Origin: Marinoscillum furvescens DSM 4134
Lineage (GTDB): Bacteria; Bacteroidota; Bacteroidia; Cytophagales; Cyclobacteriaceae
Length of the DNA: 64,000 nt
Assembly: GCF_003386095.1 (NCBI RefSeq)
Contig: NZ_QREG01000016.1
Location: forward strand, 1-64,000
Direction: 5' to 3'
Every line of letters begins with the position of its first letter. Position 1 is the first letter of the stretch. The position numbers and the translations under genes are program-made. The notes below the pieces were generated by a model. It saw only the letters and a program-made list of their open reading frames with translations. It did not search any database and was not told where the DNA came from. Below, piece after piece: positions 1 to 64,000 of this stretch.

Positions 1-151
1 TTTGCCTTAAGCTTCCTTTGGATTCCCAATTACTCAGGACACCCTTGCCTTCAGCTAACGATTCCACTCCATCTGGGCTCGTTCGGGACTTGGTTTAAAA
101 AAAAAACTCAACCTCACCCTAGAGGTAGAGGAAAGTGTGCATGGCACACAT

Positions 152-177
152 AAAAAAGCCCGGAACAGCTCCGGGCC
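152..177 (-). terminator. Rho-independent terminator of the beta-helix gene
   Basis: A 7-bp GC-rich stem (GCCCGGA at 158-164 with TCCGGGC at 170-176, 5-nt loop) is followed, on the minus strand, by six T residues. It lies about 60 bp beyond the stop codon of the gene at 235-2487. Upstream of it (1-150) I see no gene, only a short hairpin GTGTGC/GCACAC at about 135-149. Confidence 0.85.
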
Positions 178-234
178 TTAAATTCATGAATTGAGCAAGA
201 TGATCAATCCTGGGTGACAAAACCGCTTCTAGCT

Positions 235-2487
235 TTACTCTACATGTAGTTTCAAGCTTTGAATGCCATTTTCAGTCTGAACTTGAATCAGATACATCCC
301 TCTTGAACCAAACGTATTATAAGGAACTATTAAACTTCCAGAAGCGCTTTGGCTAAATATCATCGTGCCCGAAAGGTTGAATATTCTAATTTCAGAAATC
401 ACGTTTTCTGGAAGCAAAATCTTAGCATGTTGACCTGACAATGGGTTAGGAAAAGCACTAACTTCAGAAACCATGATCTCTTGATCAGTTTTTCCCTCAT
501 CCCCCAATCGCGCACTTGAACCTTCCACCACGCTGAAATCATCTCCATAAGCTACGTTTCCAGCAGTAGCCACATAGAAGAAAATCTTCGCAGTGGTGTT
601 CGAAGACCCTGTGGTAAACGTTACACTTGATTGAGTATATGATAATGAAGTAATCGTATTGCTTATTTCACTTCCTCCGTACTCTTTCACACCTAAACCC
701 ACCGAACTTCCGCTCTGTACTTTAGCATTGGCTGAGTAAGTATAGGTAGTATTTGGTGTTAAGCCAGTGATCACCTGAACATGACTTCCTGCCCCGTCTA
801 CCTTTACCCCATAGGTACCGCTAGCTGCGTTAGTAACTACCGTCCTGGTACCAAACCCTGTCCATGATGTTAAATCTCCAGTTTCTAGGCCTGGATTTTC
901 TACGAAATTTGTTGGAGTCGAATTCCCTGAGACAACATCGAACAGCGTGGACTTATAGTCAATATTTGATCCGAAATTCCCACCTACCGGACGTATAGCT
1001 ACTCCAAGTTTGTAATCGTTCGCTACCGCCCAAGCGGTAGATTGAGAAAGTGTCAAGGTTACCGACCCTGAACCAGCTGATACAGTTTGTTTATCGTTAG
1101 TAAGCCAGGTTCCGGACGGATCATTTACGATGGCCACCACTTCATTTTGGCTAGAAGATTGATAATTTACCGTAACGTCAAAACTTTCTCCAGTGACTAC
1201 ACTTGCAGGTGAGCTAGCGATTGTAATCGTCGTACTGCCTCCTGATCCACCCTGGCATGATGACGAATAAGGAGTAAATGAATTGCCATTGCCTTCAAAC
1301 CGAACTTGCGAGCTTGATAAGCCTTCGTTGCAGTTCACGTCATTGTTGTTTCCTTTTATATCTACTGCGTAACCGGTGAATGTCGCATTGCTAAAATCAT
1401 TGTCTTCAATGATGTTGTTGTCAGCAGCCGTAGAGATTCGGTCGAAATAGCCACTTCTGGCGACCCCAGTAAATACATTGTTTCTGATAATACAGTTGGA
1501 AGGTCCAGCAATCGGGGTGCCCTGGTCACTACCACCAGACCAGATATGATCTCCTCCGCTGTTGCTCTGATTGATTTGATTCCCTTCGATCAAAATATTC
1601 TCAACCAGTTGCTCCAGGTGGATGGGCTGGGCAAAGTTTTGAGCACCGGTAGTGCCCTTGAATATACAATTGGTAATAGACGCATTGATGCATTCCACAA
1701 AGCTGATCTGCCACTTATCTGTTTTTTCGAACGTACATCCGGTGATCAACGAACCTTTTAAGTCAGTGGCGATGTTGACATCATCATTTCCTCCATCGAA
1801 TTCGATACTATTTGCCGCATTCAGCGTTCCGCCCCCTTTACCCGCGAACGTGCTATTTTTAATTGTAAAAGGATCGATTTCTGGAGCTGGTACCTGGTTC
1901 CACTTTCTATTGGCAATCATAATGTGGGGATAAGCATTGTCATAATCCGAGAAAAAATCGCATCCGTCCACATAGAGTCCATTTAGGATATTACCATATC
2001 CTGCAAATATGCCCTTGCTCTTGTGATTTTGGACATTTAAGTTGATGCATTTCAGGTCTTTGGAGGATCCGGGAATATTATTTTTACCAGTCCTGATGGC
2101 ATGTTTCGCATTTCCATTGCAGTTTATGGTCAGGGCTTCAACAGTCACTCCGTCAGCATCAACCTGAATTAGCCCGTTCGGCAAAGAGCCTGTCGCTTTT
2201 ACTATGGTACTGTTTTTTCCCGCTCCTTTGATCGTCACCGTTTTAGTAATCGTTATTTGATTTGTCGTATTGTAGGTCTGGGCTCCTAACAAAATGGTTC
2301 CGTTAGTTCCGGCCGCATTCTGCGCACTAGTGAACGCTGCAGCTAAGTTACCTGCGGTCCCATCCCAAAAGTCATTTAAGTTTACTGTTGCCGAATAAGA
2401 CAAAGTGGAGGTCAAAAGACAAAATAGCACAAGAACAGCGGGTAAAAGCCCCCTCTGATTGCACTTTAGTGTATCATAATTTTTCAT
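235..2487 (-). CDS. T9SS-exported right-handed beta-helix protein with CBM-like module
   Basis: Secreted protein of 750 residues, probably acting on or binding a polysaccharide outside the cell. A signal peptide spans about 1-32. Residues 33-410 are a solenoid of short N/G/I-rich turns (for example IEFDGGND, IEGNQINQ), the pattern of pectate-lyase-like parallel beta-helices. Residues about 420-515 form a small Ig-like beta-sandwich that also occurs in the protein at 9598-12714. Residues about 524-655 resemble a CBM4/9 jelly roll (NPGLETGDLTSW). The last 80 residues (FPNPLSG ... GMYLIQV) are a T9SS C-terminal sorting domain. No catalytic residues can be assigned by eye, so PL6-, GH28- or GH82-type activity cannot be distinguished. 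It stands alone, with its own terminator. Confidence 0.85.
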   Translation of the reverse strand: MKNYDTLKCNQRGLLPAVLVLFCLLTSTLSYSATVNLNDFWDGTAGNLAAAFTSAQNAAGTNGTILLGAQTYNTTNQITITKTVTIKGAGKNSTIVKATGSLPNGLIQVDADGVTVEALTINCNGNAKHAIRTGKNNIPGSSKDLKCINLNVQNHKSKGIFAGYGNILNGLYVDGCDFFSDYDNAYPHIMIANRKWNQVPAPEIDPFTIKNSTFAGKGGGTLNAANSIEFDGGNDDVNIATDLKGSLITGCTFEKTDKWQISFVECINASITNCIFKGTTGAQNFAQPIHLEQLVENILIEGNQINQSNSGGDHIWSGGSDQGTPIAGPSNCIIRNNVFTGVARSGYFDRISTAADNNIIEDNDFSNATFTGYAVDIKGNNNDVNCNEGLSSSQVRFEGNGNSFTPYSSSCQGGSGGSTTITIASSPASVVTGESFDVTVNYQSSSQNEVVAIVNDPSGTWLTNDKQTVSAGSGSVTLTLSQSTAWAVANDYKLGVAIRPVGGNFGSNIDYKSTLFDVVSGNSTPTNFVENPGLETGDLTSWTGFGTRTVVTNAASGTYGVKVDGAGSHVQVITGLTPNTTYTYSANAKVQSGSSVGLGVKEYGGSEISNTITSLSYTQSSVTFTTGSSNTTAKIFFYVATAGNVAYGDDFSVVEGSSARLGDEGKTDQEIMVSEVSAFPNPLSGQHAKILLPENVISEIRIFNLSGTMIFSQSASGSLIVPYNTFGSRGMYLIQVQTENGIQSLKLHVE

Positions 2488-2794
2488 ATGTGTATTGGTT
2501 TTGGTTAGATTTCAGAAAGCAAACTTGACTGTGACTAAACAGTATTGGGAATAATCTCCATTGTTGGATTCAGTTGTTTACAAAATGAAATTTATAAGTT
2601 TACACAAGGAGCTGTTGAGCAATCGTTTTCGCAGTTGGGATTAACGGGGAGTTAAGTCTGACCAATACTGCTCGTGGTGGCATTTGGAAGGTTTTAGCTA
2701 TTCCTTTCACACAAAGGTTTTCACAGAGAAATTGGAGGGTCTATAGAGCTCAAAAAAGGAAGTAGCCTGAGGCAGATAAAGATAGGAGCACCTA
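2488..2794. other. Intergenic region, 307 bp
   Basis: No gene is visible here. It must hold the promoter of the beta-helix gene and the 3' end of the regulator transcript, both on the minus strand. I found no exact Bacteroidota -7 element (TAnnTTTG on the minus strand) and no clear terminator. Confidence 0.4.
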
Positions 2795-3973
2795 TCACAA
2801 GAGTGTTACGCAGATAGGAGTCAGCTCAAAATTGACACGCTCCCTACCATTCGCTCTAAATACAGCGACAAAATAATGTCCGTCATTCAGGTATCGATTG
2901 GTAAAGGACGCAATTGAATCTGGGTTGGTAAAATACTCGACAGTAGCCATCACCCCAATATCGTGATTGGAAAAAAAGTAAAACTGCTCGGTGCCATTTA
3001 GGCCGGGCATGCGCGCTACCACTGCATGGTCGGTATACGTGGCGTTGGTAGCAGTAAAAATAGTGGTATCTCCAAGTCCTCCAAGTCCTTCAATATTCTT
3101 GAGCATCAGCTTACCATTGGCTATTCTGACCTTACTTGTATGCTTGTGTAGCATCTCTGTAAATTTCTCTTGATTGTTTAATCGGCCCACGTAGATAGCA
3201 TTTACTGACTTGATGTCGGCGTAAGAAGCACGGGAGGCATAGCGAATCTCAAATTCAGCATTTGCCTCTGTAAAGTACCTGGCGAGCGAATGGGTTGCGT
3301 GCTCAGCCATTCGAGTAGAATAATTGAAATCTACAGGCTCTATCTGCCCCTTTAGCTCAGGTTTGCGCTCTACCAACTCATAATATTCTTCCAGGGAGTT
3401 GATCTGGTAATCGCGCGTCCAACCATACCCTTGAGTAATGGTCTTGCCCGTCACCCCAAAAGCATCGCCTATGTAGAGGTTTGTCTGTTGATCATTCCTA
3501 AAAAATGGCTTCCAGATCGGTGGCTGATGTGCAGGCAGCACATCCACCAGGAGCATTGCTCCTAATACAACTACCAGCAGGTAGGGCAATATCCCATTGC
3601 GCTTTAACGCAACCGGGCTCCACCCTTTCTTACGGGAGTGTTGAAAGGTCACATCGTACTGACCTTTTTCAATCACCAACCTTACCGAGTCATCAGCACC
3701 TTCTGTCACATAATAATCGCCAAGCTTTTTTCGGAGGTTGTAAATATTGACTCGCACGCGAGGATTGCTCTTGTCTATGTCCGGTCGTCCATTGAAAAAT
3801 TCTATATCGATTATCCCTTCTTTCAGTGACCTTTTGCCAATATGAGCTTCCACCAAATAGCGCAACAACCCGGAACTAGTCGGAGCGTTTTTGAAAACGG
3901 AACTACTGATAATCTTATCTACCAGGCTTCTTTTGGATTCATCTGACAACACACTCATATCCTCTTGTATCAA
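2795..3973 (-). CDS. Membrane-anchored winged-helix transcriptional regulator (ToxR/CadC-like layout)
   Basis: One-component regulator of 392 residues. The N-terminal ~112 residues look like a winged-helix DNA-binding domain: the stretch SNPRVRVNIYNLRKKLGDYY (70-88) followed by a basic wing ending at EKGQYDVTF matches the domain used in transcriptional-regulator C-terminal families. A single membrane segment lies at about 127-148 (ILPYLLVVVLGAMLLVDVL). It is followed by about 240 residues predicted to be periplasmic, in which I recognise no domain. There is no receiver or kinase domain, so it would sense a signal directly across the inner membrane. It is divergent from the GH2-GH16 pair starting at 4094, which suggests but does not show that it regulates those genes. 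An inverted repeat sits just upstream of its start. Confidence 0.75.
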   Translation of the reverse strand: MIQEDMSVLSDESKRSLVDKIISSSVFKNAPTSSGLLRYLVEAHIGKRSLKEGIIDIEFFNGRPDIDKSNPRVRVNIYNLRKKLGDYYVTEGADDSVRLVIEKGQYDVTFQHSRKKGWSPVALKRNGILPYLLVVVLGAMLLVDVLPAHQPPIWKPFFRNDQQTNLYIGDAFGVTGKTITQGYGWTRDYQINSLEEYYELVERKPELKGQIEPVDFNYSTRMAEHATHSLARYFTEANAEFEIRYASRASYADIKSVNAIYVGRLNNQEKFTEMLHKHTSKVRIANGKLMLKNIEGLGGLGDTTIFTATNATYTDHAVVARMPGLNGTEQFYFFSNHDIGVMATVEYFTNPDSIASFTNRYLNDGHYFVAVFRANGRERVNFELTPICVTLL

Positions 3974-3990
3974 TCAAAAACAGCCTTTTG

Positions 3991-4009
3991 AACGGTTATA
4001 ACTACCGTT
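3991..4009. promoter_or_regulatory. Inverted repeat in divergent promoter region
   Basis: AACGGT (3991-3996) and ACCGTT (4004-4009) form an inverted repeat with a 7-bp spacer. It lies 18 bp upstream of the regulator start (3973) and 85 bp upstream of the GH2 start (4094). The position suits an operator for the adjacent winged-helix regulator. No exact TAnnTTTG promoter was found in the 120-bp gap, so the call rests on symmetry and location only. Confidence 0.4.
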
Positions 4010-4093
4010 AAAGTGGGGTTAAAATCACCAACTAATAACTTCATCTTATTCATTTGTGCTGTTAATTTCATTTTTCAAAACCCAGGCTAAGCT

Positions 4094-6931
4094 ATGCATC
4101 AATCTACACGAACATTCCTCCTTTTTGCCTTTGGGCTATTTCTTGGCCAACATACTATATTTTGTCAAATACACGATGCTCAAACGTTTAGGCATTACTT
4201 ATCAGGCACTGGCAAAGACCACACGGTAAACTGGGAGTTTTTCTGTTCGGACGGCAGAAATAGCGGAAAGTGGTCCACGATTGCAGTACCCTCCTGCTGG
4301 GAATTGCAAGGGTATGGTCATTACAACTATGGCAAGGATCCGTTCGAAGAGCGCGTAAATGAATATGGGCTATATAAACATAGCTTTGAGGTACCTGCCG
4401 ATTGGAAAAACAAAGTGGTGGAGATCACCTTCGAAGGGGTGATGACTGATGCGGAAGTAAGGATCAATGGACAACTTGCCGGCCCCATCCATCAGGGAGC
4501 TTTCTATGAGTTTAGCTATGACATCTCGGAATTACTCAGCTACGGAGCAGAAAATGTACTGGAAGTAAAAGTAAACAAGGCCTCAGCCAATGAGTCTATC
4601 AACCACGCCGAGCGACAAGCAGACTTTTGGATCTTTGGGGGCATCTACAGGCCGGTATACCTGGAGGTTTTGCCCAAACAACATATCAGTAGAGTAGCTA
4701 TAGATGCCCAAGCCAGTGGGGAGCTAAATCTGGACATCTTCACTACAGCCAAATCTGCCAGGAGCGTACAGCTGAAACTGCAGGACCTCCACGGAAATGA
4801 TCATCCGTATCTGAGTGTAGACAAAACGGAACAAACACCAACCAAATGGACTGTGTCAGCCACTGCCACAGGTATTAAAACCTGGGATGCAGAAAACCCC
4901 AACCTGTACCAGCTGGTGATCTCACTGCACGACAAAAAAGGCAATACCCTGCACACGACCACTGAGCGCATCGGGTTTAGATCGGTGGAAGTACGAGATG
5001 GAGATGGTATCTATGTAAATGGCCAGGCCATCCAATTCAAAGGAGTCAACAGGCATTCCTTTTACCCCTCTTCCGGACGAACGACATCAAAGGCGCTAAG
5101 TATAGCGCACGCCCTCATGATCAAAGACATGAACATGAACGCGGTGCGTATGTCACATTACCCCCCTGACGTGCATTTTTTAGACGTTTGCGACTCACTG
5201 GGACTGTTTGTGATCGATGAAGTGTGTACCTGGCACAGCCCTCATCTGGATACTGAGGTAGGCGAAAAAATAGTCAAAGAAACGGTAGTAAGAGATGTCA
5301 ACCACCCTTCCATACTGCTGTGGGCCAATGGCAACGAAACAGGCTGGAACACGGAACTGGATGATGACTATGCCATCTGGGACATCCAACAGCGTGAAGT
5401 GATTCATCCCTGGAACATCTTCGGCAAGATGAACACCATGCACTATCCACAGTATCACGTCTTTGCCTATGATGCGTATGCCAAAGACAAGATCTACTTC
5501 CCTACGGAGTTTCTTCATGGCCTCTATGATGGAGGACACGGTGCCGGACTGGAAGATTACTGGCAGCAGATGTGGGACCTCCCCAATGGAGCTGGGGGTT
5601 TCTTGTGGGACTTTGCTGATGAGGCTGTGGTACGCACCGATCAGGACGGGCGCCTGGATACAGACGGAAACCATGCTGCAGATGGGATAGTGGGGCCATA
5701 CGGCGAAAAAGAAGCCAGCTACTTTACCATCAAGGAGGTTTGGTCACCGATCTATATAGAAGACCGCTACATACGTGAAGGCTTTACCGGAATATTTCGG
5801 GTAGAAAACCGCTACCATTTCACCAACCTCTCCGAGTGTACCATGACTTCACAGTGGGTCAAGTACCCTGGTATAGCTACAGATAGCGAGTCACAGGTGC
5901 TGGTAGAGAGTCGGGTAAAACTTCCAGCACTGGAGCCTTTGGAAAAAGGAACATTCGAAGTTGACTTATCCCACAACTGGCAGGCTGCAGATGCACTACA
6001 TCTGACGGCCACTGACAAGCACGGAATGGAGATATTCACTTGGACTTACCCGGTACAGATGCCAAAGGAGCTGAATACTGAATTGATCAGCCACGAAGCA
6101 AAGGGCAAGATAAAATCTAAAGTAAAAGGAGGCACTATCCTGGTGTTAGGAGACAATTTTCAATACACATTCTCCCATGAGACCGGCATTCTTTTGAAAG
6201 TAGAGAAAGACGGCAATGAAATCCCTTTTAACAATGGCCCCATCATATTGGAGCATACTGACCAAATAGAATCCCTGGAAGTGAACCCTACAAAAGATCA
6301 AGTGGAAATCAAAGTCGTCTATGAAATGACCGACAAGTCCCCTAACTGGGCGAGCCACAAAGAACTCAGCGCAGACATTATCCGCTGGACCGTCTATCCA
6401 GACGGATTGCTGGACCTGCATGTGGAGATCAAGGGCAAGAAAATAGTGGAAGGCTTCAAAGGCATTACCTTTTCCTATCCTGAAAGTGAAGTAGCAGGCA
6501 TGAAATGGCTCGGAGACGGACCATACCGGGTGTGGCGAAACCGAATGAAAGGCACCCGATTTCAGGTGTGGGAAAACAACTACAACAACACGGTGACTGG
6601 AGAGTCTGGCTTCATTTACCCCGAGTTTAAAGGGTATTTTTCCAGCTTATACTGGGCACAGGTGAAAGGCAACAACGACAATGGCTTTACGGTCTACTGC
6701 CACTCGCCACACACTTTTTTGCGCATGCTTACACCTCAGCCACCCAGCAAAGACAACAAGGACCGAACAACCGTCAATTTCCCAGAAGGAGATATATCAT
6801 TCCTGAAAAACATTCCGCCAATTGGTACAAAATTTCAAGATCCGATCACCATGGGTCCACAGGGTCATTCAGAAAACTATTTTGGAAATGACGATGATCC
6901 GATCGTGATCGAGTTGACTTTTGAATTTTAG
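4094..6931 (+). CDS. GH2 beta-galactosidase (LacZ-type, exported)
   Basis: Large GH2 enzyme of 945 residues that hydrolyses terminal beta-D-galactose from oligosaccharides. A signal peptide (1-25) points to the periplasm or outside. The order is an N-terminal sugar-binding jelly roll (from 40, with VPSCWELQGYG and EYGLYKHSFEVP), an Ig-like domain (about 200-300), a TIM barrel (about 300-600) and a C-terminal LacZ small-chain beta-sandwich (about 660-945). The acid/base is E415 in NGNET and the nucleophile is E472 in FPTEFLHG; both are present. The barrel also has the family signature GVNRHSFYPSSGR. The next gene is a GH16 endo-enzyme 127 bp downstream on the same strand, so the two probably act in sequence on an algal galactan. 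The divergent regulator at 2795-3973 is its likely controller. Substrate preference (agaro- or porphyran-oligosaccharide versus lactose-type) cannot be read from sequence. Confidence 0.92.
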   Translation: MHQSTRTFLLFAFGLFLGQHTIFCQIHDAQTFRHYLSGTGKDHTVNWEFFCSDGRNSGKWSTIAVPSCWELQGYGHYNYGKDPFEERVNEYGLYKHSFEVPADWKNKVVEITFEGVMTDAEVRINGQLAGPIHQGAFYEFSYDISELLSYGAENVLEVKVNKASANESINHAERQADFWIFGGIYRPVYLEVLPKQHISRVAIDAQASGELNLDIFTTAKSARSVQLKLQDLHGNDHPYLSVDKTEQTPTKWTVSATATGIKTWDAENPNLYQLVISLHDKKGNTLHTTTERIGFRSVEVRDGDGIYVNGQAIQFKGVNRHSFYPSSGRTTSKALSIAHALMIKDMNMNAVRMSHYPPDVHFLDVCDSLGLFVIDEVCTWHSPHLDTEVGEKIVKETVVRDVNHPSILLWANGNETGWNTELDDDYAIWDIQQREVIHPWNIFGKMNTMHYPQYHVFAYDAYAKDKIYFPTEFLHGLYDGGHGAGLEDYWQQMWDLPNGAGGFLWDFADEAVVRTDQDGRLDTDGNHAADGIVGPYGEKEASYFTIKEVWSPIYIEDRYIREGFTGIFRVENRYHFTNLSECTMTSQWVKYPGIATDSESQVLVESRVKLPALEPLEKGTFEVDLSHNWQAADALHLTATDKHGMEIFTWTYPVQMPKELNTELISHEAKGKIKSKVKGGTILVLGDNFQYTFSHETGILLKVEKDGNEIPFNNGPIILEHTDQIESLEVNPTKDQVEIKVVYEMTDKSPNWASHKELSADIIRWTVYPDGLLDLHVEIKGKKIVEGFKGITFSYPESEVAGMKWLGDGPYRVWRNRMKGTRFQVWENNYNNTVTGESGFIYPEFKGYFSSLYWAQVKGNNDNGFTVYCHSPHTFLRMLTPQPPSKDNKDRTTVNFPEGDISFLKNIPPIGTKFQDPITMGPQGHSENYFGNDDDPIVIELTFEF

Positions 6932-7058
6932 CAATGCTGAAGGATCGAATGCGAATCCTGTTGTTACACCCCGTATTTAGCCATAGTTTACCACCCATAC
7001 CTTTTAGTGTGCTGGCATTACTTTGTCAATATCACATCCGACTATCAAATAATATTCT

Positions 7059-8258
7059 ATGAACATGAACCGACTCAGAAACATAAGCCTGCTGGCAACC
7101 ATTCTCTTTACCATGACATGTACAGCATGTAAAGACGATGGAAATATGCCTGAAAAGGAACAGGAAATCACCGATGAAATCAGTCCGGAAATTAGCTGCC
7201 CGGAGGACATCATGCTCTCGATTGGCGCATTGGATGAGGAACCTACCGTGGATTACAACACTCCAGTAGGCACTGACAACAACGAAGGTGCTATTACGAA
7301 GCAAACTGCAGGATTAGCATCAGGAGAAATCTTTCCAGAAGGTACCACTACGAACACCTTTGTGGTCACTGACGCTTCAGGAAATACCAGTAGTTGCAGC
7401 TTTGATGTAACAGTAACCCGAGAAGCCACAGATGATGTCACGAAACCCTATGTATATGGCAACATCGCTCCGGAGGGAAAAAAGTGGGTTTTGGTAGAAA
7501 ACCTATCTGACGAGTTTGACGGCCCTGAACTGGACGGTTCTAAATGGCACAACGACCCTGCTACCGATCCGTTTGGGTGGTATGGTAGACCTCCGGCGCT
7601 CTTTGATCCCGAAAATGTAGCTGTAGCCGATGGCAACCTCCGTGTGACCGTACTAGAATATGACCAACCGAAAACAGCTAAAGGAAAAAGCTGGACGCAT
7701 GGCGGGGCCATTTTGAGATCAAGAGAAAAAGCCGTCCCTGGGCAGTTTTATGAGTGCCGCATGCAAGCCAACGCTACGGTGATGTCTTCTACTTTTTGGA
7801 TTGCTTTTACCCAAAATTGTAACAACGGCCCCAAACGCAAACTGGAGCTGGACATACAAGAATGTGTGGGCAGAGTGCATGAGGGCACGCACTCCTGGGC
7901 TCAGAAATGGGACGCTACCTACCACTCCAACACCTGGAGGCATGCCCGCAGCTGTGATGTAGCAGAAAGTGAAAGTGCTCCTAAAAAGAAAGACCTGGAG
8001 GAGAAAAACCATTCCAGATTCTTTGTCTACGGATGCTGGTGGAAGTCTCCTACCGAGATCCTCTTCTACCTGGATGGTGAATACGTTTATACGATCACGC
8101 CACCAACGGATTTTGACCTGGAAGGGCACATTACCATGGCGATAGAGACCTATGACTGGAACCCAATAGATGAGAACAACATCCTAAAAACCGGCTCTGA
8201 AGACAAACGAACTACAAAATACGACTGGGTGCGCACCTGGAAGCTGGTGGACGAATAA
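7059..8258 (+). CDS. GH16 agarase/porphyranase-like lipoprotein with HYR domain
   Basis: Endo-acting GH16 enzyme of 399 residues that likely cleaves beta-1,4 bonds in agar or porphyran at the cell surface. The N-terminus is a signal peptide with a possible lipidation cysteine at C24 (CTACKDD). Residues about 45-125 are a HYR/Ig-like domain (ISCPEDIMLSIG ... VTDASGNTSSC). The GH16 jelly roll spans about 130-399, with the ELDIQE catalytic motif: E263 nucleophile, D265 and E268 acid/base. The stretches SDEFDGPELDGSKW and GRPPALFDPENVAVADGNL resemble the beta-porphyranase and beta-agarase branches of GH16 rather than kappa-carrageenases. It follows the GH2 gene and ends in a strong terminator, giving a two-gene unit. 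The exact GH16 subfamily is not assigned. Confidence 0.85.
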   Translation: MNMNRLRNISLLATILFTMTCTACKDDGNMPEKEQEITDEISPEISCPEDIMLSIGALDEEPTVDYNTPVGTDNNEGAITKQTAGLASGEIFPEGTTTNTFVVTDASGNTSSCSFDVTVTREATDDVTKPYVYGNIAPEGKKWVLVENLSDEFDGPELDGSKWHNDPATDPFGWYGRPPALFDPENVAVADGNLRVTVLEYDQPKTAKGKSWTHGGAILRSREKAVPGQFYECRMQANATVMSSTFWIAFTQNCNNGPKRKLELDIQECVGRVHEGTHSWAQKWDATYHSNTWRHARSCDVAESESAPKKKDLEEKNHSRFFVYGCWWKSPTEILFYLDGEYVYTITPPTDFDLEGHITMAIETYDWNPIDENNILKTGSEDKRTTKYDWVRTWKLVDE

Positions 8259-8291
8259 AACGCAACCAACCTAGCTCCTTAAAACATTTTC

Positions 8292-8325
8292 AGGCTATCT
8301 CAATTTGATTTGAGGTAGCCTTTTT
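8292..8325 (+). terminator. Rho-independent terminator after GH16
   Basis: A 12-bp stem (8292-8303 with 8310-8321, one G-T pair) with a 6-nt loop is followed by TTTTT. It lies 34 bp after the GH16 stop codon and ends the GH2-GH16 transcript. Confidence 0.9.
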
Positions 8326-8333
8326 CATGCTAC

Positions 8334-8760
8334 CTACAGCCAACTTTTACTCACTGCAGCCAACTTATGGCCGCTGCAATCGTCTGAAAGGGATATACAG
8401 CCGACTTTTTGATTCTACAGCCGTCTGAAGCCCGCTTACAACCAACTTTTCCATGCTGCAGCCGTCTTACGGCCGCTTACAAGCGTCTGAAAAGGATTTA
8501 CAGCCGTCTTTTTCATGCTGCAAGCGTCTGAAGCCCGCTTACAGCCAACTTTTCCATTCTGCAGCCGTCTTACGGCCGCTGCAACCGTCTAAATCGCATT
8601 TACAGCCGTCTTTTTCATTCTACAGCCGTCTGAAGCCCGCTTACAACCAACTTTTCCATTCTGCAGCCGTCTTATGGCCACTTACATGCGTCTGAAAAGG
8701 ATTTACAGCCATCTCACAGCCATTTACAAGCAACTGAGCGGCCATGACAGGCCTCTAAAT
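8334..8760. repeat. 20-21 bp satellite with five-unit higher-order period
   Basis: About 20 tandem, imperfect units of 20 or 21 bp, each beginning CTDCA or TTTACA and continuing with variants of GCCGTCTKANGGCC or CCAACTTTTCCAT. Five unit types (A-E) recur in order, making a higher-order repeat of 102-103 bp: 8415-8517, 8518-8619 and 8620-8722, preceded by partial units B-E at 8334-8414. Unit lengths alternate 20/21, so no reading frame is maintained; this is not coding. The spacing is close to two DNA helical turns. A few more units occur at 9117-9179. Confidence 0.85.
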
Positions 8761-9597
8761 GACACCAATGGCCATCTGATTAACGGCAATCTCTGGCTTT
8801 TGGGGAATTCAATCGACTTATAATTGTAAAATCAAACCTAAAGGGAGTTTACAACCATCAAATTCAAAAATACTTGCATCTAAAATGCTTCAATTTCTAT
8901 CTGAAGCGAGACGACATCAGACTTTTTGTAAATTCTATCAACTTTCCACTGTAAAATTAAATCTACAGGCATTTTACAACCGTCAAATTTCAATTTACTA
9001 GTGGCCAGCCCTTAATTCAAGCTCCTAAAATTCCTTCACTTCAAATCTCAAGACCGACTACCACCGTCAAATTAAAATTCAGCTAACAAAATTGAATTTT
9101 ACATGTATCTGATCGGCTTTTGCAACCGTCTTACGGTTTCTGCAGCCGTCTTACGGCCGCTTGCAGCCAACTTTTCGAGTTTGATGATGAGTGATTTCGT
9201 CTTGTTAACATTAGGTAACACCACCTAACACAGCTTAACATAAGATACATTACTCGCGAAATCAATTCCAGAAATAAGGTCTGTAGTGCCCAATAAGTGC
9301 TTTACCCGCCTAGACACACACTGAACCATGCGCTGAACACGATAGCTCCAATGCTGTGCTTCATTCGTCTATTTCATCGTCTATCTAATGACCCGTTTTA
9401 CCCCCTGTCAGGCCGTTTTTGGCATCAGGGGTATATACTTTTCAATATCGGGTGTAGATCACAATCCTAATTATCACTTCATCAATAAAACATATATTGA
9501 ATTAAACGTACTGCAATACATCGCGCAAAAAAGAGGGTGTATTTACAATTTTCACATTTTCAAAACCTAATTATTCTTTACCTAAACCAGACTAGAA
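8761..9597. other. Gene-free AT-rich region before the beta-helix gene
   Basis: No gene can be supported here. Degraded relatives of the satellite unit appear at about 8849, 8973 and 9059 (ACAACCRTCAAATT-like). Three clearer units occur at 9117-9179. The last ~150 bp before 9598 should contain the promoter of the next gene, but no exact TAnnTTTG element is visible. Confidence 0.5.
9117..9179. repeat. Outlying three-unit block of the same satellite
   Basis: Three contiguous 20-21 bp units (two of the CCGTCTTACGG type, then one of the GCCAACTTTTC type) match units of the main array at 8334-8760. They are separated from it by about 350 bp of AT-rich sequence. Confidence 0.75.
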
Positions 9598-12500
9598 ATG
9601 ATCAAACAAGCTTTTTCATTCATGTTGCTATCCATGCTGATCGCAACGGTATACGCCACAGACCTACACGTGGCTAAAAATGGCAATGACTCCAATAGCG
9701 GCAGTGCTGCAAGTCCCTATTTGACTATACAAAAAGCAGCTAACGTGGCCCAGGCCGGTGATGTGGTGATCATCCATGCCGGCACTTATCGCGAAACGGT
9801 CGAGCCGCTCAATAGCGGAAGCTCAGGCAGCCCGATAACATTCACTGCGGCGGCAGGCGAAAAAGTCATCGTTTCTGCCAATGAAGAAATCAACACCTGG
9901 ACACTCGATGGCAATGGGATCTATCGGGCAAACGTCACGCTCCCGCTAGGCATAGAAGACAATGCGCTCTTTTATGATGGAGACATGATGGAGCTGGCCA
10001 GATGGCCAAACAATACAGACAATGACCCCTATACACCGGATGCCAATTACATTTCCGGTGGATCGGCTTCAAGCATCACGTACTCAGGTGTCCCAAACTA
10101 TGACTGGTCTGATGGCTACATATGGTACCTGGGCGGGCATTCTGGAACAAGCTGGACGCGAAAAATTACGTCAGCCAGCACCTCTCAAGTCAATTTCACA
10201 GCCGTAGATATCAGCAAATGGCCCTTCAACCCGCACAACCCTACCATTACCAGAAATGGCCATAAGGGTATTTTCTACCTTTTCAACAGTAAGGACGCTT
10301 TGGATATCGAACGGGAGTATTATTACAATGCATCCACGCAAACTGTATATTTTAAAGCACCCGGTACGGTAAACCCTTCAGCGGGTGAATGTGAATACAG
10401 AGCAAGGCAGTATACCTTCAAGTTATCCACCAATCATATCGTGATCGATGGTATCCAAACTTTTGGCGGTATTGTTTTGGTCACCGGAAATCACAATACC
10501 ATTAGAAATTCAACCATCCGGCATGGCATCCCTATTCTGGACGAGTTGGATAATACAGATGCACAAATCGGTAGAGGCTCCGTTACTGTGGAAGGATCGA
10601 ATACGCTGATCGAAAGAAATCTGATCGAAAATGGCACTGCAAATGGCATATCCATGCTTACCGCATGGAAGGGCTCCACAAACATCGACATTCGTAACAA
10701 CATCATCAGAAATTTCAACACCCTGGGTATACATGCCGAACCCATTCGAATCAATTGCCCGGGAGCTATTATTGAAAACAACACCATTTATAAGGGTGGT
10801 AGAAGCGGTATATATGTCAGTGGGAAAGACGCAGTAGTGGCCTACAATGATGTCTACGATGTAATGAAGATCAACGCGGATGGTGGGGTCTTTTACACGG
10901 TAGGGAATGCTGACCGTAAAAACTCAGAAATACATCACAACTGGTTTCATAGCTCTACTCCTGCGCCGCATGCCGGCTACAAGGTGGCGGGAATTTACCT
11001 GGACAATCACAGCAAGGGATATAAGGTATACAACAATGTGGTATATAATGTCTCCTGGACTGGGTTGCAAATCAACTGGGACAACTGGTTTCTGGAGTTT
11101 TACAACAACTCGATCTATACCGTATCGGAAGGTATGGGCCGCTGGGAAAACGGCTATACTATGGACAGTGTAGTGATTATAAATAACTACGCTAGTGCTG
11201 GTCCCTGGATTGGCACTGCTATTCATGCCAAAAACACCATCAATGCCAGTGACCCATTTACAAATCTTGCCAACTTTGACTTTGTGCCTGCCAGTGGCAG
11301 TTATCTGGTGGACGCAGGGACAACCATCCCTGGATATACCGATGGCTACTCTGGCTCCGCTCCCGACATTGGGGCCTATGAAAGAGGCGGAGTAAAATGG
11401 ATCCCTGGAGCTGACTGGACACCGGCAGACGATACCCCTACCGGTACGGTCACTTTTGTAAACGCTCCTACCTCAGTAGTCACCGGAGCAGACCTTCTTG
11501 TAGAGGTGAATTACACCGCTTCTACCAGCCTGGAGGTAGTTGCAATCGTGGATTCGCCAACTGGTACCTGGCTAGCCAATGACATCAAAAACGTAGCTTA
11601 CGGTTCTGGAACGATCACTTTAACCGTAAGTCAAGGTGCTGGCTGGTCGGTGGATAATGACTACAAACTCGGTATTGCCATTCGGCCCATAGGAGGAGAC
11701 TTTAGCTCCAACATCGATTACCAGTCTACCCTTTTTGATGTGATAGCTACTCCATCGGATTCGTTAGCAATCACCAACGCTCCCTCCTCGGTGCAAACTG
11801 GTGACCCCCTGAATGTAACGGTCAGCTACTCGGCTGCATCATCGGCTGATCTCATCGTAGCGGTATTAGCCCCGGGGAGTGGCACCTGGCTTGCTAGTGA
11901 AAAGGTGACAATAAACCAGGGTACCGGTGACGCCAACTTTACGATCAACCAGTCGCCAGACTGGGCTGTAGCCGACGGGTATACCCTGCGTGCCCTGCTG
12001 CGTGATGTCAACGGAGACTGGACGACCAACAGATTCGTGGTAGACCAAAACCTGAATGTAACCAGTGCGACTTCTTTTGTTTCCTTCCAAAATCAGGGAA
12101 GTTTCAATTATATGAGCATACAGGACCCCAACAAAATGTCTGTAGTAGGTACAGTAGGCAACAACGAAAAATTTGAAATCATAGATGCGGGCGGAGGCCT
12201 GGTAGCCCTAAAGGGCAGTAACGGGCTCTATGTCAGCTCTGAAAATGGAACGAAAGAGCTGACTTGCACCCGCACCAGCATAGGAGGCTGGGAAAAATTC
12301 GAAATGGTAGACTATGGCAACGGAATCTATGCCTTAAAAGGAAACAACAATCAATATCTGAGGAACAACATGCTCTGCACAAGCCCAGGGGTGAGCACCT
12401 GGCAGCAGTGGCTGGTGACAGCCGAAAGCAGCCCGGCTAGAACTGCAACCTACAAACAAGCGATCGCCACTGAGCAGCTATCACTATTTCCTAACCCGCT

Positions 12501-12714
12501 GATTGGTGGCAACCTGACCATAAAAATTCCTGCCGACGAAGGGAAGTCATTTGATCTAGCCATTTTCGATCCTACAGGCAGACAAATCAATGCTTATTCA
12601 GGATTGAAAAATGACTTGATCCTTGACAAAAGTGACTTTAAACAGTCCGGAATATACCTGCTCCAGTTCCAGAGCGGGCAGCAACTTGAAATGATGAAAT
12701 TGATTGTAAAATAA
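9598..12714 (+). CDS. T9SS-exported beta-helix enzyme with Ig-like and beta-trefoil-like modules
   Basis: Modular secreted protein of 1038 residues. A signal peptide spans 1-20. Residues 22-600 begin with a DUF1565-like opening (HVAKNGNDSNSGS, AGDVVIIHAGTYRE) and continue as a right-handed parallel beta-helix, a layout used by GH120-like, GH110-like and polysaccharide-lyase proteins. Two related Ig-like modules lie at about 618-718 and 720-820; the first closely resembles a module in the protein at 235-2487. Residues about 822-950 contain repeated short motifs (LVALKGSNGLYVSS, YALKGNNNQYL) typical of fascin- or ricin-like beta-trefoils, probably carbohydrate binding. A T9SS sorting domain forms the last ~80 residues (FPNPLIGG ... 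GIYLLQFQ). The specific activity is unknown; the context suggests a red-algal galactan or its substituents. Confidence 0.85.
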   Translation: MIKQAFSFMLLSMLIATVYATDLHVAKNGNDSNSGSAASPYLTIQKAANVAQAGDVVIIHAGTYRETVEPLNSGSSGSPITFTAAAGEKVIVSANEEINTWTLDGNGIYRANVTLPLGIEDNALFYDGDMMELARWPNNTDNDPYTPDANYISGGSASSITYSGVPNYDWSDGYIWYLGGHSGTSWTRKITSASTSQVNFTAVDISKWPFNPHNPTITRNGHKGIFYLFNSKDALDIEREYYYNASTQTVYFKAPGTVNPSAGECEYRARQYTFKLSTNHIVIDGIQTFGGIVLVTGNHNTIRNSTIRHGIPILDELDNTDAQIGRGSVTVEGSNTLIERNLIENGTANGISMLTAWKGSTNIDIRNNIIRNFNTLGIHAEPIRINCPGAIIENNTIYKGGRSGIYVSGKDAVVAYNDVYDVMKINADGGVFYTVGNADRKNSEIHHNWFHSSTPAPHAGYKVAGIYLDNHSKGYKVYNNVVYNVSWTGLQINWDNWFLEFYNNSIYTVSEGMGRWENGYTMDSVVIINNYASAGPWIGTAIHAKNTINASDPFTNLANFDFVPASGSYLVDAGTTIPGYTDGYSGSAPDIGAYERGGVKWIPGADWTPADDTPTGTVTFVNAPTSVVTGADLLVEVNYTASTSLEVVAIVDSPTGTWLANDIKNVAYGSGTITLTVSQGAGWSVDNDYKLGIAIRPIGGDFSSNIDYQSTLFDVIATPSDSLAITNAPSSVQTGDPLNVTVSYSAASSADLIVAVLAPGSGTWLASEKVTINQGTGDANFTINQSPDWAVADGYTLRALLRDVNGDWTTNRFVVDQNLNVTSATSFVSFQNQGSFNYMSIQDPNKMSVVGTVGNNEKFEIIDAGGGLVALKGSNGLYVSSENGTKELTCTRTSIGGWEKFEMVDYGNGIYALKGNNNQYLRNNMLCTSPGVSTWQQWLVTAESSPARTATYKQAIATEQLSLFPNPLIGGNLTIKIPADEGKSFDLAIFDPTGRQINAYSGLKNDLILDKSDFKQSGIYLLQFQSGQQLEMMKLIVK

Positions 12715-12725
12715 ATGCCAGTACC

Positions 12726-12767
12726 AAAAAAGGAGAGGAAGCCATCGATGGCTTCCTCTCCTTTTTT
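12726..12767. terminator. Bidirectional terminator between convergent genes
   Basis: A perfect 42-bp inverted repeat, centred at 12746/12747, has six A residues on the left and six T residues on the right, so it can terminate on both strands. It serves the beta-helix gene (plus) and the GH86 gene (minus, ending at 12808). Confidence 0.95.
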
Positions 12768-12807
12768 ACAATCAAAAACTCCTCGTATTCCGGGTTTAGA
12801 TCACTCC

Positions 12808-15021
12808 TTACTTAGCTATCAGCACCTTTGTAGCCTGCACCTGGTCTCCGATCTGTGCTTTCAGAAAATACATACCAGCATCCAGCGATTGGGTGTTGAT
12901 CACCAGCTCATCAAAAATCCCTGTTTGTTGATACACCAATTTGCCCTGAATATTCACCAGGTCAATTTGTGTAGCTCTGGTTTGGTCCATACCTGTCACT
13001 AAAAGCCTATCCTGAACGGGATTGGGCTGAATTTTAATATTGAGGCCCAAGCCATTAGTTTTCGTCACTACTTCCCGCAATTCTGCACTAAAATTAAACA
13101 CCTGCATCGTCACCGTACTCACGTGGCCTCCCGCATCTGGAAACGTAACTTCTACCGTATTGTGCGCTTGAAGCACTGAGTACGGAATGGGGATTTCCAA
13201 TACACCGAAAAAATTAGCTCTATCCTCTTGTCCCAAACCGCGGAAATTGTCTGGAACAGCAACCCTCGTACCATTCACCGTGATCGTTGGCTTCAGGGAG
13301 CGACCATGATCTCGCCCTACGCCTACACGCAGCACTGCTTCACCATGTGCGGCAAGCTCTACCTGATCTATCTTGAATGCTATAGGATCTTCGGCTGCAA
13401 TTTCTTTTAGGTAGGTGTCTGCATAATACTTGGACTCTACCACCTCTTCGTCTATGTTGATCTCAGATGGATAAGTGAAAACCAAGACGTAAGAACCCTC
13501 GGGTGCAATCTCCAGAGCGTTATCAAACCCACTGCTATTGGTGACGTTCAGCAGCGGAGCGTCATTAGCAGTGGACCCATTCAAAAACAAATGGCGAACC
13601 TCTACATCCGTAGCTTCCTCTGATATTCCTGCCAGGTTTAGGTCCAATTCGTGATGCTCAACATCCAGATTGTGGATCATAACATACGCTTTATTGCCGT
13701 CTACATAAGCATCCACCATCATGTCAGGATTACTAGAATAGGTATCTACGCGGGTGCCGTCAATGTCTTTCAACAAGTCATACAGTAGGATGGCTTCCGT
13801 ATAAATAAAATCCCCCGTGTAGCTTTCGGGTTCGTTTTCCCTTCTCATCATCCGCGACCCATGCACCGACGTGGGGCCCACACTCGGATTGTATTGCCAT
13901 TCTGCCTTTAGCATAAAAAAAGGCATCGCATAGTTGATTTTGTCTGCACGCTCCATAAACTGCATCATCATAGCCACTGATGACTTTACCTTTAGCCAGT
14001 AGACATAAGGTAGGTGTCCTTGTTTGTTGTAATCGTGCGTTTGCGCATTGTATTCAGATATCATGGTGGGCTTCACCTCACCAAACTTTAGCATGCTGTA
14101 TTGCTCTAGCATGTCCAGTGTGGCCTCCATGTTGCTTCCCTTTCGGTAAAGCGACTTCCCCCCAAAGCTGGGAAAATCATAGAGGTGGATGGTCCAAAAA
14201 TCCATATCCTCCCCTGCCACATCTATAAAGTGCTTGTCGCGCTGGTGCCATCGCTGGAAATTGTTTTTGTCAAAATCAGGAAAAGCAGCACAGTATCCTC
14301 CCACCTGTACATCCGAGTGGAGCTTGTGGATTTCTCTGGCCACAGTACCGTGAAACTTAAAAATTTTGGTAAGGTCATGGGGTTGCTCGGCAGTGGTCAC
14401 CAGGTCCCAAAGAGGCTCATTGGTCACTTCCACAAATTTGGGCTTCGGTTTACCCGTCACCCCACCTGTACCGTAAAACTCTTTGATATAATGAGCCAAA
14501 AACTCTCCTGAGGCCGTACCAAACGGCTCCTCTTCCGTGTCTGCTTGAGAAAATGCCCACCCTTTATTGGTGGTCTTTCCATCCGGGTAAAACGGGTGTA
14601 CCTGTGTACAAAGGATTTGTTCGTCCTGATCTTCGTATGGATGGGCCCATGTGGCTCGGGCATAGCTATCCCTATTTTGCTTTCCGTAGGCAGCAATACT
14701 GGTAAGGTCTGCATACCCCGGCCTATTGGGATCTTCGGTGATGCTGTTTCTCAAGTACCAGGAAATAGTCCCTGTATTTCTACCGATGTGTACATCCCGG
14801 TCCCGCAACAAATCACCAATTACATTATCCATTTTGTTATTGGTATTCCAGTTGTTTTGATTGACCGTACTGTGAAAGTTGACAAACTTATGCCGGTCAA
14901 AGGATTCAATATTTCCAGTTCGGTGCTTGACATTTAGGTTGACATTTAATTTTACTTTCTGGGCCATAAGCTCCAGTGTCAATAGTACGAATACAGCGAG
15001 TAGCGAATATCTCATGTACAT
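12808..15021 (-). CDS. GH86 beta-agarase/beta-porphyranase, T9SS-exported
   Basis: Endo-enzyme of 737 residues that cleaves the galactan backbone outside the cell. A signal peptide spans 1-20 (ending LELMAQ). The catalytic TIM barrel at about 25-430 has features of GH86: the acid/base is probably E202 in FVEVTNEPLWD and the nucleophile E323 in TMISEYNAQ. Two beta-sandwich domains follow (about 430-655), as in other GH86 enzymes. Residues about 660-737 are a T9SS sorting domain (IQPNPVQDRLLV ... GMYFLKAQ). GH86 contains only agarases and porphyranases, which makes this gene one of the best pointers to the substrate. It is monocistronic and shares the bidirectional terminator with the gene to its left. 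Confidence 0.88.
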   Translation of the reverse strand: MYMRYSLLAVFVLLTLELMAQKVKLNVNLNVKHRTGNIESFDRHKFVNFHSTVNQNNWNTNNKMDNVIGDLLRDRDVHIGRNTGTISWYLRNSITEDPNRPGYADLTSIAAYGKQNRDSYARATWAHPYEDQDEQILCTQVHPFYPDGKTTNKGWAFSQADTEEEPFGTASGEFLAHYIKEFYGTGGVTGKPKPKFVEVTNEPLWDLVTTAEQPHDLTKIFKFHGTVAREIHKLHSDVQVGGYCAAFPDFDKNNFQRWHQRDKHFIDVAGEDMDFWTIHLYDFPSFGGKSLYRKGSNMEATLDMLEQYSMLKFGEVKPTMISEYNAQTHDYNKQGHLPYVYWLKVKSSVAMMMQFMERADKINYAMPFFMLKAEWQYNPSVGPTSVHGSRMMRRENEPESYTGDFIYTEAILLYDLLKDIDGTRVDTYSSNPDMMVDAYVDGNKAYVMIHNLDVEHHELDLNLAGISEEATDVEVRHLFLNGSTANDAPLLNVTNSSGFDNALEIAPEGSYVLVFTYPSEINIDEEVVESKYYADTYLKEIAAEDPIAFKIDQVELAAHGEAVLRVGVGRDHGRSLKPTITVNGTRVAVPDNFRGLGQEDRANFFGVLEIPIPYSVLQAHNTVEVTFPDAGGHVSTVTMQVFNFSAELREVVTKTNGLGLNIKIQPNPVQDRLLVTGMDQTRATQIDLVNIQGKLVYQQTGIFDELVINTQSLDAGMYFLKAQIGDQVQATKVLIAK

Positions 15022-15360
15022 AAAGTTTAGGTTTTAAAATATACCCAAAAAGTGCCTCTCCATGGCAAATGGCAATGCATGCCGCCTGGTAGGTGAGGTC
15101 ACCTATTGCATAGTTGGGATTTATTCGTTCGATAAAACTACCGACAAAGACACCGGAGATTGCAAGAGGCCCGAGACTTTACAACTAGACAAAAAATGGA
15201 CAGTAGACTAAACAGTCACTTACATTGGACTAAAAGTCATTTCAGGTCGGGTGGAGTGCAGCACAGCCTTTCGCATTTTCGACATTCTATCACTTCAGGT
15301 TCATGTGCTTTTTTCTATCTTCCCGGCCGATACCCGTTCGTGATCCAATAAATTAGCGAC
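15022..15360. other. Divergent intergenic region between GH86 and Crp/Fnr genes
   Basis: This 339-bp region holds no convincing gene. It contains an inverted repeat AGGTGA/TCACCT with a 2-bp centre at 15091-15104, about 70 bp upstream of the GH86 start. That is a candidate operator for GH86, possibly for the neighbouring Crp/Fnr protein, although the half-site is not the classical TGTGA. Confidence 0.4.
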
Positions 15361-15948
15361 ATGTCTCACGCGCTTCTAAAAAATCATTTCAGCAAACATC
15401 TGGACCTGACTCAGGATGAACTCGAACAACTAGTAGCTCCCTATCAAATCAGGTCGATAGCAAAAGGTGAATACCTCTTGCGTAGAGGTGATATTTGCAG
15501 GTTTGAGGGATTTGTCACTAGCGGCTGCTTGAAAATAAGCACTACCGCCAGCAACGGAGAAGAAAAAGTAGTTTACTTCGCCGGTACCGATTGGTGGGTG
15601 ATGGAGCTAGACAGTTTCACCAATCAAAAAGCATCTACGCTTGATATAAGGGCTATAGCCGACAGTACTTTGCTTTTGATATCGCATGCTCAGAAGGAGC
15701 AGTTGTACAAAGATGTACCCGTTGCTGAGCGACTTTTTCGGCTGATGACCCAAAAAGCTGTGGCGGCCTGGCAACGCCGGGTCGTTCACTACCATACCCT
15801 GACTGCCGAAGAACGCTACCTCCAATTTTTAGCTACCTATCCAGACTTAGCAAAACATATCACCAACAAGCAGCTGGCCAGCTACCTTGGCATTACTAAG
15901 GAGTTTTTAAGTGTCATTAGGAGGCGTATCTCCAGATCAGGTGATTAA
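15361..15948 (+). CDS. Crp/Fnr-family transcriptional regulator
   Basis: Regulator of 195 residues with an N-terminal cyclic-nucleotide-binding-type beta-barrel (about 20-115, with the conserved KGEYLLRRGD turn) and a C-terminal helix-turn-helix (about 150-190, NKQLASYLGITKEFLSVIRRR). It lacks the cysteine set of FNR oxygen sensors and, by eye, the full cAMP-binding signature, so the effector is unknown. This short Crp/Fnr type is very common in Bacteroidota. It is divergent from the GH86 gene. A decayed copy of its 3' end lies 4.7 kb downstream (20634-20708), so the gene was duplicated at some time. Confidence 0.88.
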   Translation: MSHALLKNHFSKHLDLTQDELEQLVAPYQIRSIAKGEYLLRRGDICRFEGFVTSGCLKISTTASNGEEKVVYFAGTDWWVMELDSFTNQKASTLDIRAIADSTLLLISHAQKEQLYKDVPVAERLFRLMTQKAVAAWQRRVVHYHTLTAEERYLQFLATYPDLAKHITNKQLASYLGITKEFLSVIRRRISRSGD

Positions 15949-15972
15949 TTAGGGTTCACTTGTTTATTCCTT

Positions 15973-16149
15973 TTAACCCGGATTTGTCATTAGCCTTTCT
16001 ACTACGGACTCAAATTACTTCAAAATCAGACATTTACCACTATGTTGGTTCGTCACCGTAATGTTGAATTATGCCTCCTCACCTAAATACCTGATTTTCT
16101 TGCACTTTAAGCCCTCGACACGAAAATCTAATGACAATTCCGGGTTTAA
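15973..16149. mobile_element. MITE-like element with ~21-bp terminal inverted repeats
   Basis: The left arm at 15973-15993 (TTAACCCGGATTTGTCATTAG) and the reverse complement of the right arm at 16128-16149 (TTAAACCCGGAATTGTCATTAG) agree except for one added base and one substitution. The 134-bp interior has no reading frame of note. The size, terminal inverted repeats and lack of coding capacity fit a miniature inverted-repeat element or a deletion remnant of an insertion sequence. A TTAA lies at each outer end. No related transposase is in this window. Confidence 0.5.
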
Positions 16150-16159
16150 GTCCTCAAGC

Positions 16160-16244
16160 CGGACGGGACTAGCCGTCCGCGCTCTTAACTTTTTGGCTTG
16201 ATCCAAAACCTAAGGAAAAAGATCAAGGACTGGCCGTCCGCGCT
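16160..16244. repeat. GC-rich hairpin and duplicated 18-mer
   Basis: CGGACGG (16160-16166) and CCGTCCG (16173-16179) form a perfect 7-bp hairpin. The 18-mer GGACTRGCCGTCCGCGCT occurs at 16166-16183 and again at 16227-16244, separated by a TTTTGGCTTGATCC-type stretch. The arrangement resembles dispersed intergenic repeats that I recall from Bacteroidota genomes (recollection, not checked). The rest of 15949-16349 holds the MITE-like element and no gene. Confidence 0.45.
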
Positions 16245-16349
16245 GTGAAATATCCTATCAATCAACTTTGAACAGGATCGCCTATACAGGTAATACCTAC
16301 ATCAAAGTGAAAGACGTGTAAAGCTCGGGCAAGGTCCTGTCGATCACAC

Positions 16350-19300
16350 TCATTCCTTCACGAGCCTGACTGAAACCTCTTCTCCATCAGCCCTGATTTT
16401 TGCGACATATACGCCCGTTGCCAAATCGGCTATAGAGAAACTATGACCTCTAACCTTGCCTATGTCCTTTACCAGCAATCCTGAGACGCTATATACGCTG
16501 ACCTCCACATACTCAGACGCCACTCCAGTGATGTTCACTCGATCTGATGACGGATTGGGGTAAACGCTGAACTGAGGATTTTCTGCAGACAACAAGGACT
16601 TCTCCTCGGTGGTAACCGTGACTTTCACTACATCCGTAAATGAACCGTCTACGGAAGCTACCCGAATTTCCGCCTCTCCTTTGGCAATTGACTTCACCAG
16701 CCCACTTTCGTTTACGGAAGCCACCGAAGGCTTAGAACTACTCCAGGTTACTTCCTGATTGGTTGCATTTTTAGGAAATACTGTAGCGGTAAGTTGTTTT
16801 TCTTCACGCTTATCTACGTCCAAAACAAAATCCTCCTCATTGATTTCCACCCCTGTGACAGCCACTTCCAAGACAACCAGGTGAACAAAATCCGAGTATC
16901 GGCCATCGGCTGAAGTAACCCATATTTTCACCGCTCCGGGAGCTACGGCTTTTACCATGCCTTTGTCAGATACCGTGGCTACGCTTTGGTTTCCACTTTT
17001 AAAAACGAAATCCCCTTCCCAATCATTGAGGCGTTCCACGGCCAGCTGTAGGGAGTCTCCATCATCCAGGCGAGAAGCACCCGGGGTGATTTTTAGTTTT
17101 CTGGCCTGCTGCCCTTCCGGGAAAAAGCCTTTATAAAAGCCACTACCCATTACGGACATCCACAGTCGTGTAGGGTCATGTAGGTCAAACTCCACCTGAG
17201 TGATGACATCTGGCTGTCCCAGGTTATGATTGCTCTTGGTCCAGGTCTGACCTCTATCCAAACTGATGTATACTCCTGGGTTTTTGGTAAGCTTGCTATT
17301 GGTTAATACCAGTAGGTTGTGATCAAAAGGTGATACGTCAAAATTATCAACGAAAGGCGCATCAAATAGCTGGTGCCAGGTAGCTCCATAGTCATCACTG
17401 TAAAAGAGGCCACCCCCATCTAGCCCTGCTGCACGTCTGCCACCTGTAGCATACATCCTTCCTGTATGGTCAAAGTGAACGTTGTTTATACCTTCCAGCT
17501 TGTCTGAAACCACGATTTCCTGCCAGGTTTCACCTCTGTCTGTAGAGTGAAAAAGCCCACCATTGGACTTCACCTCTGCATTCCACGGTGCGGCAACAAA
17601 CAGTGATTTGCGAGCATCATCACGCGGATCAAACTCGATATCCCGTACCCATACTTTTTCGGGCATACCAGAGTTGGAAGGTGCAAATTTGCGACCTCCA
17701 TCAGTAGATTTATGAAAGCCCCCTTCTTTGTCTTTGTCAGGTCCATCTGTACCACTTCCACCACCAGCACCAGCTACTTCTGTCACGCCAAAATACATGT
17801 ATTCAGGGTTGATGGGGTCTATACGCAAATGATTGGTACGCATCCATTCCGAAGCCTCTGTAGCTTTGCCCCAATCCACGAACGTTTCACCCCCATCCGT
17901 GGACTTGTAGATTCGATCCAGGTGTTTCTGACGCATGGAGGTCGTGTATACTGTCTTTTCATCCCACGGATGTGTCACCACGGCAAACACACTTTCCTGG
18001 CTACCATCCAGGTATTTGACAGCTTGTTTCCCATTTTCACCATCGAGAGTGGTTTTCCATAGGTGATGCTCTCCAGAGCCTAAATACAACACCCCTTCGC
18101 CCAATCGTTTGTCCTGCCACAAGCATTGACCTGGTAGGTTACTGTTGCCATTCCCCATGATATTACCATTGGCCGTATAGGTTTCATCCACCTGCTCAAA
18201 GGATACGCCATCGTCTGTGCTCAGCAAGGTATTGTGGGCAAACAAGATCATAATATCTCCGCGGCTGTTTACCGCTGCGTACCTAAGCGAGCGTAAGGGA
18301 TAGTTATTGCCCCACTGCTGTGTAAAAGGTGCGTGCCCCATGACCATATTGTCATGGTAGGGGTTGTCTCGCGATTCCCAATAGGCTTTATCAGCTTCCC
18401 ATGCTGGCTGAAACTCCCTGGCTATATTCTTCCAGTGCTGGCCCCCATCTTTGGTCTGCCACAATCTTCCGGGTGTAATGGAATACTGAATTTGCGCATC
18501 ATAAAACCCTACATACAGCACATCTTCCCTGCTTGGATCTACATTTAGCGAATTGAAATATTGCAGGGCATTTGTGGGTTTGGTCGGATACTGCGACTTG
18601 GCCTCTGCCGCGGTAATACCAAACCATTTGGCGATGTATTTATAGTAATTGTCAGCAACTCCTCCTGAGAGCTGATTGATATCCAGGTAGAGATCACCAT
18701 TGATATTGATCCAGGTTTCACCATCGTCCTCAGACCTGAAAATACCGCCATCATTCCTTGTGCTATTCCCATCTGGATAGTAACGCACCTGATCAGCCAC
18801 ATACAACACAAACTTCCCTGAAGTAGCATTGTAGTAATAATCCATGTTCATGACGGTATTGTTGTCCAGGTTTCCCTCACCAATATCCGTCCAGGTAGCT
18901 CCTCCATCTACAGACTTGTACAGCCCATACTGCGAGCCCGCAAAAACCACATCAGGATTGGTCGGGTGTACGATAATACGAGCAAACTGTGCTTTGGCAT
19001 GAATCCCATCAGAAAGTTCCTGCCAGGTTTGTCCGGCATCAGTAGTCTTCCAAATCACCCCCATGTTGTTGCTTTCCACACCTCTGGGATTGCTCGCGTT
19101 GGCGTCCTTGACAGATCCCCACAGGTGCTGCTGGCCTCTGCAATGATTTCCTGCTCCTACATACCAGGTATTGTCATCTGATGGATCTATGGCTACTGTA
19201 GATACTTTTCTATACCACGACCGGGTATCGTTGCCTTCTCCATCACCGTCATACCAGGGGCAGTGCTTGATGTTTTGCCACGACCTCCCCGTATCCCGGC

Positions 19301-20474
19301 TGACCCACAACCGTGAACTCTCAATGGCAATAGCAAAAGCTGCTGTTTTGGTGGAATAAAAGGCATCATATATTCTGAAAAATTCCCCAGAACCATCCAC
19401 ATCTTTTACTGTGGTCCAGGTCTTACCATTGTCTTCTGTCTGATAGGTATTGCCCATATCCGGGGAGGTGAGACAAACATCCGGAAGCAACGGGTGATAC
19501 CGCAGGAAGTTCACAAAACCCGAATTACCCGGCCCAAACTGCTCCCACTCCACCTTGTTGCCGGACTCCATACGTTCAGTTTTCACCTGATCTTCAAACT
19601 CCTCCACATACGTTTTGGTAGTGAAACTCCATACATCCCCTGCTGTGACCGTCCCCAAACTGTCGATTTCATCTACGCGCCAGTAATAAGTCGTGCCATT
19701 TTCCAAAGTGGGTGGTAGGTATTGATTTTCTGAGGTTTCGCTTAAGACCTTATTCTGCGGAGACGTATTCGTCCCAAAATAGACATCATGCTTTACGGCA
19801 CCTTTGCCGTTTTGCCAACTAACCCGGGTATTGGTAGGTACGCCAGTCGCAGTATGGACCGGACTCGGACCCCAGGATTTTGGAGATTCTACTACTCTTA
19901 TCAGGCTGACATCATCGATATGCAGGTATGCACCCTCTGATATAAAAGGGATCACAATAAAAGGGACGATTCCATCCATTGCTTTTCCTGTAGAAAATTC
20001 TACCTCTACAAGCTTAAAGCCATCTTTGGCTCCAGCCAAAATGGGAACTTTCTCCTCATAGAATTTAGTGCTACCTGTGGCAGAAACTCCCTCATGGATT
20101 CTTACCGTAATCGACTCATTGGAACGATCTATATCTGTTTGATAATAGAAGGAAAATTTATATGTGCCATCTTCTAATGCCGGGAAGCTCTCTAACCGAA
20201 AGGTTGGTTCAAAACTGGTACTACCGTAATTTTTATAGACAATTTTTAGGGAGCGCTCACCACTATTTTTTACTGACTGGTCCGTTTCGAAACCAATGAA
20301 CGGCCAGGCACGCCATAGCACACTGCCATTGTAGTAATAGTAGTCACTATTGGCTCCACTAATAGTCCCATTTTCCATACCCGGATCAGGCACAAAATTC
20401 GCCTGACTTGTTCCGTACAATGTTGATAGAATAAGGCAAATAAAAATGATCACTCGCATCTTTCTGGTTTTCAC
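16350..20474 (-). CDS. Giant T9SS-exported Asp-box beta-propeller protein (GH74/sortilin-like)
   Basis: Secreted protein of 1374 residues. A signal peptide spans 1-25. Residues 26-195 resemble a carbohydrate-binding jelly roll (FVPDPGMENG ... AYLHIDDVSLI). Residues 198-288 are a fibronectin-III-like domain. Residues about 300-1120 contain twelve Asp-box motifs (for example TEDNGKTW, KTTDAGQTW, KSVDGGATW, HSTDRGETW), as in the tandem seven-bladed propellers of GH74, sortilin and BNR proteins. Two bacterial Ig-like (Big_2) domains follow (about 1125-1206 and 1207-1292). A T9SS sorting domain ends the protein. Asp boxes are structural, so enzyme activity is not proven; GH74 catalytic aspartates could not be located by eye. 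It has no operon partners. Confidence 0.8.
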   Translation of the reverse strand: MKTRKMRVIIFICLILSTLYGTSQANFVPDPGMENGTISGANSDYYYYNGSVLWRAWPFIGFETDQSVKNSGERSLKIVYKNYGSTSFEPTFRLESFPALEDGTYKFSFYYQTDIDRSNESITVRIHEGVSATGSTKFYEEKVPILAGAKDGFKLVEVEFSTGKAMDGIVPFIVIPFISEGAYLHIDDVSLIRVVESPKSWGPSPVHTATGVPTNTRVSWQNGKGAVKHDVYFGTNTSPQNKVLSETSENQYLPPTLENGTTYYWRVDEIDSLGTVTAGDVWSFTTKTYVEEFEDQVKTERMESGNKVEWEQFGPGNSGFVNFLRYHPLLPDVCLTSPDMGNTYQTEDNGKTWTTVKDVDGSGEFFRIYDAFYSTKTAAFAIAIESSRLWVSRDTGRSWQNIKHCPWYDGDGEGNDTRSWYRKVSTVAIDPSDDNTWYVGAGNHCRGQQHLWGSVKDANASNPRGVESNNMGVIWKTTDAGQTWQELSDGIHAKAQFARIIVHPTNPDVVFAGSQYGLYKSVDGGATWTDIGEGNLDNNTVMNMDYYYNATSGKFVLYVADQVRYYPDGNSTRNDGGIFRSEDDGETWININGDLYLDINQLSGGVADNYYKYIAKWFGITAAEAKSQYPTKPTNALQYFNSLNVDPSREDVLYVGFYDAQIQYSITPGRLWQTKDGGQHWKNIAREFQPAWEADKAYWESRDNPYHDNMVMGHAPFTQQWGNNYPLRSLRYAAVNSRGDIMILFAHNTLLSTDDGVSFEQVDETYTANGNIMGNGNSNLPGQCLWQDKRLGEGVLYLGSGEHHLWKTTLDGENGKQAVKYLDGSQESVFAVVTHPWDEKTVYTTSMRQKHLDRIYKSTDGGETFVDWGKATEASEWMRTNHLRIDPINPEYMYFGVTEVAGAGGGSGTDGPDKDKEGGFHKSTDGGRKFAPSNSGMPEKVWVRDIEFDPRDDARKSLFVAAPWNAEVKSNGGLFHSTDRGETWQEIVVSDKLEGINNVHFDHTGRMYATGGRRAAGLDGGGLFYSDDYGATWHQLFDAPFVDNFDVSPFDHNLLVLTNSKLTKNPGVYISLDRGQTWTKSNHNLGQPDVITQVEFDLHDPTRLWMSVMGSGFYKGFFPEGQQARKLKITPGASRLDDGDSLQLAVERLNDWEGDFVFKSGNQSVATVSDKGMVKAVAPGAVKIWVTSADGRYSDFVHLVVLEVAVTGVEINEEDFVLDVDKREEKQLTATVFPKNATNQEVTWSSSKPSVASVNESGLVKSIAKGEAEIRVASVDGSFTDVVKVTVTTEEKSLLSAENPQFSVYPNPSSDRVNITGVASEYVEVSVYSVSGLLVKDIGKVRGHSFSIADLATGVYVAKIRADGEEVSVRLVKE

Positions 20475-20545
20475 TAATCAAAATAGTATTCGTTCAGCTA
20501 AGTTAAAAATAGCATCTCCGAGCTATGGACGTATATTCTATCAGA

Positions 20546-20575
20546 AATGAGGGGCGTTTTCGATTAACCCTCATT
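20546..20575. promoter_or_regulatory. Inverted repeat upstream of the Asp-box gene
   Basis: AATGAGGG (20546-20553) and CCCTCATT (20568-20575) are perfect inverted arms with a 14-bp spacer, about 72 bp upstream of the minus-strand start at 20474. This could be an operator or a leader hairpin; no regulator can be named. Confidence 0.3.
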
Positions 20576-20633
20576 AGCTCAATAATTCTCCAACAGGCTG
20601 AGTGCCGCATGCATCCTCAAAAGTTTATAACGT

Positions 20634-20708
20634 GTGGCCAGCTACCAGGGCATTACCAAGGGTTTCTTAAGCATAATTAGAAGCCGGATCACCAGGGTAG
20701 GCGATTAA
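20634..20708 (+). pseudogene. Decayed 3' fragment of a Crp/Fnr regulator gene
   Basis: Translated in frame, this stretch reads VASYQGITKGFLSIIRSRI and then TRVGD-stop. The intact regulator at 15361-15948 ends LASYLGITKEFLSVIRRRI and then SRSGD-stop. DNA identity is obvious over about 75 bp and continues past the stop (GATTAATTA in both). Immediately upstream the frame is broken by a stop codon (TTATAA), and no start codon or effector domain is present. It is therefore the remnant of a duplicated or recombined helix-turn-helix region. Confidence 0.8.
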
Positions 20709-20729
20709 TTAAACTAGTTTAATTTTTTT
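20707..20729 (+). terminator. AT-rich terminator-like palindrome
   Basis: AATTAAACTAGTTTAATT (20707-20724) is a perfect 18-bp palindrome followed by five more T residues. It overlaps the stop codon of the Crp/Fnr remnant and may be that lost gene's former terminator. The stem is AT-rich and hence weak. Confidence 0.35.
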
Positions 20730-20840
20730 GATCCGTCTTTCTAGCAATTTTGAGGTACAAAATTCAAGTCATGATATTGGCTTGGCCCAACCGAGCTAGA
20801 GATAACTATTTATAAAACAAACAATAACCAGTCACAACTC

Positions 20841-21335
20841 ATGAAAGCTACCCTCTTCACCTGTATATTAGGTTTCTGGCTGTTGTTGGCAGTTCCTGGG
20901 TTCGGTCAAGACACCCTTAGTGGGCAACTTCCAGGAGATCTCACCGCGGTGCAAGCCAAAACGATTATTTCAGCCGCAGAGCAGCATGCCATGCAGTTGG
21001 GAATCACAGTAAACATCGCCATAGTAGATGCCGGAGCTAATCTGAAAGGATTTTTTAGGATGGATGGCTCTTATCTGGGCAGCATAGATGTAGCCATCAA
21101 AAAAGCGAAAACAGCTCGGTATTTCAACGCTGCTACAGGTGATCTGGGCAAGATCACCCAGCCAGGGGGCGATATCTATAATATCGAGCACTCTAATGGT
21201 GGGTTGATTACCTTTCCCGGAGGAGTACCTATCAAAAATGCCGACGGTGTGATCATAGGTGCTATTGGAATCAGTGGTGGTAGCATTGAGCAGGATGAGC
21301 AGATAGCCGCTGCTGCTGCAAAATCCATATTATAA
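20841..21335 (+). CDS. Exported GlcG/HbpS-family protein
   Basis: A signal peptide (about 1-22, ending PGFGQ) is followed by a complete GlcG/HbpS domain (about 35-164). Family marks include NIAIVDAGANLKGFFRMDGSYLGSI, the helix IKKAKTARYF, and the C-terminal FPGGVPIKNADGVIIGAIG with ISGGS. HbpS of Streptomyces binds haem and is a partner of an extracellular redox sensor; other members are found beside glycolate or small-molecule utilization genes. The function of this exported version is not known. It begins a tight three-gene set, 4 bp before the beta-propeller gene. Confidence 0.85.
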   Translation: MKATLFTCILGFWLLLAVPGFGQDTLSGQLPGDLTAVQAKTIISAAEQHAMQLGITVNIAIVDAGANLKGFFRMDGSYLGSIDVAIKKAKTARYFNAATGDLGKITQPGGDIYNIEHSNGGLITFPGGVPIKNADGVIIGAIGISGGSIEQDEQIAAAAAKSIL

Positions 21336-21339
21336 GCAT

Positions 21340-22527
21340 ATGAACAAAATCATTACACTCCTTCTACTCCTAGTCTGCACGATTTACGCTCGCGCTCAGC
21401 CACAATTCGAACTTCAAGAAGTGTCTACTGTGGCCACCTCCTACAATACTGTCACATCCACCGTACACGATACAGGAGGGGGCATATTCCTATATACTGC
21501 CGGTGATGGAAACGAAATAGATGTATTTCAGGTAAACCAATCGGGAGTACTTGCCCTGATCAAAAGCTATGTGGTCACCGGAGGCGCCAAAACCGTCCGA
21601 GGCCTTACCACGGCCCAAGTGGAGGGTAAAGATTTCTTATTTGCGGGATTGAAGGGTGGAAATGCTGTAGAAGTTTTTGAGATCGCTAAAAATGGAACAC
21701 TTAATAGTGTCTTTGTACTTCAAGACACGGATACCACCTATCTTGGCATTGTCATTACTTTGCAGGTAGTTCACATGCAGTCTGATTCGTACCTTTTTGT
21801 AGGCGGACTGGAAAAAACTCCGGGGCTCAGCGCATTCAAAATTCATGCGGATGGCCAGCTCACGCACATCCAGTCGCTAGCGGATACAGAAAAGATCTAT
21901 ACCGATGGGATCATTGGTATGTCCATCCATACCATAGCAGATAAAACATACCTCTTCACTGGAGGCTTTCAGGACAATGGACTGAGCAGCTGGAGGGTGT
22001 ATGAAGATGGGCGGTTTGAAAACCTTTCTAATATTGGCGATGATCGCACCCTGTTTTTAAACGGCACCTACCCGGTGATTTCTGCTACCAAAAAAGGGTG
22101 GAACTATGTGATTGTAGGTCACAGACACCACAGCTACTACAAACCAACCCCCTGGGTGAAGGACCGGTATTCCTACTATTACCATGGTGATGCCGTGAGT
22201 GTATTTTGGGTGAACCCCAAAGGAGAACTCGTGCCCAGATCAGCTACTATTGATGATACCCAAACCCTCACAAAAGGGCAAACCCGACTGCACAAGCTAT
22301 CCTATAATGATGAATACGACATCATAGCTGTTGCCACCAGAGATGATCAAAGTCTCCAGCTTTTTATGCTAAACGAAACCGGAAGGCTGATACCTGCGGG
22401 CAACATCATAACTGGCTTTCCCATCTACTATGGGCTTAGTGGCCAAAAAATTGGTGACGACTATTTCCTATTTGCCGGGTCTGTGGAAAACAACACCCTG
22501 AAAGCCTACCAACTAATTGAAAACTAA
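21340..22527 (+). CDS. Exported beta-propeller protein (lactonase/YVTN-like)
   Basis: Secreted protein of 395 residues with a signal peptide at 1-19. The rest consists of about seven repeats of roughly 50 residues, each with a strand pair such as FLYTAGDGNEIDVFQVNQSG, YLFVGGLEKTPGLSAFKIHADG and YLFTGGFQDNGLSSWRVYEDG. This is a seven-bladed propeller like 6-phosphogluconolactonase and YVTN proteins. Lactonase catalytic residues could not be confirmed, so it may only bind a ligand or partner. It starts 4 bp after the HbpS-like gene, which implies translational coupling. Confidence 0.75.
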   Translation: MNKIITLLLLLVCTIYARAQPQFELQEVSTVATSYNTVTSTVHDTGGGIFLYTAGDGNEIDVFQVNQSGVLALIKSYVVTGGAKTVRGLTTAQVEGKDFLFAGLKGGNAVEVFEIAKNGTLNSVFVLQDTDTTYLGIVITLQVVHMQSDSYLFVGGLEKTPGLSAFKIHADGQLTHIQSLADTEKIYTDGIIGMSIHTIADKTYLFTGGFQDNGLSSWRVYEDGRFENLSNIGDDRTLFLNGTYPVISATKKGWNYVIVGHRHHSYYKPTPWVKDRYSYYYHGDAVSVFWVNPKGELVPRSATIDDTQTLTKGQTRLHKLSYNDEYDIIAVATRDDQSLQLFMLNETGRLIPAGNIITGFPIYYGLSGQKIGDDYFLFAGSVENNTLKAYQLIEN

Positions 22528-22553
22528 CACCTTTTACTAATTCAGTTTTACCG

Positions 22554-22946
22554 ATGAAATCTAATCAAGCAATATTCCTTAGTCTTATTTTTACTTGCAT
22601 ACTCCTTTTCTCTTGTGAAGCAGACAATAGTGAGCCCAAAGAAGTACTCCGCCATGTCGTGGCATTTACTTTCAAGGATAGCATCACTACAGAAAGGCAG
22701 CAACAGGCTATTACCGATTTCAAAGCCCTAAAAAATCAAATCCCAGGGATTCTATCGTTTGAAGGAGGCGAAGATGTAAGTGTAGAAGGCTTTACGAAAA
22801 ACCTAACACATTGCTTTATCATCACTTTTGAAGATCAGGCTGCACGCGATGCCTACATCCCCCACTCCGCCCATCTGGAGCTGGTAAAAAAGAACAAGCC
22901 CCTGATGAACGATCTGTTGGTATTGGATTTCTGGGGGAAAGACTAA
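22554..22946 (+). CDS. Dabb-domain (stress-responsive alpha/beta barrel) lipoprotein
   Basis: Lipoprotein of 130 residues with lipobox cysteine C21 (LLFSC). Residues 33-128 match the Dabb fold: LRHVVAFTFKDSITTERQQQ at the start, a central GILSFEGGEDVS strand, and CFIITFEDQAARDAYIPHSAHLEL near the end. Dabb proteins are small dimeric barrels; some are cyclases or decarboxylases and most are uncharacterised. It is third in the HbpS-propeller-Dabb set, 26 bp after the propeller gene, and converges on the GH117 gene, leaving only 34 bp between the two stop codons. Confidence 0.85.
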   Translation: MKSNQAIFLSLIFTCILLFSCEADNSEPKEVLRHVVAFTFKDSITTERQQQAITDFKALKNQIPGILSFEGGEDVSVEGFTKNLTHCFIITFEDQAARDAYIPHSAHLELVKKNKPLMNDLLVLDFWGKD

Positions 22947-22980
22947 AAGGTATTAAATGCATCTAAATGAAAACTAAATA

Positions 22981-24249
22981 TCACCTACCTTCCGGATGCT
23001 CTCGAAGATTGCCCAGTCCTTGCTTGAAGTACACTTCAGGCTTGTGCCACACACCCGTTTTCTTAAATCCTGGCTCATGATAATCGAGGCTCAGGTCACA
23101 GTCAAAGCGGGCGATGATCGAATGCTGCTTGCCTTTACTGCCTGCATTGATAAAATGGCTCAGTCCCCACCGGATGCCCCTACCTTCTTTGGTGTCTGTA
23201 AAGGCATCTGGCGTGTAGGGACCTGCAGCTATGGGTGGCAAAGAGATCACCGATGCAATCTCAAAATTCACCCCATCTGGAGCATACTGAATGGTTTCTC
23301 GTTCATTGCCGTCCTTGATGACTATGGTAGCTACGCCACTTTTGAAGGGAAAGTAAGTGGTCTCATGCCCGGAGGTCATCACTGGGTTTAACGGATGCTT
23401 CTCGAATGGACCTAAAGGATCTTCTGCTATGGCCAATCCATGGCCTACGGCATATTTGTCCCTGATATCGGGCCACTTGTTGTAGGCGGCTTTGTAGTAC
23501 AGGTATATTTTACCATCGTAAACGATCGGCTGTGGATCGTGTGTGGCATCCTGATCCCACGCTCCTTTTTTCCCGAAAGGGATCACCTCACTGGCCTCGT
23601 GCGTCCAGGGACCGGCAGGTGAATCTGCTGAAGAAACGGAAACCGGGCACCAGTCGCCACGCAAACCACTAGGCTCATTAAAAGCCTGATAGTACAGATA
23701 ATATTTCCCTTTCCAAATCAAAATATCTGGTGTACAGACCGATCTCCAACCCGGGTTGGGCTTGTCCGGCCGCTTGATGGCCACCCCCTGCTCTTCCCAG
23801 ACAAAACCATCTTCACTGGTGGCATACCATACTTCAGCCAAGTCCCAATCTGTAGACGGAATTTCATCGGTAGCCTGTGCCGCATTGCTCCATCCTATTG
23901 GAGGTACTTTGGTGTGTCGCCTGGTGTAGTAGACATAATACTTACCATCCACTTTTATGGGTCTGGAAGGATCCCTGCGTGAAATGGTACCATCACCGCC
24001 ATTGTAATCAAAGCCCTTTAGGCGGGTGTACTTAAACTGGCTAAACAGTTCGTTATCCTGCACACGGGGTGCAGGATAATCGAACATCCGCTCTGACGCA
24101 GTACTCAACGGAAACCCTGGGCGCTCTTCGGGCAGTTTATGAGGAAACACCTGATGAGCAGTTGATTCATTCTGATCGACCGCCTCCTTGCACGAGACAA
24201 GAAGCAAAACCAACAACCAGGATGTCAGAGATATTTTAAATACATGCAT
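22981..24249 (-). CDS. GH117 alpha-1,3-(3,6-anhydro)-L-galactosidase, lipoprotein
   Basis: Exo-enzyme of 422 residues that removes 3,6-anhydro-L-galactose from the non-reducing end of neoagaro-oligosaccharides. The lipobox cysteine is C20 (LLLVSC). The five-bladed propeller carries GH117-like motifs: GTISRRDPSRPIKVDGKYYV near the start (general-base Asp region), VCTPDILIWKGKYYLYYQ, THDPQPIVYDGKIYLYYK, and GHETTYFPF with the conserved His and Glu. The N-terminal segment before the propeller may swap in a dimer, as known for the family. It is the last gene of the ten-gene operon that begins at 39005. Its presence argues for an agar-type substrate, since carrageenan uses GH127/GH129 enzymes for the anhydro-sugar. 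Confidence 0.85.
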   Translation of the reverse strand: MHVFKISLTSWLLVLLLVSCKEAVDQNESTAHQVFPHKLPEERPGFPLSTASERMFDYPAPRVQDNELFSQFKYTRLKGFDYNGGDGTISRRDPSRPIKVDGKYYVYYTRRHTKVPPIGWSNAAQATDEIPSTDWDLAEVWYATSEDGFVWEEQGVAIKRPDKPNPGWRSVCTPDILIWKGKYYLYYQAFNEPSGLRGDWCPVSVSSADSPAGPWTHEASEVIPFGKKGAWDQDATHDPQPIVYDGKIYLYYKAAYNKWPDIRDKYAVGHGLAIAEDPLGPFEKHPLNPVMTSGHETTYFPFKSGVATIVIKDGNERETIQYAPDGVNFEIASVISLPPIAAGPYTPDAFTDTKEGRGIRWGLSHFINAGSKGKQHSIIARFDCDLSLDYHEPGFKKTGVWHKPEVYFKQGLGNLREHPEGR

Positions 24250-24256
24250 AGCTTTA

Positions 24257-25057
24257 TTATTTTTTCTGGTAGTACCTCACCCAGTCTACTTTCATGCTGG
24301 TGCCGTCTATGGCATCTGCCACCGTTCCATGCCACTCGATGATTGCCAGGCTTAAAAAGATAGGAGCTTCACTAAAACTAAATTCATTGGCTACCCGGCG
24401 GAGCTCCTTACCATCCATATAGAAGACCAGCTCTTCTTCGTCCCACAGCATGCCGAATGTGTGGTACTCTTTTGAGAAATCAATGTTTTCGAAGGTAAAA
24501 GCCTCTGGATTTCGCGTGCTTATTTTCTTTCCACTTTCCGTCAGCACCAGATCTGTATGATTGTGTATGTTGGTATTTACCATATTAGGATAATGCCCCT
24601 CATTAATATCCAGCTCAAACCGCTTACCTCCAGCTGGTGGAGCTCCCTTTGTCATCAGCCAAAAGGAGTTGTTGGTAGCTTCAGCTGCGGCGTATTTGTA
24701 GCGACATTCGAAATACCCGTACTTAAACTTCCTTTTGGTCCAGATACTTGCTGAAGTCCACTCCTGTCCTGCTCTGTTTTCTTTCTTGTTTTTGAGGTAC
24801 AATACACCGTCCCTAACTTCGGCATTTTCACGCCACCTGCTGCATAATATATGTCCACTTGGACCATTCTGTGCTTCCCAATTTTCGTCTAGCTGTGCAT
24901 CTGGATAGTCAAAATAATCTTCCCAAACGAGTTTATATTTTTTCTTCACCACACGTGGCACCTGTGCCGATACACTTACAGTGGTCAGGAAGAGCATTGT
25001 ACCAAGTAAAAGTATGAGCGGACCGTTTATGGACTTTCTGTTTTGCATAATCATCAT
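24257..25057 (-). CDS. GH16 agarase/porphyranase-like enzyme, compact
   Basis: A single-domain GH16 of 266 residues with a signal peptide (about 1-31). The catalytic motif ELDINE gives E148 nucleophile, D150 and E153 acid/base. CSRWRENAEVRDGVLYLKN and FKYGYFECRYKY are typical strands of the agarase/porphyranase-type jelly roll. It is the closest relative, by eye, of the downstream half of the neighbour at 25070-26446, from which it differs mainly in lacking a ~150-residue inserted domain; the two look like tandem duplicates. It lies 12 bp after that neighbour and 7 bp before the GH117 gene. Confidence 0.85.
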   Translation of the reverse strand: MMIMQNRKSINGPLILLLGTMLFLTTVSVSAQVPRVVKKKYKLVWEDYFDYPDAQLDENWEAQNGPSGHILCSRWRENAEVRDGVLYLKNKKENRAGQEWTSASIWTKRKFKYGYFECRYKYAAAEATNNSFWLMTKGAPPAGGKRFELDINEGHYPNMVNTNIHNHTDLVLTESGKKISTRNPEAFTFENIDFSKEYHTFGMLWDEEELVFYMDGKELRRVANEFSFSEAPIFLSLAIIEWHGTVADAIDGTSMKVDWVRYYQKK

Positions 25058-25069
25058 TAGTTCAGGGAA

Positions 25070-26446
25070 TTAGTTTTTCTTCTGATAGTATCTCACCCAA
25101 TCTATTTTCATGCTGGTCCCATCTATGGCATCAGTGATTTCACCAGCATGATCCAATATGGCCAGGCTTAGCCAAATGCTCAGCTCCTTGTGGCATTGGG
25201 TGTTTGGAATGGTGCGTATCAGTTTATCATCAAAGTAAAAACTGATGTTCTCGTCGGTCCACTCCATTCCGTATCTATGATAGTCTTCCGCGAAGTTGTA
25301 ATCTGTCTTCACATCATAGCCTCCAATTTCTTTCCATGCTCCATCTACAAAAGCTTCGATTTTATAATCTGAAATAAGCCCGTTCCAGTTGCTGCCACTT
25401 TGCCAGCCATTAACAAACTGTATGTGGCCAATTTCCTGCTCTGCAGGCCAGGCAAACTCCAGCCACTTTTCCCCTTCTTTTTGAGACACCCAGCTGGTAG
25501 CGGTATTGCCATCGGCCACATCAGCGACCTTAAAATCATCTCGTAACACTCCACTGGCGTTGATCGTCACATCGTCATTTTGTGCAATATTGGCTAATCC
25601 ATCCACTTCAGCGTCGGCTGTATTTGAAAGGAGATTTTCGGGATAGCAATTTTCATTTGGACTATAAACTCTAAACTCTCGAATGTGAAAGTGAGAGGCA
25701 TTATTCGATACCAGACGAATGCGAGAGGTTTTGACTGGCTCTGAAAAAGTGTGGGCGTACGCCGGGGAAAGCCCTTCGGTATAGGCCAGTTGGTCATTCT
25801 CCGTTTTTCCATTTTGCCAATGGTGCCGATTGGTGTTTACTTCATTGGGGAAGTGGCCTTCATTGACATCCAACTCACAGGTCAGTTCCGGACCCGATAT
25901 AGGCACAGAAGTGGAAAAAAGCCAAAAGGAGTTGTTCGTACCACTTGCACCTGCATATTTATATCTGCACTCAAAATACCCGTATTTGAAAGCTTCTTTA
26001 GTCCAGATGTTGCCACAGGTCCAGTCCTGACCACCACGACTTTCTTTGATGGCCTTAAGCTCCAGCACTCCGTCCTTTACTACGGCATTTTCACGCCACC
26101 TGCTGCACGATATATGACCACTTGGTCCATTTTGGGAGGTCCAGTTTTTATCCAGATCGGCATCTGCGTAATCAAACTCATCTTCCCACACCAACGTATA
26201 GTCTGACAAATCCATCAACTGATCAGGTATAGGAAGCTGGTGAACATAGGTGGTATCCGGGCAGGTTACTCCAGGTTCGTCTGTTGGTTCCTCGTCTTTG
26301 GGTGTTTCATCTATTACTTCCTCATCTTCAGGCTTAGGATCATCATGCTTTGCACTACAGGCTGCGGTATGACTAAGCAACCCAGCCAACATCAGCACCC
26401 TCCATATCATCCTGCATTGCTCTATACCATGCGTTATTCCTTCCAT
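25070..26446 (-). CDS. GH16 enzyme with inserted discoidin-like carbohydrate-binding domain
   Basis: Enzyme of 458 residues, probably a surface lipoprotein (C30 in SHTAAC), followed by an acidic E/D/P-rich linker (35-60). The GH16 catalytic core is split: 80-218 carries strands and the ELDVNE motif (E191, D193, E196), and 385-458 carries the remaining strands (YHRYGMEWTDENISFYFD, MKIDWVRYYQKK). Between them, about 221-380, sits a discoidin (F5/8 type C)-like jelly roll (SRIRLVSNNASHFHIREFRV, VADGNTATSWVSQKEGEKWLE). The paralogue at 24257-25057 has only a short loop there. The annotated start overlaps the GH2 stop by 13 bp. An internal ATG at 26410 (M13) is a plausible alternative and would give a more usual lipoprotein signal. 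Confidence 0.8.
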   Translation of the reverse strand: MEGITHGIEQCRMIWRVLMLAGLLSHTAACSAKHDDPKPEDEEVIDETPKDEEPTDEPGVTCPDTTYVHQLPIPDQLMDLSDYTLVWEDEFDYADADLDKNWTSQNGPSGHISCSRWRENAVVKDGVLELKAIKESRGGQDWTCGNIWTKEAFKYGYFECRYKYAGASGTNNSFWLFSTSVPISGPELTCELDVNEGHFPNEVNTNRHHWQNGKTENDQLAYTEGLSPAYAHTFSEPVKTSRIRLVSNNASHFHIREFRVYSPNENCYPENLLSNTADAEVDGLANIAQNDDVTINASGVLRDDFKVADVADGNTATSWVSQKEGEKWLEFAWPAEQEIGHIQFVNGWQSGSNWNGLISDYKIEAFVDGAWKEIGGYDVKTDYNFAEDYHRYGMEWTDENISFYFDDKLIRTIPNTQCHKELSIWLSLAILDHAGEITDAIDGTSMKIDWVRYYQKKN

Positions 26447-28161
26447 GATTTTATTAGTTTTTTGTATTGGTAGTATGCTTTCTTCCTATTCCTTCGTTCG
26501 TCTACGAGTCCCCATTCTCTAAACCCAGACTCAGGCGTTCCTTTATAATTGCTCCGGTAGTCATTGTAGCTCCAGATAGCGACTCCTGTGACGTAAGGCA
26601 AATTCGTAAGCGCTCGTATGTAGCCCATTAGCTCTGGGCCCAACTCAGCATCTGGTGCCGGCCCAATCTGAGCCTTCCCTATCTCGGAAATGAAAATGGG
26701 TTTACCAGGAAATCGCTCATGAGTCAGCTTCGCATGTTTCAAAGCATCTCCATACGAGTTGATGGAGATAAAATCCACCTTTCCATAGGGTTCATTGCCT
26801 ATTGCCCCATTACGGTAGGTGGTGAGCGAAACGTAGGTTTTAAGCCTTGTTGTATCCAGGATATCCAGATAACCCAGCATGGACTGGATATACTCAAATT
26901 GCTCCGTGGTGAGTACCTTTTCCGGCCAGGGCACGTTTGGGTCTCTTAGCTCATTGCCTACGCTGTAGGCTACCACACTAGGGTGATTAAAGTCCCGCTC
27001 TACCATTTCTCTTAACCATTGTTTGGTCAATGGATTGTCAGGAAAAGTCTGTGGGTCATCAGCTCCCCAAACGGGTATTTCTTCTACGAGCAAAAAGCCT
27101 ATGCTATCGCAAAAATCCAACAGGTTTTCTGCCAATGGAGCATGCATGAGGCGTGCAAAATTGCATCCCAGACTGTACTTAATATCGAGCATGTCCTGCC
27201 TTACGAGATGATCTGGCTCAGTATTGCCAAAGTCCGGGTGATCGTGAACCCGATTAACACCATTCATGCGAACGGGATTATTGTTCAGGTAGAATTGCTC
27301 TCCACGTACTTCAAATTTTCGAATGCCGAATTTATCTACCACCTGGTCCATGACATTTTCTCCAGAAACAAGAGAAGTCTCTAGCTTGTAAAGGGTTGGG
27401 CGCTCGGTATCCCAAAGCTTAAAATCTGCAAGCCTGGTTTCGAAAGTGGTCTGTGCAAAAGCTGTTGCATTTGCCGGAAGAACAGCTTGGATAGGATTAA
27501 TGTCCACCCCTTTGATAGAAGGATCAATCCGTACCTGACGATCACGGGTGCCATTGTTTTCTAGTTTGAACTTTAGGGCAAAGCGGATGATTTCTTCTTC
27601 AAAATCTGGCTCTGCGGAAATGTACTGATACACCAATCTGACTTCTTCATTGACCTTGAGCGTCACATCCCTGCTGATACCACCCCATGCCCACCAGGCG
27701 CCTCGTTTGTAGGTATTGTCTGCCATGACCACCAACGAATTGGCTTTTGAGGCATCGACTTTATCTGTGATATTGAACTCAAACGGTGTATAGCCTCCTA
27801 CATGTTTTCCCAAAAACTCACCATTGAGCCAGACTTTAGCGGTCTCATACACCGCATCGAAGTGGAGTCTTATTTGCTTCTGATTCCATCCTTCAGGTAG
27901 GGTAAAAGTACGCTGGTAGTAGCCTTTACCTACGTATTCGCTGTATCGTGCTCGGGTATCCCAATTGCCTGGAACCTGCAGTGTATCCCAGACAGCATAG
28001 TCCATAGCCATTACTTCCTTTTCCGTCAGAGAATTGTCCGCCAAAAACCGCCACGTTCCGCTAAGCGATTGCTCACTTAACTGCTGTGACTGAGCTCTGT
28101 AGGAAAAAGCAATCAAAAACGTGATCCATATCGTCCACTTACTATCCATCTTTGAGCCCAT
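26434..28161 (-). CDS. GH2 exo-glycosidase (beta-galactosidase-like)
   Basis: GH2 enzyme of 575 residues with a signal peptide (about 8-25), probably periplasmic. It is shorter than the LacZ-type at 4094-6931 because it has only three domains: sugar-binding jelly roll (30-170), Ig-like domain (about 175-280) and TIM barrel (about 280-575). The acid/base is E404 in SVGNEL and the nucleophile E493 in FISEIGKA. Candidate activities are beta-D-galactosidase or a related exo-activity on agaro- or porphyran-oligosaccharides; the sequence alone does not decide. It overlaps the sulfatase gene by 20 bp upstream and the GH16 gene by 13 bp downstream, so translation is probably coupled. Confidence 0.88.
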   Translation of the reverse strand: MGSKMDSKWTIWITFLIAFSYRAQSQQLSEQSLSGTWRFLADNSLTEKEVMAMDYAVWDTLQVPGNWDTRARYSEYVGKGYYQRTFTLPEGWNQKQIRLHFDAVYETAKVWLNGEFLGKHVGGYTPFEFNITDKVDASKANSLVVMADNTYKRGAWWAWGGISRDVTLKVNEEVRLVYQYISAEPDFEEEIIRFALKFKLENNGTRDRQVRIDPSIKGVDINPIQAVLPANATAFAQTTFETRLADFKLWDTERPTLYKLETSLVSGENVMDQVVDKFGIRKFEVRGEQFYLNNNPVRMNGVNRVHDHPDFGNTEPDHLVRQDMLDIKYSLGCNFARLMHAPLAENLLDFCDSIGFLLVEEIPVWGADDPQTFPDNPLTKQWLREMVERDFNHPSVVAYSVGNELRDPNVPWPEKVLTTEQFEYIQSMLGYLDILDTTRLKTYVSLTTYRNGAIGNEPYGKVDFISINSYGDALKHAKLTHERFPGKPIFISEIGKAQIGPAPDAELGPELMGYIRALTNLPYVTGVAIWSYNDYRSNYKGTPESGFREWGLVDERRNRKKAYYQYKKLIKSWKE

Positions 28162-29575
28162 AGTAAGTGTACCAATAGTTTACCCATGCACTCAAGGGTG
28201 CATCTACATCAAAGCCATCCCTCTCCATGACCTTTTTGGAGTAGTTGTAGGAGCCCTGCTTCGCTTTCTTTAGGTCTGCCAGCGTTTCACCAACAGCATT
28301 TTGTTCAAACTCCAGTAGCGACTCCTGTAGCTGATGCTTTAGCTTTTCTTCAATGCCCGCATATGTTTTTTGACCGCTGAGGTTTTGGTATTCACAAGGG
28401 TCAGAATCGAGGTGATACAGTTCAAACTCCGGCCTGGAATCGGCCATAAACTGATTGTAAGGCTCTGATAGCTGTCCCAAGCTATCGAGGTAATGATAGA
28501 GTGTAAAGGCGGGGTACATGGCTTTTTTGTAGCTGGAAAGCTGCATGTAGGGTTGTTGGGGAAGTCGGTTCCAAATCAGTTTGTACTCCCCATCCGTGAT
28601 GCTCCGTATGTCATCCACCGCATCTCCTGCCCTGCCTCTAAAACCAAAGACAAACTCCCTTTCAGTTTCATCCAAAAAGGACTGTCCGTGCATGTAATCT
28701 GGAATGTCCAGCCCTGCGAGCTCCAGGGTAGTGGCAGCCACATCTACCAGGCTCACCAGCTGGTCATCCACTGCTGGTTGAAGGCCCTGAGGCCAGCGAA
28801 CGATTAAGGGTACCTTGAGTCCACCTTCATACAAAAACTGCTTATCTCTTAAATGCGGGCGGCCATGATCTCCGAAAAACATCACCACCGTATTCTCAGC
28901 GAGACCATCTTCTTCCAATCTCTTCAATACCTTTCCTACCTCTGTATCCAGCAACTGAATGTCTGATAAATAGGCTGCCCAGTCGGCCTTCAGCAACGGA
29001 TGATCAGGATAACAAGGCAACTCACCTATCTGCTCTGGATGGATCAAATGCCCTTCATCCATTTCGAATGGGCGGTGCGGGTACTTAAATTGGACTTGAG
29101 CAAAAAAGGGCTGACCATCAGCATCACGCCAGTCCGTGCCATCGTACTTGATATCGGTACTAAAGTTGTAGTCCCGCTTTCCATTTTTATCAAATCCCTT
29201 TCCACTGGCATTTGTGCAGAAGTATCCAGCCTTTTGCATAAGCGACACGATGGTGGACACGTGATCAGGCAATGGCTGCATGGTCATAGTCCGATGCTGC
29301 AAAGCATTTATCGTGGAAGGATACATGCCCGTAATGAAGGATGACCGGCTAGGCGAACAGATAGGCGTATTCGCGTAAGCTTTCGTGAATTTAACCCCTT
29401 GGTGTGCCAAAGCATCCAGATTTGGGGTCTGAACGTCAGAATTGCCATAGCATCCCAGGTCCGGACTCAAATCATCAGAAACGATCCATAGGATATTGGG
29501 CTTTGATTTCTCTTGTTGAGCACAGGAAAAAGCAAACCAGGCAGCCAACAAAAAGAAAATCAAACTAACGCGCAT
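28142..29575 (-). CDS. Family S1 formylglycine sulfatase
   Basis: Sulfate-ester hydrolase of 477 residues, probably removing sulfate from galactose or L-galactose residues in the periplasm. The signal sequence at 1-18 may end in a lipid cysteine (FSC). The catalytic motif CSPSR has C73, the residue converted to formylglycine, with P75 and R77. Metal ligands come from SDD (D34, D35) and FFGDHGRPH. The overall layout resembles iduronate-2-sulfatase-like S1 members. It requires a formylglycine-generating enzyme encoded elsewhere. Its start overlaps the upstream GH117-like gene by 11 bp and its end overlaps the GH2 gene by 20 bp. A sulfatase in this operon suits porphyran (L-galactose-6-sulfate) or other sulfated agarans. 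Confidence 0.9.
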   Translation of the reverse strand: MRVSLIFFLLAAWFAFSCAQQEKSKPNILWIVSDDLSPDLGCYGNSDVQTPNLDALAHQGVKFTKAYANTPICSPSRSSFITGMYPSTINALQHRTMTMQPLPDHVSTIVSLMQKAGYFCTNASGKGFDKNGKRDYNFSTDIKYDGTDWRDADGQPFFAQVQFKYPHRPFEMDEGHLIHPEQIGELPCYPDHPLLKADWAAYLSDIQLLDTEVGKVLKRLEEDGLAENTVVMFFGDHGRPHLRDKQFLYEGGLKVPLIVRWPQGLQPAVDDQLVSLVDVAATTLELAGLDIPDYMHGQSFLDETEREFVFGFRGRAGDAVDDIRSITDGEYKLIWNRLPQQPYMQLSSYKKAMYPAFTLYHYLDSLGQLSEPYNQFMADSRPEFELYHLDSDPCEYQNLSGQKTYAGIEEKLKHQLQESLLEFEQNAVGETLADLKKAKQGSYNYSKKVMERDGFDVDAPLSAWVNYWYTYYGLKDG

Positions 29576-30692
29576 GCTTCGTGATTTTCAATGGAATTTG
29601 AATATTAAAAGAATGTCGAACGTTATTCGCGTCAATGGTGTCTGCAGCACAAAGCAGCGCCACCGGTTCGCCATCTTCTATAAACACTTGTGGTCTTTCC
29701 AGGTGATCAAATTGATAGCTACTGCCGTCCTCATTGGTGACCGTCCTATCGGAAATCTCAAAATACTTTGCCTGATTCCAATTGATACCGTCCTCGGAAT
29801 CGTAATGAACCAGTGAGAAAACCCGTTTGTGATCGATGTGCTTGATTCGTTTTACGATTGCCCGATAGCGCCCATCAGCATACCAGATATACGGATCTTC
29901 AGCTGGAAACCGCTCACCTTCGAAAGTAAATACCGGATCCGGATACTTCTTGAAAGGGCCTGTAGGCGAATCTGCAATGGCCACCATGTGTACTACTGGG
30001 CCTCCGGCAGGGAGCTCATATTGCTTGCCCACAGCTTTGTAAACCATCAGAATCCTTCCATCTGGCATTTGGCAAACCGAAGGATTGGAAGTCATCAATG
30101 CATCATGCGCGGTAGAATCCCCTTCTGTAATGTCCAACACAGGTTTGTCAAACCTTGTCCATGGGCCGTTCGGGTTGTCTGCCACAGCAACTCCAATTCT
30201 CTGATTATTTCGGTGCATCCAGTTGATCCTTTGTTTTCCCGGAACACTCACAATTTTCTCATCACCAAAATTGCCCATGTGATACAGGTAGTATTTCCCA
30301 TTGATCTTGTGGACAGTTGGGTTGTGTGTACATGATCCATCCCAGTACTCTGGTCCGCGATCCGGGAGGGTAATGTCCTTATGCTCAAAAGGACCGAATG
30401 GGGAATCCGATAACGCATGAGCAATCACCGAATAGTTTACCCACTCCCAGCCAATATCTTTTGGCCAAACAGAGTAAAACATGTGGTACTTTCCATCTTC
30501 GCCTTTTACCAGGGAACCGCCCCAAATGCTGGCAGTATCACTTACAAAAACTGACTTTGAAGCTACTTTCCCAAACTCAATCTGATAGTCAATTTCTTTT
30601 TCTAGCTCCTGGCTGACATCCTCTTTCTGTATTTTCTGATTACAAGAAACAAAAAGTAAAATGAGGCCAAAAAAGATCGTAATTCTTATCAT
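29565..30692 (-). CDS. GH117/GH43-like five-bladed propeller lipoprotein, copy 2
   Basis: Lipoprotein of 375 residues (C17 in LFVSC). The body shows five-bladed-propeller strand repeats with candidate active-site motifs WDGSCTHNPTVH, LMTSNPS, FPAEDPYIWY and HLERPQ. Their order and spacing recall GH43, GH117 and GH130 enzymes, and the THNP-containing strand parallels THDP in the GH117 protein of the same operon. I cannot place it in a named GH family. It is a tandem paralogue of the gene at 30721-31851 (about half identical by eye), 28 bp downstream of it, and overlaps the sulfatase start by 11 bp. Likely a periplasmic exo-glycosidase for a modified galactose or anhydro-galactose unit. Confidence 0.75.
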   Translation of the reverse strand: MIRITIFFGLILLFVSCNQKIQKEDVSQELEKEIDYQIEFGKVASKSVFVSDTASIWGGSLVKGEDGKYHMFYSVWPKDIGWEWVNYSVIAHALSDSPFGPFEHKDITLPDRGPEYWDGSCTHNPTVHKINGKYYLYHMGNFGDEKIVSVPGKQRINWMHRNNQRIGVAVADNPNGPWTRFDKPVLDITEGDSTAHDALMTSNPSVCQMPDGRILMVYKAVGKQYELPAGGPVVHMVAIADSPTGPFKKYPDPVFTFEGERFPAEDPYIWYADGRYRAIVKRIKHIDHKRVFSLVHYDSEDGINWNQAKYFEISDRTVTNEDGSSYQFDHLERPQVFIEDGEPVALLCAADTIDANNVRHSFNIQIPLKITKHAR

Positions 30693-30720
30693 ATACTCTT
30701 GATTAGGAGATTTGATCCGT

Positions 30721-31851
30721 TTAATCTTCTGTTGTCTTCACAGGAATTTGGACATTGAAAGAATGCAAGACACCGTTTTCGTCTTTTACATCTGATGCGC
30801 AGAGCAAAGCCACAGGTTTTCCATCTTCGATGTATAGCTGAGGTCGTTCCAAATGCTCTACTTCCTGAGTCGTGCCATCTGCCCAGTTAATTTTTAAGGT
30901 AGAAACCAGAGGGTTATCAGCTAATGTCCAGTCATAGCCATCTTCAGAATCGAAGAGCACCAGTGCACGTCCAGCATCCGTAAAAGCACCGTGCATGTCT
31001 TTGACAATTGCTCGATACTTGCCATCCTGGTACCAGATAAAGGGATCCTCTGCTGGAAAATCATGCCCTTCGGCCTGGAATACTGGCTTATCATGTTTTT
31101 TGAACGGGCCTGTTGGGCTATCTGAAGTAGCCACACAATGCACTACTGGTCCACCCCACACGCCGGGTTTCTTTTTCATCACCGCTTTATAAACCATCAG
31201 GTATTTGCCATCCGGACCTCTGGTAATGGACGGGTTGCTGGTAATCAAAGCATCCAATGCATCGTCATTGGGACTGACATCTATCAATGGCGTATCAAAT
31301 CGCTTCCAGGGGCCATTGGGATCGTCTGCCACTGCTACACCAACCCTTTGGTTGTTTCTATGGACGGGGTTTAATTTGATTGTGCCAGGTGTAGAGTAAA
31401 CTTTTCCATCTCCTGTATTGCCCATGTAGTAGAGGTAGTATTTCCCTTCAAACTGATGAATCGTCGGGTTATGCGTACACAAGCCATCCCAATACTCAGC
31501 ACCTCTCACGGGTAGGGCTACATCCTTGTGCTCAAACGGACCAAAAGGACTGTCTGCCACAGCATGCGCAATCTCCGAATCGGTTTCCCAGGCCCAGCCA
31601 AGCTCTTTTTCCCAGCGGGAGTAAAACATATGGTATTGACCATCGGCACCTTTGATCACTGATCCTCCCCAAATACTCCAGATGTCATCTTCAAACTTTG
31701 AGTGCAAAGCCGGTTGGCCTAGTTTCAATTTAAACTCACTGGTAGCCGGTTGGCCATTCGATGCTTCTGATTGCTGTTGCTTTTGGGCACACGATGCAAT
31801 CATCACAATAGCCATCAAAAACAGTACAATGTTTCTTAGTTGTTCCTTCAT
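30721..31851 (-). CDS. GH117/GH43-like five-bladed propeller lipoprotein, copy 1
   Basis: Lipoprotein of 376 residues (C21 in MIASC). It shares with the next gene the blade motifs IWGGSVIKGADGQYHMFYS, WDGLCTHNPTIH, ALITSNPS, FPAEDPFIWY and HLERPQLY. Invariant D and E residues in these motifs (WDG, AEDP, LERP) are candidates for the three acidic active-site residues of the clan. No exact family assignment is possible by eye. It begins 6 bp after the large GH2 gene. Having two copies suggests either two substrate variants (for example with and without sulfate or methyl) or simple dosage. Confidence 0.75.
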   Translation of the reverse strand: MKEQLRNIVLFLMAIVMIASCAQKQQQSEASNGQPATSEFKLKLGQPALHSKFEDDIWSIWGGSVIKGADGQYHMFYSRWEKELGWAWETDSEIAHAVADSPFGPFEHKDVALPVRGAEYWDGLCTHNPTIHQFEGKYYLYYMGNTGDGKVYSTPGTIKLNPVHRNNQRVGVAVADDPNGPWKRFDTPLIDVSPNDDALDALITSNPSITRGPDGKYLMVYKAVMKKKPGVWGGPVVHCVATSDSPTGPFKKHDKPVFQAEGHDFPAEDPFIWYQDGKYRAIVKDMHGAFTDAGRALVLFDSEDGYDWTLADNPLVSTLKINWADGTTQEVEHLERPQLYIEDGKPVALLCASDVKDENGVLHSFNVQIPVKTTED

Positions 31852-31857
31852 AGTTCC

Positions 31858-34800
31858 TTAATTTGAAGCACGAGCCGTCCATACAGTTGACCACTCGCTT
31901 TCCTGCTGATTGGTATTTCGTTTTATCTGAAAATAAACCTTCTCCTCATCCGCTAAATCAATCGACATCATCCCACGGACATTTGACGTGAACGTCTTAT
32001 CCAGATTGTCAGGATCCGTACCATACCTCACCGTATAGTCTCCGTCAGTAAAATCGCTCGAGTATCCGATCACTAGCTTACCATCTGTAATGAAGGCATC
32101 CCAGATGATTGGCGGCAAAACCTTTTCCGACAAGGACACCTTCACCGCTTCCGAAGGCTTGCTATCTCCTTTGTCATTGACGGCCACAAGGGCAACTTCG
32201 TATGCTCTACCTGTTTTGAGCCCCGTGATATCGATAAAATCAGCAATCGTCTTTTCTGACTGCATTGACTCTGTACCCTCCGTATACGTCACATAGTATT
32301 CGGATGCATTGGGCACCTGATCGAAGAAAACCCTGGCTGCATTTTTGCCAGCTATCACCTCCCTGATCTGCGGAGTGATGGCGCGCTGAAAAGAAATAGT
32401 CTTTGCCAAACGCGTATATCCAGTAGGCGTCTTTAATCGGAGCGTGAGGTCAAGAATATCAGTCGGCAAATCAGTCCAGGTAAGCTCCCCAGACCATTCT
32501 TCATCGTCAGGAGTAATGGTCGGTAAATCCAAAGCATTTTGATAAACGATCTTTCCAGAGGTATCTCGGAGCTCATATTCCAATTGATAGTCCCGTATGG
32601 TATGGCTCGGGTAATCACTAGCCCCGCGAACCGGCATACGAACTTTTACTGTCCCGTTTGTAAAGTCTATATCAGATACTTCCAGGTCTTTTACTGGTGC
32701 GTGCTCACGCTGTATCCGGTCAAACAGTCTTCTTTTTTCTCTCCAGGTGGTGATCACTCCCCACACTCGATTTTCTTCAGCTGTAGTACCGGCATAGGCA
32801 CTTCTGTAGTCATTGAACGTCCACATGGAGGTTCCAATCACATACTCATTTTTGTGACGGTAGTGATTCATCCACTCTGAAATCTCCGGCACGTCCACAT
32901 CCTGACCTGTGGTAGGGTATGGACCAAATCCAAACTCGGAAATAAAGATGGGTTTGTCAGGCCACTTAGTTCTTAGCGCATCCAATATCTCCTGAGGTTG
33001 ACCTTGCCAGGTGTACATGTTGTGCATGATCAAATCCGAAAAGGTATTAGGGTCGGTCTCCGGCGTATATTCCTCTTTTTGTCCTGAGTTGCTCACACAA
33101 GTCACTAGCCGGTATGGGTCCAGCTCCTCTTTCACATATTCAATCATCTCCCGGCCATATTCAAAGTGGTTGTTGAGCTCATTGCCCACACTCCAGCCAA
33201 TAATACTTGGGTGGTTGATATCGCGCTCGATCATTCCTTTGAGCCAGTACTTTGCCAGGAGGTAGTTTTTTTCAGCCACCTCCACGCTATGCTCTTCACG
33301 CAGCATGACGTATGGCTCATCCAACATTAGGATTTCCTCTTCTTCCGAGTTGAGCTTTACTCCTTTCTCTCGCTCGAGCTTAGCTACTGGATAGTAGTTC
33401 GCTCTAAATTCATCATTGTCCAGATCACGCACGTTGATTTCTTCAAAAAGCAGGATACCCTTTCTATCGCAGAGCTCGATGAGCTTTTCGTTTTGATTAC
33501 CGTGCATGATGCGCATAAAGTTGGCGCCGGACTCCTTCATCAGATCCACGTCTCTTTCCAGGACTTGCAGAGGTTCAGAAGAGCCCCAATAGCGGCTTTC
33601 GCTTACCCGATTGAAACCGGCCAGGCGGACAGGCTCTCCATTGAGCAGCATCTGCGAATCCGTAAGCTCAACCTTCCGGATGCCGAAATGATCTGTTTGT
33701 GAGCTTAGCATTCGTCCATTTTCAGATATGCGTGTTTGCACCTGATAAAGCTTCGGTTTGTCGAAGTGCCACAGTTCCACAGTCTCCGGTGTCAGAGTAG
33801 TTTGCAGTTCGATTTCCTTTTTTGAGTTCGGATCGAGAGTAATGGAGCCTGAAAGGGTTGCAATTTCTAATTCATCCAATACGCTGGAGCTGAGATCAAT
33901 AGATCGTTTCTCTGTGGCGCTATTTTCAATTGTAACTTTCAATGTCAATAGCGCTGAACCTGTTTCCAGATTTGGCTCCGCATGCATGTACTGATAATCG
34001 ATTCGTACGTCATTGGCTTGTGTGAGTGTCACATCGCGGATGATCCCACCCCAATTCCAGGTGGCCCCTACTATGGCACTGTTGTCAGCCTGTACAGCTA
34101 TCACATTTTCCCCGTCGAAGTTCAGCGCATCGGTCACATCAAACTCAAAAGGCGTAAATCCTCCACGGTTCATCCCGATATACTGACCATTGAGGTACAC
34201 TTTTGACAAGTGGTACACACCTCCAAACTTGAGGTAGTAGCGTTTGCCGCTTGCTTGCTGCCAGCTGGCGGGCAAATCGATATGCTTTCGGTACCACCCG
34301 ATTCCGGTGTAGTTGGAAAACCCATTGATCATGCCCCAGTGTCCTGGCACGGTGAGGTCATACCATTCTGAGTCATCAAAATCTTTCAAATAAACCTGAT
34401 CCGGCTCTGACTTGGCTCTCAAATACTTCTCTTCAGAAATTTCACGAAACATCACAGCATCGGCAGCCACAGCTCCACTCACAATGGCCGTAAGCTCTAC
34501 ATAATTATTGTCTACCTGATTGAAATCATAAATCCCAAGACTCACCCATTCACCGCACACTACCCGTTGGCTTTGGTATTTGGTGGTGATGCCATCCGCA
34601 TGACGTATGTTATACTGTGCGGTCAAGTGAGACGAAAACGGGTATTTGGTAAACACTTCGTAGTACCCTGATTTCTTGAAATTTGGAAAAAACCTGACGT
34701 AGGAGCTATCAGCTTTATTACCACCCTTGAGATCGGTGACACTGAAATAATGCACCCGGTAGTCTTTTCCGTGAAACTTAGAGCCTCGGGCTTCTTCTGT

Positions 34801-35076
34801 AGAGACTTTCCAGGTTCCTTGCACTTCTACATTGTCATCCGCATTGTCTACCACCAGATCGCTCTCGGTTTGTCGGATGTTCATGTAATTGGAGCCCTCA
34901 CCGTAGATCGTATAAAACTTCCAGATGCCATTTAAGCTCACTTCCTCCTCAGCAGCTGGTACAGAAGCGGTGGACTGGCCATTTTTGCACGAGGCAAAAA
35001 GCATCCCTATCAGCAATAAAGCTACAACCAGAAATACGTTTAGTTTATAGAACATCTTCATGGCACAGCTAATCAT
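31858..35076 (-). CDS. GH2 exo-glycosidase with golvesin-like insertion and fibronectin-like tail
   Basis: Lipoprotein of 1072 residues (lipobox LFASC, C30). The GH2 jelly roll starts at about 47 (SLNGIWKFY) but is interrupted at about 72-215 by a domain resembling the golvesin/xanthan-lyase C-terminal module (YVRFFPNFKKSGYYEVFTKY, GEWVSLGIYDF, AADAVMF). It resumes at 230-350 (DSEWYDLTVPGHWG). Next come an Ig-like domain (about 355-465) and a TIM barrel (470-830) with acid/base E633 in SVGNEL and nucleophile E714 in FISEFGFG. A fibronectin-III-like domain sits at about 890-980. The start codon overlaps the upstream stop (ATGA), supporting coupling; M6 is an alternative start. Likely an exo-beta-galactosidase acting on substituted galactan oligosaccharides. 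Confidence 0.85.
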   Translation of the reverse strand: MISCAMKMFYKLNVFLVVALLLIGMLFASCKNGQSTASVPAAEEEVSLNGIWKFYTIYGEGSNYMNIRQTESDLVVDNADDNVEVQGTWKVSTEEARGSKFHGKDYRVHYFSVTDLKGGNKADSSYVRFFPNFKKSGYYEVFTKYPFSSHLTAQYNIRHADGITTKYQSQRVVCGEWVSLGIYDFNQVDNNYVELTAIVSGAVAADAVMFREISEEKYLRAKSEPDQVYLKDFDDSEWYDLTVPGHWGMINGFSNYTGIGWYRKHIDLPASWQQASGKRYYLKFGGVYHLSKVYLNGQYIGMNRGGFTPFEFDVTDALNFDGENVIAVQADNSAIVGATWNWGGIIRDVTLTQANDVRIDYQYMHAEPNLETGSALLTLKVTIENSATEKRSIDLSSSVLDELEIATLSGSITLDPNSKKEIELQTTLTPETVELWHFDKPKLYQVQTRISENGRMLSSQTDHFGIRKVELTDSQMLLNGEPVRLAGFNRVSESRYWGSSEPLQVLERDVDLMKESGANFMRIMHGNQNEKLIELCDRKGILLFEEINVRDLDNDEFRANYYPVAKLEREKGVKLNSEEEEILMLDEPYVMLREEHSVEVAEKNYLLAKYWLKGMIERDINHPSIIGWSVGNELNNHFEYGREMIEYVKEELDPYRLVTCVSNSGQKEEYTPETDPNTFSDLIMHNMYTWQGQPQEILDALRTKWPDKPIFISEFGFGPYPTTGQDVDVPEISEWMNHYRHKNEYVIGTSMWTFNDYRSAYAGTTAEENRVWGVITTWREKRRLFDRIQREHAPVKDLEVSDIDFTNGTVKVRMPVRGASDYPSHTIRDYQLEYELRDTSGKIVYQNALDLPTITPDDEEWSGELTWTDLPTDILDLTLRLKTPTGYTRLAKTISFQRAITPQIREVIAGKNAARVFFDQVPNASEYYVTYTEGTESMQSEKTIADFIDITGLKTGRAYEVALVAVNDKGDSKPSEAVKVSLSEKVLPPIIWDAFITDGKLVIGYSSDFTDGDYTVRYGTDPDNLDKTFTSNVRGMMSIDLADEEKVYFQIKRNTNQQESEWSTVWTARASN

Positions 35077-37352
35077 TTAATAAGTATTTCAAAAATGGAA
35101 GCAGGTACAAGTGCTGAAGGGTGTTCGGCCTTGATCACCAATCCTTTCGTAGTGAAACCTTCCTCAAACTTCCAGGTATTGACGGTCTGATAATTGCCTT
35201 TCTGCTCAAACAGCAGCTGCCCATCGAGATCAAATACCTGATAGTTTCTCAGTGTAAAAGGCATCACGTTTTCAGGGTGTCCCATCAGCGTAGACTCCAT
35301 GGCATGATCATAATCCGTATCGAGGAAAAGCCTCAACAACTCGAGCTTTTTGGGCTCATCCCAGCTGATCGTAAGTGTTGGGGATGGGTCTGACAAATCG
35401 GCCACCCAGGCATTTGGCTGCAGCCACGGTCTGGCAATGCCATTGGAGAGGTTTTGTGCATCAAATACCTCCAGTGCCGGACTAATTTGCATGGCCAGGT
35501 TTTTACCTTCAGGTCGTCTTTTCGGTATCCAAAACTCAAAAGCATCGATACCAATACCTTCGGGTGGTGATTGTTTCCCCGTATTGGAAACCGCCTTATT
35601 TTCTCCGTTGAATACCGTAACAATACCTGTATAGCGATGATCGCTTTCCAAAACGGATACTCCATCATTAGAAAGGAGCGTAATAAATGCGTACTGATCC
35701 CCTGGCAATGTCTTTTTAAAAGCCACCGAAACTTCCTGCTCACCTGCCTTGAGTGGGATCATTTGTGTTTCGAGCGTCACTTCAGGAGTATAGTTGCTCG
35801 GCATTTCTGCACAGCGCAGTTGTATTTCCAGGGTTGTGTCCTTTTCGGCTTTAAGCTTTAGCTGAAACTTATATGCTTGCTCAGCCTTTAGCGGTAGCAG
35901 TTGAGCTACTGCTGTTTGAAGATTGAGCCAGCTTTCTCCCTGTGGTATTTCAGCAAGTTGCAATGTAGAACTCGCTGAGACGTTAGCTTCCGATATGAGA
36001 TTTTTAGCTCGGTCTACAGCTACTCCCGGAATCCCCTGCCCTATTTCATTGAGTGCATTCTGTAGGTCTTTGATTCTACTTTTATCCAGAAGGTCTTTAG
36101 GCTTCAGTCCATCTTTGGCACACAAGGCAGCAGCCATTCCCACGGCATTGCCTCCACTGCCGCAAGTAGCCATCACCCGGGTAGACCCAAAGGCCACGTG
36201 CGTCGCACTGATAATTCTGCCCGCCAGAAAGAGGTTTTCTATGTCTTTGCTCACATATGAGCGGTAAGGAATCTGGTAGACCCCCTTGGAGTGCCACTGG
36301 GTACAGCCCGACTGATCGCTGTAGATTCCGTCTGCAGGGTGCAGGTCTAGCGCCCAACCTCCATGCGCTACGGCATCCTCAAAAGTGCGCTGCTCTATTA
36401 CATCCTGCTGCCGCATCATATACAACCCTTCGAATCGGCGACTTTCCCGCTTACCAGGCACAGTAGCCACCCACTCCAGCGTGAGATCATCTACATCTTC
36501 AAACTCCCCGGAGTTTTTGATATGATCCCAAACACCATAGATCACTTTCCAAAGTTCCCACTTGATTTCCTCGGTTTTATGAACGGTATCCGTGCGCCCT
36601 CCGTACTCAAACCACCAGAAGCGGCATCCCATGTCCGTTTTGCTAATCAGCTTGTAGCGTGGGATTTGTTTGATATCATCCAATGCATAGGAAGGTGGAA
36701 TGTACTTCACCGGCTCTCCGGCACTTTTGCTGTAGAAATACATCGAGTGGCCGAGTAGCTCACCATAGTTTTGATCGGGAGCAAAAAGCTCCCCAAATTC
36801 CTCTTTGGTTTCGGCTCCCATACGAAAGCTGGCCCCAGCTTTGAAAGCCACCAGTCCATCCCCCGAGGCATCACAAAAGAGCGGGGCTTCCAGTACGTAT
36901 TTGGTGGAGTTTTGCGGATTAAATGCTGTAGCGCTTTCAATGTTTTTATCATCCTTTTTGGTAACGTCATACACGGAGGTATTCAGTAGCAACTTGATGT
37001 TTGGCTCCTGTATGACCTTATCCAGCAGAATGGTATCAAAGATGACCGCATTGCCTTCTTTGTTTTTGTACATATTCTCTACCAGGATCTCATCCATCAC
37101 GGCACCTTCGCGAGACCAACGATTGTTATTTCCCATATGAGAAGTAGCTCCGAGTATCCACAGCCTTACTTCTGAGGATGCATTGCCTCCCAGCACTGGA
37201 CGGTCCTGTACCAAAATGGTCCGGGCACCCGACCGGGCAGCAGTAATCGCCGCGCAAACTCCGGCCAATCCTCCTCCTACTATCACAAAATCACCCTGAA
37301 GGTGCTCAGTTGCCAGCTCTCTGGTGCCTGATTGAAATGCTTCTTGTATCAT
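35073..37352 (-). CDS. FAD-dependent oxidoreductase with C-terminal beta-sandwich region
   Basis: Residues 20-455 form an FAD_oxidored-type flavoprotein: dinucleotide motif VIVGGGLAGVCAAITAARSG near 23-42, then RPVLGGNASSEVRLW, and a C-terminal FAD contact FLAGRIISATHVAFGSTRVM. About 300 further residues are predicted beta-rich; the final part resembles a discoidin-like fold (LELLRLFLDTDYDHAMES, FEEGFTTKGLVIKAEH). No signal peptide is visible, so a cytoplasmic location is expected, which is odd for a protein with glycan-binding-like domains. The start is tightly constrained, only 3 bp after the transporter stop. It may oxidise an unusual sugar or an aglycone, but the substrate is unknown. Confidence 0.8.
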   Translation of the reverse strand: MIQEAFQSGTRELATEHLQGDFVIVGGGLAGVCAAITAARSGARTILVQDRPVLGGNASSEVRLWILGATSHMGNNNRWSREGAVMDEILVENMYKNKEGNAVIFDTILLDKVIQEPNIKLLLNTSVYDVTKKDDKNIESATAFNPQNSTKYVLEAPLFCDASGDGLVAFKAGASFRMGAETKEEFGELFAPDQNYGELLGHSMYFYSKSAGEPVKYIPPSYALDDIKQIPRYKLISKTDMGCRFWWFEYGGRTDTVHKTEEIKWELWKVIYGVWDHIKNSGEFEDVDDLTLEWVATVPGKRESRRFEGLYMMRQQDVIEQRTFEDAVAHGGWALDLHPADGIYSDQSGCTQWHSKGVYQIPYRSYVSKDIENLFLAGRIISATHVAFGSTRVMATCGSGGNAVGMAAALCAKDGLKPKDLLDKSRIKDLQNALNEIGQGIPGVAVDRAKNLISEANVSASSTLQLAEIPQGESWLNLQTAVAQLLPLKAEQAYKFQLKLKAEKDTTLEIQLRCAEMPSNYTPEVTLETQMIPLKAGEQEVSVAFKKTLPGDQYAFITLLSNDGVSVLESDHRYTGIVTVFNGENKAVSNTGKQSPPEGIGIDAFEFWIPKRRPEGKNLAMQISPALEVFDAQNLSNGIARPWLQPNAWVADLSDPSPTLTISWDEPKKLELLRLFLDTDYDHAMESTLMGHPENVMPFTLRNYQVFDLDGQLLFEQKGNYQTVNTWKFEEGFTTKGLVIKAEHPSALVPASIFEILIK

Positions 37353-37355
37353 TAA

Positions 37356-39005
37356 TTAGTGTCTATTTCTGTATATGATATATGCTCCTAAAATCAATAT
37401 GAGTGTCCCCATACCTGCTACGAGCAACAAGTGTTGCAGACTGATAATGGCCAGTACCACCATCAGTACCCCGGTGGCAGCAATGCCCATCCCGATCACA
37501 CGCCCGCCGCGTTTATTGCCACTGGCTTCCACTTCCGGCTCTATTTCCTGACTAGCTCTAAAGTCATCATAAGCCTGAGACTCTGAAGTGGACCAGGAGC
37601 CCATACGGGCTAAAACCTCCTGTAGTACCAGCAATAAAATGGGGATCCCAACTCCTGCGGTCATTTCCATAGCTCTATCGAGTTTGAAATCCAGCAGATG
37701 AGGCATGATAAACTTCAAAAAACCATTGATAGTCAATGATAGGAGTGTGATCGTTACCGCAGATCTCCCCGATAGGCTCCTGGAAAACAACGCCCAAATG
37801 GGTGGTAAAAACATGGCCCCGCCTGTCACTGCTGCTAAGCCCATCACCACTTCTACAATTCCGCCCATGTTAGGCACCAGCAGTGCGACTACTATCGTAA
37901 TCAACCCCAATACCACGGTACTGATTCTCCCTACTCGAACCAGCTGAGCATTGGTAGCATCCGGAAAAATGGCTTTGTACAGGTCGTTGGATAATACGCC
38001 TGCTGAAATGTTGAGGGTGGTATTTACCGAACTGGAGGTAGCAAACACCATCCCACCCAGCATGAGCCCCAGCATACCTACGGGAAGTACCTCTTTGCAC
38101 ATCAGCAGGTAAGCACCTTCGTCAGCCAGCCCGGTGAGTTCGGGATTGAGTGCCTTATAGATCATCGGTGGTAGCATCCAGATGACCGGGCTAATGAGGT
38201 AAAGCCCTCCGAAAAGTAGTCCCACTTTGCGTGCTTCTTTTGGCGAACCAACACTCGTATAGCGCTGTACATAGGCCCAGTTTCCCGCAATAAAAAACAG
38301 GTTATACAAGCCAAAGGCCACCATAAACCCCCAGGTGTATTCTGAGTTGGTCAATGTAAAAAAATGCTCCGGTGCCGCTGCTACAAAACCACTGACTCCT
38401 CCAATTTTGTCTAATGACAAAGGCATCACGATAAGCACGGCGGCAGTAAGTACGACAAACTGTAATACATCAGTGACTATCACCGCCCACAATCCACCCA
38501 CAGCGGTATAAATTAAAATTAGCACTCCCAAAAAGATTATGCTGGAGGCAATCGGTATGCCTGTAGAAACCTGAACGATTTTGGCAACCGGGTACAAAAA
38601 CGCACCCGTGGTAAACATGCTGATTCCCAGAAAAAGGTAGGTATATATCTTTTGAGTGTTTGGCCCCAGCCGCTCAGTGATAAACTGCGCCGCTGTGATG
38701 GCATTCGTCTTTTGCCACCTGGGAGCTATAAAAAGACCAATAACGAGTCCTGCGATGGCCATGGTCCACTGGATGGTGACCGCCACCCAGCCACTGGAGT
38801 AGGCTATAGACCCCCACACTACGAACGTGCCCGCTGAGAAAAAACTCATAAACAGTGACAAACCGCTCATCCACCAGGGCAAGGCTCCTCCAGCGGCAAA
38901 AAATGACTTTACGTTCTTTCCCGACTTGGAAAAACTCATCCCGCAGGTAAATACCAGCAGGGTAAAAACCAGAACAACACCTATATCTAATCCGCTCATT
39001 TTCAA
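37356..39005 (-). CDS. SSS-family sodium:sugar symporter
   Basis: Integral inner-membrane transporter of 549 residues with about 13 hydrophobic segments. SSS-family marks include FFAAGGALPWWMSGLSLFMS in the first loop and second helix, GGLWAVIVTDVLQFVV, and the ARKVGLLFGGLYLISPVIW region. The acidic/basic C-terminal loop before the last helix pair is also usual. It would import a monosaccharide released in the periplasm (D-galactose, L-galactose or 3,6-anhydro-L-galactose are candidates) with Na+. It is the first gene of a ten-gene operon (39005 to 22981) and is directly preceded by a cluster of LacI-type palindromes. Confidence 0.9.
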   Translation of the reverse strand: MKMSGLDIGVVLVFTLLVFTCGMSFSKSGKNVKSFFAAGGALPWWMSGLSLFMSFFSAGTFVVWGSIAYSSGWVAVTIQWTMAIAGLVIGLFIAPRWQKTNAITAAQFITERLGPNTQKIYTYLFLGISMFTTGAFLYPVAKIVQVSTGIPIASSIIFLGVLILIYTAVGGLWAVIVTDVLQFVVLTAAVLIVMPLSLDKIGGVSGFVAAAPEHFFTLTNSEYTWGFMVAFGLYNLFFIAGNWAYVQRYTSVGSPKEARKVGLLFGGLYLISPVIWMLPPMIYKALNPELTGLADEGAYLLMCKEVLPVGMLGLMLGGMVFATSSSVNTTLNISAGVLSNDLYKAIFPDATNAQLVRVGRISTVVLGLITIVVALLVPNMGGIVEVVMGLAAVTGGAMFLPPIWALFSRSLSGRSAVTITLLSLTINGFLKFIMPHLLDFKLDRAMEMTAGVGIPILLLVLQEVLARMGSWSTSESQAYDDFRASQEIEPEVEASGNKRGGRVIGMGIAATGVLMVVLAIISLQHLLLVAGMGTLILILGAYIIYRNRH

Positions 39006-39069
39006 TAATTCTCCAGTAAAAATCCCTTTTTGATGGCAAAGAAGAAACGGAAGGAAAGAATTTATTACC

Positions 39070-39114
39070 GGAAACGTTTCCGAAAACGTTTTCCTTTTCC
39101 GGAAACGATTTCGG
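39070..39114. promoter_or_regulatory. Cluster of LacI-type operator palindromes upstream of the SSS operon
   Basis: Two abutting perfect 12-bp palindromes, GGAAACGTTTCC (39070-39081) and GAAAACGTTTTC (39082-39093), are followed by an imperfect related site CCGGAAACGATTTCGG (39099-39114). Their centres share the ACGT/ACGA core typical of LacI/PurR/CcpA-family operators. The cluster is 65-110 bp upstream of the transporter start (39005, minus strand), the position of a promoter or upstream operator. No LacI-family gene is present in the window. No exact TAnnTTTG promoter motif was found nearby. Confidence 0.7.
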
Positions 39115-39185
39115 TGAAAATGAGCGATTGGAATAAGCTAGTTCAGGCTATTGACTTTGAATCTACATAATGCCTGATAATGTAA

Positions 39186-39214
39186 AAAACCTACAGGATA
39201 GTCCCGTAGGTTTT
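39186..39214 (-). terminator. Rho-independent terminator after the GH95-like gene
   Basis: AAAACCTAC (39186-39194) and GTAGGTTTT (39206-39214) form a 9-bp stem with an 11-nt loop; the minus strand then runs into six T residues. It lies about 60 bp after the stop at 39277 and separates the SusCD-side genes from the SSS operon promoter. Confidence 0.85.
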
Positions 39215-39276
39215 CATATCAACCGAGTTTACCGCCAAACAATTTTTTAACTTTTATGGTGGTCACATATGCTGGA

Positions 39277-41586
39277 TTACCAATTAGGAAATTCTGGCAC
39301 CTCCCACTCATAAACCTGATCATAGCTCTCACCTTCCTTGACACCATACAGGTTAATTTCTTCTTTAGGGTGAGGGATAACCCGAATTTGAGGTGACACA
39401 TGATTTCCTGCTCTAGATACACAGATTGAAGCTCCTTTTTTAAGATCGATTTCAAACTGACCATCTTCGATTTTTCTAATGGTAACAGTTTCTCCTTCAT
39501 CCGTTTGTTCAATATTTTCCCAATCGTCTACCTTTAGCATGCACGGGTTTCCTGAGAGACTTTTTATAGTTACCCACTCCGTTTGGCCATTTTTCCTTGA
39601 AGCACTTACCAGAAATCCCCCTTCCGCTCGCAAATCTTGAAAAACTGCATCCTGAAAGTCATCAGGAGTGGCAGGAAATACGCGGATTTTTCCTCCCCAA
39701 CTTTGGAGTACTAACTCAACGATCGCCGAAGCAGCACTTAATGGTGTTTCTATCACCGGGTTTCGACCTTTACCTTCCATATAAAAAGTATTGGGAAGGA
39801 GCATTGCCGATTGAATATTGCCATCTAAAAATTGCTGAAGCATGCTATTGGCATCATTTCCTCTACCTAATGCGGCATACAGAGAGGCCGCGCCTGTATA
39901 GGAATATCCCACCAGACCTTTGCTATCACCTATTTTGTGCCAATGCACCACAGACTTATCTACCAGTTCCTTCACTTCTGGTTGATCTGGATCCAACTGA
40001 AATAGTGGGTATAAACCTAGTAAATGTGAGTAATGGCGATGAGACATATCCACTGGCTGCTCACTACCAATCATCAATCCGTTTTCATCTTCGGGATAAG
40101 GGATTAGATCGTCTAGCAATTCTTTCCAATCTCCGATAAGCTCTTGATTGGTATTCGAACGATTACTGGTTTCGATGAGCGTAGTGAGTAGCCACCGAAC
40201 CAGGGACAGGTTGTAATTTGTATTTACAAACGACTTAAAACCATGATATTCTGGCGAGCCCATTGCGCTTAGCTCAATCTGCCCTTGCTCATTGGTTATC
40301 ATTTTGGTTTGATATACCTCCAAGACCCTTAGCGCTTTCGGTAGCCACTTCTCGGCTATGGCATCATAGTCTCCACGATAGCTATAAATCAACCAATAAT
40401 TATGTAAAGCCCATGCAAAATCTCCAAGATCTGCACCACTCTTCTTTGCCAACATAAAGTCAAAGTTGTCATCTATAAGGGCTATGAAATTCTCTGCCAG
40501 ATCTACATGATTTGTGGCATTAAAAGGCCAATAGGTAAGCTGTACGTTGAGGTTCCACCATAGTCCTGGCCAACCCGTATTCTTAAAAAAAGGACCAAGC
40601 AAATCCAATACAGGACCGTCTTCCCGAGAGCAAGCCGCCATCTTGTATAGCTGAATCCAATAGAAAGATTCCATACGCCCATCAGGGATTGATAAAAATG
40701 ACTTCTGAAAATAGTTGTGCCACCATTCACGATGGGCATCTATCAGGACATTAAAGTCTGTAGCAGCAACTATGTTTACGGTGTTGGATGCTACCAGAGC
40801 GGATACATTGGTGGCCGGAATCTCATTGGCCACCGAAACATACATTATTGATTGAGTCGTATTCTCTGCCTTTTCCAACCATGCTGTGGCATAATCTCCT
40901 CCAGCCAACAAGGGCTGCTCACATACCTCCACACCATTCACTTTTTTTAGTATCGGTCTAGGATTGAGCTGATAGTCCCCTATATCTTTTCGGGTATATA
41001 TTCGTGGTGAAAAAGGCAATCCAGGCATCCATCGCCACATATAATCAGCCTGACTCCCATTAACTTCTTCGGTAGAATGTACCTCAATGACATTTATCAT
41101 GTGCTCATAGGGCGTAAATGCTCTAAAGGTGATTTGTCCCAAATCAGTGACAATAACACCTCGTACTTCAGCATTATAAAGATCCTGACGAACGTCAATA
41201 TCTCTAATTTTTCCCGCAGGATGCAGCGTCATACGTCCAATATCAAGCCGTGAAAAATCGTATAGATCCGCTCCTTTGGTAGCCATTGATGTCTTTTTAT
41301 TAGGTGCTTTTCTATGATCGGTCACATCCTGACGTCCAACATGAAAATCTAGTCGATTTTCATCCATATTGGCATAGATCATCATGCCTACCATGCCATT
41401 CCCTACAAAGGCTCCTTCATTCCATTGCCCGGGTATTTCCTCCCAAACAAGGTCATGCTGTGACATAAATTCGGGCCAGTCAATACCACTTTCTTGTGCG
41501 ACGCTAATGTTAACCGCCAGAAGCATCAATAACACCAAACTTTTAAAAGAAAAATTTCGCAAACTTTTTCGCATGGGCTTACACAC
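39277..41586 (-). CDS. GH95-like alpha-L-fucosidase/alpha-L-galactosidase
   Basis: Exported enzyme of 769 residues (signal peptide about 10-30). The N-terminal beta-domain opens with HDLVWEEIPGQWNEGAFVGN as in GH95, and the central (alpha/alpha)6 barrel includes the GH95-like motif MSHRHYSHLLGLYPLFQLDPD (one residue differs from the canonical HRH-SHL-GLYP pattern). A small C-terminal beta-domain closes the protein. GH95 members remove alpha-L-fucose or alpha-L-galactose with inversion. In this setting alpha-L-galactosidase activity on desulfated porphyran oligosaccharides is attractive, because L-fucose is not expected in agarans. That is inference. It is 5 bp after the GH97 gene, with which it forms a pair, and is followed by a terminator. 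Confidence 0.78.
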   Translation of the reverse strand: MCKPMRKSLRNFSFKSLVLLMLLAVNISVAQESGIDWPEFMSQHDLVWEEIPGQWNEGAFVGNGMVGMMIYANMDENRLDFHVGRQDVTDHRKAPNKKTSMATKGADLYDFSRLDIGRMTLHPAGKIRDIDVRQDLYNAEVRGVIVTDLGQITFRAFTPYEHMINVIEVHSTEEVNGSQADYMWRWMPGLPFSPRIYTRKDIGDYQLNPRPILKKVNGVEVCEQPLLAGGDYATAWLEKAENTTQSIMYVSVANEIPATNVSALVASNTVNIVAATDFNVLIDAHREWWHNYFQKSFLSIPDGRMESFYWIQLYKMAACSREDGPVLDLLGPFFKNTGWPGLWWNLNVQLTYWPFNATNHVDLAENFIALIDDNFDFMLAKKSGADLGDFAWALHNYWLIYSYRGDYDAIAEKWLPKALRVLEVYQTKMITNEQGQIELSAMGSPEYHGFKSFVNTNYNLSLVRWLLTTLIETSNRSNTNQELIGDWKELLDDLIPYPEDENGLMIGSEQPVDMSHRHYSHLLGLYPLFQLDPDQPEVKELVDKSVVHWHKIGDSKGLVGYSYTGAASLYAALGRGNDANSMLQQFLDGNIQSAMLLPNTFYMEGKGRNPVIETPLSAASAIVELVLQSWGGKIRVFPATPDDFQDAVFQDLRAEGGFLVSASRKNGQTEWVTIKSLSGNPCMLKVDDWENIEQTDEGETVTIRKIEDGQFEIDLKKGASICVSRAGNHVSPQIRVIPHPKEEINLYGVKEGESYDQVYEWEVPEFPNW

Positions 41587-41591
41587 AATTG

Positions 41592-43601
41592 TTATATATC
41601 GGTATTATCCTTTTCAATGTGCAGAGCGAACCCCTCATTGGCTCCAAGCTCCGTGGTAAAGTTGTCTTCCTGCGTCCATCGCACTTCTTCAATTCTCACG
41701 TGGGTCCGGGTATCTACAGACTCATCGTCGGTATAAACCTTCGCAGTATAGCTTGTATCCGAAAGCAAGAAATCCAAATCAAAAGTTACTGTTCTGGCTT
41801 CCGGTCCGTTAATTCCACCGACGAACCAATCATTACCTTTTCTGCGTGCAATGACCCCAATCTTCCCGATCTCACCTACCAGCACTCGGGTTTCATCCCA
41901 TGTGGTAGGGACATTGTCAAAAAATTCCAACTCCGGCTCATTGCCAATAGTTTTGGTGTCGCCCCACAGTCCATCCAGTTTCTCGGGAGATGCTGGGGCT
42001 TTGTCATACCAGTACAAAAACTGAAGCGGACTGAACAAACAAACAGTTTTGGCTAACTGGGAGGCGTGAGACCCCATTTGTTCTACCCGACTATTGTAGT
42101 AGCACACTGTATTGTCCGCAGCACCCGCCAGCATGCGCGTAAACATGGTAATCAGTGTATGTTCATTAGATACACTGGTTTCATCCCCGGCAATTCCTTC
42201 TTGTGTCAACAGGTTGGGGTAAGTCCTTGAAAAACCAGTAGGACGATACTCATCATGTACATCTACAATGAGTTCATATTGTGCTGTCTTTTTGATAGCG
42301 TCATGCAGCCAGGCGGTAGCATCCTGATCTCCTACTCGCACAAAGCCATATTTGATCCCTGCTATTCCCCATTCTTTGAATAATGGAAGTAAATCATCTA
42401 ATTGTTTTTCCAGTGCTCGCCTGTTCACATAGAGCATTACCTTGACGCCACGTTCATTAGCATATGCGGTGATCTTTTCCAAATCGAAAGGCCCCTTGGA
42501 TCGGTTAGGGTCGAGGGTAAGAGTGGTAGCATCCGAATTATCGTCCATTTCATTGCCATACCAGCCAGCATCAAAATGTACATACTGCATGTTATGAGCT
42601 GCTACAAAATCAATGGCTTGTAATGCCCCTTGAGTAGTTAGGGTTGTTTCCCTTAACACCTTACCAGGAGTGATCCACGAATCATCTTCCAACTCATTAG
42701 GGTCATTGAGGTTTTGGATCAGGTAATTATTTTCCAGTAGCTCCCCATAACTTTCCCCCATCATGATCACTCTCCATGGTGACTGAAAAGGCAATTCTTT
42801 TTTGACTTTGTTGATGCTGCTTCTTCCACTTTTTAATGCTCCGGTGATCGTATCCTGCTCGGTTTTTTCTAGTCTTCCATCCAATGACGATAATATGGCT
42901 AGCGATGATCCAGGATTCGCATTATAGCTCAACCGTGCATAGTCGACTAGTTTAGCTTCGGCTAAAGCTATCTTGAGGTCCTGTCCGTACTCTATGAGCA
43001 AGGGTCTCTCCGCGCCATTCTTCAATTGACTGATGGGTATTTTTTGATACTCACCCTGAGCGGTTAGCAGTCCTGGTTTCCTTTCAGGTGTAGACCAAAC
43101 TTCATAGTCCTGATCAAATTGATAACTGATAAGTTCGTCATCCAATCTAAGAAATTTTAATCCGCGCTGTTCGGGGATTTCGTAGGCAAACGCCAACCCC
43201 TCATCATAGGCTCTGATGATCATTTTCAGTTTAGCCTCGGGGCTTTCCAACATGACCGTAAGCTCATTATAAACGTCTGGAATAAGGCTTCGTTCACCAA
43301 ATCGCGTGTTCCAGGAAGATTTCTGAGCGTGTTCCTCCACTGCCGTAACTTTATATTTACCACTAAAATCCAAATCCTTGGACAGCAAGTCGATCTCAGA
43401 GGGCTGGATGACTTTCTTACCTTCCCTCATGATTTGAAAAGAAATGCCGTCACCGTCTTCAGGGTATAATACAAAGGCATTTTTACCATTTGGAGATTCG
43501 ACTTTTAGAATGGTCACTTGCTTTTGCTCACACCCAAAAAGGCACCACAATAAAAAAATACTCAATATTCGATTCATCACTTTACGTTGATTTTTGAACA
43601 A
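41592..43601 (-). CDS. GH97 alpha-glycosidase, apparent inverting-type active site
   Basis: Lipoprotein of 669 residues (LFGC, C24; an internal start at M9 is possible). It shows the three GH97 parts: N-terminal beta-sandwich (25-290), TIM barrel (about 300-560, with FDAGWYGNE, HDEYRPTGFSRTYPN and GIAGDE) and a C-terminal beta-sandwich. At the place where retaining GH97 alpha-galactosidases have the nucleophile Asp, this protein has G419 (GIKYGFVRVGDQD). Glu residues at E451 and E468 could serve as catalytic base, as in inverting SusB-type enzymes. Family members act on alpha-glucosides or alpha-galactosides. Its substrate here may be an alpha-linked galactose branch or unit. There is a 195-bp gap upstream and a 5-bp gap to the GH95-like gene. 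Confidence 0.85.
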   Translation of the reverse strand: MFKNQRKVMNRILSIFLLWCLFGCEQKQVTILKVESPNGKNAFVLYPEDGDGISFQIMREGKKVIQPSEIDLLSKDLDFSGKYKVTAVEEHAQKSSWNTRFGERSLIPDVYNELTVMLESPEAKLKMIIRAYDEGLAFAYEIPEQRGLKFLRLDDELISYQFDQDYEVWSTPERKPGLLTAQGEYQKIPISQLKNGAERPLLIEYGQDLKIALAEAKLVDYARLSYNANPGSSLAILSSLDGRLEKTEQDTITGALKSGRSSINKVKKELPFQSPWRVIMMGESYGELLENNYLIQNLNDPNELEDDSWITPGKVLRETTLTTQGALQAIDFVAAHNMQYVHFDAGWYGNEMDDNSDATTLTLDPNRSKGPFDLEKITAYANERGVKVMLYVNRRALEKQLDDLLPLFKEWGIAGIKYGFVRVGDQDATAWLHDAIKKTAQYELIVDVHDEYRPTGFSRTYPNLLTQEGIAGDETSVSNEHTLITMFTRMLAGAADNTVCYYNSRVEQMGSHASQLAKTVCLFSPLQFLYWYDKAPASPEKLDGLWGDTKTIGNEPELEFFDNVPTTWDETRVLVGEIGKIGVIARRKGNDWFVGGINGPEARTVTFDLDFLLSDTSYTAKVYTDDESVDTRTHVRIEEVRWTQEDNFTTELGANEGFALHIEKDNTDI

Positions 43602-43796
43602 CTCTGATGCAAGTCAATAGACCATTATCAGCACACCTTTACGGTTATTTATAATACAGCTCGACTGTCGGCTCCAGACAAATTGCTCCGGTGCAGACAT
43701 ATTTGGCTCCCAATACTTTTATTGGGTCATGCGTTATATAATTTCACTTCAGTGGCATGCCAATTGCGGTTTGCATGCTTCCGGCTTACCAATGCC

Positions 43797-46700
43797 TTAT
43801 TGTTTAATAATTTTTTTCCGTTGGATTTTACTTTCGTCGGCTAACAACTCCACGAAATACACACCAGTGCGCAATGAGCTTACATCTATTTTTGCACCGC
43901 TCTGCTGGCATGTCCCCTGCAATTGAACAGCACCCGCAATGTCTAATATCCGATAGTCCATATTGCTTGTAACTCCCTCTAGGAAAAGCACATTTTTGAC
44001 AGGATTGGGAAACACCACTATCGCATCTTCTTTCATTGCATTGAGCGGAATAGCTACTTCACCCACCGTGATATTTACGATCTCCGATTGACCTACATCA
44101 CCATCATCATCTATTGCAATAGCTTTCAGCTGATACTCACCCTCGGTGGCATTGAGCCAAACGGCTGAGTAAGGTTCTGAAGAGTCTTCACCTAGCTTGA
44201 CATCACCCCGGTAAATCTCCACTCTCGCTATAGCGCCATCCGTATCTGTGGCAGACACTTCCACTTTGATATTCTCACCTATTTCAAATACTGAACCTTC
44301 GGCAGGTGAAGTGATAGATGCAGATGGTATTTCATTTGGTGGAGGTGTCACGCTTATGTACACTGCCTCAGAAGTTACCTTACTCCCGATATTGTCGGTT
44401 GCTACAGCTGTCAGGCTATATTCGCCTATTTCAGCATCACTCCAGGTGATCGAATAGGGAGCACTGGTAGCTTCACCTATTTTCACATCATCACTAAAAA
44501 ACGCTACCAATTCTATGGTACCATCACTGTCGGTGGCTTCTGCTTCAATGGTGATGGCTTCTGAAATTACAAAGCTGTCACCGGCTGAAGGTGATGTGAT
44601 AGACACAACCGGCTCTTGATTGGATGTTCCTTTGAAAGAGATATCCAAAAGCGGCTTGTATTGATCTTCTGCTCTTTCTCTTGAGTGAAAATCAATCCCT
44701 GTAGAGGTGGTTTCCGGGTCTGCTATCACAAATGTTACGATTCCATCAGTACTGTTCTCTATTTTCACATAGTCGGTTACATCCCATTCCACGTAGGTAT
44801 TGGCCTGCGACGAAGTAATTGCAATGTTGGCTACTTCACTACCTACCGTAGGTTGGTTACCGTGGTTGAGTACCAGTTCCTCCCAGGAATCATCATATAC
44901 CCGATAAACTGATCTAGTAGAGGACGATGCTGCCCTCACACTCAATTTCAGTTTAGCTGATGTAATAGGTCCAAAAACTCCTCTGATATCAAACTTGTAA
45001 AAGGCATACCGGTGATCCACCGAACTCCATTTGGTTACTGTCTTCACATCGGTACCGTAATTTTGGCCTGAGTTACCGCTATGAACATACGTATCGGCAA
45101 TCGCCACTAATTGTTTGCTGGAGCTGGCCTGTTGATTGGCATTTACCGTCACAGTCACTCCTGCTGAAAGTGTACTGGCCTTGCTATCATCGGTAGCTTT
45201 TGCGAAGAATTCATAGGTGCCTTCAGCGAGATATTCTAAGTCCAGTTCGAAAGGTGCTGTATCGTCTTCTCCTATTTTATCCTCACCTAGAAAGAACTCC
45301 ACTTTAGAAACTTTCCCGTCCGAATCTTCGGCCGAGGCAGCTATTTGGAGGCTTGCTCCCTCCGTAAGTACGGCGCCTGTAGTAGGCGATGTGATGGACA
45401 CATCAGGAGCCTCGTTTCCTTTTACGAAAAACACGCTAAAGCTATTCAGACTGAAACTATCATCTTCTCCTGCTATATAAACTCGAAAGGTGCTTACCCC
45501 TGGTGCCAACTTAACGTTTTCCGAAACGGTAAAATCAACATAGGTAGTACCACCCCCAGTAGCTGGAAGGGTAACTTCCTCAGTCAGGTCCAGGCCTGCC
45601 CCGGCGAATTTTACTTTTCCACCACCGCTTGCTGAAGCATAGTTCACGGAAATTCCATAAGTTCCGGATTCCGGAATATTCAAGGTATAACTTACCCATT
45701 CTCCATTTTGTAAATTGGCTAGCGCAAAGTCTTCACCACTCACCAGCTGAATATCCACGTCATCTGTACGATACTGCCCTCCAGAATTACCTTCACTAAG
45801 ATCATGATAGGTTCTGCCCTCTCCTGAGATAGGGAAATGATCGTAGTTCTCGGCCTGGATAATTATTGGATCGCCAGATTCAAAGCCAAATACTGGAATG
45901 CCATTCTGAATACCTGTTATGGGATCACCTGCAGCCCAAACAGGGCGTCTAAAGCAAAGTGCTCCCCACCCGGGATGATCCAGACTAAACCCGATCTGCT
46001 CATATCCTGCCTCTTCTATGGCTACATCCAGGCCTCTTTTTGTCCATTTGGCGTCTTCGCCTATCCCCATTCTCACATCAAAGTGCGCCCAGGCTTGTTC
46101 ATAAACAGGCCTTTTCCCCGGAAACCCACCTCTACTAACATCTTCAAAGTTGGAAGAAAAGTGAGGATTCATGGCCTTAGAGTACCATCTTCCCGTTCTA
46201 TCAATTCGCTGAATGAATTCAGCGTTTTCACCCGACCCCACATTAGGGTCTGGCTCCCACGGAGTGGGTTGGTCTTCAAAAGATCTAATGTAAGACACAT
46301 TGTATCTGGACATGTGCTCATATCCTTTCAGCAGTCTATTGTCTAAAAAATTCCAGGCATCATCGCCCTGATTCCAGGCTACTTCTGCAAATCCTGATAA
46401 AATACCCAAACCAAAATAAGCGTGCTGCTGATCACGACTGGCCTCCTGGCACTGACCATTTTCCCAGATAAAATGCTCTATTGCGCCATTGTATCCGTAG
46501 TTTTCTATGGTGCCTTCGGATCCTACATATTCGTAGCTTGAAAAGTACTGGTTATCATCTATGAGCCTACCTGAGGGTGAAGGGCCCGTGGGCAGTGGTA
46601 AATCATCCGTGCGTCCTGGCTGGCTAGTGAGGTATCTGTAAGCACGATCATACATTTTCCTGTTGTCCAGAAACACCCCCATAATGGCCATGGCACGGAA

Positions 46701-47330
46701 TGAAATTGCATCCTGATTTCCATGCCGACCCGAATCTCCGTTGAGTATACGCCAGTAAAATGACCCAACGGTTTCCGAATTCACTTCTTCAGGAATTGCT
46801 GTAGAGGAATATCCTGGATAGACCAGCATATCCTGAAATGCTTTGATATCGCTAGCAGTCCATCCATCGTAAGTGCTTTTAATGATTTCGGCAGCTTCTA
46901 CCATTTTCCACGCAAAAATTCCAGCATCGAGAGGGATACCACCCACATAGGTAATGTTTTTCCAGGCATTGAAAATCTCCACACATTTGTCTGCATGACG
47001 AGTATCGCCAGTGATCGCCCACATGAGGGCGTTGTGGTATGCGGCATTGGCATCAGAGTGATAAGCACCACTATTTTCGCCATTTCGAGTAACCCGAGTA
47101 TTGGATGAACTCCCCTGAACTTTATAATCATAAGATGCCAGGTTAGTAGCTTTTAATTGCTCAAACGACGTGGCATAAGGCTCTACCCCTGCTTCCACCA
47201 TGTAGCGCATGCGATCCAGATCAGACTGCTTAAACAGGCCTCCCGGATGAATGAATTCTTGAGCAACCCCTACATGTGGCCATGCAACCACGAAGCTTGC
47301 AATGAGTATGACGTAATTAATAATCCGCAT
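43797..47330 (-). CDS. Alginate-lyase-fold protein with CBM6, CBM96-like and Ig-like modules, T9SS-exported
   Basis: Secreted protein of 1177 residues. A signal peptide spans 1-24. Residues about 25-480 form an (alpha/alpha) toroid of the alginate_lyase superfamily (HPGGLFKQSDLDRMRYMVEAG, HSDANAAYHNALMWAITGDT, SGRHGNQDAISFRAMAIMGV). About 488-630 is CBM6-like (IIQAENYDHF). About 632-722 is an Ig-like Big_9-type domain (FFLGEDKIGEDDTAPF), and about 735-897 is a DNRLRE/CBM96-like module (DTYVHSGNSGQNYGTD, RYAFYKFDI). Two more Ig-like domains and a T9SS sorting domain (VVFPNPVKNVLF) complete it. The catalytic target is uncertain: the superfamily includes PL17, PL38 and PL39 lyases. It lies in the SusCD operon 132 bp after the small lipoprotein. 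Confidence 0.8.
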   Translation of the reverse strand: MRIINYVILIASFVVAWPHVGVAQEFIHPGGLFKQSDLDRMRYMVEAGVEPYATSFEQLKATNLASYDYKVQGSSSNTRVTRNGENSGAYHSDANAAYHNALMWAITGDTRHADKCVEIFNAWKNITYVGGIPLDAGIFAWKMVEAAEIIKSTYDGWTASDIKAFQDMLVYPGYSSTAIPEEVNSETVGSFYWRILNGDSGRHGNQDAISFRAMAIMGVFLDNRKMYDRAYRYLTSQPGRTDDLPLPTGPSPSGRLIDDNQYFSSYEYVGSEGTIENYGYNGAIEHFIWENGQCQEASRDQQHAYFGLGILSGFAEVAWNQGDDAWNFLDNRLLKGYEHMSRYNVSYIRSFEDQPTPWEPDPNVGSGENAEFIQRIDRTGRWYSKAMNPHFSSNFEDVSRGGFPGKRPVYEQAWAHFDVRMGIGEDAKWTKRGLDVAIEEAGYEQIGFSLDHPGWGALCFRRPVWAAGDPITGIQNGIPVFGFESGDPIIIQAENYDHFPISGEGRTYHDLSEGNSGGQYRTDDVDIQLVSGEDFALANLQNGEWVSYTLNIPESGTYGISVNYASASGGGKVKFAGAGLDLTEEVTLPATGGGTTYVDFTVSENVKLAPGVSTFRVYIAGEDDSFSLNSFSVFFVKGNEAPDVSITSPTTGAVLTEGASLQIAASAEDSDGKVSKVEFFLGEDKIGEDDTAPFELDLEYLAEGTYEFFAKATDDSKASTLSAGVTVTVNANQQASSSKQLVAIADTYVHSGNSGQNYGTDVKTVTKWSSVDHRYAFYKFDIRGVFGPITSAKLKLSVRAASSSTRSVYRVYDDSWEELVLNHGNQPTVGSEVANIAITSSQANTYVEWDVTDYVKIENSTDGIVTFVIADPETTSTGIDFHSRERAEDQYKPLLDISFKGTSNQEPVVSITSPSAGDSFVISEAITIEAEATDSDGTIELVAFFSDDVKIGEATSAPYSITWSDAEIGEYSLTAVATDNIGSKVTSEAVYISVTPPPNEIPSASITSPAEGSVFEIGENIKVEVSATDTDGAIARVEIYRGDVKLGEDSSEPYSAVWLNATEGEYQLKAIAIDDDGDVGQSEIVNITVGEVAIPLNAMKEDAIVVFPNPVKNVLFLEGVTSNMDYRILDIAGAVQLQGTCQQSGAKIDVSSLRTGVYFVELLADESKIQRKKIIKQ

Positions 47331-47409
47331 ATAATTCTTGATAGTCGTTTTTATTCCAATAATGGTTCTTAACCTATGTTATACAACTTTTTTACCAATA
47401 GAAACTTAT

Positions 47410-47443
47410 GCAACTAGAGTCCGCTTGAGGCGGCTCTAGTTGC
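47410..47443. other. Strong hairpin between SusCD-side and enzyme-side genes
   Basis: GCAACTAGAG (47410-47419) pairs with CTCTAGTTGC (47434-47443). Inside it CCGC pairs with GCGG around a short loop, giving about 14 paired bases with one bulge. It sits between the small lipoprotein gene (stop at 47463) and the next gene start (47330). Neither strand has a T-run after it, so it may act as an mRNA-stabilising or processing hairpin rather than a classical terminator. Confidence 0.5.
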
Positions 47444-47462
47444 AGTATTGATTGAAACCGAA

Positions 47463-47933
47463 TTATCTGGTTAGATCAATGGTAATTGTCCACGTGCCGA
47501 TCCCATCCACACGGCTGCTGGCTTGTGAAGTAGAAAAGCTAATTACCAGCTGCTCTAATGACGCTGTAACAGTGACCCCCGTAATGTCCAGTTTAGCTCC
47601 TGTAGCAGCAACGATAGAGGCATTGGATACTGTACCGTCTTCAGATACACTAAAAGAACCGCCACTGATATAGCTATCCAGTCCGCTAGTAGCATCTGGT
47701 ACAAATCCAGCCGTACCGGTACCCACAGAGCTGGATACCGTGATACTTGGATCTGTGATACCTGCATCTGCAGGAATGTTATCTGTCGAAAAACTCCAGG
47801 TACCTTCTATTGCTTCCAGCACTTGCTGGCCCTGACTAGTAGCGACATCATCTTCTCCACAGCTGGTCAAAAGCAGTACACAGGCTATAACCGCGCAGAA
47901 TGACTTGATACGATTTATGCTTAATAGATTCAT
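47463..47933 (-). CDS. Small SusCD-associated lipoprotein, unknown fold
   Basis: Lipoprotein of 156 residues with lipobox cysteine C25 (LLLTSC) and the CGEDD start that often leads to surface export. The body begins IEGTWSFSTDNIPADAGI and consists of short S/T/G-rich strands, consistent with a lipocalin-like or small beta-barrel protein; I do not recognise a named family. Its place, 27 bp after the triple-CBM96-like gene and within the SusC/SusD transcript, suggests a surface glycan-binding or accessory role. Confidence 0.65.
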   Translation of the reverse strand: MNLLSINRIKSFCAVIACVLLLTSCGEDDVATSQGQQVLEAIEGTWSFSTDNIPADAGITDPSITVSSSVGTGTAGFVPDATSGLDSYISGGSFSVSEDGTVSNASIVAATGAKLDITGVTVTASLEQLVISFSTSQASSRVDGIGTWTITIDLTR

Positions 47934-47960
47934 TTTTTCTGTAATTGTTAGTTGTAGAAA

Positions 47961-50669
47961 TTATTTGATCACTTTCACAGATCTAACCTCGTCCTGTGAT
48001 CCAATGTGCAGTAAATACTGCCCTTTAGGTAGCGCCGAAAGATCCAAATCCAACGTGCGCTGAGACTTAGCTGTAGTCTCCAGTACCAGTCGTCCATTCA
48101 GGTCGAATAAGTAAACTCGATCGATTTTCTTGTCACTAGATATCGTCAACTTGTTAAGGAATGGGTTCGGATATACGGCCAGGTCTATTTGCTTGTCTGC
48201 ACCAGTGACCAGCACTGTGGTAGACAGTCCCACTGTGTAGGTCTTTTTGGTTTCTCCATCTTCTGCCACCACTTCTACTAGTGCATATTCCACTTCCCCG
48301 GGGGTAAGCGCTGATGGCAGTTGAATGCTCACCACTGAATTGGTATCACTAGGGATAGCCACAATCGCGGGCACATCCAGTGCATCATGCTCATAGCTAT
48401 AAGCAAACTGATTGGATGAAAAATCCTCCAGGGTATCCGAACCAACAATTATCATTGATAAGGTAGGATCGTCATTAGGCTCCAGTACATTCCAGGCTAT
48501 TTTTATGGTTTTAGTCACTGTAACATCCTGAGCTGTAACAGTAATCACTGTAGTATCACTTACAGTAGCTGCTGGACTTACCTCAGCAACCGCACCTTCG
48601 AAATTCACCTTTGGTGTCACTGTAGGCACTGTAGTAGTACCAAATGGCAGGTCAACTGTATAGAGGATCTTGATCGGATTGAAAAAAGGAATCATCTCTC
48701 CATCCACTAGCAATTCCGCGAGTGAAGCATCTCTGTTGGGGTCGCCTTCTTCCCAGATCAAGTGATAGATCACACTGTCCATTTCTGTATCTCTTACGAT
48801 GACCAAAGTGGTATCTCCCTGAATAGAGGTTGCATTGACTACTTCTACAGTGGAAGTAGTAGCGAGTGCGGTACCTGAAACCGCAGGCACGGGATCGGCA
48901 TAAGGCACTTCGATGTTGTATACAGTCTTCTGAGGGTCGAAATCAGCAGGAGTCTCGCCATTCACTTTAAGATCGGCTAACTGCAGACTATCGGAAACAC
49001 TGTTTTCTATGGTCACATCTCCAAAGATTAAAAGCTCAGGTGCAGCATAGCCATCTACATTTTCCTTAGCCCATATATCGAACGTATTTACAGCCCCTGA
49101 CACCAACTCCGAACGAGCTGCTATCCCAATGCTGCCGTTTTCCTGATTCGCATTGAAGTAATCGGTAACATTTACCGCATATCTCACGCTATTGGTGCTT
49201 GCCGAACTTGCATCAAATGTGCTAATCACCTCCAGGGTATCAAATCCATTATTTGGGGCATTAGCATATGTAATAGTAGACTCGTCCCAGTTAGTAGGGT
49301 AGCTCAAAAACTCAATTTTACTACCGGCCTTTCGAAGCGTAAAGCTTAGTTGGACACTGTCTATCGTACCCACTACATTGCCAGGCATATCAAACTTCAT
49401 CATGCCAGCAAACTCATAGATATCATTTCTACTTAAGCCGCTAATAGCTTTATCTGTCCCAAAGTTTGAGGCTTCATTGTTTTCATTGCCCGTACGAACT
49501 TTAGAATCCTGAGTAACACTTATGGCCTGGGCAAAAGACACATCTCCATAGATCAAAAGTTCTGGTGCAGCATAGCCATCCACATTGTCTTTAGACCAAA
49601 TATCAAACTCTGTAGTAGATCCTGAGATCAGCTCTGATCGTACAGCCAGATTGAGGCTGCCTTCATCCATATGAGCCAGGAAGTAATCAGTAATGTCTGC
49701 TGAATGCCTTACCGAGTTATTCGCGGCTCCACTAGCATCAAACGTGCTAATCACACTAAGTGTGTCAAATCCATTATTGGGAGCATTGGCATAAGTAACG
49801 TCTTCTTCATCCCAATCTGACGAATACTCAAGAAATTCAATAGCATTGCCGGTATTCTTTCTTAGGGTGAATCCGATATGTACACTATCAATTCTACCAA
49901 CCACTTTACCTGGCAAGTCAAAACCCATCATGCCGGCAAATTCGTAGATTTCATTTCTACTCAATCCACTGATGGCCTTATCCGCTCCAAAGTTTGCAGC
50001 TTCGTTGTTTTCGTTTCCGGTACGTACTTTGGCATCCTTCGTAATAGCTACAGATTGAGCAAGTGCTACATCTCCGTAGATCAATAGCTGAGGAGCAGGA
50101 TAGCCTTCTGTATTGTCCTTACTCCACATATCAAAGGTATTCGTAGCGTTCTCTACCAATTCGGATCTAGACCCTATACCGATACTTCCCTCATCTTTAT
50201 GAGCTACAAAGTAGTCAGTGATATCTACCGAATACCTTACCGTATTGTTCGTCGTACCATTCGCATCGAAAGAACTGATTACAGTAAGTGTATCAAAGCC
50301 ATTATTGGGTGCATTGGCATAAGTAATTGTAGACTCGTCCCAATCCGTCGGGTATTCCAAAAACTCTATCAAACTGCCATTTTTACGCAGTGTAAAGCTG
50401 AGGTGCACACTATCTATGGTACCTACAACTTTTCCAGGCAAATCAAACTTCATCATGCTGGCAAATTCGTAGATACCATTTCTGCTCAAGCCTGTAGTGG
50501 CTTTATCGAACCCATAATTCGAAGCCTCATTGTTATCATTTCCGGTGCGAACTTTGGCGTCTTGCGTGACATTGATTGCCAAAGCTGGCTCCTCTTGCGC
50601 TTGTGCTGTCAGGAAAGTACCAACAAGCATCACAACGACTAACGTATATTTCTTTATGAATAATTTCAT
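47961..50669 (-). CDS. T9SS-exported protein with three CBM96-like repeats and cadherin-like domains
   Basis: Surface or secreted protein of 902 residues with no recognisable catalytic domain. A signal peptide spans 1-25. Three tandem modules of about 177 residues (30-206, 207-383, 384-560) each contain AKVRTGN-type starts, GLSRN-IYEFA, FTLRK and TYANAPNNGFDTL. They resemble the DNRLRE/CBM96 fold, a family with alginate-binding members. Three cadherin-like beta-sandwich domains follow (about 565-815; LKVNGETPADFDPQKTVYNI, LLVDGEMIPFFNP). A T9SS sorting domain ends it (VYPNPFLNKLTISSD ... GQYLLHIG). It lies inside the SusCD transcript, 34 bp after the IPT/TIG lipoprotein, and is likely a multivalent glycan-binding adhesin or scaffold. 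Confidence 0.8.
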   Translation of the reverse strand: MKLFIKKYTLVVVMLVGTFLTAQAQEEPALAINVTQDAKVRTGNDNNEASNYGFDKATTGLSRNGIYEFASMMKFDLPGKVVGTIDSVHLSFTLRKNGSLIEFLEYPTDWDESTITYANAPNNGFDTLTVISSFDANGTTNNTVRYSVDITDYFVAHKDEGSIGIGSRSELVENATNTFDMWSKDNTEGYPAPQLLIYGDVALAQSVAITKDAKVRTGNENNEAANFGADKAISGLSRNEIYEFAGMMGFDLPGKVVGRIDSVHIGFTLRKNTGNAIEFLEYSSDWDEEDVTYANAPNNGFDTLSVISTFDASGAANNSVRHSADITDYFLAHMDEGSLNLAVRSELISGSTTEFDIWSKDNVDGYAAPELLIYGDVSFAQAISVTQDSKVRTGNENNEASNFGTDKAISGLSRNDIYEFAGMMKFDMPGNVVGTIDSVQLSFTLRKAGSKIEFLSYPTNWDESTITYANAPNNGFDTLEVISTFDASSASTNSVRYAVNVTDYFNANQENGSIGIAARSELVSGAVNTFDIWAKENVDGYAAPELLIFGDVTIENSVSDSLQLADLKVNGETPADFDPQKTVYNIEVPYADPVPAVSGTALATTSTVEVVNATSIQGDTTLVIVRDTEMDSVIYHLIWEEGDPNRDASLAELLVDGEMIPFFNPIKILYTVDLPFGTTTVPTVTPKVNFEGAVAEVSPAATVSDTTVITVTAQDVTVTKTIKIAWNVLEPNDDPTLSMIIVGSDTLEDFSSNQFAYSYEHDALDVPAIVAIPSDTNSVVSIQLPSALTPGEVEYALVEVVAEDGETKKTYTVGLSTTVLVTGADKQIDLAVYPNPFLNKLTISSDKKIDRVYLFDLNGRLVLETTAKSQRTLDLDLSALPKGQYLLHIGSQDEVRSVKVIK
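48990..50582 (-). repeat. Three 531-bp tandem in-frame repeats inside the CBM96-like gene
   Basis: The units are about 50052-50582, 49521-50051 and 48990-49520. They are visible at the DNA level: a TCAAATCCATTATTGGG-type segment recurs at about 49228, 49768 and 50299. The exact multiple of three keeps the frame, and copy number could change by recombination. Confidence 0.8.
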
Positions 50670-50703
50670 GCTTAGTATTTTTCTGTGTACTTAATCCTTT
50701 TGA

Positions 50704-52410
50704 TCATTCGAATCTTAAATTGTAGGCATTCATAGCTTCTACAGACTCAAATGTCCCTATCCAGTCTATGTCGTAGCCAGTCAGGTCATTGCCTGTTTGC
50801 TCCTTATAATAGTCTGGGTCAAAGCCCGCCATTTTGATTTGAAAAATCTCATAGGTTACCTCATTCAGATCCTCTGGAACTTGCTTGTGAGAATTGTCCC
50901 AGTTATTCCAGTAGTACAATCGATCACCAGCCTTTGTAGAAGCGTCTTGTGTGGCATCACTTAGCTGAAACTCACCAAAAGCAAAATCCCGAACAAAAGA
51001 TCCTACAACTTCCCCGTCTACTTTTCCTACAGGAGGCCTGTCTCTTTCACCAAACTTCACAGCGAAAATTGGGTAATCCTTAGAAATGGTTACAGAGTTT
51101 CTATGATACGGATGCTTAGGATCTCCAGTAATGTTATTTCTCGGATCATCTACACCTACTCCCTGTACGGGGAACGTATTCATAAACAAATGGTATAAAT
51201 CTGCTCTTCGATCGCCTGTAGTTTGTGCAAACTCTACTTTGATTTGGCTATTCGCTATTTGGTAGGTACCACCATGCGTAGGCAGCCAGTCATTTTTACG
51301 TTCATCATCACCCGGCTCATTATCAAACTCCCAAAGGAATTTACCTACCGGAAACGGATCGTAAGACTTGAGTGTCGCTACGCTCTCAAAAGAACGAATC
51401 CATTGCACATTGAAATTTGATTCACCAGAGCTCTTGGCAATTTGAAATTCTATATCGGTAACTAGTGTTTCAGCTGTAACATAATCACCCTCCGTGAGGT
51501 CATAGTAGTAAATATCACCGTCGATTATGCCGGTGTAGGTATTTGCTCCATCTCCAAAGGTTCCGAGACTAGACACCAAGCTCAACTCAAAATCAGCCAA
51601 CCTGGTCATTCTTATGGCCAAAATCGGAAATTTATCCGGATTGAAAACTACTTCTCCTTCGTAAGCAAGGGAAGCCTGATTGCCCCCTCCAAAATCGACA
51701 ACTAACGCTTCATCAGCTAGAGAAAGGGATGCATCGGAGCTCCAACCTTCCGCACTTTCCACGAACTCATTAGCAAAACCAAAGAATGGGAAGGTAAAGT
51801 CAAACGAACTTTCAACAGCCTCAGGTCCAACCTGTACCTTCAGCGGGCCTGTAGATCCTCCATCGGGCACCACAGCTACAATCTCCGTATCAGTAACAGA
51901 CACCACCACGGCTTCTACATCTTCCTCGGTACCGGTAAATGAAACTGACACCTCAGACTTGCTAGTCCCGAAATTGGAACCGGTAATGGTCACCTGATCA
52001 CCAGCCTCTCCTACTTCTGGAGATACCGCCGTGACCGAATGTGAGGTAGCCACTGTAAATGACTCTTCAGATACAGCCTCCTCACCGAAGATGACCACTG
52101 AGAGGGTACCCGTAGTGGCACCCGCTGGCACACTAACTACCAGCAAAGACTCTGATGCCTGCTCTACCGACGCTTCTACACCATCGAAAGATACTTTTAC
52201 CGAGTTGGTTTGTGATGAAAAGTTTTTTCCTAATATCGTTACCACCGTACCTACTCTGCCTTCATTAGGAGAAAAGGAGATGATTTCTGGCGCTGTGGAG
52301 GGCGGCTCAGGGCTATCCTCAGTACAACTGATAATAGTCACAATCAGCCCAAGGCAAGAAATAAGCATCAAGGCTTTACCCCACCTCTTCTTAAGTTTAT
52401 TTGTCATCAT
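50704..52410 (-). CDS. IPT/TIG surface glycan-binding lipoprotein (SGBP-B-like)
   Basis: Lipoprotein of 568 residues (IISC, C29). Two IPT/TIG Ig-like domains (about 39-122, SPNEGRVGTVVTILGKNFSS; and 124-207, SPEVGEAGDQVTITGSNFG) form a stalk. The distal part seems to be two related beta-rich units, each ending in a matching phrase: WIRSFESVATLKSY near 335 and WIGTFESVEAMNAY at the C-terminus. This design matches surface glycan-binding proteins encoded next to SusD, which hold polysaccharide at the outer membrane for SusC. It starts 38 bp after susD. Aromatic-rich stretches in the second unit (YYWNNWDNSHK) are plausible sugar-binding surfaces. Confidence 0.82.
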   Translation of the reverse strand: MMTNKLKKRWGKALMLISCLGLIVTIISCTEDSPEPPSTAPEIISFSPNEGRVGTVVTILGKNFSSQTNSVKVSFDGVEASVEQASESLLVVSVPAGATTGTLSVVIFGEEAVSEESFTVATSHSVTAVSPEVGEAGDQVTITGSNFGTSKSEVSVSFTGTEEDVEAVVVSVTDTEIVAVVPDGGSTGPLKVQVGPEAVESSFDFTFPFFGFANEFVESAEGWSSDASLSLADEALVVDFGGGNQASLAYEGEVVFNPDKFPILAIRMTRLADFELSLVSSLGTFGDGANTYTGIIDGDIYYYDLTEGDYVTAETLVTDIEFQIAKSSGESNFNVQWIRSFESVATLKSYDPFPVGKFLWEFDNEPGDDERKNDWLPTHGGTYQIANSQIKVEFAQTTGDRRADLYHLFMNTFPVQGVGVDDPRNNITGDPKHPYHRNSVTISKDYPIFAVKFGERDRPPVGKVDGEVVGSFVRDFAFGEFQLSDATQDASTKAGDRLYYWNNWDNSHKQVPEDLNEVTYEIFQIKMAGFDPDYYKEQTGNDLTGYDIDWIGTFESVEAMNAYNLRFE

Positions 52411-52448
52411 TTCGAAATTGTTAGGTTATACATTTATTAATAAATCGA

Positions 52449-54227
52449 CTACCATTCAGGATTTTGTGTCAGGTTGTAATTAAGCTTTATTTGATTTAGC
52501 GGTATCGGAAAGAGGTAATTCTTTCGACTGAAATTCCTATTGAAGGAAGGGTTGAGTATTACAGCTTCACGCACACCCACACCAGTTTCTACGGCTTTTA
52601 CACCATAGGCATAAGCTGATGGATCATAGAGTCCATTAGACTCATATTCTGTACCCTCGATCACCGGACCTAGCACGTCTTCGTTTAGTTCTTGCTCGGC
52701 TATTCCCCAGCGCTTCAGGTCGTTAAACCGACTGTTTTCGGCATACAACTCTATAGCCCGTTCACGACGTATTTCTTCCAGTATGTCCAGGTCATTGGCA
52801 GCTGCCAATGCATTACTGAGTGGAGCCACTCCTGCTCGATTTCGCACTTGATTGAGCGAAGCGTCCAAATCAGCATCTGAAATACCACCATCTCGTTCAT
52901 AGAGTGCTTCCGCATAGATTAAATAAACCTCGGCCAAACGAAGATGCGGCCAGTTGTAAGACTCTTCTCCAGACAGCCTGTAAACGCCATAGTTGTACGA
53001 TCTGAATTTACGGGCTTTTACGCCAGCTCCACTAGCGGCTCCAGGAGCACCAGATAAAAACACTGACCCGTCTTCAGGAACCAATTCTCCGAAATAAGAT
53101 ATCAACCTGAAATCTCGATTTTTAAATTCATCAGAGGTCTTGTTATATCCTTCAAAAAGAGGTGATTTATCTACTGGCAAGCCATCTGCGCACAAAGCCA
53201 AATCCATCAATTTTCTACTGGGTGCCAGTCGATCATAAACCGTATGGCTAGTACCTGTACCTCCTGTTCGCAAATTCCGGTCATAGATTGACTGAATGAT
53301 AAACTCCTTGTTTGATGCTTTCGTGAGACCGGCCGGATTAGACTCGGCATCCTCCAGATTGAAAAGAAACCAATTACTCAAACTGTCCAATTCCTCATTG
53401 TAATTCCACAGCTCATAGCCGCCATTATCCATTACATCGCGGGCCTGAGCGATCGCTTCTGTCAACATCTCGTTGACAGAAATGTAGCCCTCGGGCTTTT
53501 GAGAGCCCGCACCGGATGACTCGCCATCACCATCTGTAGAAGTTCCCACATACTTTTCCCAGGTCGCCTCGTAGAGCATTACTTTGGCTTTAAATGCCTT
53601 CGCTGAATATTGCCCGATCAGCCCTTTGTTTTCATCCCCCAGGCTTTGCTCTGTAGGTAGCGAAGCAATGGCCATATCCAAATCTTTAATGATTTGGTCC
53701 ACCACCTCGTATCGGCTATTGCGACTGGCAAACAGCTCTGGAGAATCCAGATCTAAAACCGTAGTAACAATCGGCACTCCACCAAATCGCTGGAGTAAAA
53801 AGAAGTGTTGCCATGCTCTGAAAAAATGGGCTGTAGCCACGTACTGTTCTATTGCTTCCTGATCACCAGCAAACTCTTCTGCCTTACTCAATAGAATATT
53901 GGCATTTCTGAGGTAGTAATAGGCATTAGTCCAATACTTATCATCGTTTGGAATGGTATTGGAGCCATTGCCTATTCCATCTCCAGGGTCATAACCCGTG
54001 AGATCACTGCCTAAGTCAAAAAAATCAAAAATAGAGCTACCTCTGTTGGAGCGTAATGATACCATACCACTATGAAGGTCAGTGGCTGCGGCTTCAAAAT
54101 GCTCAACTTCAGTAAAATATACCGTCTCTGTCACCTGATCGAGCGGATCCAAATCAAGAAACTTGTCCTCGCAACCCATGGCAACGAAGACCATACTCCA
54201 GGCTATCAGTTTATTATACAATTTCAT
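52449..54227 (-). CDS. susD: SusD-family outer-membrane glycan-binding lipoprotein
   Basis: Lipoprotein of 592 residues (lipobox VAMGC, C19) with the standard SusD start EDKFLDLDPLDQVTETVYF. The fold contains tetratricopeptide-like helices (about 80-230) that pack on SusC and a variable region that binds ligand. Late signatures are YNWPHLRLAEVYLIYAEALY and IRRERAIELYAENSRFNDLKRWG. The C-terminus YLFPIPLNQIKLNYNLTQNP is also characteristic. It acts as the lid of the SusC channel during import. It follows susC by 20 bp. Confidence 0.96.
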   Translation of the reverse strand: MKLYNKLIAWSMVFVAMGCEDKFLDLDPLDQVTETVYFTEVEHFEAAATDLHSGMVSLRSNRGSSIFDFFDLGSDLTGYDPGDGIGNGSNTIPNDDKYWTNAYYYLRNANILLSKAEEFAGDQEAIEQYVATAHFFRAWQHFFLLQRFGGVPIVTTVLDLDSPELFASRNSRYEVVDQIIKDLDMAIASLPTEQSLGDENKGLIGQYSAKAFKAKVMLYEATWEKYVGTSTDGDGESSGAGSQKPEGYISVNEMLTEAIAQARDVMDNGGYELWNYNEELDSLSNWFLFNLEDAESNPAGLTKASNKEFIIQSIYDRNLRTGGTGTSHTVYDRLAPSRKLMDLALCADGLPVDKSPLFEGYNKTSDEFKNRDFRLISYFGELVPEDGSVFLSGAPGAASGAGVKARKFRSYNYGVYRLSGEESYNWPHLRLAEVYLIYAEALYERDGGISDADLDASLNQVRNRAGVAPLSNALAAANDLDILEEIRRERAIELYAENSRFNDLKRWGIAEQELNEDVLGPVIEGTEYESNGLYDPSAYAYGVKAVETGVGVREAVILNPSFNRNFSRKNYLFPIPLNQIKLNYNLTQNPEW

Positions 54228-54247
54228 AGTATACTATTTATATTATG

Positions 54248-57200
54248 TTAGAAGGATACATCTAGTCCAAATGACCAGGTGCGGTTATATGGGTAAGTGG
54301 AGTCGGTACTCTCTCCAAACTCAGGATCATACCCATCTTTCAGGCTTGTTAATTCAAACAGGTCATTACCTGAGAAGTATATTCTTACCTTCTCCATTCC
54401 GGCTTTGTTGACAAGCTGAGTAGGAAGCGTGTAGCCCACCACCAATACTTTAAGCCTTACGTATCGATTGTTCATCATCATAAAATCTTTATGATCCCAA
54501 TTCCACTCGCCACGCTGTGTATTGGTCGTAAGTCTCGGGTAAGAGGCATCAGGGTTAGACTCTGTCCATGTTTGCCCCATATATGCAGTAGTCTGATTGG
54601 TCCAAATTCGATAGAAAGGGTACTTCATCAAGCCTGTTCTCACCACATTTTGATCCATGACCCCTTGAAACATCGCCTGAAAATCGAAGCCTTTCCAAGA
54701 AGCGCCTAGATTCAAACCGAATGTGTAATGAGGTGCAGAATCTCCCATGTATTTCAGGTCTTCTATCGTAATTTTACCATCCCCATTATGATCGATAATT
54801 TTGGTATCTCCAGGTCTGAGCTCTGAAGCAGCTACTACACTGGGGTCTGCGTCGCGTGTTGGGATCTCACCCAGTCCATCTTGCGTATAAGTTTCATAAT
54901 AAGCATCTACTTCGTCCTGGCTCTGAAACAATCCGTCCGTAGGGTATAAGAAATACGAGTTTAGGGGATATCCAACAAGTGGTTGATTTCTACCTTCAGA
55001 TGGTATTGGAGATCCTTCAAATTCTATTAGTTCGTTTCTACTATCACTGATGTTAAAAGATGCATTGTACTGAAGTGAGTTCACTTGATCTTTCCAACCT
55101 ATGACTGCTTCCCACCCTTTGGTCAGTAGGTTACCACTATTGGACTTAGGAGCATTTCCGCCCAATACATCTGGGTAGACGACTTCTATCAGCATACCGT
55201 CATTTTCCTTGATGTAATAGTCCAATGATCCGGTGATTCTGTTATCCAGAAATGTCAAATCAGCTCCCGCATTAGTCATTTTTACACGCTCCCAGGTTCT
55301 TGTATCGCTGGTCAGCCCACTTACTCTGGCTGTAGTCCTCAGTGTAGGTGGCACGCCTATTGGCAACGTACCCTGACTGATAGTGGAGACATAATCATAC
55401 AGTCCTATACCTACAAAATTTCCAAGTTCACCATAGCTTCCTCTCAGTTTGAAAAAACTCACAAAAGGCACAGCTTTCATAAATGCTTCATCTGAGATCA
55501 CCCATCCCAGAGAAACACTTCCGTAATTGGACCACCTGTTTTCAGGAGAAAATCTGGAAGAACCATCTCTTCGACCAACTAGTTCTAGCAAATATTTTCC
55601 ATTGTAGTCATAGTTAAACTTGGAGACATACGAAAGCAGCCCCCAATGTGACTGACCACCAGCAGTGCTTACCGCATCTACAGGTGCTACATTGATGTCA
55701 TAGACTCCCTGGTTTTGAATTCCCTTACGCTCTGCATACAGATTGCGATCTTCCTGAAGGTCTGCCGTGATACCCGCCATTGCCTTGAGGTTGTGCTTAT
55801 CAAAAGACTTTTCATAATTGAAGAATGAACCATAGTTCATATAGTTTCTGTCGTAATTTCTGGCGGCTATTAATGGAGTACCATTGATACGCTCTGCAGA
55901 CGGGTTACCATCCCAGGTGTAAGGCTGAACGGTCAACCGGTAGACATCCTCTCGCTGTACTCTTTTGTTAAAAGACATGGTAGCGTTTGCCGTCAGTCCT
56001 TCCAGAATTTTGAATTCTGCACCAAGATTGATTTTGGTTAAGTCTTCTGTAAAGTTTTCTCGACCTCCATCGGTAGTGGATGCCACGGCATTTCTATTTC
56101 CCGACACATTAAAATTCGCATACCAATGGCCATCTGGAGTTTTGGCTGGAAAAAATGGCGGGTCAAATGCCCCTAATTCACGGCTGAGCCCGGATGAAGG
56201 TCCGGAGGTAACTGTCCGCTGATAGGTTATACCGCTCGTCAGTGAAAGCCTGCTATTGATGTCGTAATCATAATTAAACCGAATATTGTATTGTTTCTGA
56301 CCATCGTAAGCCGTCTTAAGTGCTGTTTGATTGTCAGCAAATGCACCAGATAGGCGGTACCGGGATTTTTCAGAGGCGCCTGAGACACTGATATTGTGCT
56401 GATGCGAAAAGCTTGTTCCAAACAATTGATCAAACCGATCATGATCTCCAATATAGACATCTCCCCAGAAGACAGTTGGGTATATCCCCGACTTACCCTG
56501 CTGCATTCGCTCCAGGTTCTCTTTAGAGAGCCACCCCCAATAGGTGGTATTGGGTGCATCTTCTACTCCCGCGTCTAGCCACAGAGTAGCGTAATCTACC
56601 ATAGACGGGCCTGGAGGTCTTATTCCTATTGTATTGATTCGAAAGTTTGCATTGTACCCAACTTTCATTTTACCTTCACCTCTTTTGGTGGTTACCAGAA
56701 TCACACCGTTGGCAGCTCTACTCCCATATATGGATGCCGCCCCATCTTTCAATATACTCACAGAAGCTATGTCATCGGGGTTCATCTGATAGAACTCCCG
56801 GGCACTCATCACGGGTACACCATCTATTACCACTAAAGGCTCTCCTCCATTTACAGAAGTAGCACCTCTTATCTGGAGGTCTATACCATCGTCTGACCGG
56901 CCACCAGGTCTGGGAGTGGTCCTGGTTACTACCAAACCGGGAGTCTGCCCTTGAAGGGCCAACGCTGGGTTGGTCACTGCCCGATCTTTAAATGCCCGTT
57001 CGGTCACCTGCTCTACCGCCCCTGTCAGCGTTTGCTTGGATTGCTCTCCGTATCCTACAACAACCACTTCCTCCAGGGCTTCCACATCCAAAAGCAGCTG
57101 AATATCAAAATTAGTTCTATTATTTACCGCTACTTCCTCGGTGGTATATCCCACGTAGGAGATTACTAAAATTGCATTTTCACTTACACTCAATTTAAAT

Positions 57201-57409
57201 TGGCCATCAAGGTCGGTGGTTATTCCATTGGTGGTGCCTTTTTCAATTACTGCAGCACCCGGCAAGCCTTCGCCATACTCATCAGTAACTACCCCACTGA
57301 TGCTCACCTCTTGAGCGTTTACAGAGATAGAACCAAAAAGTGCCACCCACAATAGGACTACACTTCCTATAAATGGTCGTAATTTCCGTTGATTCGTTTG
57401 TTCATACAT
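54248..57409 (-). CDS. susC: SusC-family TonB-dependent outer-membrane transporter
   Basis: Transporter of 1053 residues. A signal peptide (about 1-32) is followed by a CarboxypepD_reg-like N-terminal domain (34-108, VSISGVVTDEYGEGLPGAAV). A short TonB-box-like stretch (EVVVVGYGEQSKQTLTGAV) comes next. The plug domain carries the SusC signature (PDDIASVSILKDGAASIYGS, then RAANGVILVTTKRG). The C-terminal beta-barrel ends in TWSFGLDVSF with the terminal aromatic. It imports oligosaccharides into the periplasm with TonB-ExbBD. It is the first gene of the SusC-SusD-SGBP-CBM96-lipoprotein series and is probably controlled by the hybrid two-component system upstream. Confidence 0.96.
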   Translation of the reverse strand: MYEQTNQRKLRPFIGSVVLLWVALFGSISVNAQEVSISGVVTDEYGEGLPGAAVIEKGTTNGITTDLDGQFKLSVSENAILVISYVGYTTEEVAVNNRTNFDIQLLLDVEALEEVVVVGYGEQSKQTLTGAVEQVTERAFKDRAVTNPALALQGQTPGLVVTRTTPRPGGRSDDGIDLQIRGATSVNGGEPLVVIDGVPVMSAREFYQMNPDDIASVSILKDGAASIYGSRAANGVILVTTKRGEGKMKVGYNANFRINTIGIRPPGPSMVDYATLWLDAGVEDAPNTTYWGWLSKENLERMQQGKSGIYPTVFWGDVYIGDHDRFDQLFGTSFSHQHNISVSGASEKSRYRLSGAFADNQTALKTAYDGQKQYNIRFNYDYDINSRLSLTSGITYQRTVTSGPSSGLSRELGAFDPPFFPAKTPDGHWYANFNVSGNRNAVASTTDGGRENFTEDLTKINLGAEFKILEGLTANATMSFNKRVQREDVYRLTVQPYTWDGNPSAERINGTPLIAARNYDRNYMNYGSFFNYEKSFDKHNLKAMAGITADLQEDRNLYAERKGIQNQGVYDINVAPVDAVSTAGGQSHWGLLSYVSKFNYDYNGKYLLELVGRRDGSSRFSPENRWSNYGSVSLGWVISDEAFMKAVPFVSFFKLRGSYGELGNFVGIGLYDYVSTISQGTLPIGVPPTLRTTARVSGLTSDTRTWERVKMTNAGADLTFLDNRITGSLDYYIKENDGMLIEVVYPDVLGGNAPKSNSGNLLTKGWEAVIGWKDQVNSLQYNASFNISDSRNELIEFEGSPIPSEGRNQPLVGYPLNSYFLYPTDGLFQSQDEVDAYYETYTQDGLGEIPTRDADPSVVAASELRPGDTKIIDHNGDGKITIEDLKYMGDSAPHYTFGLNLGASWKGFDFQAMFQGVMDQNVVRTGLMKYPFYRIWTNQTTAYMGQTWTESNPDASYPRLTTNTQRGEWNWDHKDFMMMNNRYVRLKVLVVGYTLPTQLVNKAGMEKVRIYFSGNDLFELTSLKDGYDPEFGESTDSTYPYNRTWSFGLDVSF

Positions 57410-57950
57410 ATTGTCTTCCGTTTTACTTTAGTTGATCCCAATGCCCCTATGTGAGAAGCATTGAAAATTTGGGCGTCATAGGTAGGTTAGTAAACCATGA
57501 CCTTTTCTTGTGCAAATCGTATTTCAAACCTATTGAGTAAGGCATAGATGGAGTTTAGATATCCGGTCAAATACGATAACAATAATGCACTTTTGCCTTT
57601 CTACCTTATTTTTATAGCCTTTTGATAACTTTCTCCTGACAGATTTCTGAGTTTGTTCCACCATCGCTTACTCGGGAAAGATGCGGCAACTAACCACCCC
57701 AATCAATACCTGAAAATACGCTGCCCTATATTGTCATTACACAGCGAATCAATCACAAGCGAATTGGCAATTTTGGAATTGGCCTGAGCTATGCACCGAA
57801 CATCTATAGCTTATCCCATGTTGTTAGCTGCGCTCAATATGATATGGTCATGAAATGATATGACGCAATCAATTAGTGGACCTCATGAAAATGATTGGCT
57901 AGTCTCACTTAGTATTTCAAGATGCCATGCCACCACATAGCGGATTGGCA
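57410..57950. promoter_or_regulatory. susC upstream region with candidate promoter
   Basis: This 541-bp gap holds no gene. CAAACCTA at 57525-57532 reads TAGGTTTG on the minus strand, an exact match to the Bacteroidota -7 consensus TAnnTTTG. That would give a 5' leader of about 110 nt. No well-spaced -33 element is obvious, so the call is tentative. Two copies of ATGATATG occur at about 57838-57862, possible half-sites for the AraC-type domain of the hybrid regulator. Confidence 0.4.
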
Positions 57951-58160
57951 TTACTGTATACAGCGTGAGGTTCTATCGATCTCACAAAGTGAGTGAAATT
58001 CCTTTTGATAGCGAACACTATCCTCCGAACAAGCAGTAGATCCAGCGATGTATTCGCCAGACTTTACCAGTGTGGCGGGCTGTGCCATGGATTCCTCTTG
58101 ATTTGCACCATAGTACAGCATTCCTAAAAAGAAGATCAGCATATTAAAACTGCTTTTCAT
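57951..58160 (-). CDS. Possible small exported peptide
   Basis: A reading frame of 69 codons starting with a hydrophobic segment (SSFNMLIFFLGMLYYG) that looks like a signal peptide, followed by a polar tail with three cysteines. It begins 52 bp after the esterase stop. No family is recognised and no strong ribosome-binding site is visible, though Bacteroidota often lack one. It could be real or a chance frame. Confidence 0.3.
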   Translation of the reverse strand: MKSSFNMLIFFLGMLYYGANQEESMAQPATLVKSGEYIAGSTACSEDSVRYQKEFHSLCEIDRTSRCIQ

Positions 58161-58211
58161 TTGACTATATGAATAAGATGCATTTAAGATCCAGATAAGA
58201 TTTCAGTGTGG

Positions 58212-59090
58212 TCACAAACTCTTTACCCATCGAATAAATAGTTCTTTCCAATTTTCCACCTCACCATTGCCGACAGCCAACCCAAATCCATGACCACCTT
58301 TTGGGTAGAGGTGCATCTCCGCAGGAATATGTTGACGTTCGAGGGCACAATACATTTCTATGCTGTTTTGTACAGCTACTATTCGATCATCTGCACAATG
58401 CGCGATGAACGTTGGAGGTGTCTCTTCCGACACATTAAGCTCACTTGAATATTCACGATAGAGTGACTCACTTGCAGCATCCCCCAGCAGCCTTTCTCGT
58501 GTTCCCGGTTCTACAAAATCAGAATTGAGCATGGATATCACCGGATACACCAACGTCATAAAATCTGGATGAGAGCTCGCATCAGTATATCTGGTGCCTA
58601 CCAATGATGCGAGATGCCCACCTGCAGAAAATCCCATTACCCCAATCTTATCCTGATCTAGTCCCCATTCTTCTGAGTTTTCTCTTATTAGTGTTATAGC
58701 CCTTTTGGCATCCATTAATGGTGACAAATGGGGAACTTCATTGGAGTCTTCATCAGGCAATCGATGCTTTAGGACCACCCCCGTGATGCCATATCCGTTG
58801 AGCCATTTGGCCACATCAGTGCCTTCCTTATCATATACCAAACAGTAATACCCTCCTCCTGGAATGATTAAGACTGCCGTACCTGTGCGCTGTGCTTTCG
58901 TAGGCAAATACACTTCTATTGTAGGTGTTACGATATTCCTCACTCGTCTATAATCATCCCCATAAGAAGTTTCTTCTTTTGCTACAGAAACGGCATTAGG
59001 AATATCATCTTGCCAAAGGGGTATCACCACTGACTGGGAGTGTCCATAAATGCTGAGGGTGAGCAGAATCGCAAATAAAATACTTCGCAT
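58212..59090 (-). CDS. Exported alpha/beta-hydrolase, carbohydrate-esterase-like
   Basis: Esterase of 292 residues with a signal peptide at 1-19. It has an alpha/beta-hydrolase fold with oxyanion motif IPGGGYY (76-82), nucleophile S155 in GFSAGGHL, Asp at D234 or D235 in HCADDRIV, and H267 in GGHGFG. The pattern matches the BD-FAE/acetyl-xylan-esterase-like group. In a galactan locus it may remove acetyl or other acyl groups that block glycosidases; the real substrate is unknown. It lies between the HTCS sensor gene and the susC operon, on the same strand. Confidence 0.85.
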   Translation of the reverse strand: MRSILFAILLTLSIYGHSQSVVIPLWQDDIPNAVSVAKEETSYGDDYRRVRNIVTPTIEVYLPTKAQRTGTAVLIIPGGGYYCLVYDKEGTDVAKWLNGYGITGVVLKHRLPDEDSNEVPHLSPLMDAKRAITLIRENSEEWGLDQDKIGVMGFSAGGHLASLVGTRYTDASSHPDFMTLVYPVISMLNSDFVEPGTRERLLGDAASESLYREYSSELNVSEETPPTFIAHCADDRIVAVQNSIEMYCALERQHIPAEMHLYPKGGHGFGLAVGNGEVENWKELFIRWVKSL

Positions 59091-59247
59091 AATTAAAAAA
59101 TGTCTTTGGGTTCACTGAAAATTCACTACCCAAAAGTATTTGCACCGCTCCTGAGACGCTTTCAAAATCCTTTCAAAAACGATAAAATGCAGGTACTTTA
59201 AGTTTCATTAACTTCCGTACTGCGGCTAAAATGTCAATTATGAAGAA

Positions 59248-62200
59248 TCATTCTTCCGCTGCATCGATGAACTCCCGGGGAGTTTTGTTAAAATGCTCTC
59301 TAAAGGTTTTCGAAAAATATGCACTCGAATTGAATCCTGTCTTGTAGGCAATTTCCTTTATGGAGTAAGCATTTTGTTTGAGTAGGTCGGCTGCATATTT
59401 GAGCCTAATCGTACGAATAAATGCGCTTGGCTTTTGGCCGGTAATGGAGCTGATCCTTCTGTAAAAATAAGACCTGCTGATCCCCAACTCCGTGACCAAC
59501 TCTTCCAGGCCAAAGTCTGAATTGCTAATATTTTCCGTGACAATTTTTATGGCTGAATCTACCAACCTTTCATCCAGTGAATTACTAGTAAAATCACTTG
59601 CCGGGCTCAGACTAGCCACTGAAGCAAACCTGTTTCTGAGCTGCTTGCGTGTTTCCATGAGATTATGCACCCTGGCTTGTAACACTTGCATGCTAAAAGG
59701 CTTTGCCAGATACGAATCTGCTCCAAGTTCGTAGCCCTCTATCTTGTCTTCCTCATAGCTCCTTGCTGTCAATAGGATGACTGGAATGCTCACGGTCTGA
59801 TCATTTTGCTTAAGCTCGCGACACATCTCAAATCCATCCATCTCAGGCATTACTACATCGCTGATAATCACATCCGGACAAAACTTTATGGCTTTTTGCA
59901 GCCCTACTTTTCCATTGTTCGCTTCTTTCACGCGGAACTTATCTTCAAACCCCTTCCTCAGATGCACACGTAACTCCTTATTGTCTTCTACTATCAGTAT
60001 GGTTTGATTTTCGCCAGTTTTGGCACTTTTATGTTCAGCTTCTGCCTCTTCGCTTTTGGTCGGCACAAGATCGCTGGTTACTAGTGTATACTCAAGTGAT
60101 TTCAAAGAATCATTACTTGCAAGGTGTTTGGACCGATGCTTCGAATGGTTACCCCATGCAGAAGAAGCCCTTTCTGTCACCAATGGCAACCTTACCACAA
60201 ACTTCGAACCCTTACCAAATTCACTTATTACGCTAATTTCTCCGTCATGCTGCTGTACGAGGCTTTTCGTATAATTTAACCCGATCCCAGTACCTGTATT
60301 GGTAGAGCTGATATGAAAAAAACGGTCAAAAACCAGAGCCAGCTCCTCCTTTTTCAAACCAATACCGGTATCTTCCACTTCAATGATGACAAAATCCTTT
60401 GGATCCGACTTACCAAGTAATCGCTTCGCTTTCGACTTCCCTTTTTCCTGGAGTATTCGCACGATAATTTTACCACCAGGATCTGTAAACTTGATAGCAT
60501 TCGATAATAGGTTAGACACAATCTTTTCCAGCTTATCCGGGTCAAACCACATATCTGTGGAGGCTAGCTCCGTTTCAAAGTGCATCTCCAGCCCTTTCAG
60601 TTTGGCCAAATCTTCAAACATGCTGTAGGAATCTTTTACGGACCGCACTACGTCTGCTTTCACTGGGTCCAATGGAGATTTGCCAAGGTCTACTTTCCTA
60701 AAGTCCAAAAGCTGATTGACGAGGTTGACCAATTTCATCGAACTGCGCTGAATTGTCAACGCAGATTCATAAGGTTTTTCATTTGGGTCCAGCTCTGCAA
60801 GTAGTTTGTCCACCGGATTTAATATCAATGCAAGCGGTGTTCTAAACTCATGAGAAACGTTCATAAAAAACTCCATCTTGTTGTGATCGAGTTCACGTCT
60901 TCGTATTTCTCTCATGGTCCGTGAATAATAACGCAAGATTATCCAGGTAATCAATGCCACTACCAGACAATAAACCAGGTAAGCATAGACCGTGCGCCAC
61001 GGTGGAGTCGCTACATGGATATCCAGAGCCGCCACGCTGGAGTTGTCCCAGTTGTCATCTAAAGTAGCCATGACTTCAAACCTGTAATCTCCACTAGTAA
61101 GGTTAGAAAAGGTAGCCGATCTATTTTCATTTTCCACATAGACCCAATCGTCACTTACTCCGAGCATCCGGTGGGCGTACTTGACGTGCTCCTGGCTGAG
61201 GTAATGCAATGCCACGAAATCAATCGTCAAGAATCCTTCATTGTATTTGAGGTTTATTCCCTCAGTTTGATTGAGCGGTTTTTCCAACAAAACCCGATCA
61301 ATTAGCGTGTCTCCCACGCCTATTTCTGTATTTAGCACACGCAAACCGGTGATCATAGGATCTACGGCCACATGATTGAGTACTACATCATCCGGATGAA
61401 AGATATTGAGACCATTGATCCCTCCTATAAATATTCTACCATCGTGCTTTTGAAATATGGACTTACTTTGAAATTCGGCACCTTGAATTCCATCCTGCTC
61501 ACTAAAATTAATTATGCGACCCTTTTCCGGGTTTAACCGGGATAAACCGCCTTTGGAGGTAAACCAGACCGTACCATCCAGCTCCACCGTTACCCCGACC
61601 ACTAGATTGTTGGCCAACCCACTCAATACGTTGTACGAAGTAATCTTACTAAAGTCTTCATCTACTCTATGCAGCCCAGTATTGCTTCCTACCCAAATAT
61701 CCCCATCTGGTCCTTGCGTAATATGCGTGATTCGCATACCCTGAAACGGCACCTTGTCAAAAGGTATAAAGGGTAATTCTTCAGGATTTTCGTAATCGAA
61801 CCTATTGAGGTCCACAACTGCCAGGCCTGATGTGGAGCCGACTAGCAACCTATTCTGCTTATCTATAAACAAATGCTGAACCCTGCTATTTGGAAGACCA
61901 GCACGCTCTATCAGTTGATTGGTAAATCGGAAAAACTTGTTTTTGCCGGGATCAAAATAATTTATACCGGATTCAAAAGTACCGACCCACAAGCCCTTTG
62001 ACCGATCCGGAGCTGCGCAAATGATCGTGTTTTCTGAAATCGAATGCTGATTTGCTTCTTCCTTTAGGTATCGGACGGCTTTTTCAGTCTTGGGATCAAA
62101 CCGGTTAATTCCTTTATCCCAGGTACAAGCCCAAATACCCCCTTCTTTTCCCTCGCACAGATAAACTATTTTGTCCGATGAGATGGTATGTGGATTATCA

Positions 62201-63426
62201 TCATCACTTCTAAAGTGTCTAAAGGTGTTTTCATGTTCATCATATAGGGTGAGTCCACCTCCGTCTATACCTATCCAGACTCTATCCTTTTTATCCACAA
62301 CTACCGCCTGCGCTATCGGTCCACTGAGTCCATTGGGTTCCTCTCTACTATGCGTCAAATGGACAAAGGCGGAGCGCGCTGCAGATAACTTACAAAAGCC
62401 CTTATTATAGGTGCCTATCCAAAATATCTCATTAGAGTCCTCGTAGGTAAAAGCGGGTTGGTTGTTGGGCAGGGAGGAAGGCTTCTTCGGATCATGGGTA
62501 ATGTGATCTCGTAATCTGAGTTCGCTATCCAACACAAATAGTCCATACCCATCTGAAGACAACCATATATTTCCCCGTGTATCACATAGCATATGAGACA
62601 CAGCCACCGTGTTTCCCAGTTGAAGATTCAGCACAGTAAACGAGCGAGACGATGGGTCAAACTTCATCAAATGTTCCAGATCATTTCCAATTAGGATTTC
62701 TCCGTCAATGGTCTCTATCAAATGAAATGGCCACTGATTAATCTCCGTTGATGTCTTTTCGGGTAATTGAAATGTTTCAAACTTTTGCTCCGCCTGTAAG
62801 TAATGATGAAGTATTCCCCTACCTGTCACCATCCAAACATCACCCTTTTCACTTATAACAATATCATCTATTTCACTACCATCTATCTTGTTTGTAGAGT
62901 CCGTAAACCTGAGCTGTTTCACTGTATTGCCCAAACTATCAAAATCAAACCGAATGAGGCCTTCTTCGGTACCCACCCACAGCCAGCGTGTCTTCGGATC
63001 AAAAGCAAGTGCCCGGATATGATTCTGAGCAGAATTATCTTGAAGGTTAAAGTCGACTCTTCGAAAGGTGTTTTTCCCTTTTGCCAGGAAATTCAATCCA
63101 TTATTGGTACCTACCCACAATCTGCCTACATGATCCTCAATCAATGAGGTGATTCTGTTGTTGCTAAGTGATGTGGTATCCCCGTTGATGTTTCGATAGA
63201 TTTCAAACCCGTACCCATCGAACTTGTTGAGTCCGTCATGAGTACCTATCCACAAATACCCTTCAGAATCTTCAAGAATTTCTATTGCCACACTACTGGA
63301 CAACCCCTCCAGTGTGCTGTAGTTATCAAATTTCAAACTAGGTACCTGGCCATTGAGCACAAACAGATTAAAGAACCCAGCCACCAACATCACTAGTTTG
63401 AACCCCCTCATTGATCTATCAATCAT
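59248..63426 (-). CDS. Hybrid two-component system sensor-regulator (HTCS)
   Basis: Single protein of 1392 residues combining sensor, kinase and DNA-binding regulator. After a signal peptide (about 1-27) comes a periplasmic double propeller built of Reg_prop repeats (about 28-720; for example DSEGYLWIGTHDGLNKFDGY, WVGTNNGLNFL). A Y_Y_Y domain follows (about 735-805) and one membrane segment at about 813-833. The HisKA domain has the phosphorylated H859 in NVSHEFRTPL. The HATPase domain includes EDTGIGL and GTGIGL. The receiver domain has D1190 in VIISDVVMPEMDG. An AraC-type helix-turn-helix lies at about 1285-1392. HTCS proteins bind oligosaccharides in the periplasm and switch on the neighbouring PUL, so the SusCD operon is the expected target. 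Confidence 0.95.
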   Translation of the reverse strand: MIDRSMRGFKLVMLVAGFFNLFVLNGQVPSLKFDNYSTLEGLSSSVAIEILEDSEGYLWIGTHDGLNKFDGYGFEIYRNINGDTTSLSNNRITSLIEDHVGRLWVGTNNGLNFLAKGKNTFRRVDFNLQDNSAQNHIRALAFDPKTRWLWVGTEEGLIRFDFDSLGNTVKQLRFTDSTNKIDGSEIDDIVISEKGDVWMVTGRGILHHYLQAEQKFETFQLPEKTSTEINQWPFHLIETIDGEILIGNDLEHLMKFDPSSRSFTVLNLQLGNTVAVSHMLCDTRGNIWLSSDGYGLFVLDSELRLRDHITHDPKKPSSLPNNQPAFTYEDSNEIFWIGTYNKGFCKLSAARSAFVHLTHSREEPNGLSGPIAQAVVVDKKDRVWIGIDGGGLTLYDEHENTFRHFRSDDDNPHTISSDKIVYLCEGKEGGIWACTWDKGINRFDPKTEKAVRYLKEEANQHSISENTIICAAPDRSKGLWVGTFESGINYFDPGKNKFFRFTNQLIERAGLPNSRVQHLFIDKQNRLLVGSTSGLAVVDLNRFDYENPEELPFIPFDKVPFQGMRITHITQGPDGDIWVGSNTGLHRVDEDFSKITSYNVLSGLANNLVVGVTVELDGTVWFTSKGGLSRLNPEKGRIINFSEQDGIQGAEFQSKSIFQKHDGRIFIGGINGLNIFHPDDVVLNHVAVDPMITGLRVLNTEIGVGDTLIDRVLLEKPLNQTEGINLKYNEGFLTIDFVALHYLSQEHVKYAHRMLGVSDDWVYVENENRSATFSNLTSGDYRFEVMATLDDNWDNSSVAALDIHVATPPWRTVYAYLVYCLVVALITWIILRYYSRTMREIRRRELDHNKMEFFMNVSHEFRTPLALILNPVDKLLAELDPNEKPYESALTIQRSSMKLVNLVNQLLDFRKVDLGKSPLDPVKADVVRSVKDSYSMFEDLAKLKGLEMHFETELASTDMWFDPDKLEKIVSNLLSNAIKFTDPGGKIIVRILQEKGKSKAKRLLGKSDPKDFVIIEVEDTGIGLKKEELALVFDRFFHISSTNTGTGIGLNYTKSLVQQHDGEISVISEFGKGSKFVVRLPLVTERASSAWGNHSKHRSKHLASNDSLKSLEYTLVTSDLVPTKSEEAEAEHKSAKTGENQTILIVEDNKELRVHLRKGFEDKFRVKEANNGKVGLQKAIKFCPDVIISDVVMPEMDGFEMCRELKQNDQTVSIPVILLTARSYEEDKIEGYELGADSYLAKPFSMQVLQARVHNLMETRKQLRNRFASVASLSPASDFTSNSLDERLVDSAIKIVTENISNSDFGLEELVTELGISRSYFYRRISSITGQKPSAFIRTIRLKYAADLLKQNAYSIKEIAYKTGFNSSAYFSKTFREHFNKTPREFIDAAEE

Positions 63427-63757
63427 CAGAATTTCTCCAATTTAAATAAGTATTTAATCCCGACAGTGAATCCATACCATACCAGGCGCCACAGCTGCAT
63501 GCCCAATGTCCTGCATCGAAGAAGACACGATTCTTAATGATCAGTTAGTCAAGTGGCCAGTTAGATCACAACGATAAAACCTATATAAGAGACCTCCAAG
63601 CCCAATCGGAAAAGTATCATTTATTTATGCTTTTTGACTGGATTTTTAAATTCTCCCACCCATACCCCAAATACTTTTGTTGATCAGCCAATACAAAAGT
63701 GCAACCGCTCACCGGGCTGATTTTTCCAAGACATAAAACACTCACAACGACAACATA
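63427..63757. promoter_or_regulatory. Divergent region between HTCS and a secreted-protein gene
   Basis: No gene is visible in these 331 bp. TACTTTTG at 63672-63679 matches the Bacteroidota -7 consensus on the plus strand and lies 79 bp before the start codon at 63758. A clear -33 partner is not seen. Confidence 0.4.
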
Positions 63758-64000
63758 ATGAAGCGAACGCTCACAGCATTGATCATATGCATCTTATCTC
63801 AATCACTTTTCGCCCAGCTTGGCTGGCAAAACGACAACTGGCAAGTCATCGCCAATGGATCGTCTGGAGGAAGCACTACGTTTAATGAATCAGGCACATT
63901 TACTGTGTCGGACTTAAAACCAAATGGAGAATTCTACAGAGCAGACCTGGCCATCCTCAAGGATGTCGTTTTATCCGAATCCGAACCCTACCTTTTTCTA
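63758..64000 (+). CDS. Secreted protein, 5' part only (cut by window end)
   Basis: An open frame of 81 codons runs to the last base of the window. It starts with a good signal peptide (RTLTALIICILSQSLFAQ) and continues LGWQNDNWQVIANGSSGG and LKPNGEFYRADLAILK. The mature part begins like a beta-sandwich sugar-binding domain, but the family cannot be named from this fragment. It is transcribed away from the HTCS and may be another PUL member. Confidence 0.75.
   Translation, partial: MKRTLTALIICILSQSLFAQLGWQNDNWQVIANGSSGGSTTFNESGTFTVSDLKPNGEFYRADLAILKDVVLSESEPYLFL

Follow-up and report, generated by a model that had tools for sequence, protein, structure and literature searches.

The founder of the CBM96/DNRLRE family is TM6-N4, a module of the alginate lyase Dp0100 (PDB 7VBO) that is reported to bind alginate; residues K10, K22, K25, K27, K31, R36 and Y159 are described as essential for this binding, which is lost in the R36E mutant (PMC9971899). 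For 8WAB, another characterised member of the fold, chondroitin sulfate is given as the ligand and a chondroitinase as the parent enzyme (PMC12611786). CBM96 is presented as related to CBM80 and CBM113 (PMC13235733), the DNRLRE domain is given as 200 residues (PMC2447325), and haloarchaeal PL8 lyases are reported to carry DNRLRE domains (PMC13260240). Among enzyme-free proteins, CHU_1279 of Cytophaga hutchinsonii is described as an SGBP-B-like outer-membrane protein of an atypical PUL, with two CBM-like domains and cellulose as ligand, that is required for growth on cellulose (PMC12016534). Type A sorting signals are reported to be recognised by PorV (PMC12618676), and type A proteins to be anchored at the surface (PMC9143113). 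Among the papers brought up by literature searches on CBM96, DNRLRE and PUL/SGBP/T9SS, no title or abstract opening mentions an enzyme-free CBM96 protein that captures glycans for a PUL.

We analysed a 64,000-nucleotide stretch of DNA (the window), in which one minus-strand ORF encodes a 902-aa protein laid out as follows:

47961..50669, minus strand: gene of the 902-aa enzyme-free protein (ORF, Pfam, NCBIfam)
50598..50669, minus strand: probable Sec signal peptide, aa 1-24, without a lipobox Cys (translation, by eye)
50061..50585, minus strand: module R1, CBM96, aa 29-203 (47.6 bits, cut-off 26)
49533..50060, minus strand: module R2, CBM96, aa 204-379 (38.9 bits, cut-off 26)
49005..49532, minus strand: module R3, CBM96, aa 380-555 (46.1 bits, cut-off 26)
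48195..49004, minus strand: cadherin-like sandwich region, aa 556-825 (PF12733, 23.5 bits, cut-off 24.2)
47964..48176, minus strand: T9SS type A C-terminal sorting domain, aa 832-902 (PF18962, 47 bits; TIGR04183, 45.9 bits)

Scored singly against PF24517 (CBM96), whose curated cut-off is 26 bits, R1, R2 and R3 each cover nearly the full profile, and Pfam places CBM96 in three stretches of the protein. NCBIfam assigns DNRLRE_dom and the type A sorting domain, the whole protein reaching 108.6 bits against NF033679 (DNRLRE, cut-off 34). Judged by these profiles, the three-CBM96 architecture is far beyond chance. The Por_Secre_tail match (PF18962, Pfam) spans aa 832-900, and both sorting-domain cut-offs (27 bits for PF18962, 23 bits for TIGR04183) are exceeded. 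No catalytic family was detected at E 0.001 in Pfam or NCBIfam. The profiles thus bear out the initial annotation in its description of an enzyme-free protein with CBM96-like repeats and a T9SS signal. The three cadherin-like domains that it listed hold up as a region, with two PF12733 stretches scoring slightly below the cut-off, while their number remains a count by eye.

The gene is part of an operon that includes the following features, shown together with a two-component regulator:

59248..63426, minus strand: hybrid two-component regulator, likely the sensor of the locus (Reg_prop, HisKA, HATPase_c, Response_reg, HTH_18)
54248..57409, minus strand: SusC-type TonB-linked outer membrane protein (TIGR04056, 848 bits)
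52449..54227, minus strand: SusD-type protein (PF07980, PF14322)
50704..52410, minus strand: probable surface glycan-binding lipoprotein (TIG, DUF4979; PF01833 and PF16351, two stretches each; lipobox by eye)
47463..47933, minus strand: 156-aa probable lipoprotein (lipobox by eye; no Pfam or NCBIfam match)
43797..47330, minus strand: PF05426-type enzyme with CBM6, Big_7, CBM96 and a T9SS domain (Pfam)
44631..45125, minus strand: CBM96 module of the PF05426-type enzyme (R4), aa 736-900 (106.4 bits; 7VBO, E 3.1e-9; 8WAB, E 9.5e-6)

On this one strand SusC is followed after 20 bp by SusD, after a further 38 bp by the TIG/DUF4979 gene, after 34 bp by the gene of the 902-aa protein and after 27 bp by the 156-aa lipoprotein gene; the PF05426-type enzyme gene, which does carry the related module that the initial annotation had noticed, begins 132 bp past the latter. 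Beyond the enzyme come GH97, GH95, a sodium-solute symporter, an FAD oxidoreductase, GH2 and two GH43/32-like proteins and, further on, a sulfatase, GH2, two GH16 and a GH43-like protein. For the GH43/32-like protein encoded at 30721-31851, the matches include 5TA7 (titled Glycoside Hydrolase), which we take to be a GH117, and 3,6-anhydro-alpha-L-galactosidases. A porphyranase-domain protein (GH86-type) lies at 12808-15021, and numerous glucanases and laminarinases are among the matches of the GH16 at 24257-25057, together with kappa-carrageenase and beta-agarase C. The GH117-like match and the porphyranase-domain protein point to a red-algal galactan as the predicted substrate of the operon, but the glucanase-type matches of the GH16 speak against it, as does the PF05426 domain, which would suit a uronate polymer. 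The GH86-type porphyranase gene and the GH117-like and sulfatase genes of the window would be in keeping with an algal substrate. GC content varies little across the window (43-48%), giving no hint of recent transfer. Promoter-like sites (16, against a mean of 23.2 in shuffles) and terminator-like sites (12, against a mean of 8.2, sd 3.3) in the window yielded none above expectation worth using.

We consider it probable, with some reserve, that the 902-aa protein is a trivalent, enzyme-free, T9SS-displayed glycan-capture protein serving the SusCD pump of a PUL. After export by Sec, it would reach the outside of the outer membrane through the type IX secretion system, and its type A sorting domain would probably anchor it there. 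The cadherin-like sandwiches may act as a stalk that keeps the three CBM96-fold heads off the membrane; the heads would grip a polymer chain with avidity, and the bound polymer would be kept close to the SusCD pump and to the operon's TIG/DUF4979 protein and T9SS enzymes. The domain order, the CBM96 membership by profile, the sorting signal, the operon position and the recurrence of CBM96 proteins beside SusD can be read in the DNA itself; sugar binding by the heads, their cooperation and the surface anchoring are inferred. The multivalent glycan binder put forward in the initial annotation is supported to this extent, and its predicted role is strengthened by its location in a SusC-SusD-TIG/DUF4979 operon. 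Capture is also favoured by the characterised members of the fold, which are reported to bind alginate (PMC9971899) and chondroitin sulfate (8WAB, PMC12611786), and by the enzyme-free CBM96 proteins found directly after SusD elsewhere (12 of 27, below). Counting against it, the repeat profile reaches 7VBO at E 0.36 (sequence level) and the whole protein has no match among solved structures at E 1; moreover, two conserved contact residues are gone from the repeats, which could mean lost binding instead of a new ligand. AlphaFold2, run on an alignment of four window sequences, gave a pLDDT of 30.6 and a pTM of 0.25, values too low to be informative.

SGBPs are usually lipoprotein-anchored. The 902-aa protein shares with them its position beside SusC and SusD and the lack of a catalytic domain but not the lipoprotein anchor; because its signal region holds no Cys (by eye) and it ends in a T9SS domain, it would be SGBP-like in its working rather than a classical SGBP. 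CHU_1279, as far as it is described in PMC12016534, is likewise enzyme-free with multiple CBM-type domains, a likeness drawn from its description; its ligand is cellulose. The founder TM6-N4 shares with R1-R3 the CBM96 profile and Trp84, but it is a module on an alginate lyase, whereas the 902-aa protein carries three copies without an enzyme.

Further parallels came from a survey of CBM96. Of the 295 genomes in the taxonomic family, 56 match it at E 1e-8, the source genome included. The survey comprised 60 regions picked among the listed matches, together with L048, L050, L051, L111, L112 and L113, and is not a random sample. A custom profile identified 82 CBM96 ORFs in these regions, two of them in the window; among the other 80, 39 hold two or more copies and 11 at least three, which makes tandem CBM96 commonplace. 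For 27 of the 80, SusD is the gene directly upstream and shares their strand; for 5 it lies two genes upstream. Twelve of the 27 belong to enzyme-free types, ten fasciclin-CBM96-Cadherin_3 proteins and two CBM96x2-PKD-T9SS proteins, and two of these twelve (L111 and L112) are encoded in the source genome at two other SusCD loci. Pfam scans covered three of the ten fasciclin-type proteins (L051, L112, L126), the other seven being 51-55% identical to L112, and both of the PKD type (L050, L111). Other ORFs among the 27 encode enzymes (the PL8 protein L125, for example) or contain long parts that no Pfam family matches, and we did not count these as enzyme-free.

The CBM96x2-PKD-T9SS proteins (L111, and L050 in a congener) resemble the 902-aa protein in their tandem CBM96, absence of a catalytic match and T9SS tail, with SusD directly upstream; the position of Arg36 is His and thus, as in R1-R3, not Arg. 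They differ in that their two modules are split by PKD and no cadherin-like stalk is present, and R1-R3 do not group with their modules in the smallest clades around R1-R3. The fasciclin-CBM96-Cadherin_3 proteins (L112 and nine homologues) also combine CBM96 without a catalytic match with SusD directly upstream, but they hold a single CBM96, no T9SS domain was found in the three scanned, and L112 keeps Arg36. We regard the 902-aa protein as a probable glycan catcher of an established type, one with an unusually divergent module.

As far as sequence comparison goes, this divergence of the CBM96 module is the unusual feature of the protein. Our alignment comprised 141 domains, namely 7VBO, 8WAB and 139 from the survey and the window (two L169 matches below 40 bits were dropped), and followed the founder numbering of the published work, which equals the 7VBO chain number minus 16 as checked on printed alignments. 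Position 36 is Arg in 111 of the 141 domains and position 27 is Lys in 99, as in both the enzyme CBM96 module and 8WAB; in this family alignment R1-R3 have Phe and Leu, respectively. At K10, K22, K25, K27, K31, R36 and Y159 the repeats read G, K, T/S, L, N, F and T/E, keeping one of the seven alginate-contact residues (Lys22), and the enzyme module keeps two (K27 and R36). Two other alignments place Phe or Glu opposite Arg36, and one places Ser/Thr opposite Lys27; since the three alignments disagree at about 20% identity, the exact partners of Arg36 and Lys27 are uncertain, and Arg or Lys is found in none. Arg36 is also missing from 27 of the 138 other aligned domains, and Trp84 is kept in all 141, R1-R3 among them. 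Within the repeats K11, R13, K28 and R35 are invariant, K28 being aligned with Lys22 of the founder groove. Arg35, near position 36, could stand in for Arg36; this, the low identity and the 27 other domains without Arg36 count against reading the changes as an altered binding site.

R1-R3 are 18-22% identical to TM6-N4, and 20-24% (family alignment), 27% (second alignment) or 28-30% (local stretches) identical to the enzyme CBM96 module; the nearest of the 138 other domains is at 31%. They form one clade (support 1.0) on a stem of 1.37 substitutions per site, with unsupported deeper placement (0.36, 0.50). A profile of the three repeats matched one of 390 order-level genomes at E 1e-8, namely the source genome, two of 395 phylum-level genomes at E 1e-5, the second being a fasciclin-CBM96-Cadherin_3 protein of G537 (31.5 bits), and two of six genomes of the genus at E 1e-3, the second being a CBM96x2-PKD protein of G005 (38.3 bits); the three genome sets overlap. 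No comparable array was found in the other 389 order-level or five congeneric genomes searched. Pattern scans returned 86 candidate stretches in genome contigs and 79 in viral contigs with no confirmed relative, and as the patterns were drawn solely from the three repeats, distant relatives were possibly missed. R1-R3 had no match in plasmids (tblastn), and a viral scan for further CBM96 sequences gave 55 stretches and no relative. A SusD scan of genome contigs gave one match, at 24% identity.

The repeats are also absent (profile, E 1) from all ten related SusCD regions of 12 to 19.5 kb that were chosen via SusD homologues at 47-61% identity, two of them from the same genome; the 902-aa protein is therefore not a core part of such loci, which counts against the capture reading. 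In seven of the ten (L072, L073, L074, L075, L076, L079 and L080) a TIG/DUF4979 homologue directly follows SusD. As the next gene, L075 has one for a T9SS protein with beta-helix, PA14 and lectin domains, L080 one for a T9SS protein with PA14, and L074 one for a heparinase II/III-type protein; in L076 and L079 the PF05426 enzyme has its homologues at this place, and L072 and L073 encode 915-aa proteins, of which that of L072 has no Pfam match. Because the gene after TIG/DUF4979 differs between loci, we view this position as a variable slot and the gene of the three-repeat protein as accessory.

For the ligand of R1-R3 a red-algal galactan is our leading guess, on mixed evidence; it or another polymer of the operon seems likelier than alginate. 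A more specific reading, which we offer as a tentative possibility, is that R1-R3 represent a divergent CBM96 subfamily whose groove has been rebuilt for a sulfated red-algal galactan or another glycan new to the fold, forming a T9SS-displayed trivalent capture protein beside the lipoprotein SGBP. One locus would then build its glycan-catching surface by two export routes. If the repeats bind a glycan other than alginate, CBM96 would be a fold in which specificity is remade from one module to the next, the CBM96 label should not be taken as alginate binding, and enzyme-free CBM96 proteins by SusD would be probable glycan-capture parts of uptake loci.

The protein might instead mainly fasten whole cells to the algal wall, a role suggested in the initial annotation, and have no direct part to play in uptake. 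Multivalent heads, a stalk and a T9SS type A signal would suit such an adhesin, and so would a tail common to other large T9SS proteins. Over about 340-355 residues, the C-terminal 347 aa can be aligned at 29-37% to a T9SS protein of the same genome (L174) and to three of a congener (L175, L177 and L178); PF12733 scores above cut-off in L174, L175 and L178, within or beside the aligned stretch. The remaining domains of these proteins are DUF5123 and DUF4957 (L175), CBM4_9 (L178), BNR_4 (L177) or none (L174), and this common stalk and sorting signal with differing heads indicates that the 902-aa protein is modular. A search with the whole protein matched 81 of 98 relatives, and among the matches listed, all but the window's own gene lie in the tail (query 557 onward). 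However, both the tight position between the SusD/TIG-DUF4979 genes and the operon enzyme and the enzyme-free CBM96 proteins next to SusD elsewhere point to uptake, and we think a mainly adhesive role unlikely. Adhesion and uptake are not mutually exclusive.

A further alternative is that the modules kept the fold and lost carbohydrate binding, serving as spacers or decoys in a structural or protein-protein contact role. The long stem branch and the altered Arg36 and Lys27 positions in all three copies would agree with this, but the evolution of the repeats argues otherwise. The units are tandem and in frame, three in number as first annotated, and measure 525, 528 and 528 bp (R1, R2, R3) rather than the 531 bp given there, with a start-to-start spacing of 528 and 525 bp in a DNA repeat finder. 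They had been called near-identical, but pairs share 122, 127 and 121 of 175 residues (69.7, 72.6 and 69.1%) and 69.0, 70.7 and 67.8% of their DNA. NG86 gave dN of 0.185-0.230 and never a finite dS for the three pairs, and third bases agree at 20/44, 11/55 and 13/49 comparable four-fold sites. Independent codon choice was simulated from eight window genes, 2000 times per pair. The simulated DNA identity was 63.5-65.6%, 4-5 points below the observed 67.8-70.7%, which at most 0.1% of simulations reached; the common descent of the repeats is therefore still visible in DNA, as the initial annotation held. The same codon is used at 44-48% of identical residues against 37-39% expected, and 3.0, 3.6 and 5.7% of the simulations attained the observed values. 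Such a modest excess of codon and DNA identity indicates an old duplication under protein constraint, and in view of the near-saturated synonymous sites we reject the recent amplification that had been proposed as unsupported. With dN at 0.18-0.23, the same saturation implies strong constraint on the repeats, and the invariant K11, R13, K28 and R35, with K28 opposite the founder's Lys22, likewise weigh against a non-binding spacer, which we judge decidedly unlikely.

We think it very unlikely that R1-R3 are alginate binders with the same ligand as the CBM96 module of the nearby enzyme; a common ligand had been suggested in the initial annotation. In its favour, one Pfam family occurs twice in one operon, the founder TM6-N4 binds alginate and the operon enzyme has an alginate-lyase-type PF05426 domain. 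Against it, repeats and enzyme module are 20-24% identical in the family alignment and differ at the Arg36 and Lys27 positions; Arg36, whose R36E change abolishes binding, is Phe in R1-R3 and Arg in the enzyme module.

Across the survey, pairs of CBM96 modules inside one protein range from 15 to 94% identity, equivalent copies in L133 being 84-94% identical. The net charges of R1-R3 (-11, -15 and -10) do not set the repeats apart from the CBM96 family median (-9) or from the alginate binder (-13).

Like the window gene at 47961-50669, genes for enzyme-free proteins with CBM96 modules are also found directly 3' of SusD in two more SusCD loci of the same genome, on other contigs:

L111 (locus of the CBM96x2-PKD-T9SS protein), 8157-9818: enzyme-free CBM96 protein after SusD
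L112 (locus of the fasciclin-CBM96-Cadherin_3 protein), 9037-10518: enzyme-free CBM96 protein after SusD

In the related SusCD loci L072-L081, compared at the gene that follows SusD or the SGBP gene, the occupant of the slot 3' of the TIG/DUF4979 gene differs between loci, being a T9SS beta-helix or PA14 protein, a heparinase-type protein, or a PF05426 enzyme. The chondroitin-sulfate-binding DNRLRE module 8WAB is given, in a figure legend of PMC12611786, as the closest resemblance reported for BamH of the BAM complex of Flavobacterium johnsoniae.

The initial annotation had proposed recent amplification for the repeats of the window gene (47961-50669). Judged from sequence, a far better case would be the 4302-aa protein of another compared region (L133, 4174-17082), in which five CBM96 modules were detected, with 84–94% identity between equivalent copies.

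A 1401-aa PF05426-type protein is encoded beyond the window on the same contig (~70.6-74.8 kb; L048, 10558-14763). It carries two CBM96 modules, a CBM6 and a ricin-type lectin domain, and shares 62% identity across 980 aa with the window enzyme (43797-47330), of which we take it to be a rearranged paralogue.

The following genes of the window point to the use of red-algal galactan, as predicted from their sequences:

12808-15021: porphyranase-domain protein
22981-31851: GH117-like, GH16, GH2 and sulfatase genes

Between the 902-aa CBM96 protein gene and the PF05426-type enzyme gene sits a 156-aa ORF (47463-47933), whose product, without match in Pfam and NCBIfam profile searches, is probably a lipoprotein. 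The intergenic DNA at 8335-8714 forms a tandem array in which periods of 41, 61, 102 and 205 bp overlap; assigned to no gene, it is possibly a repeat region.
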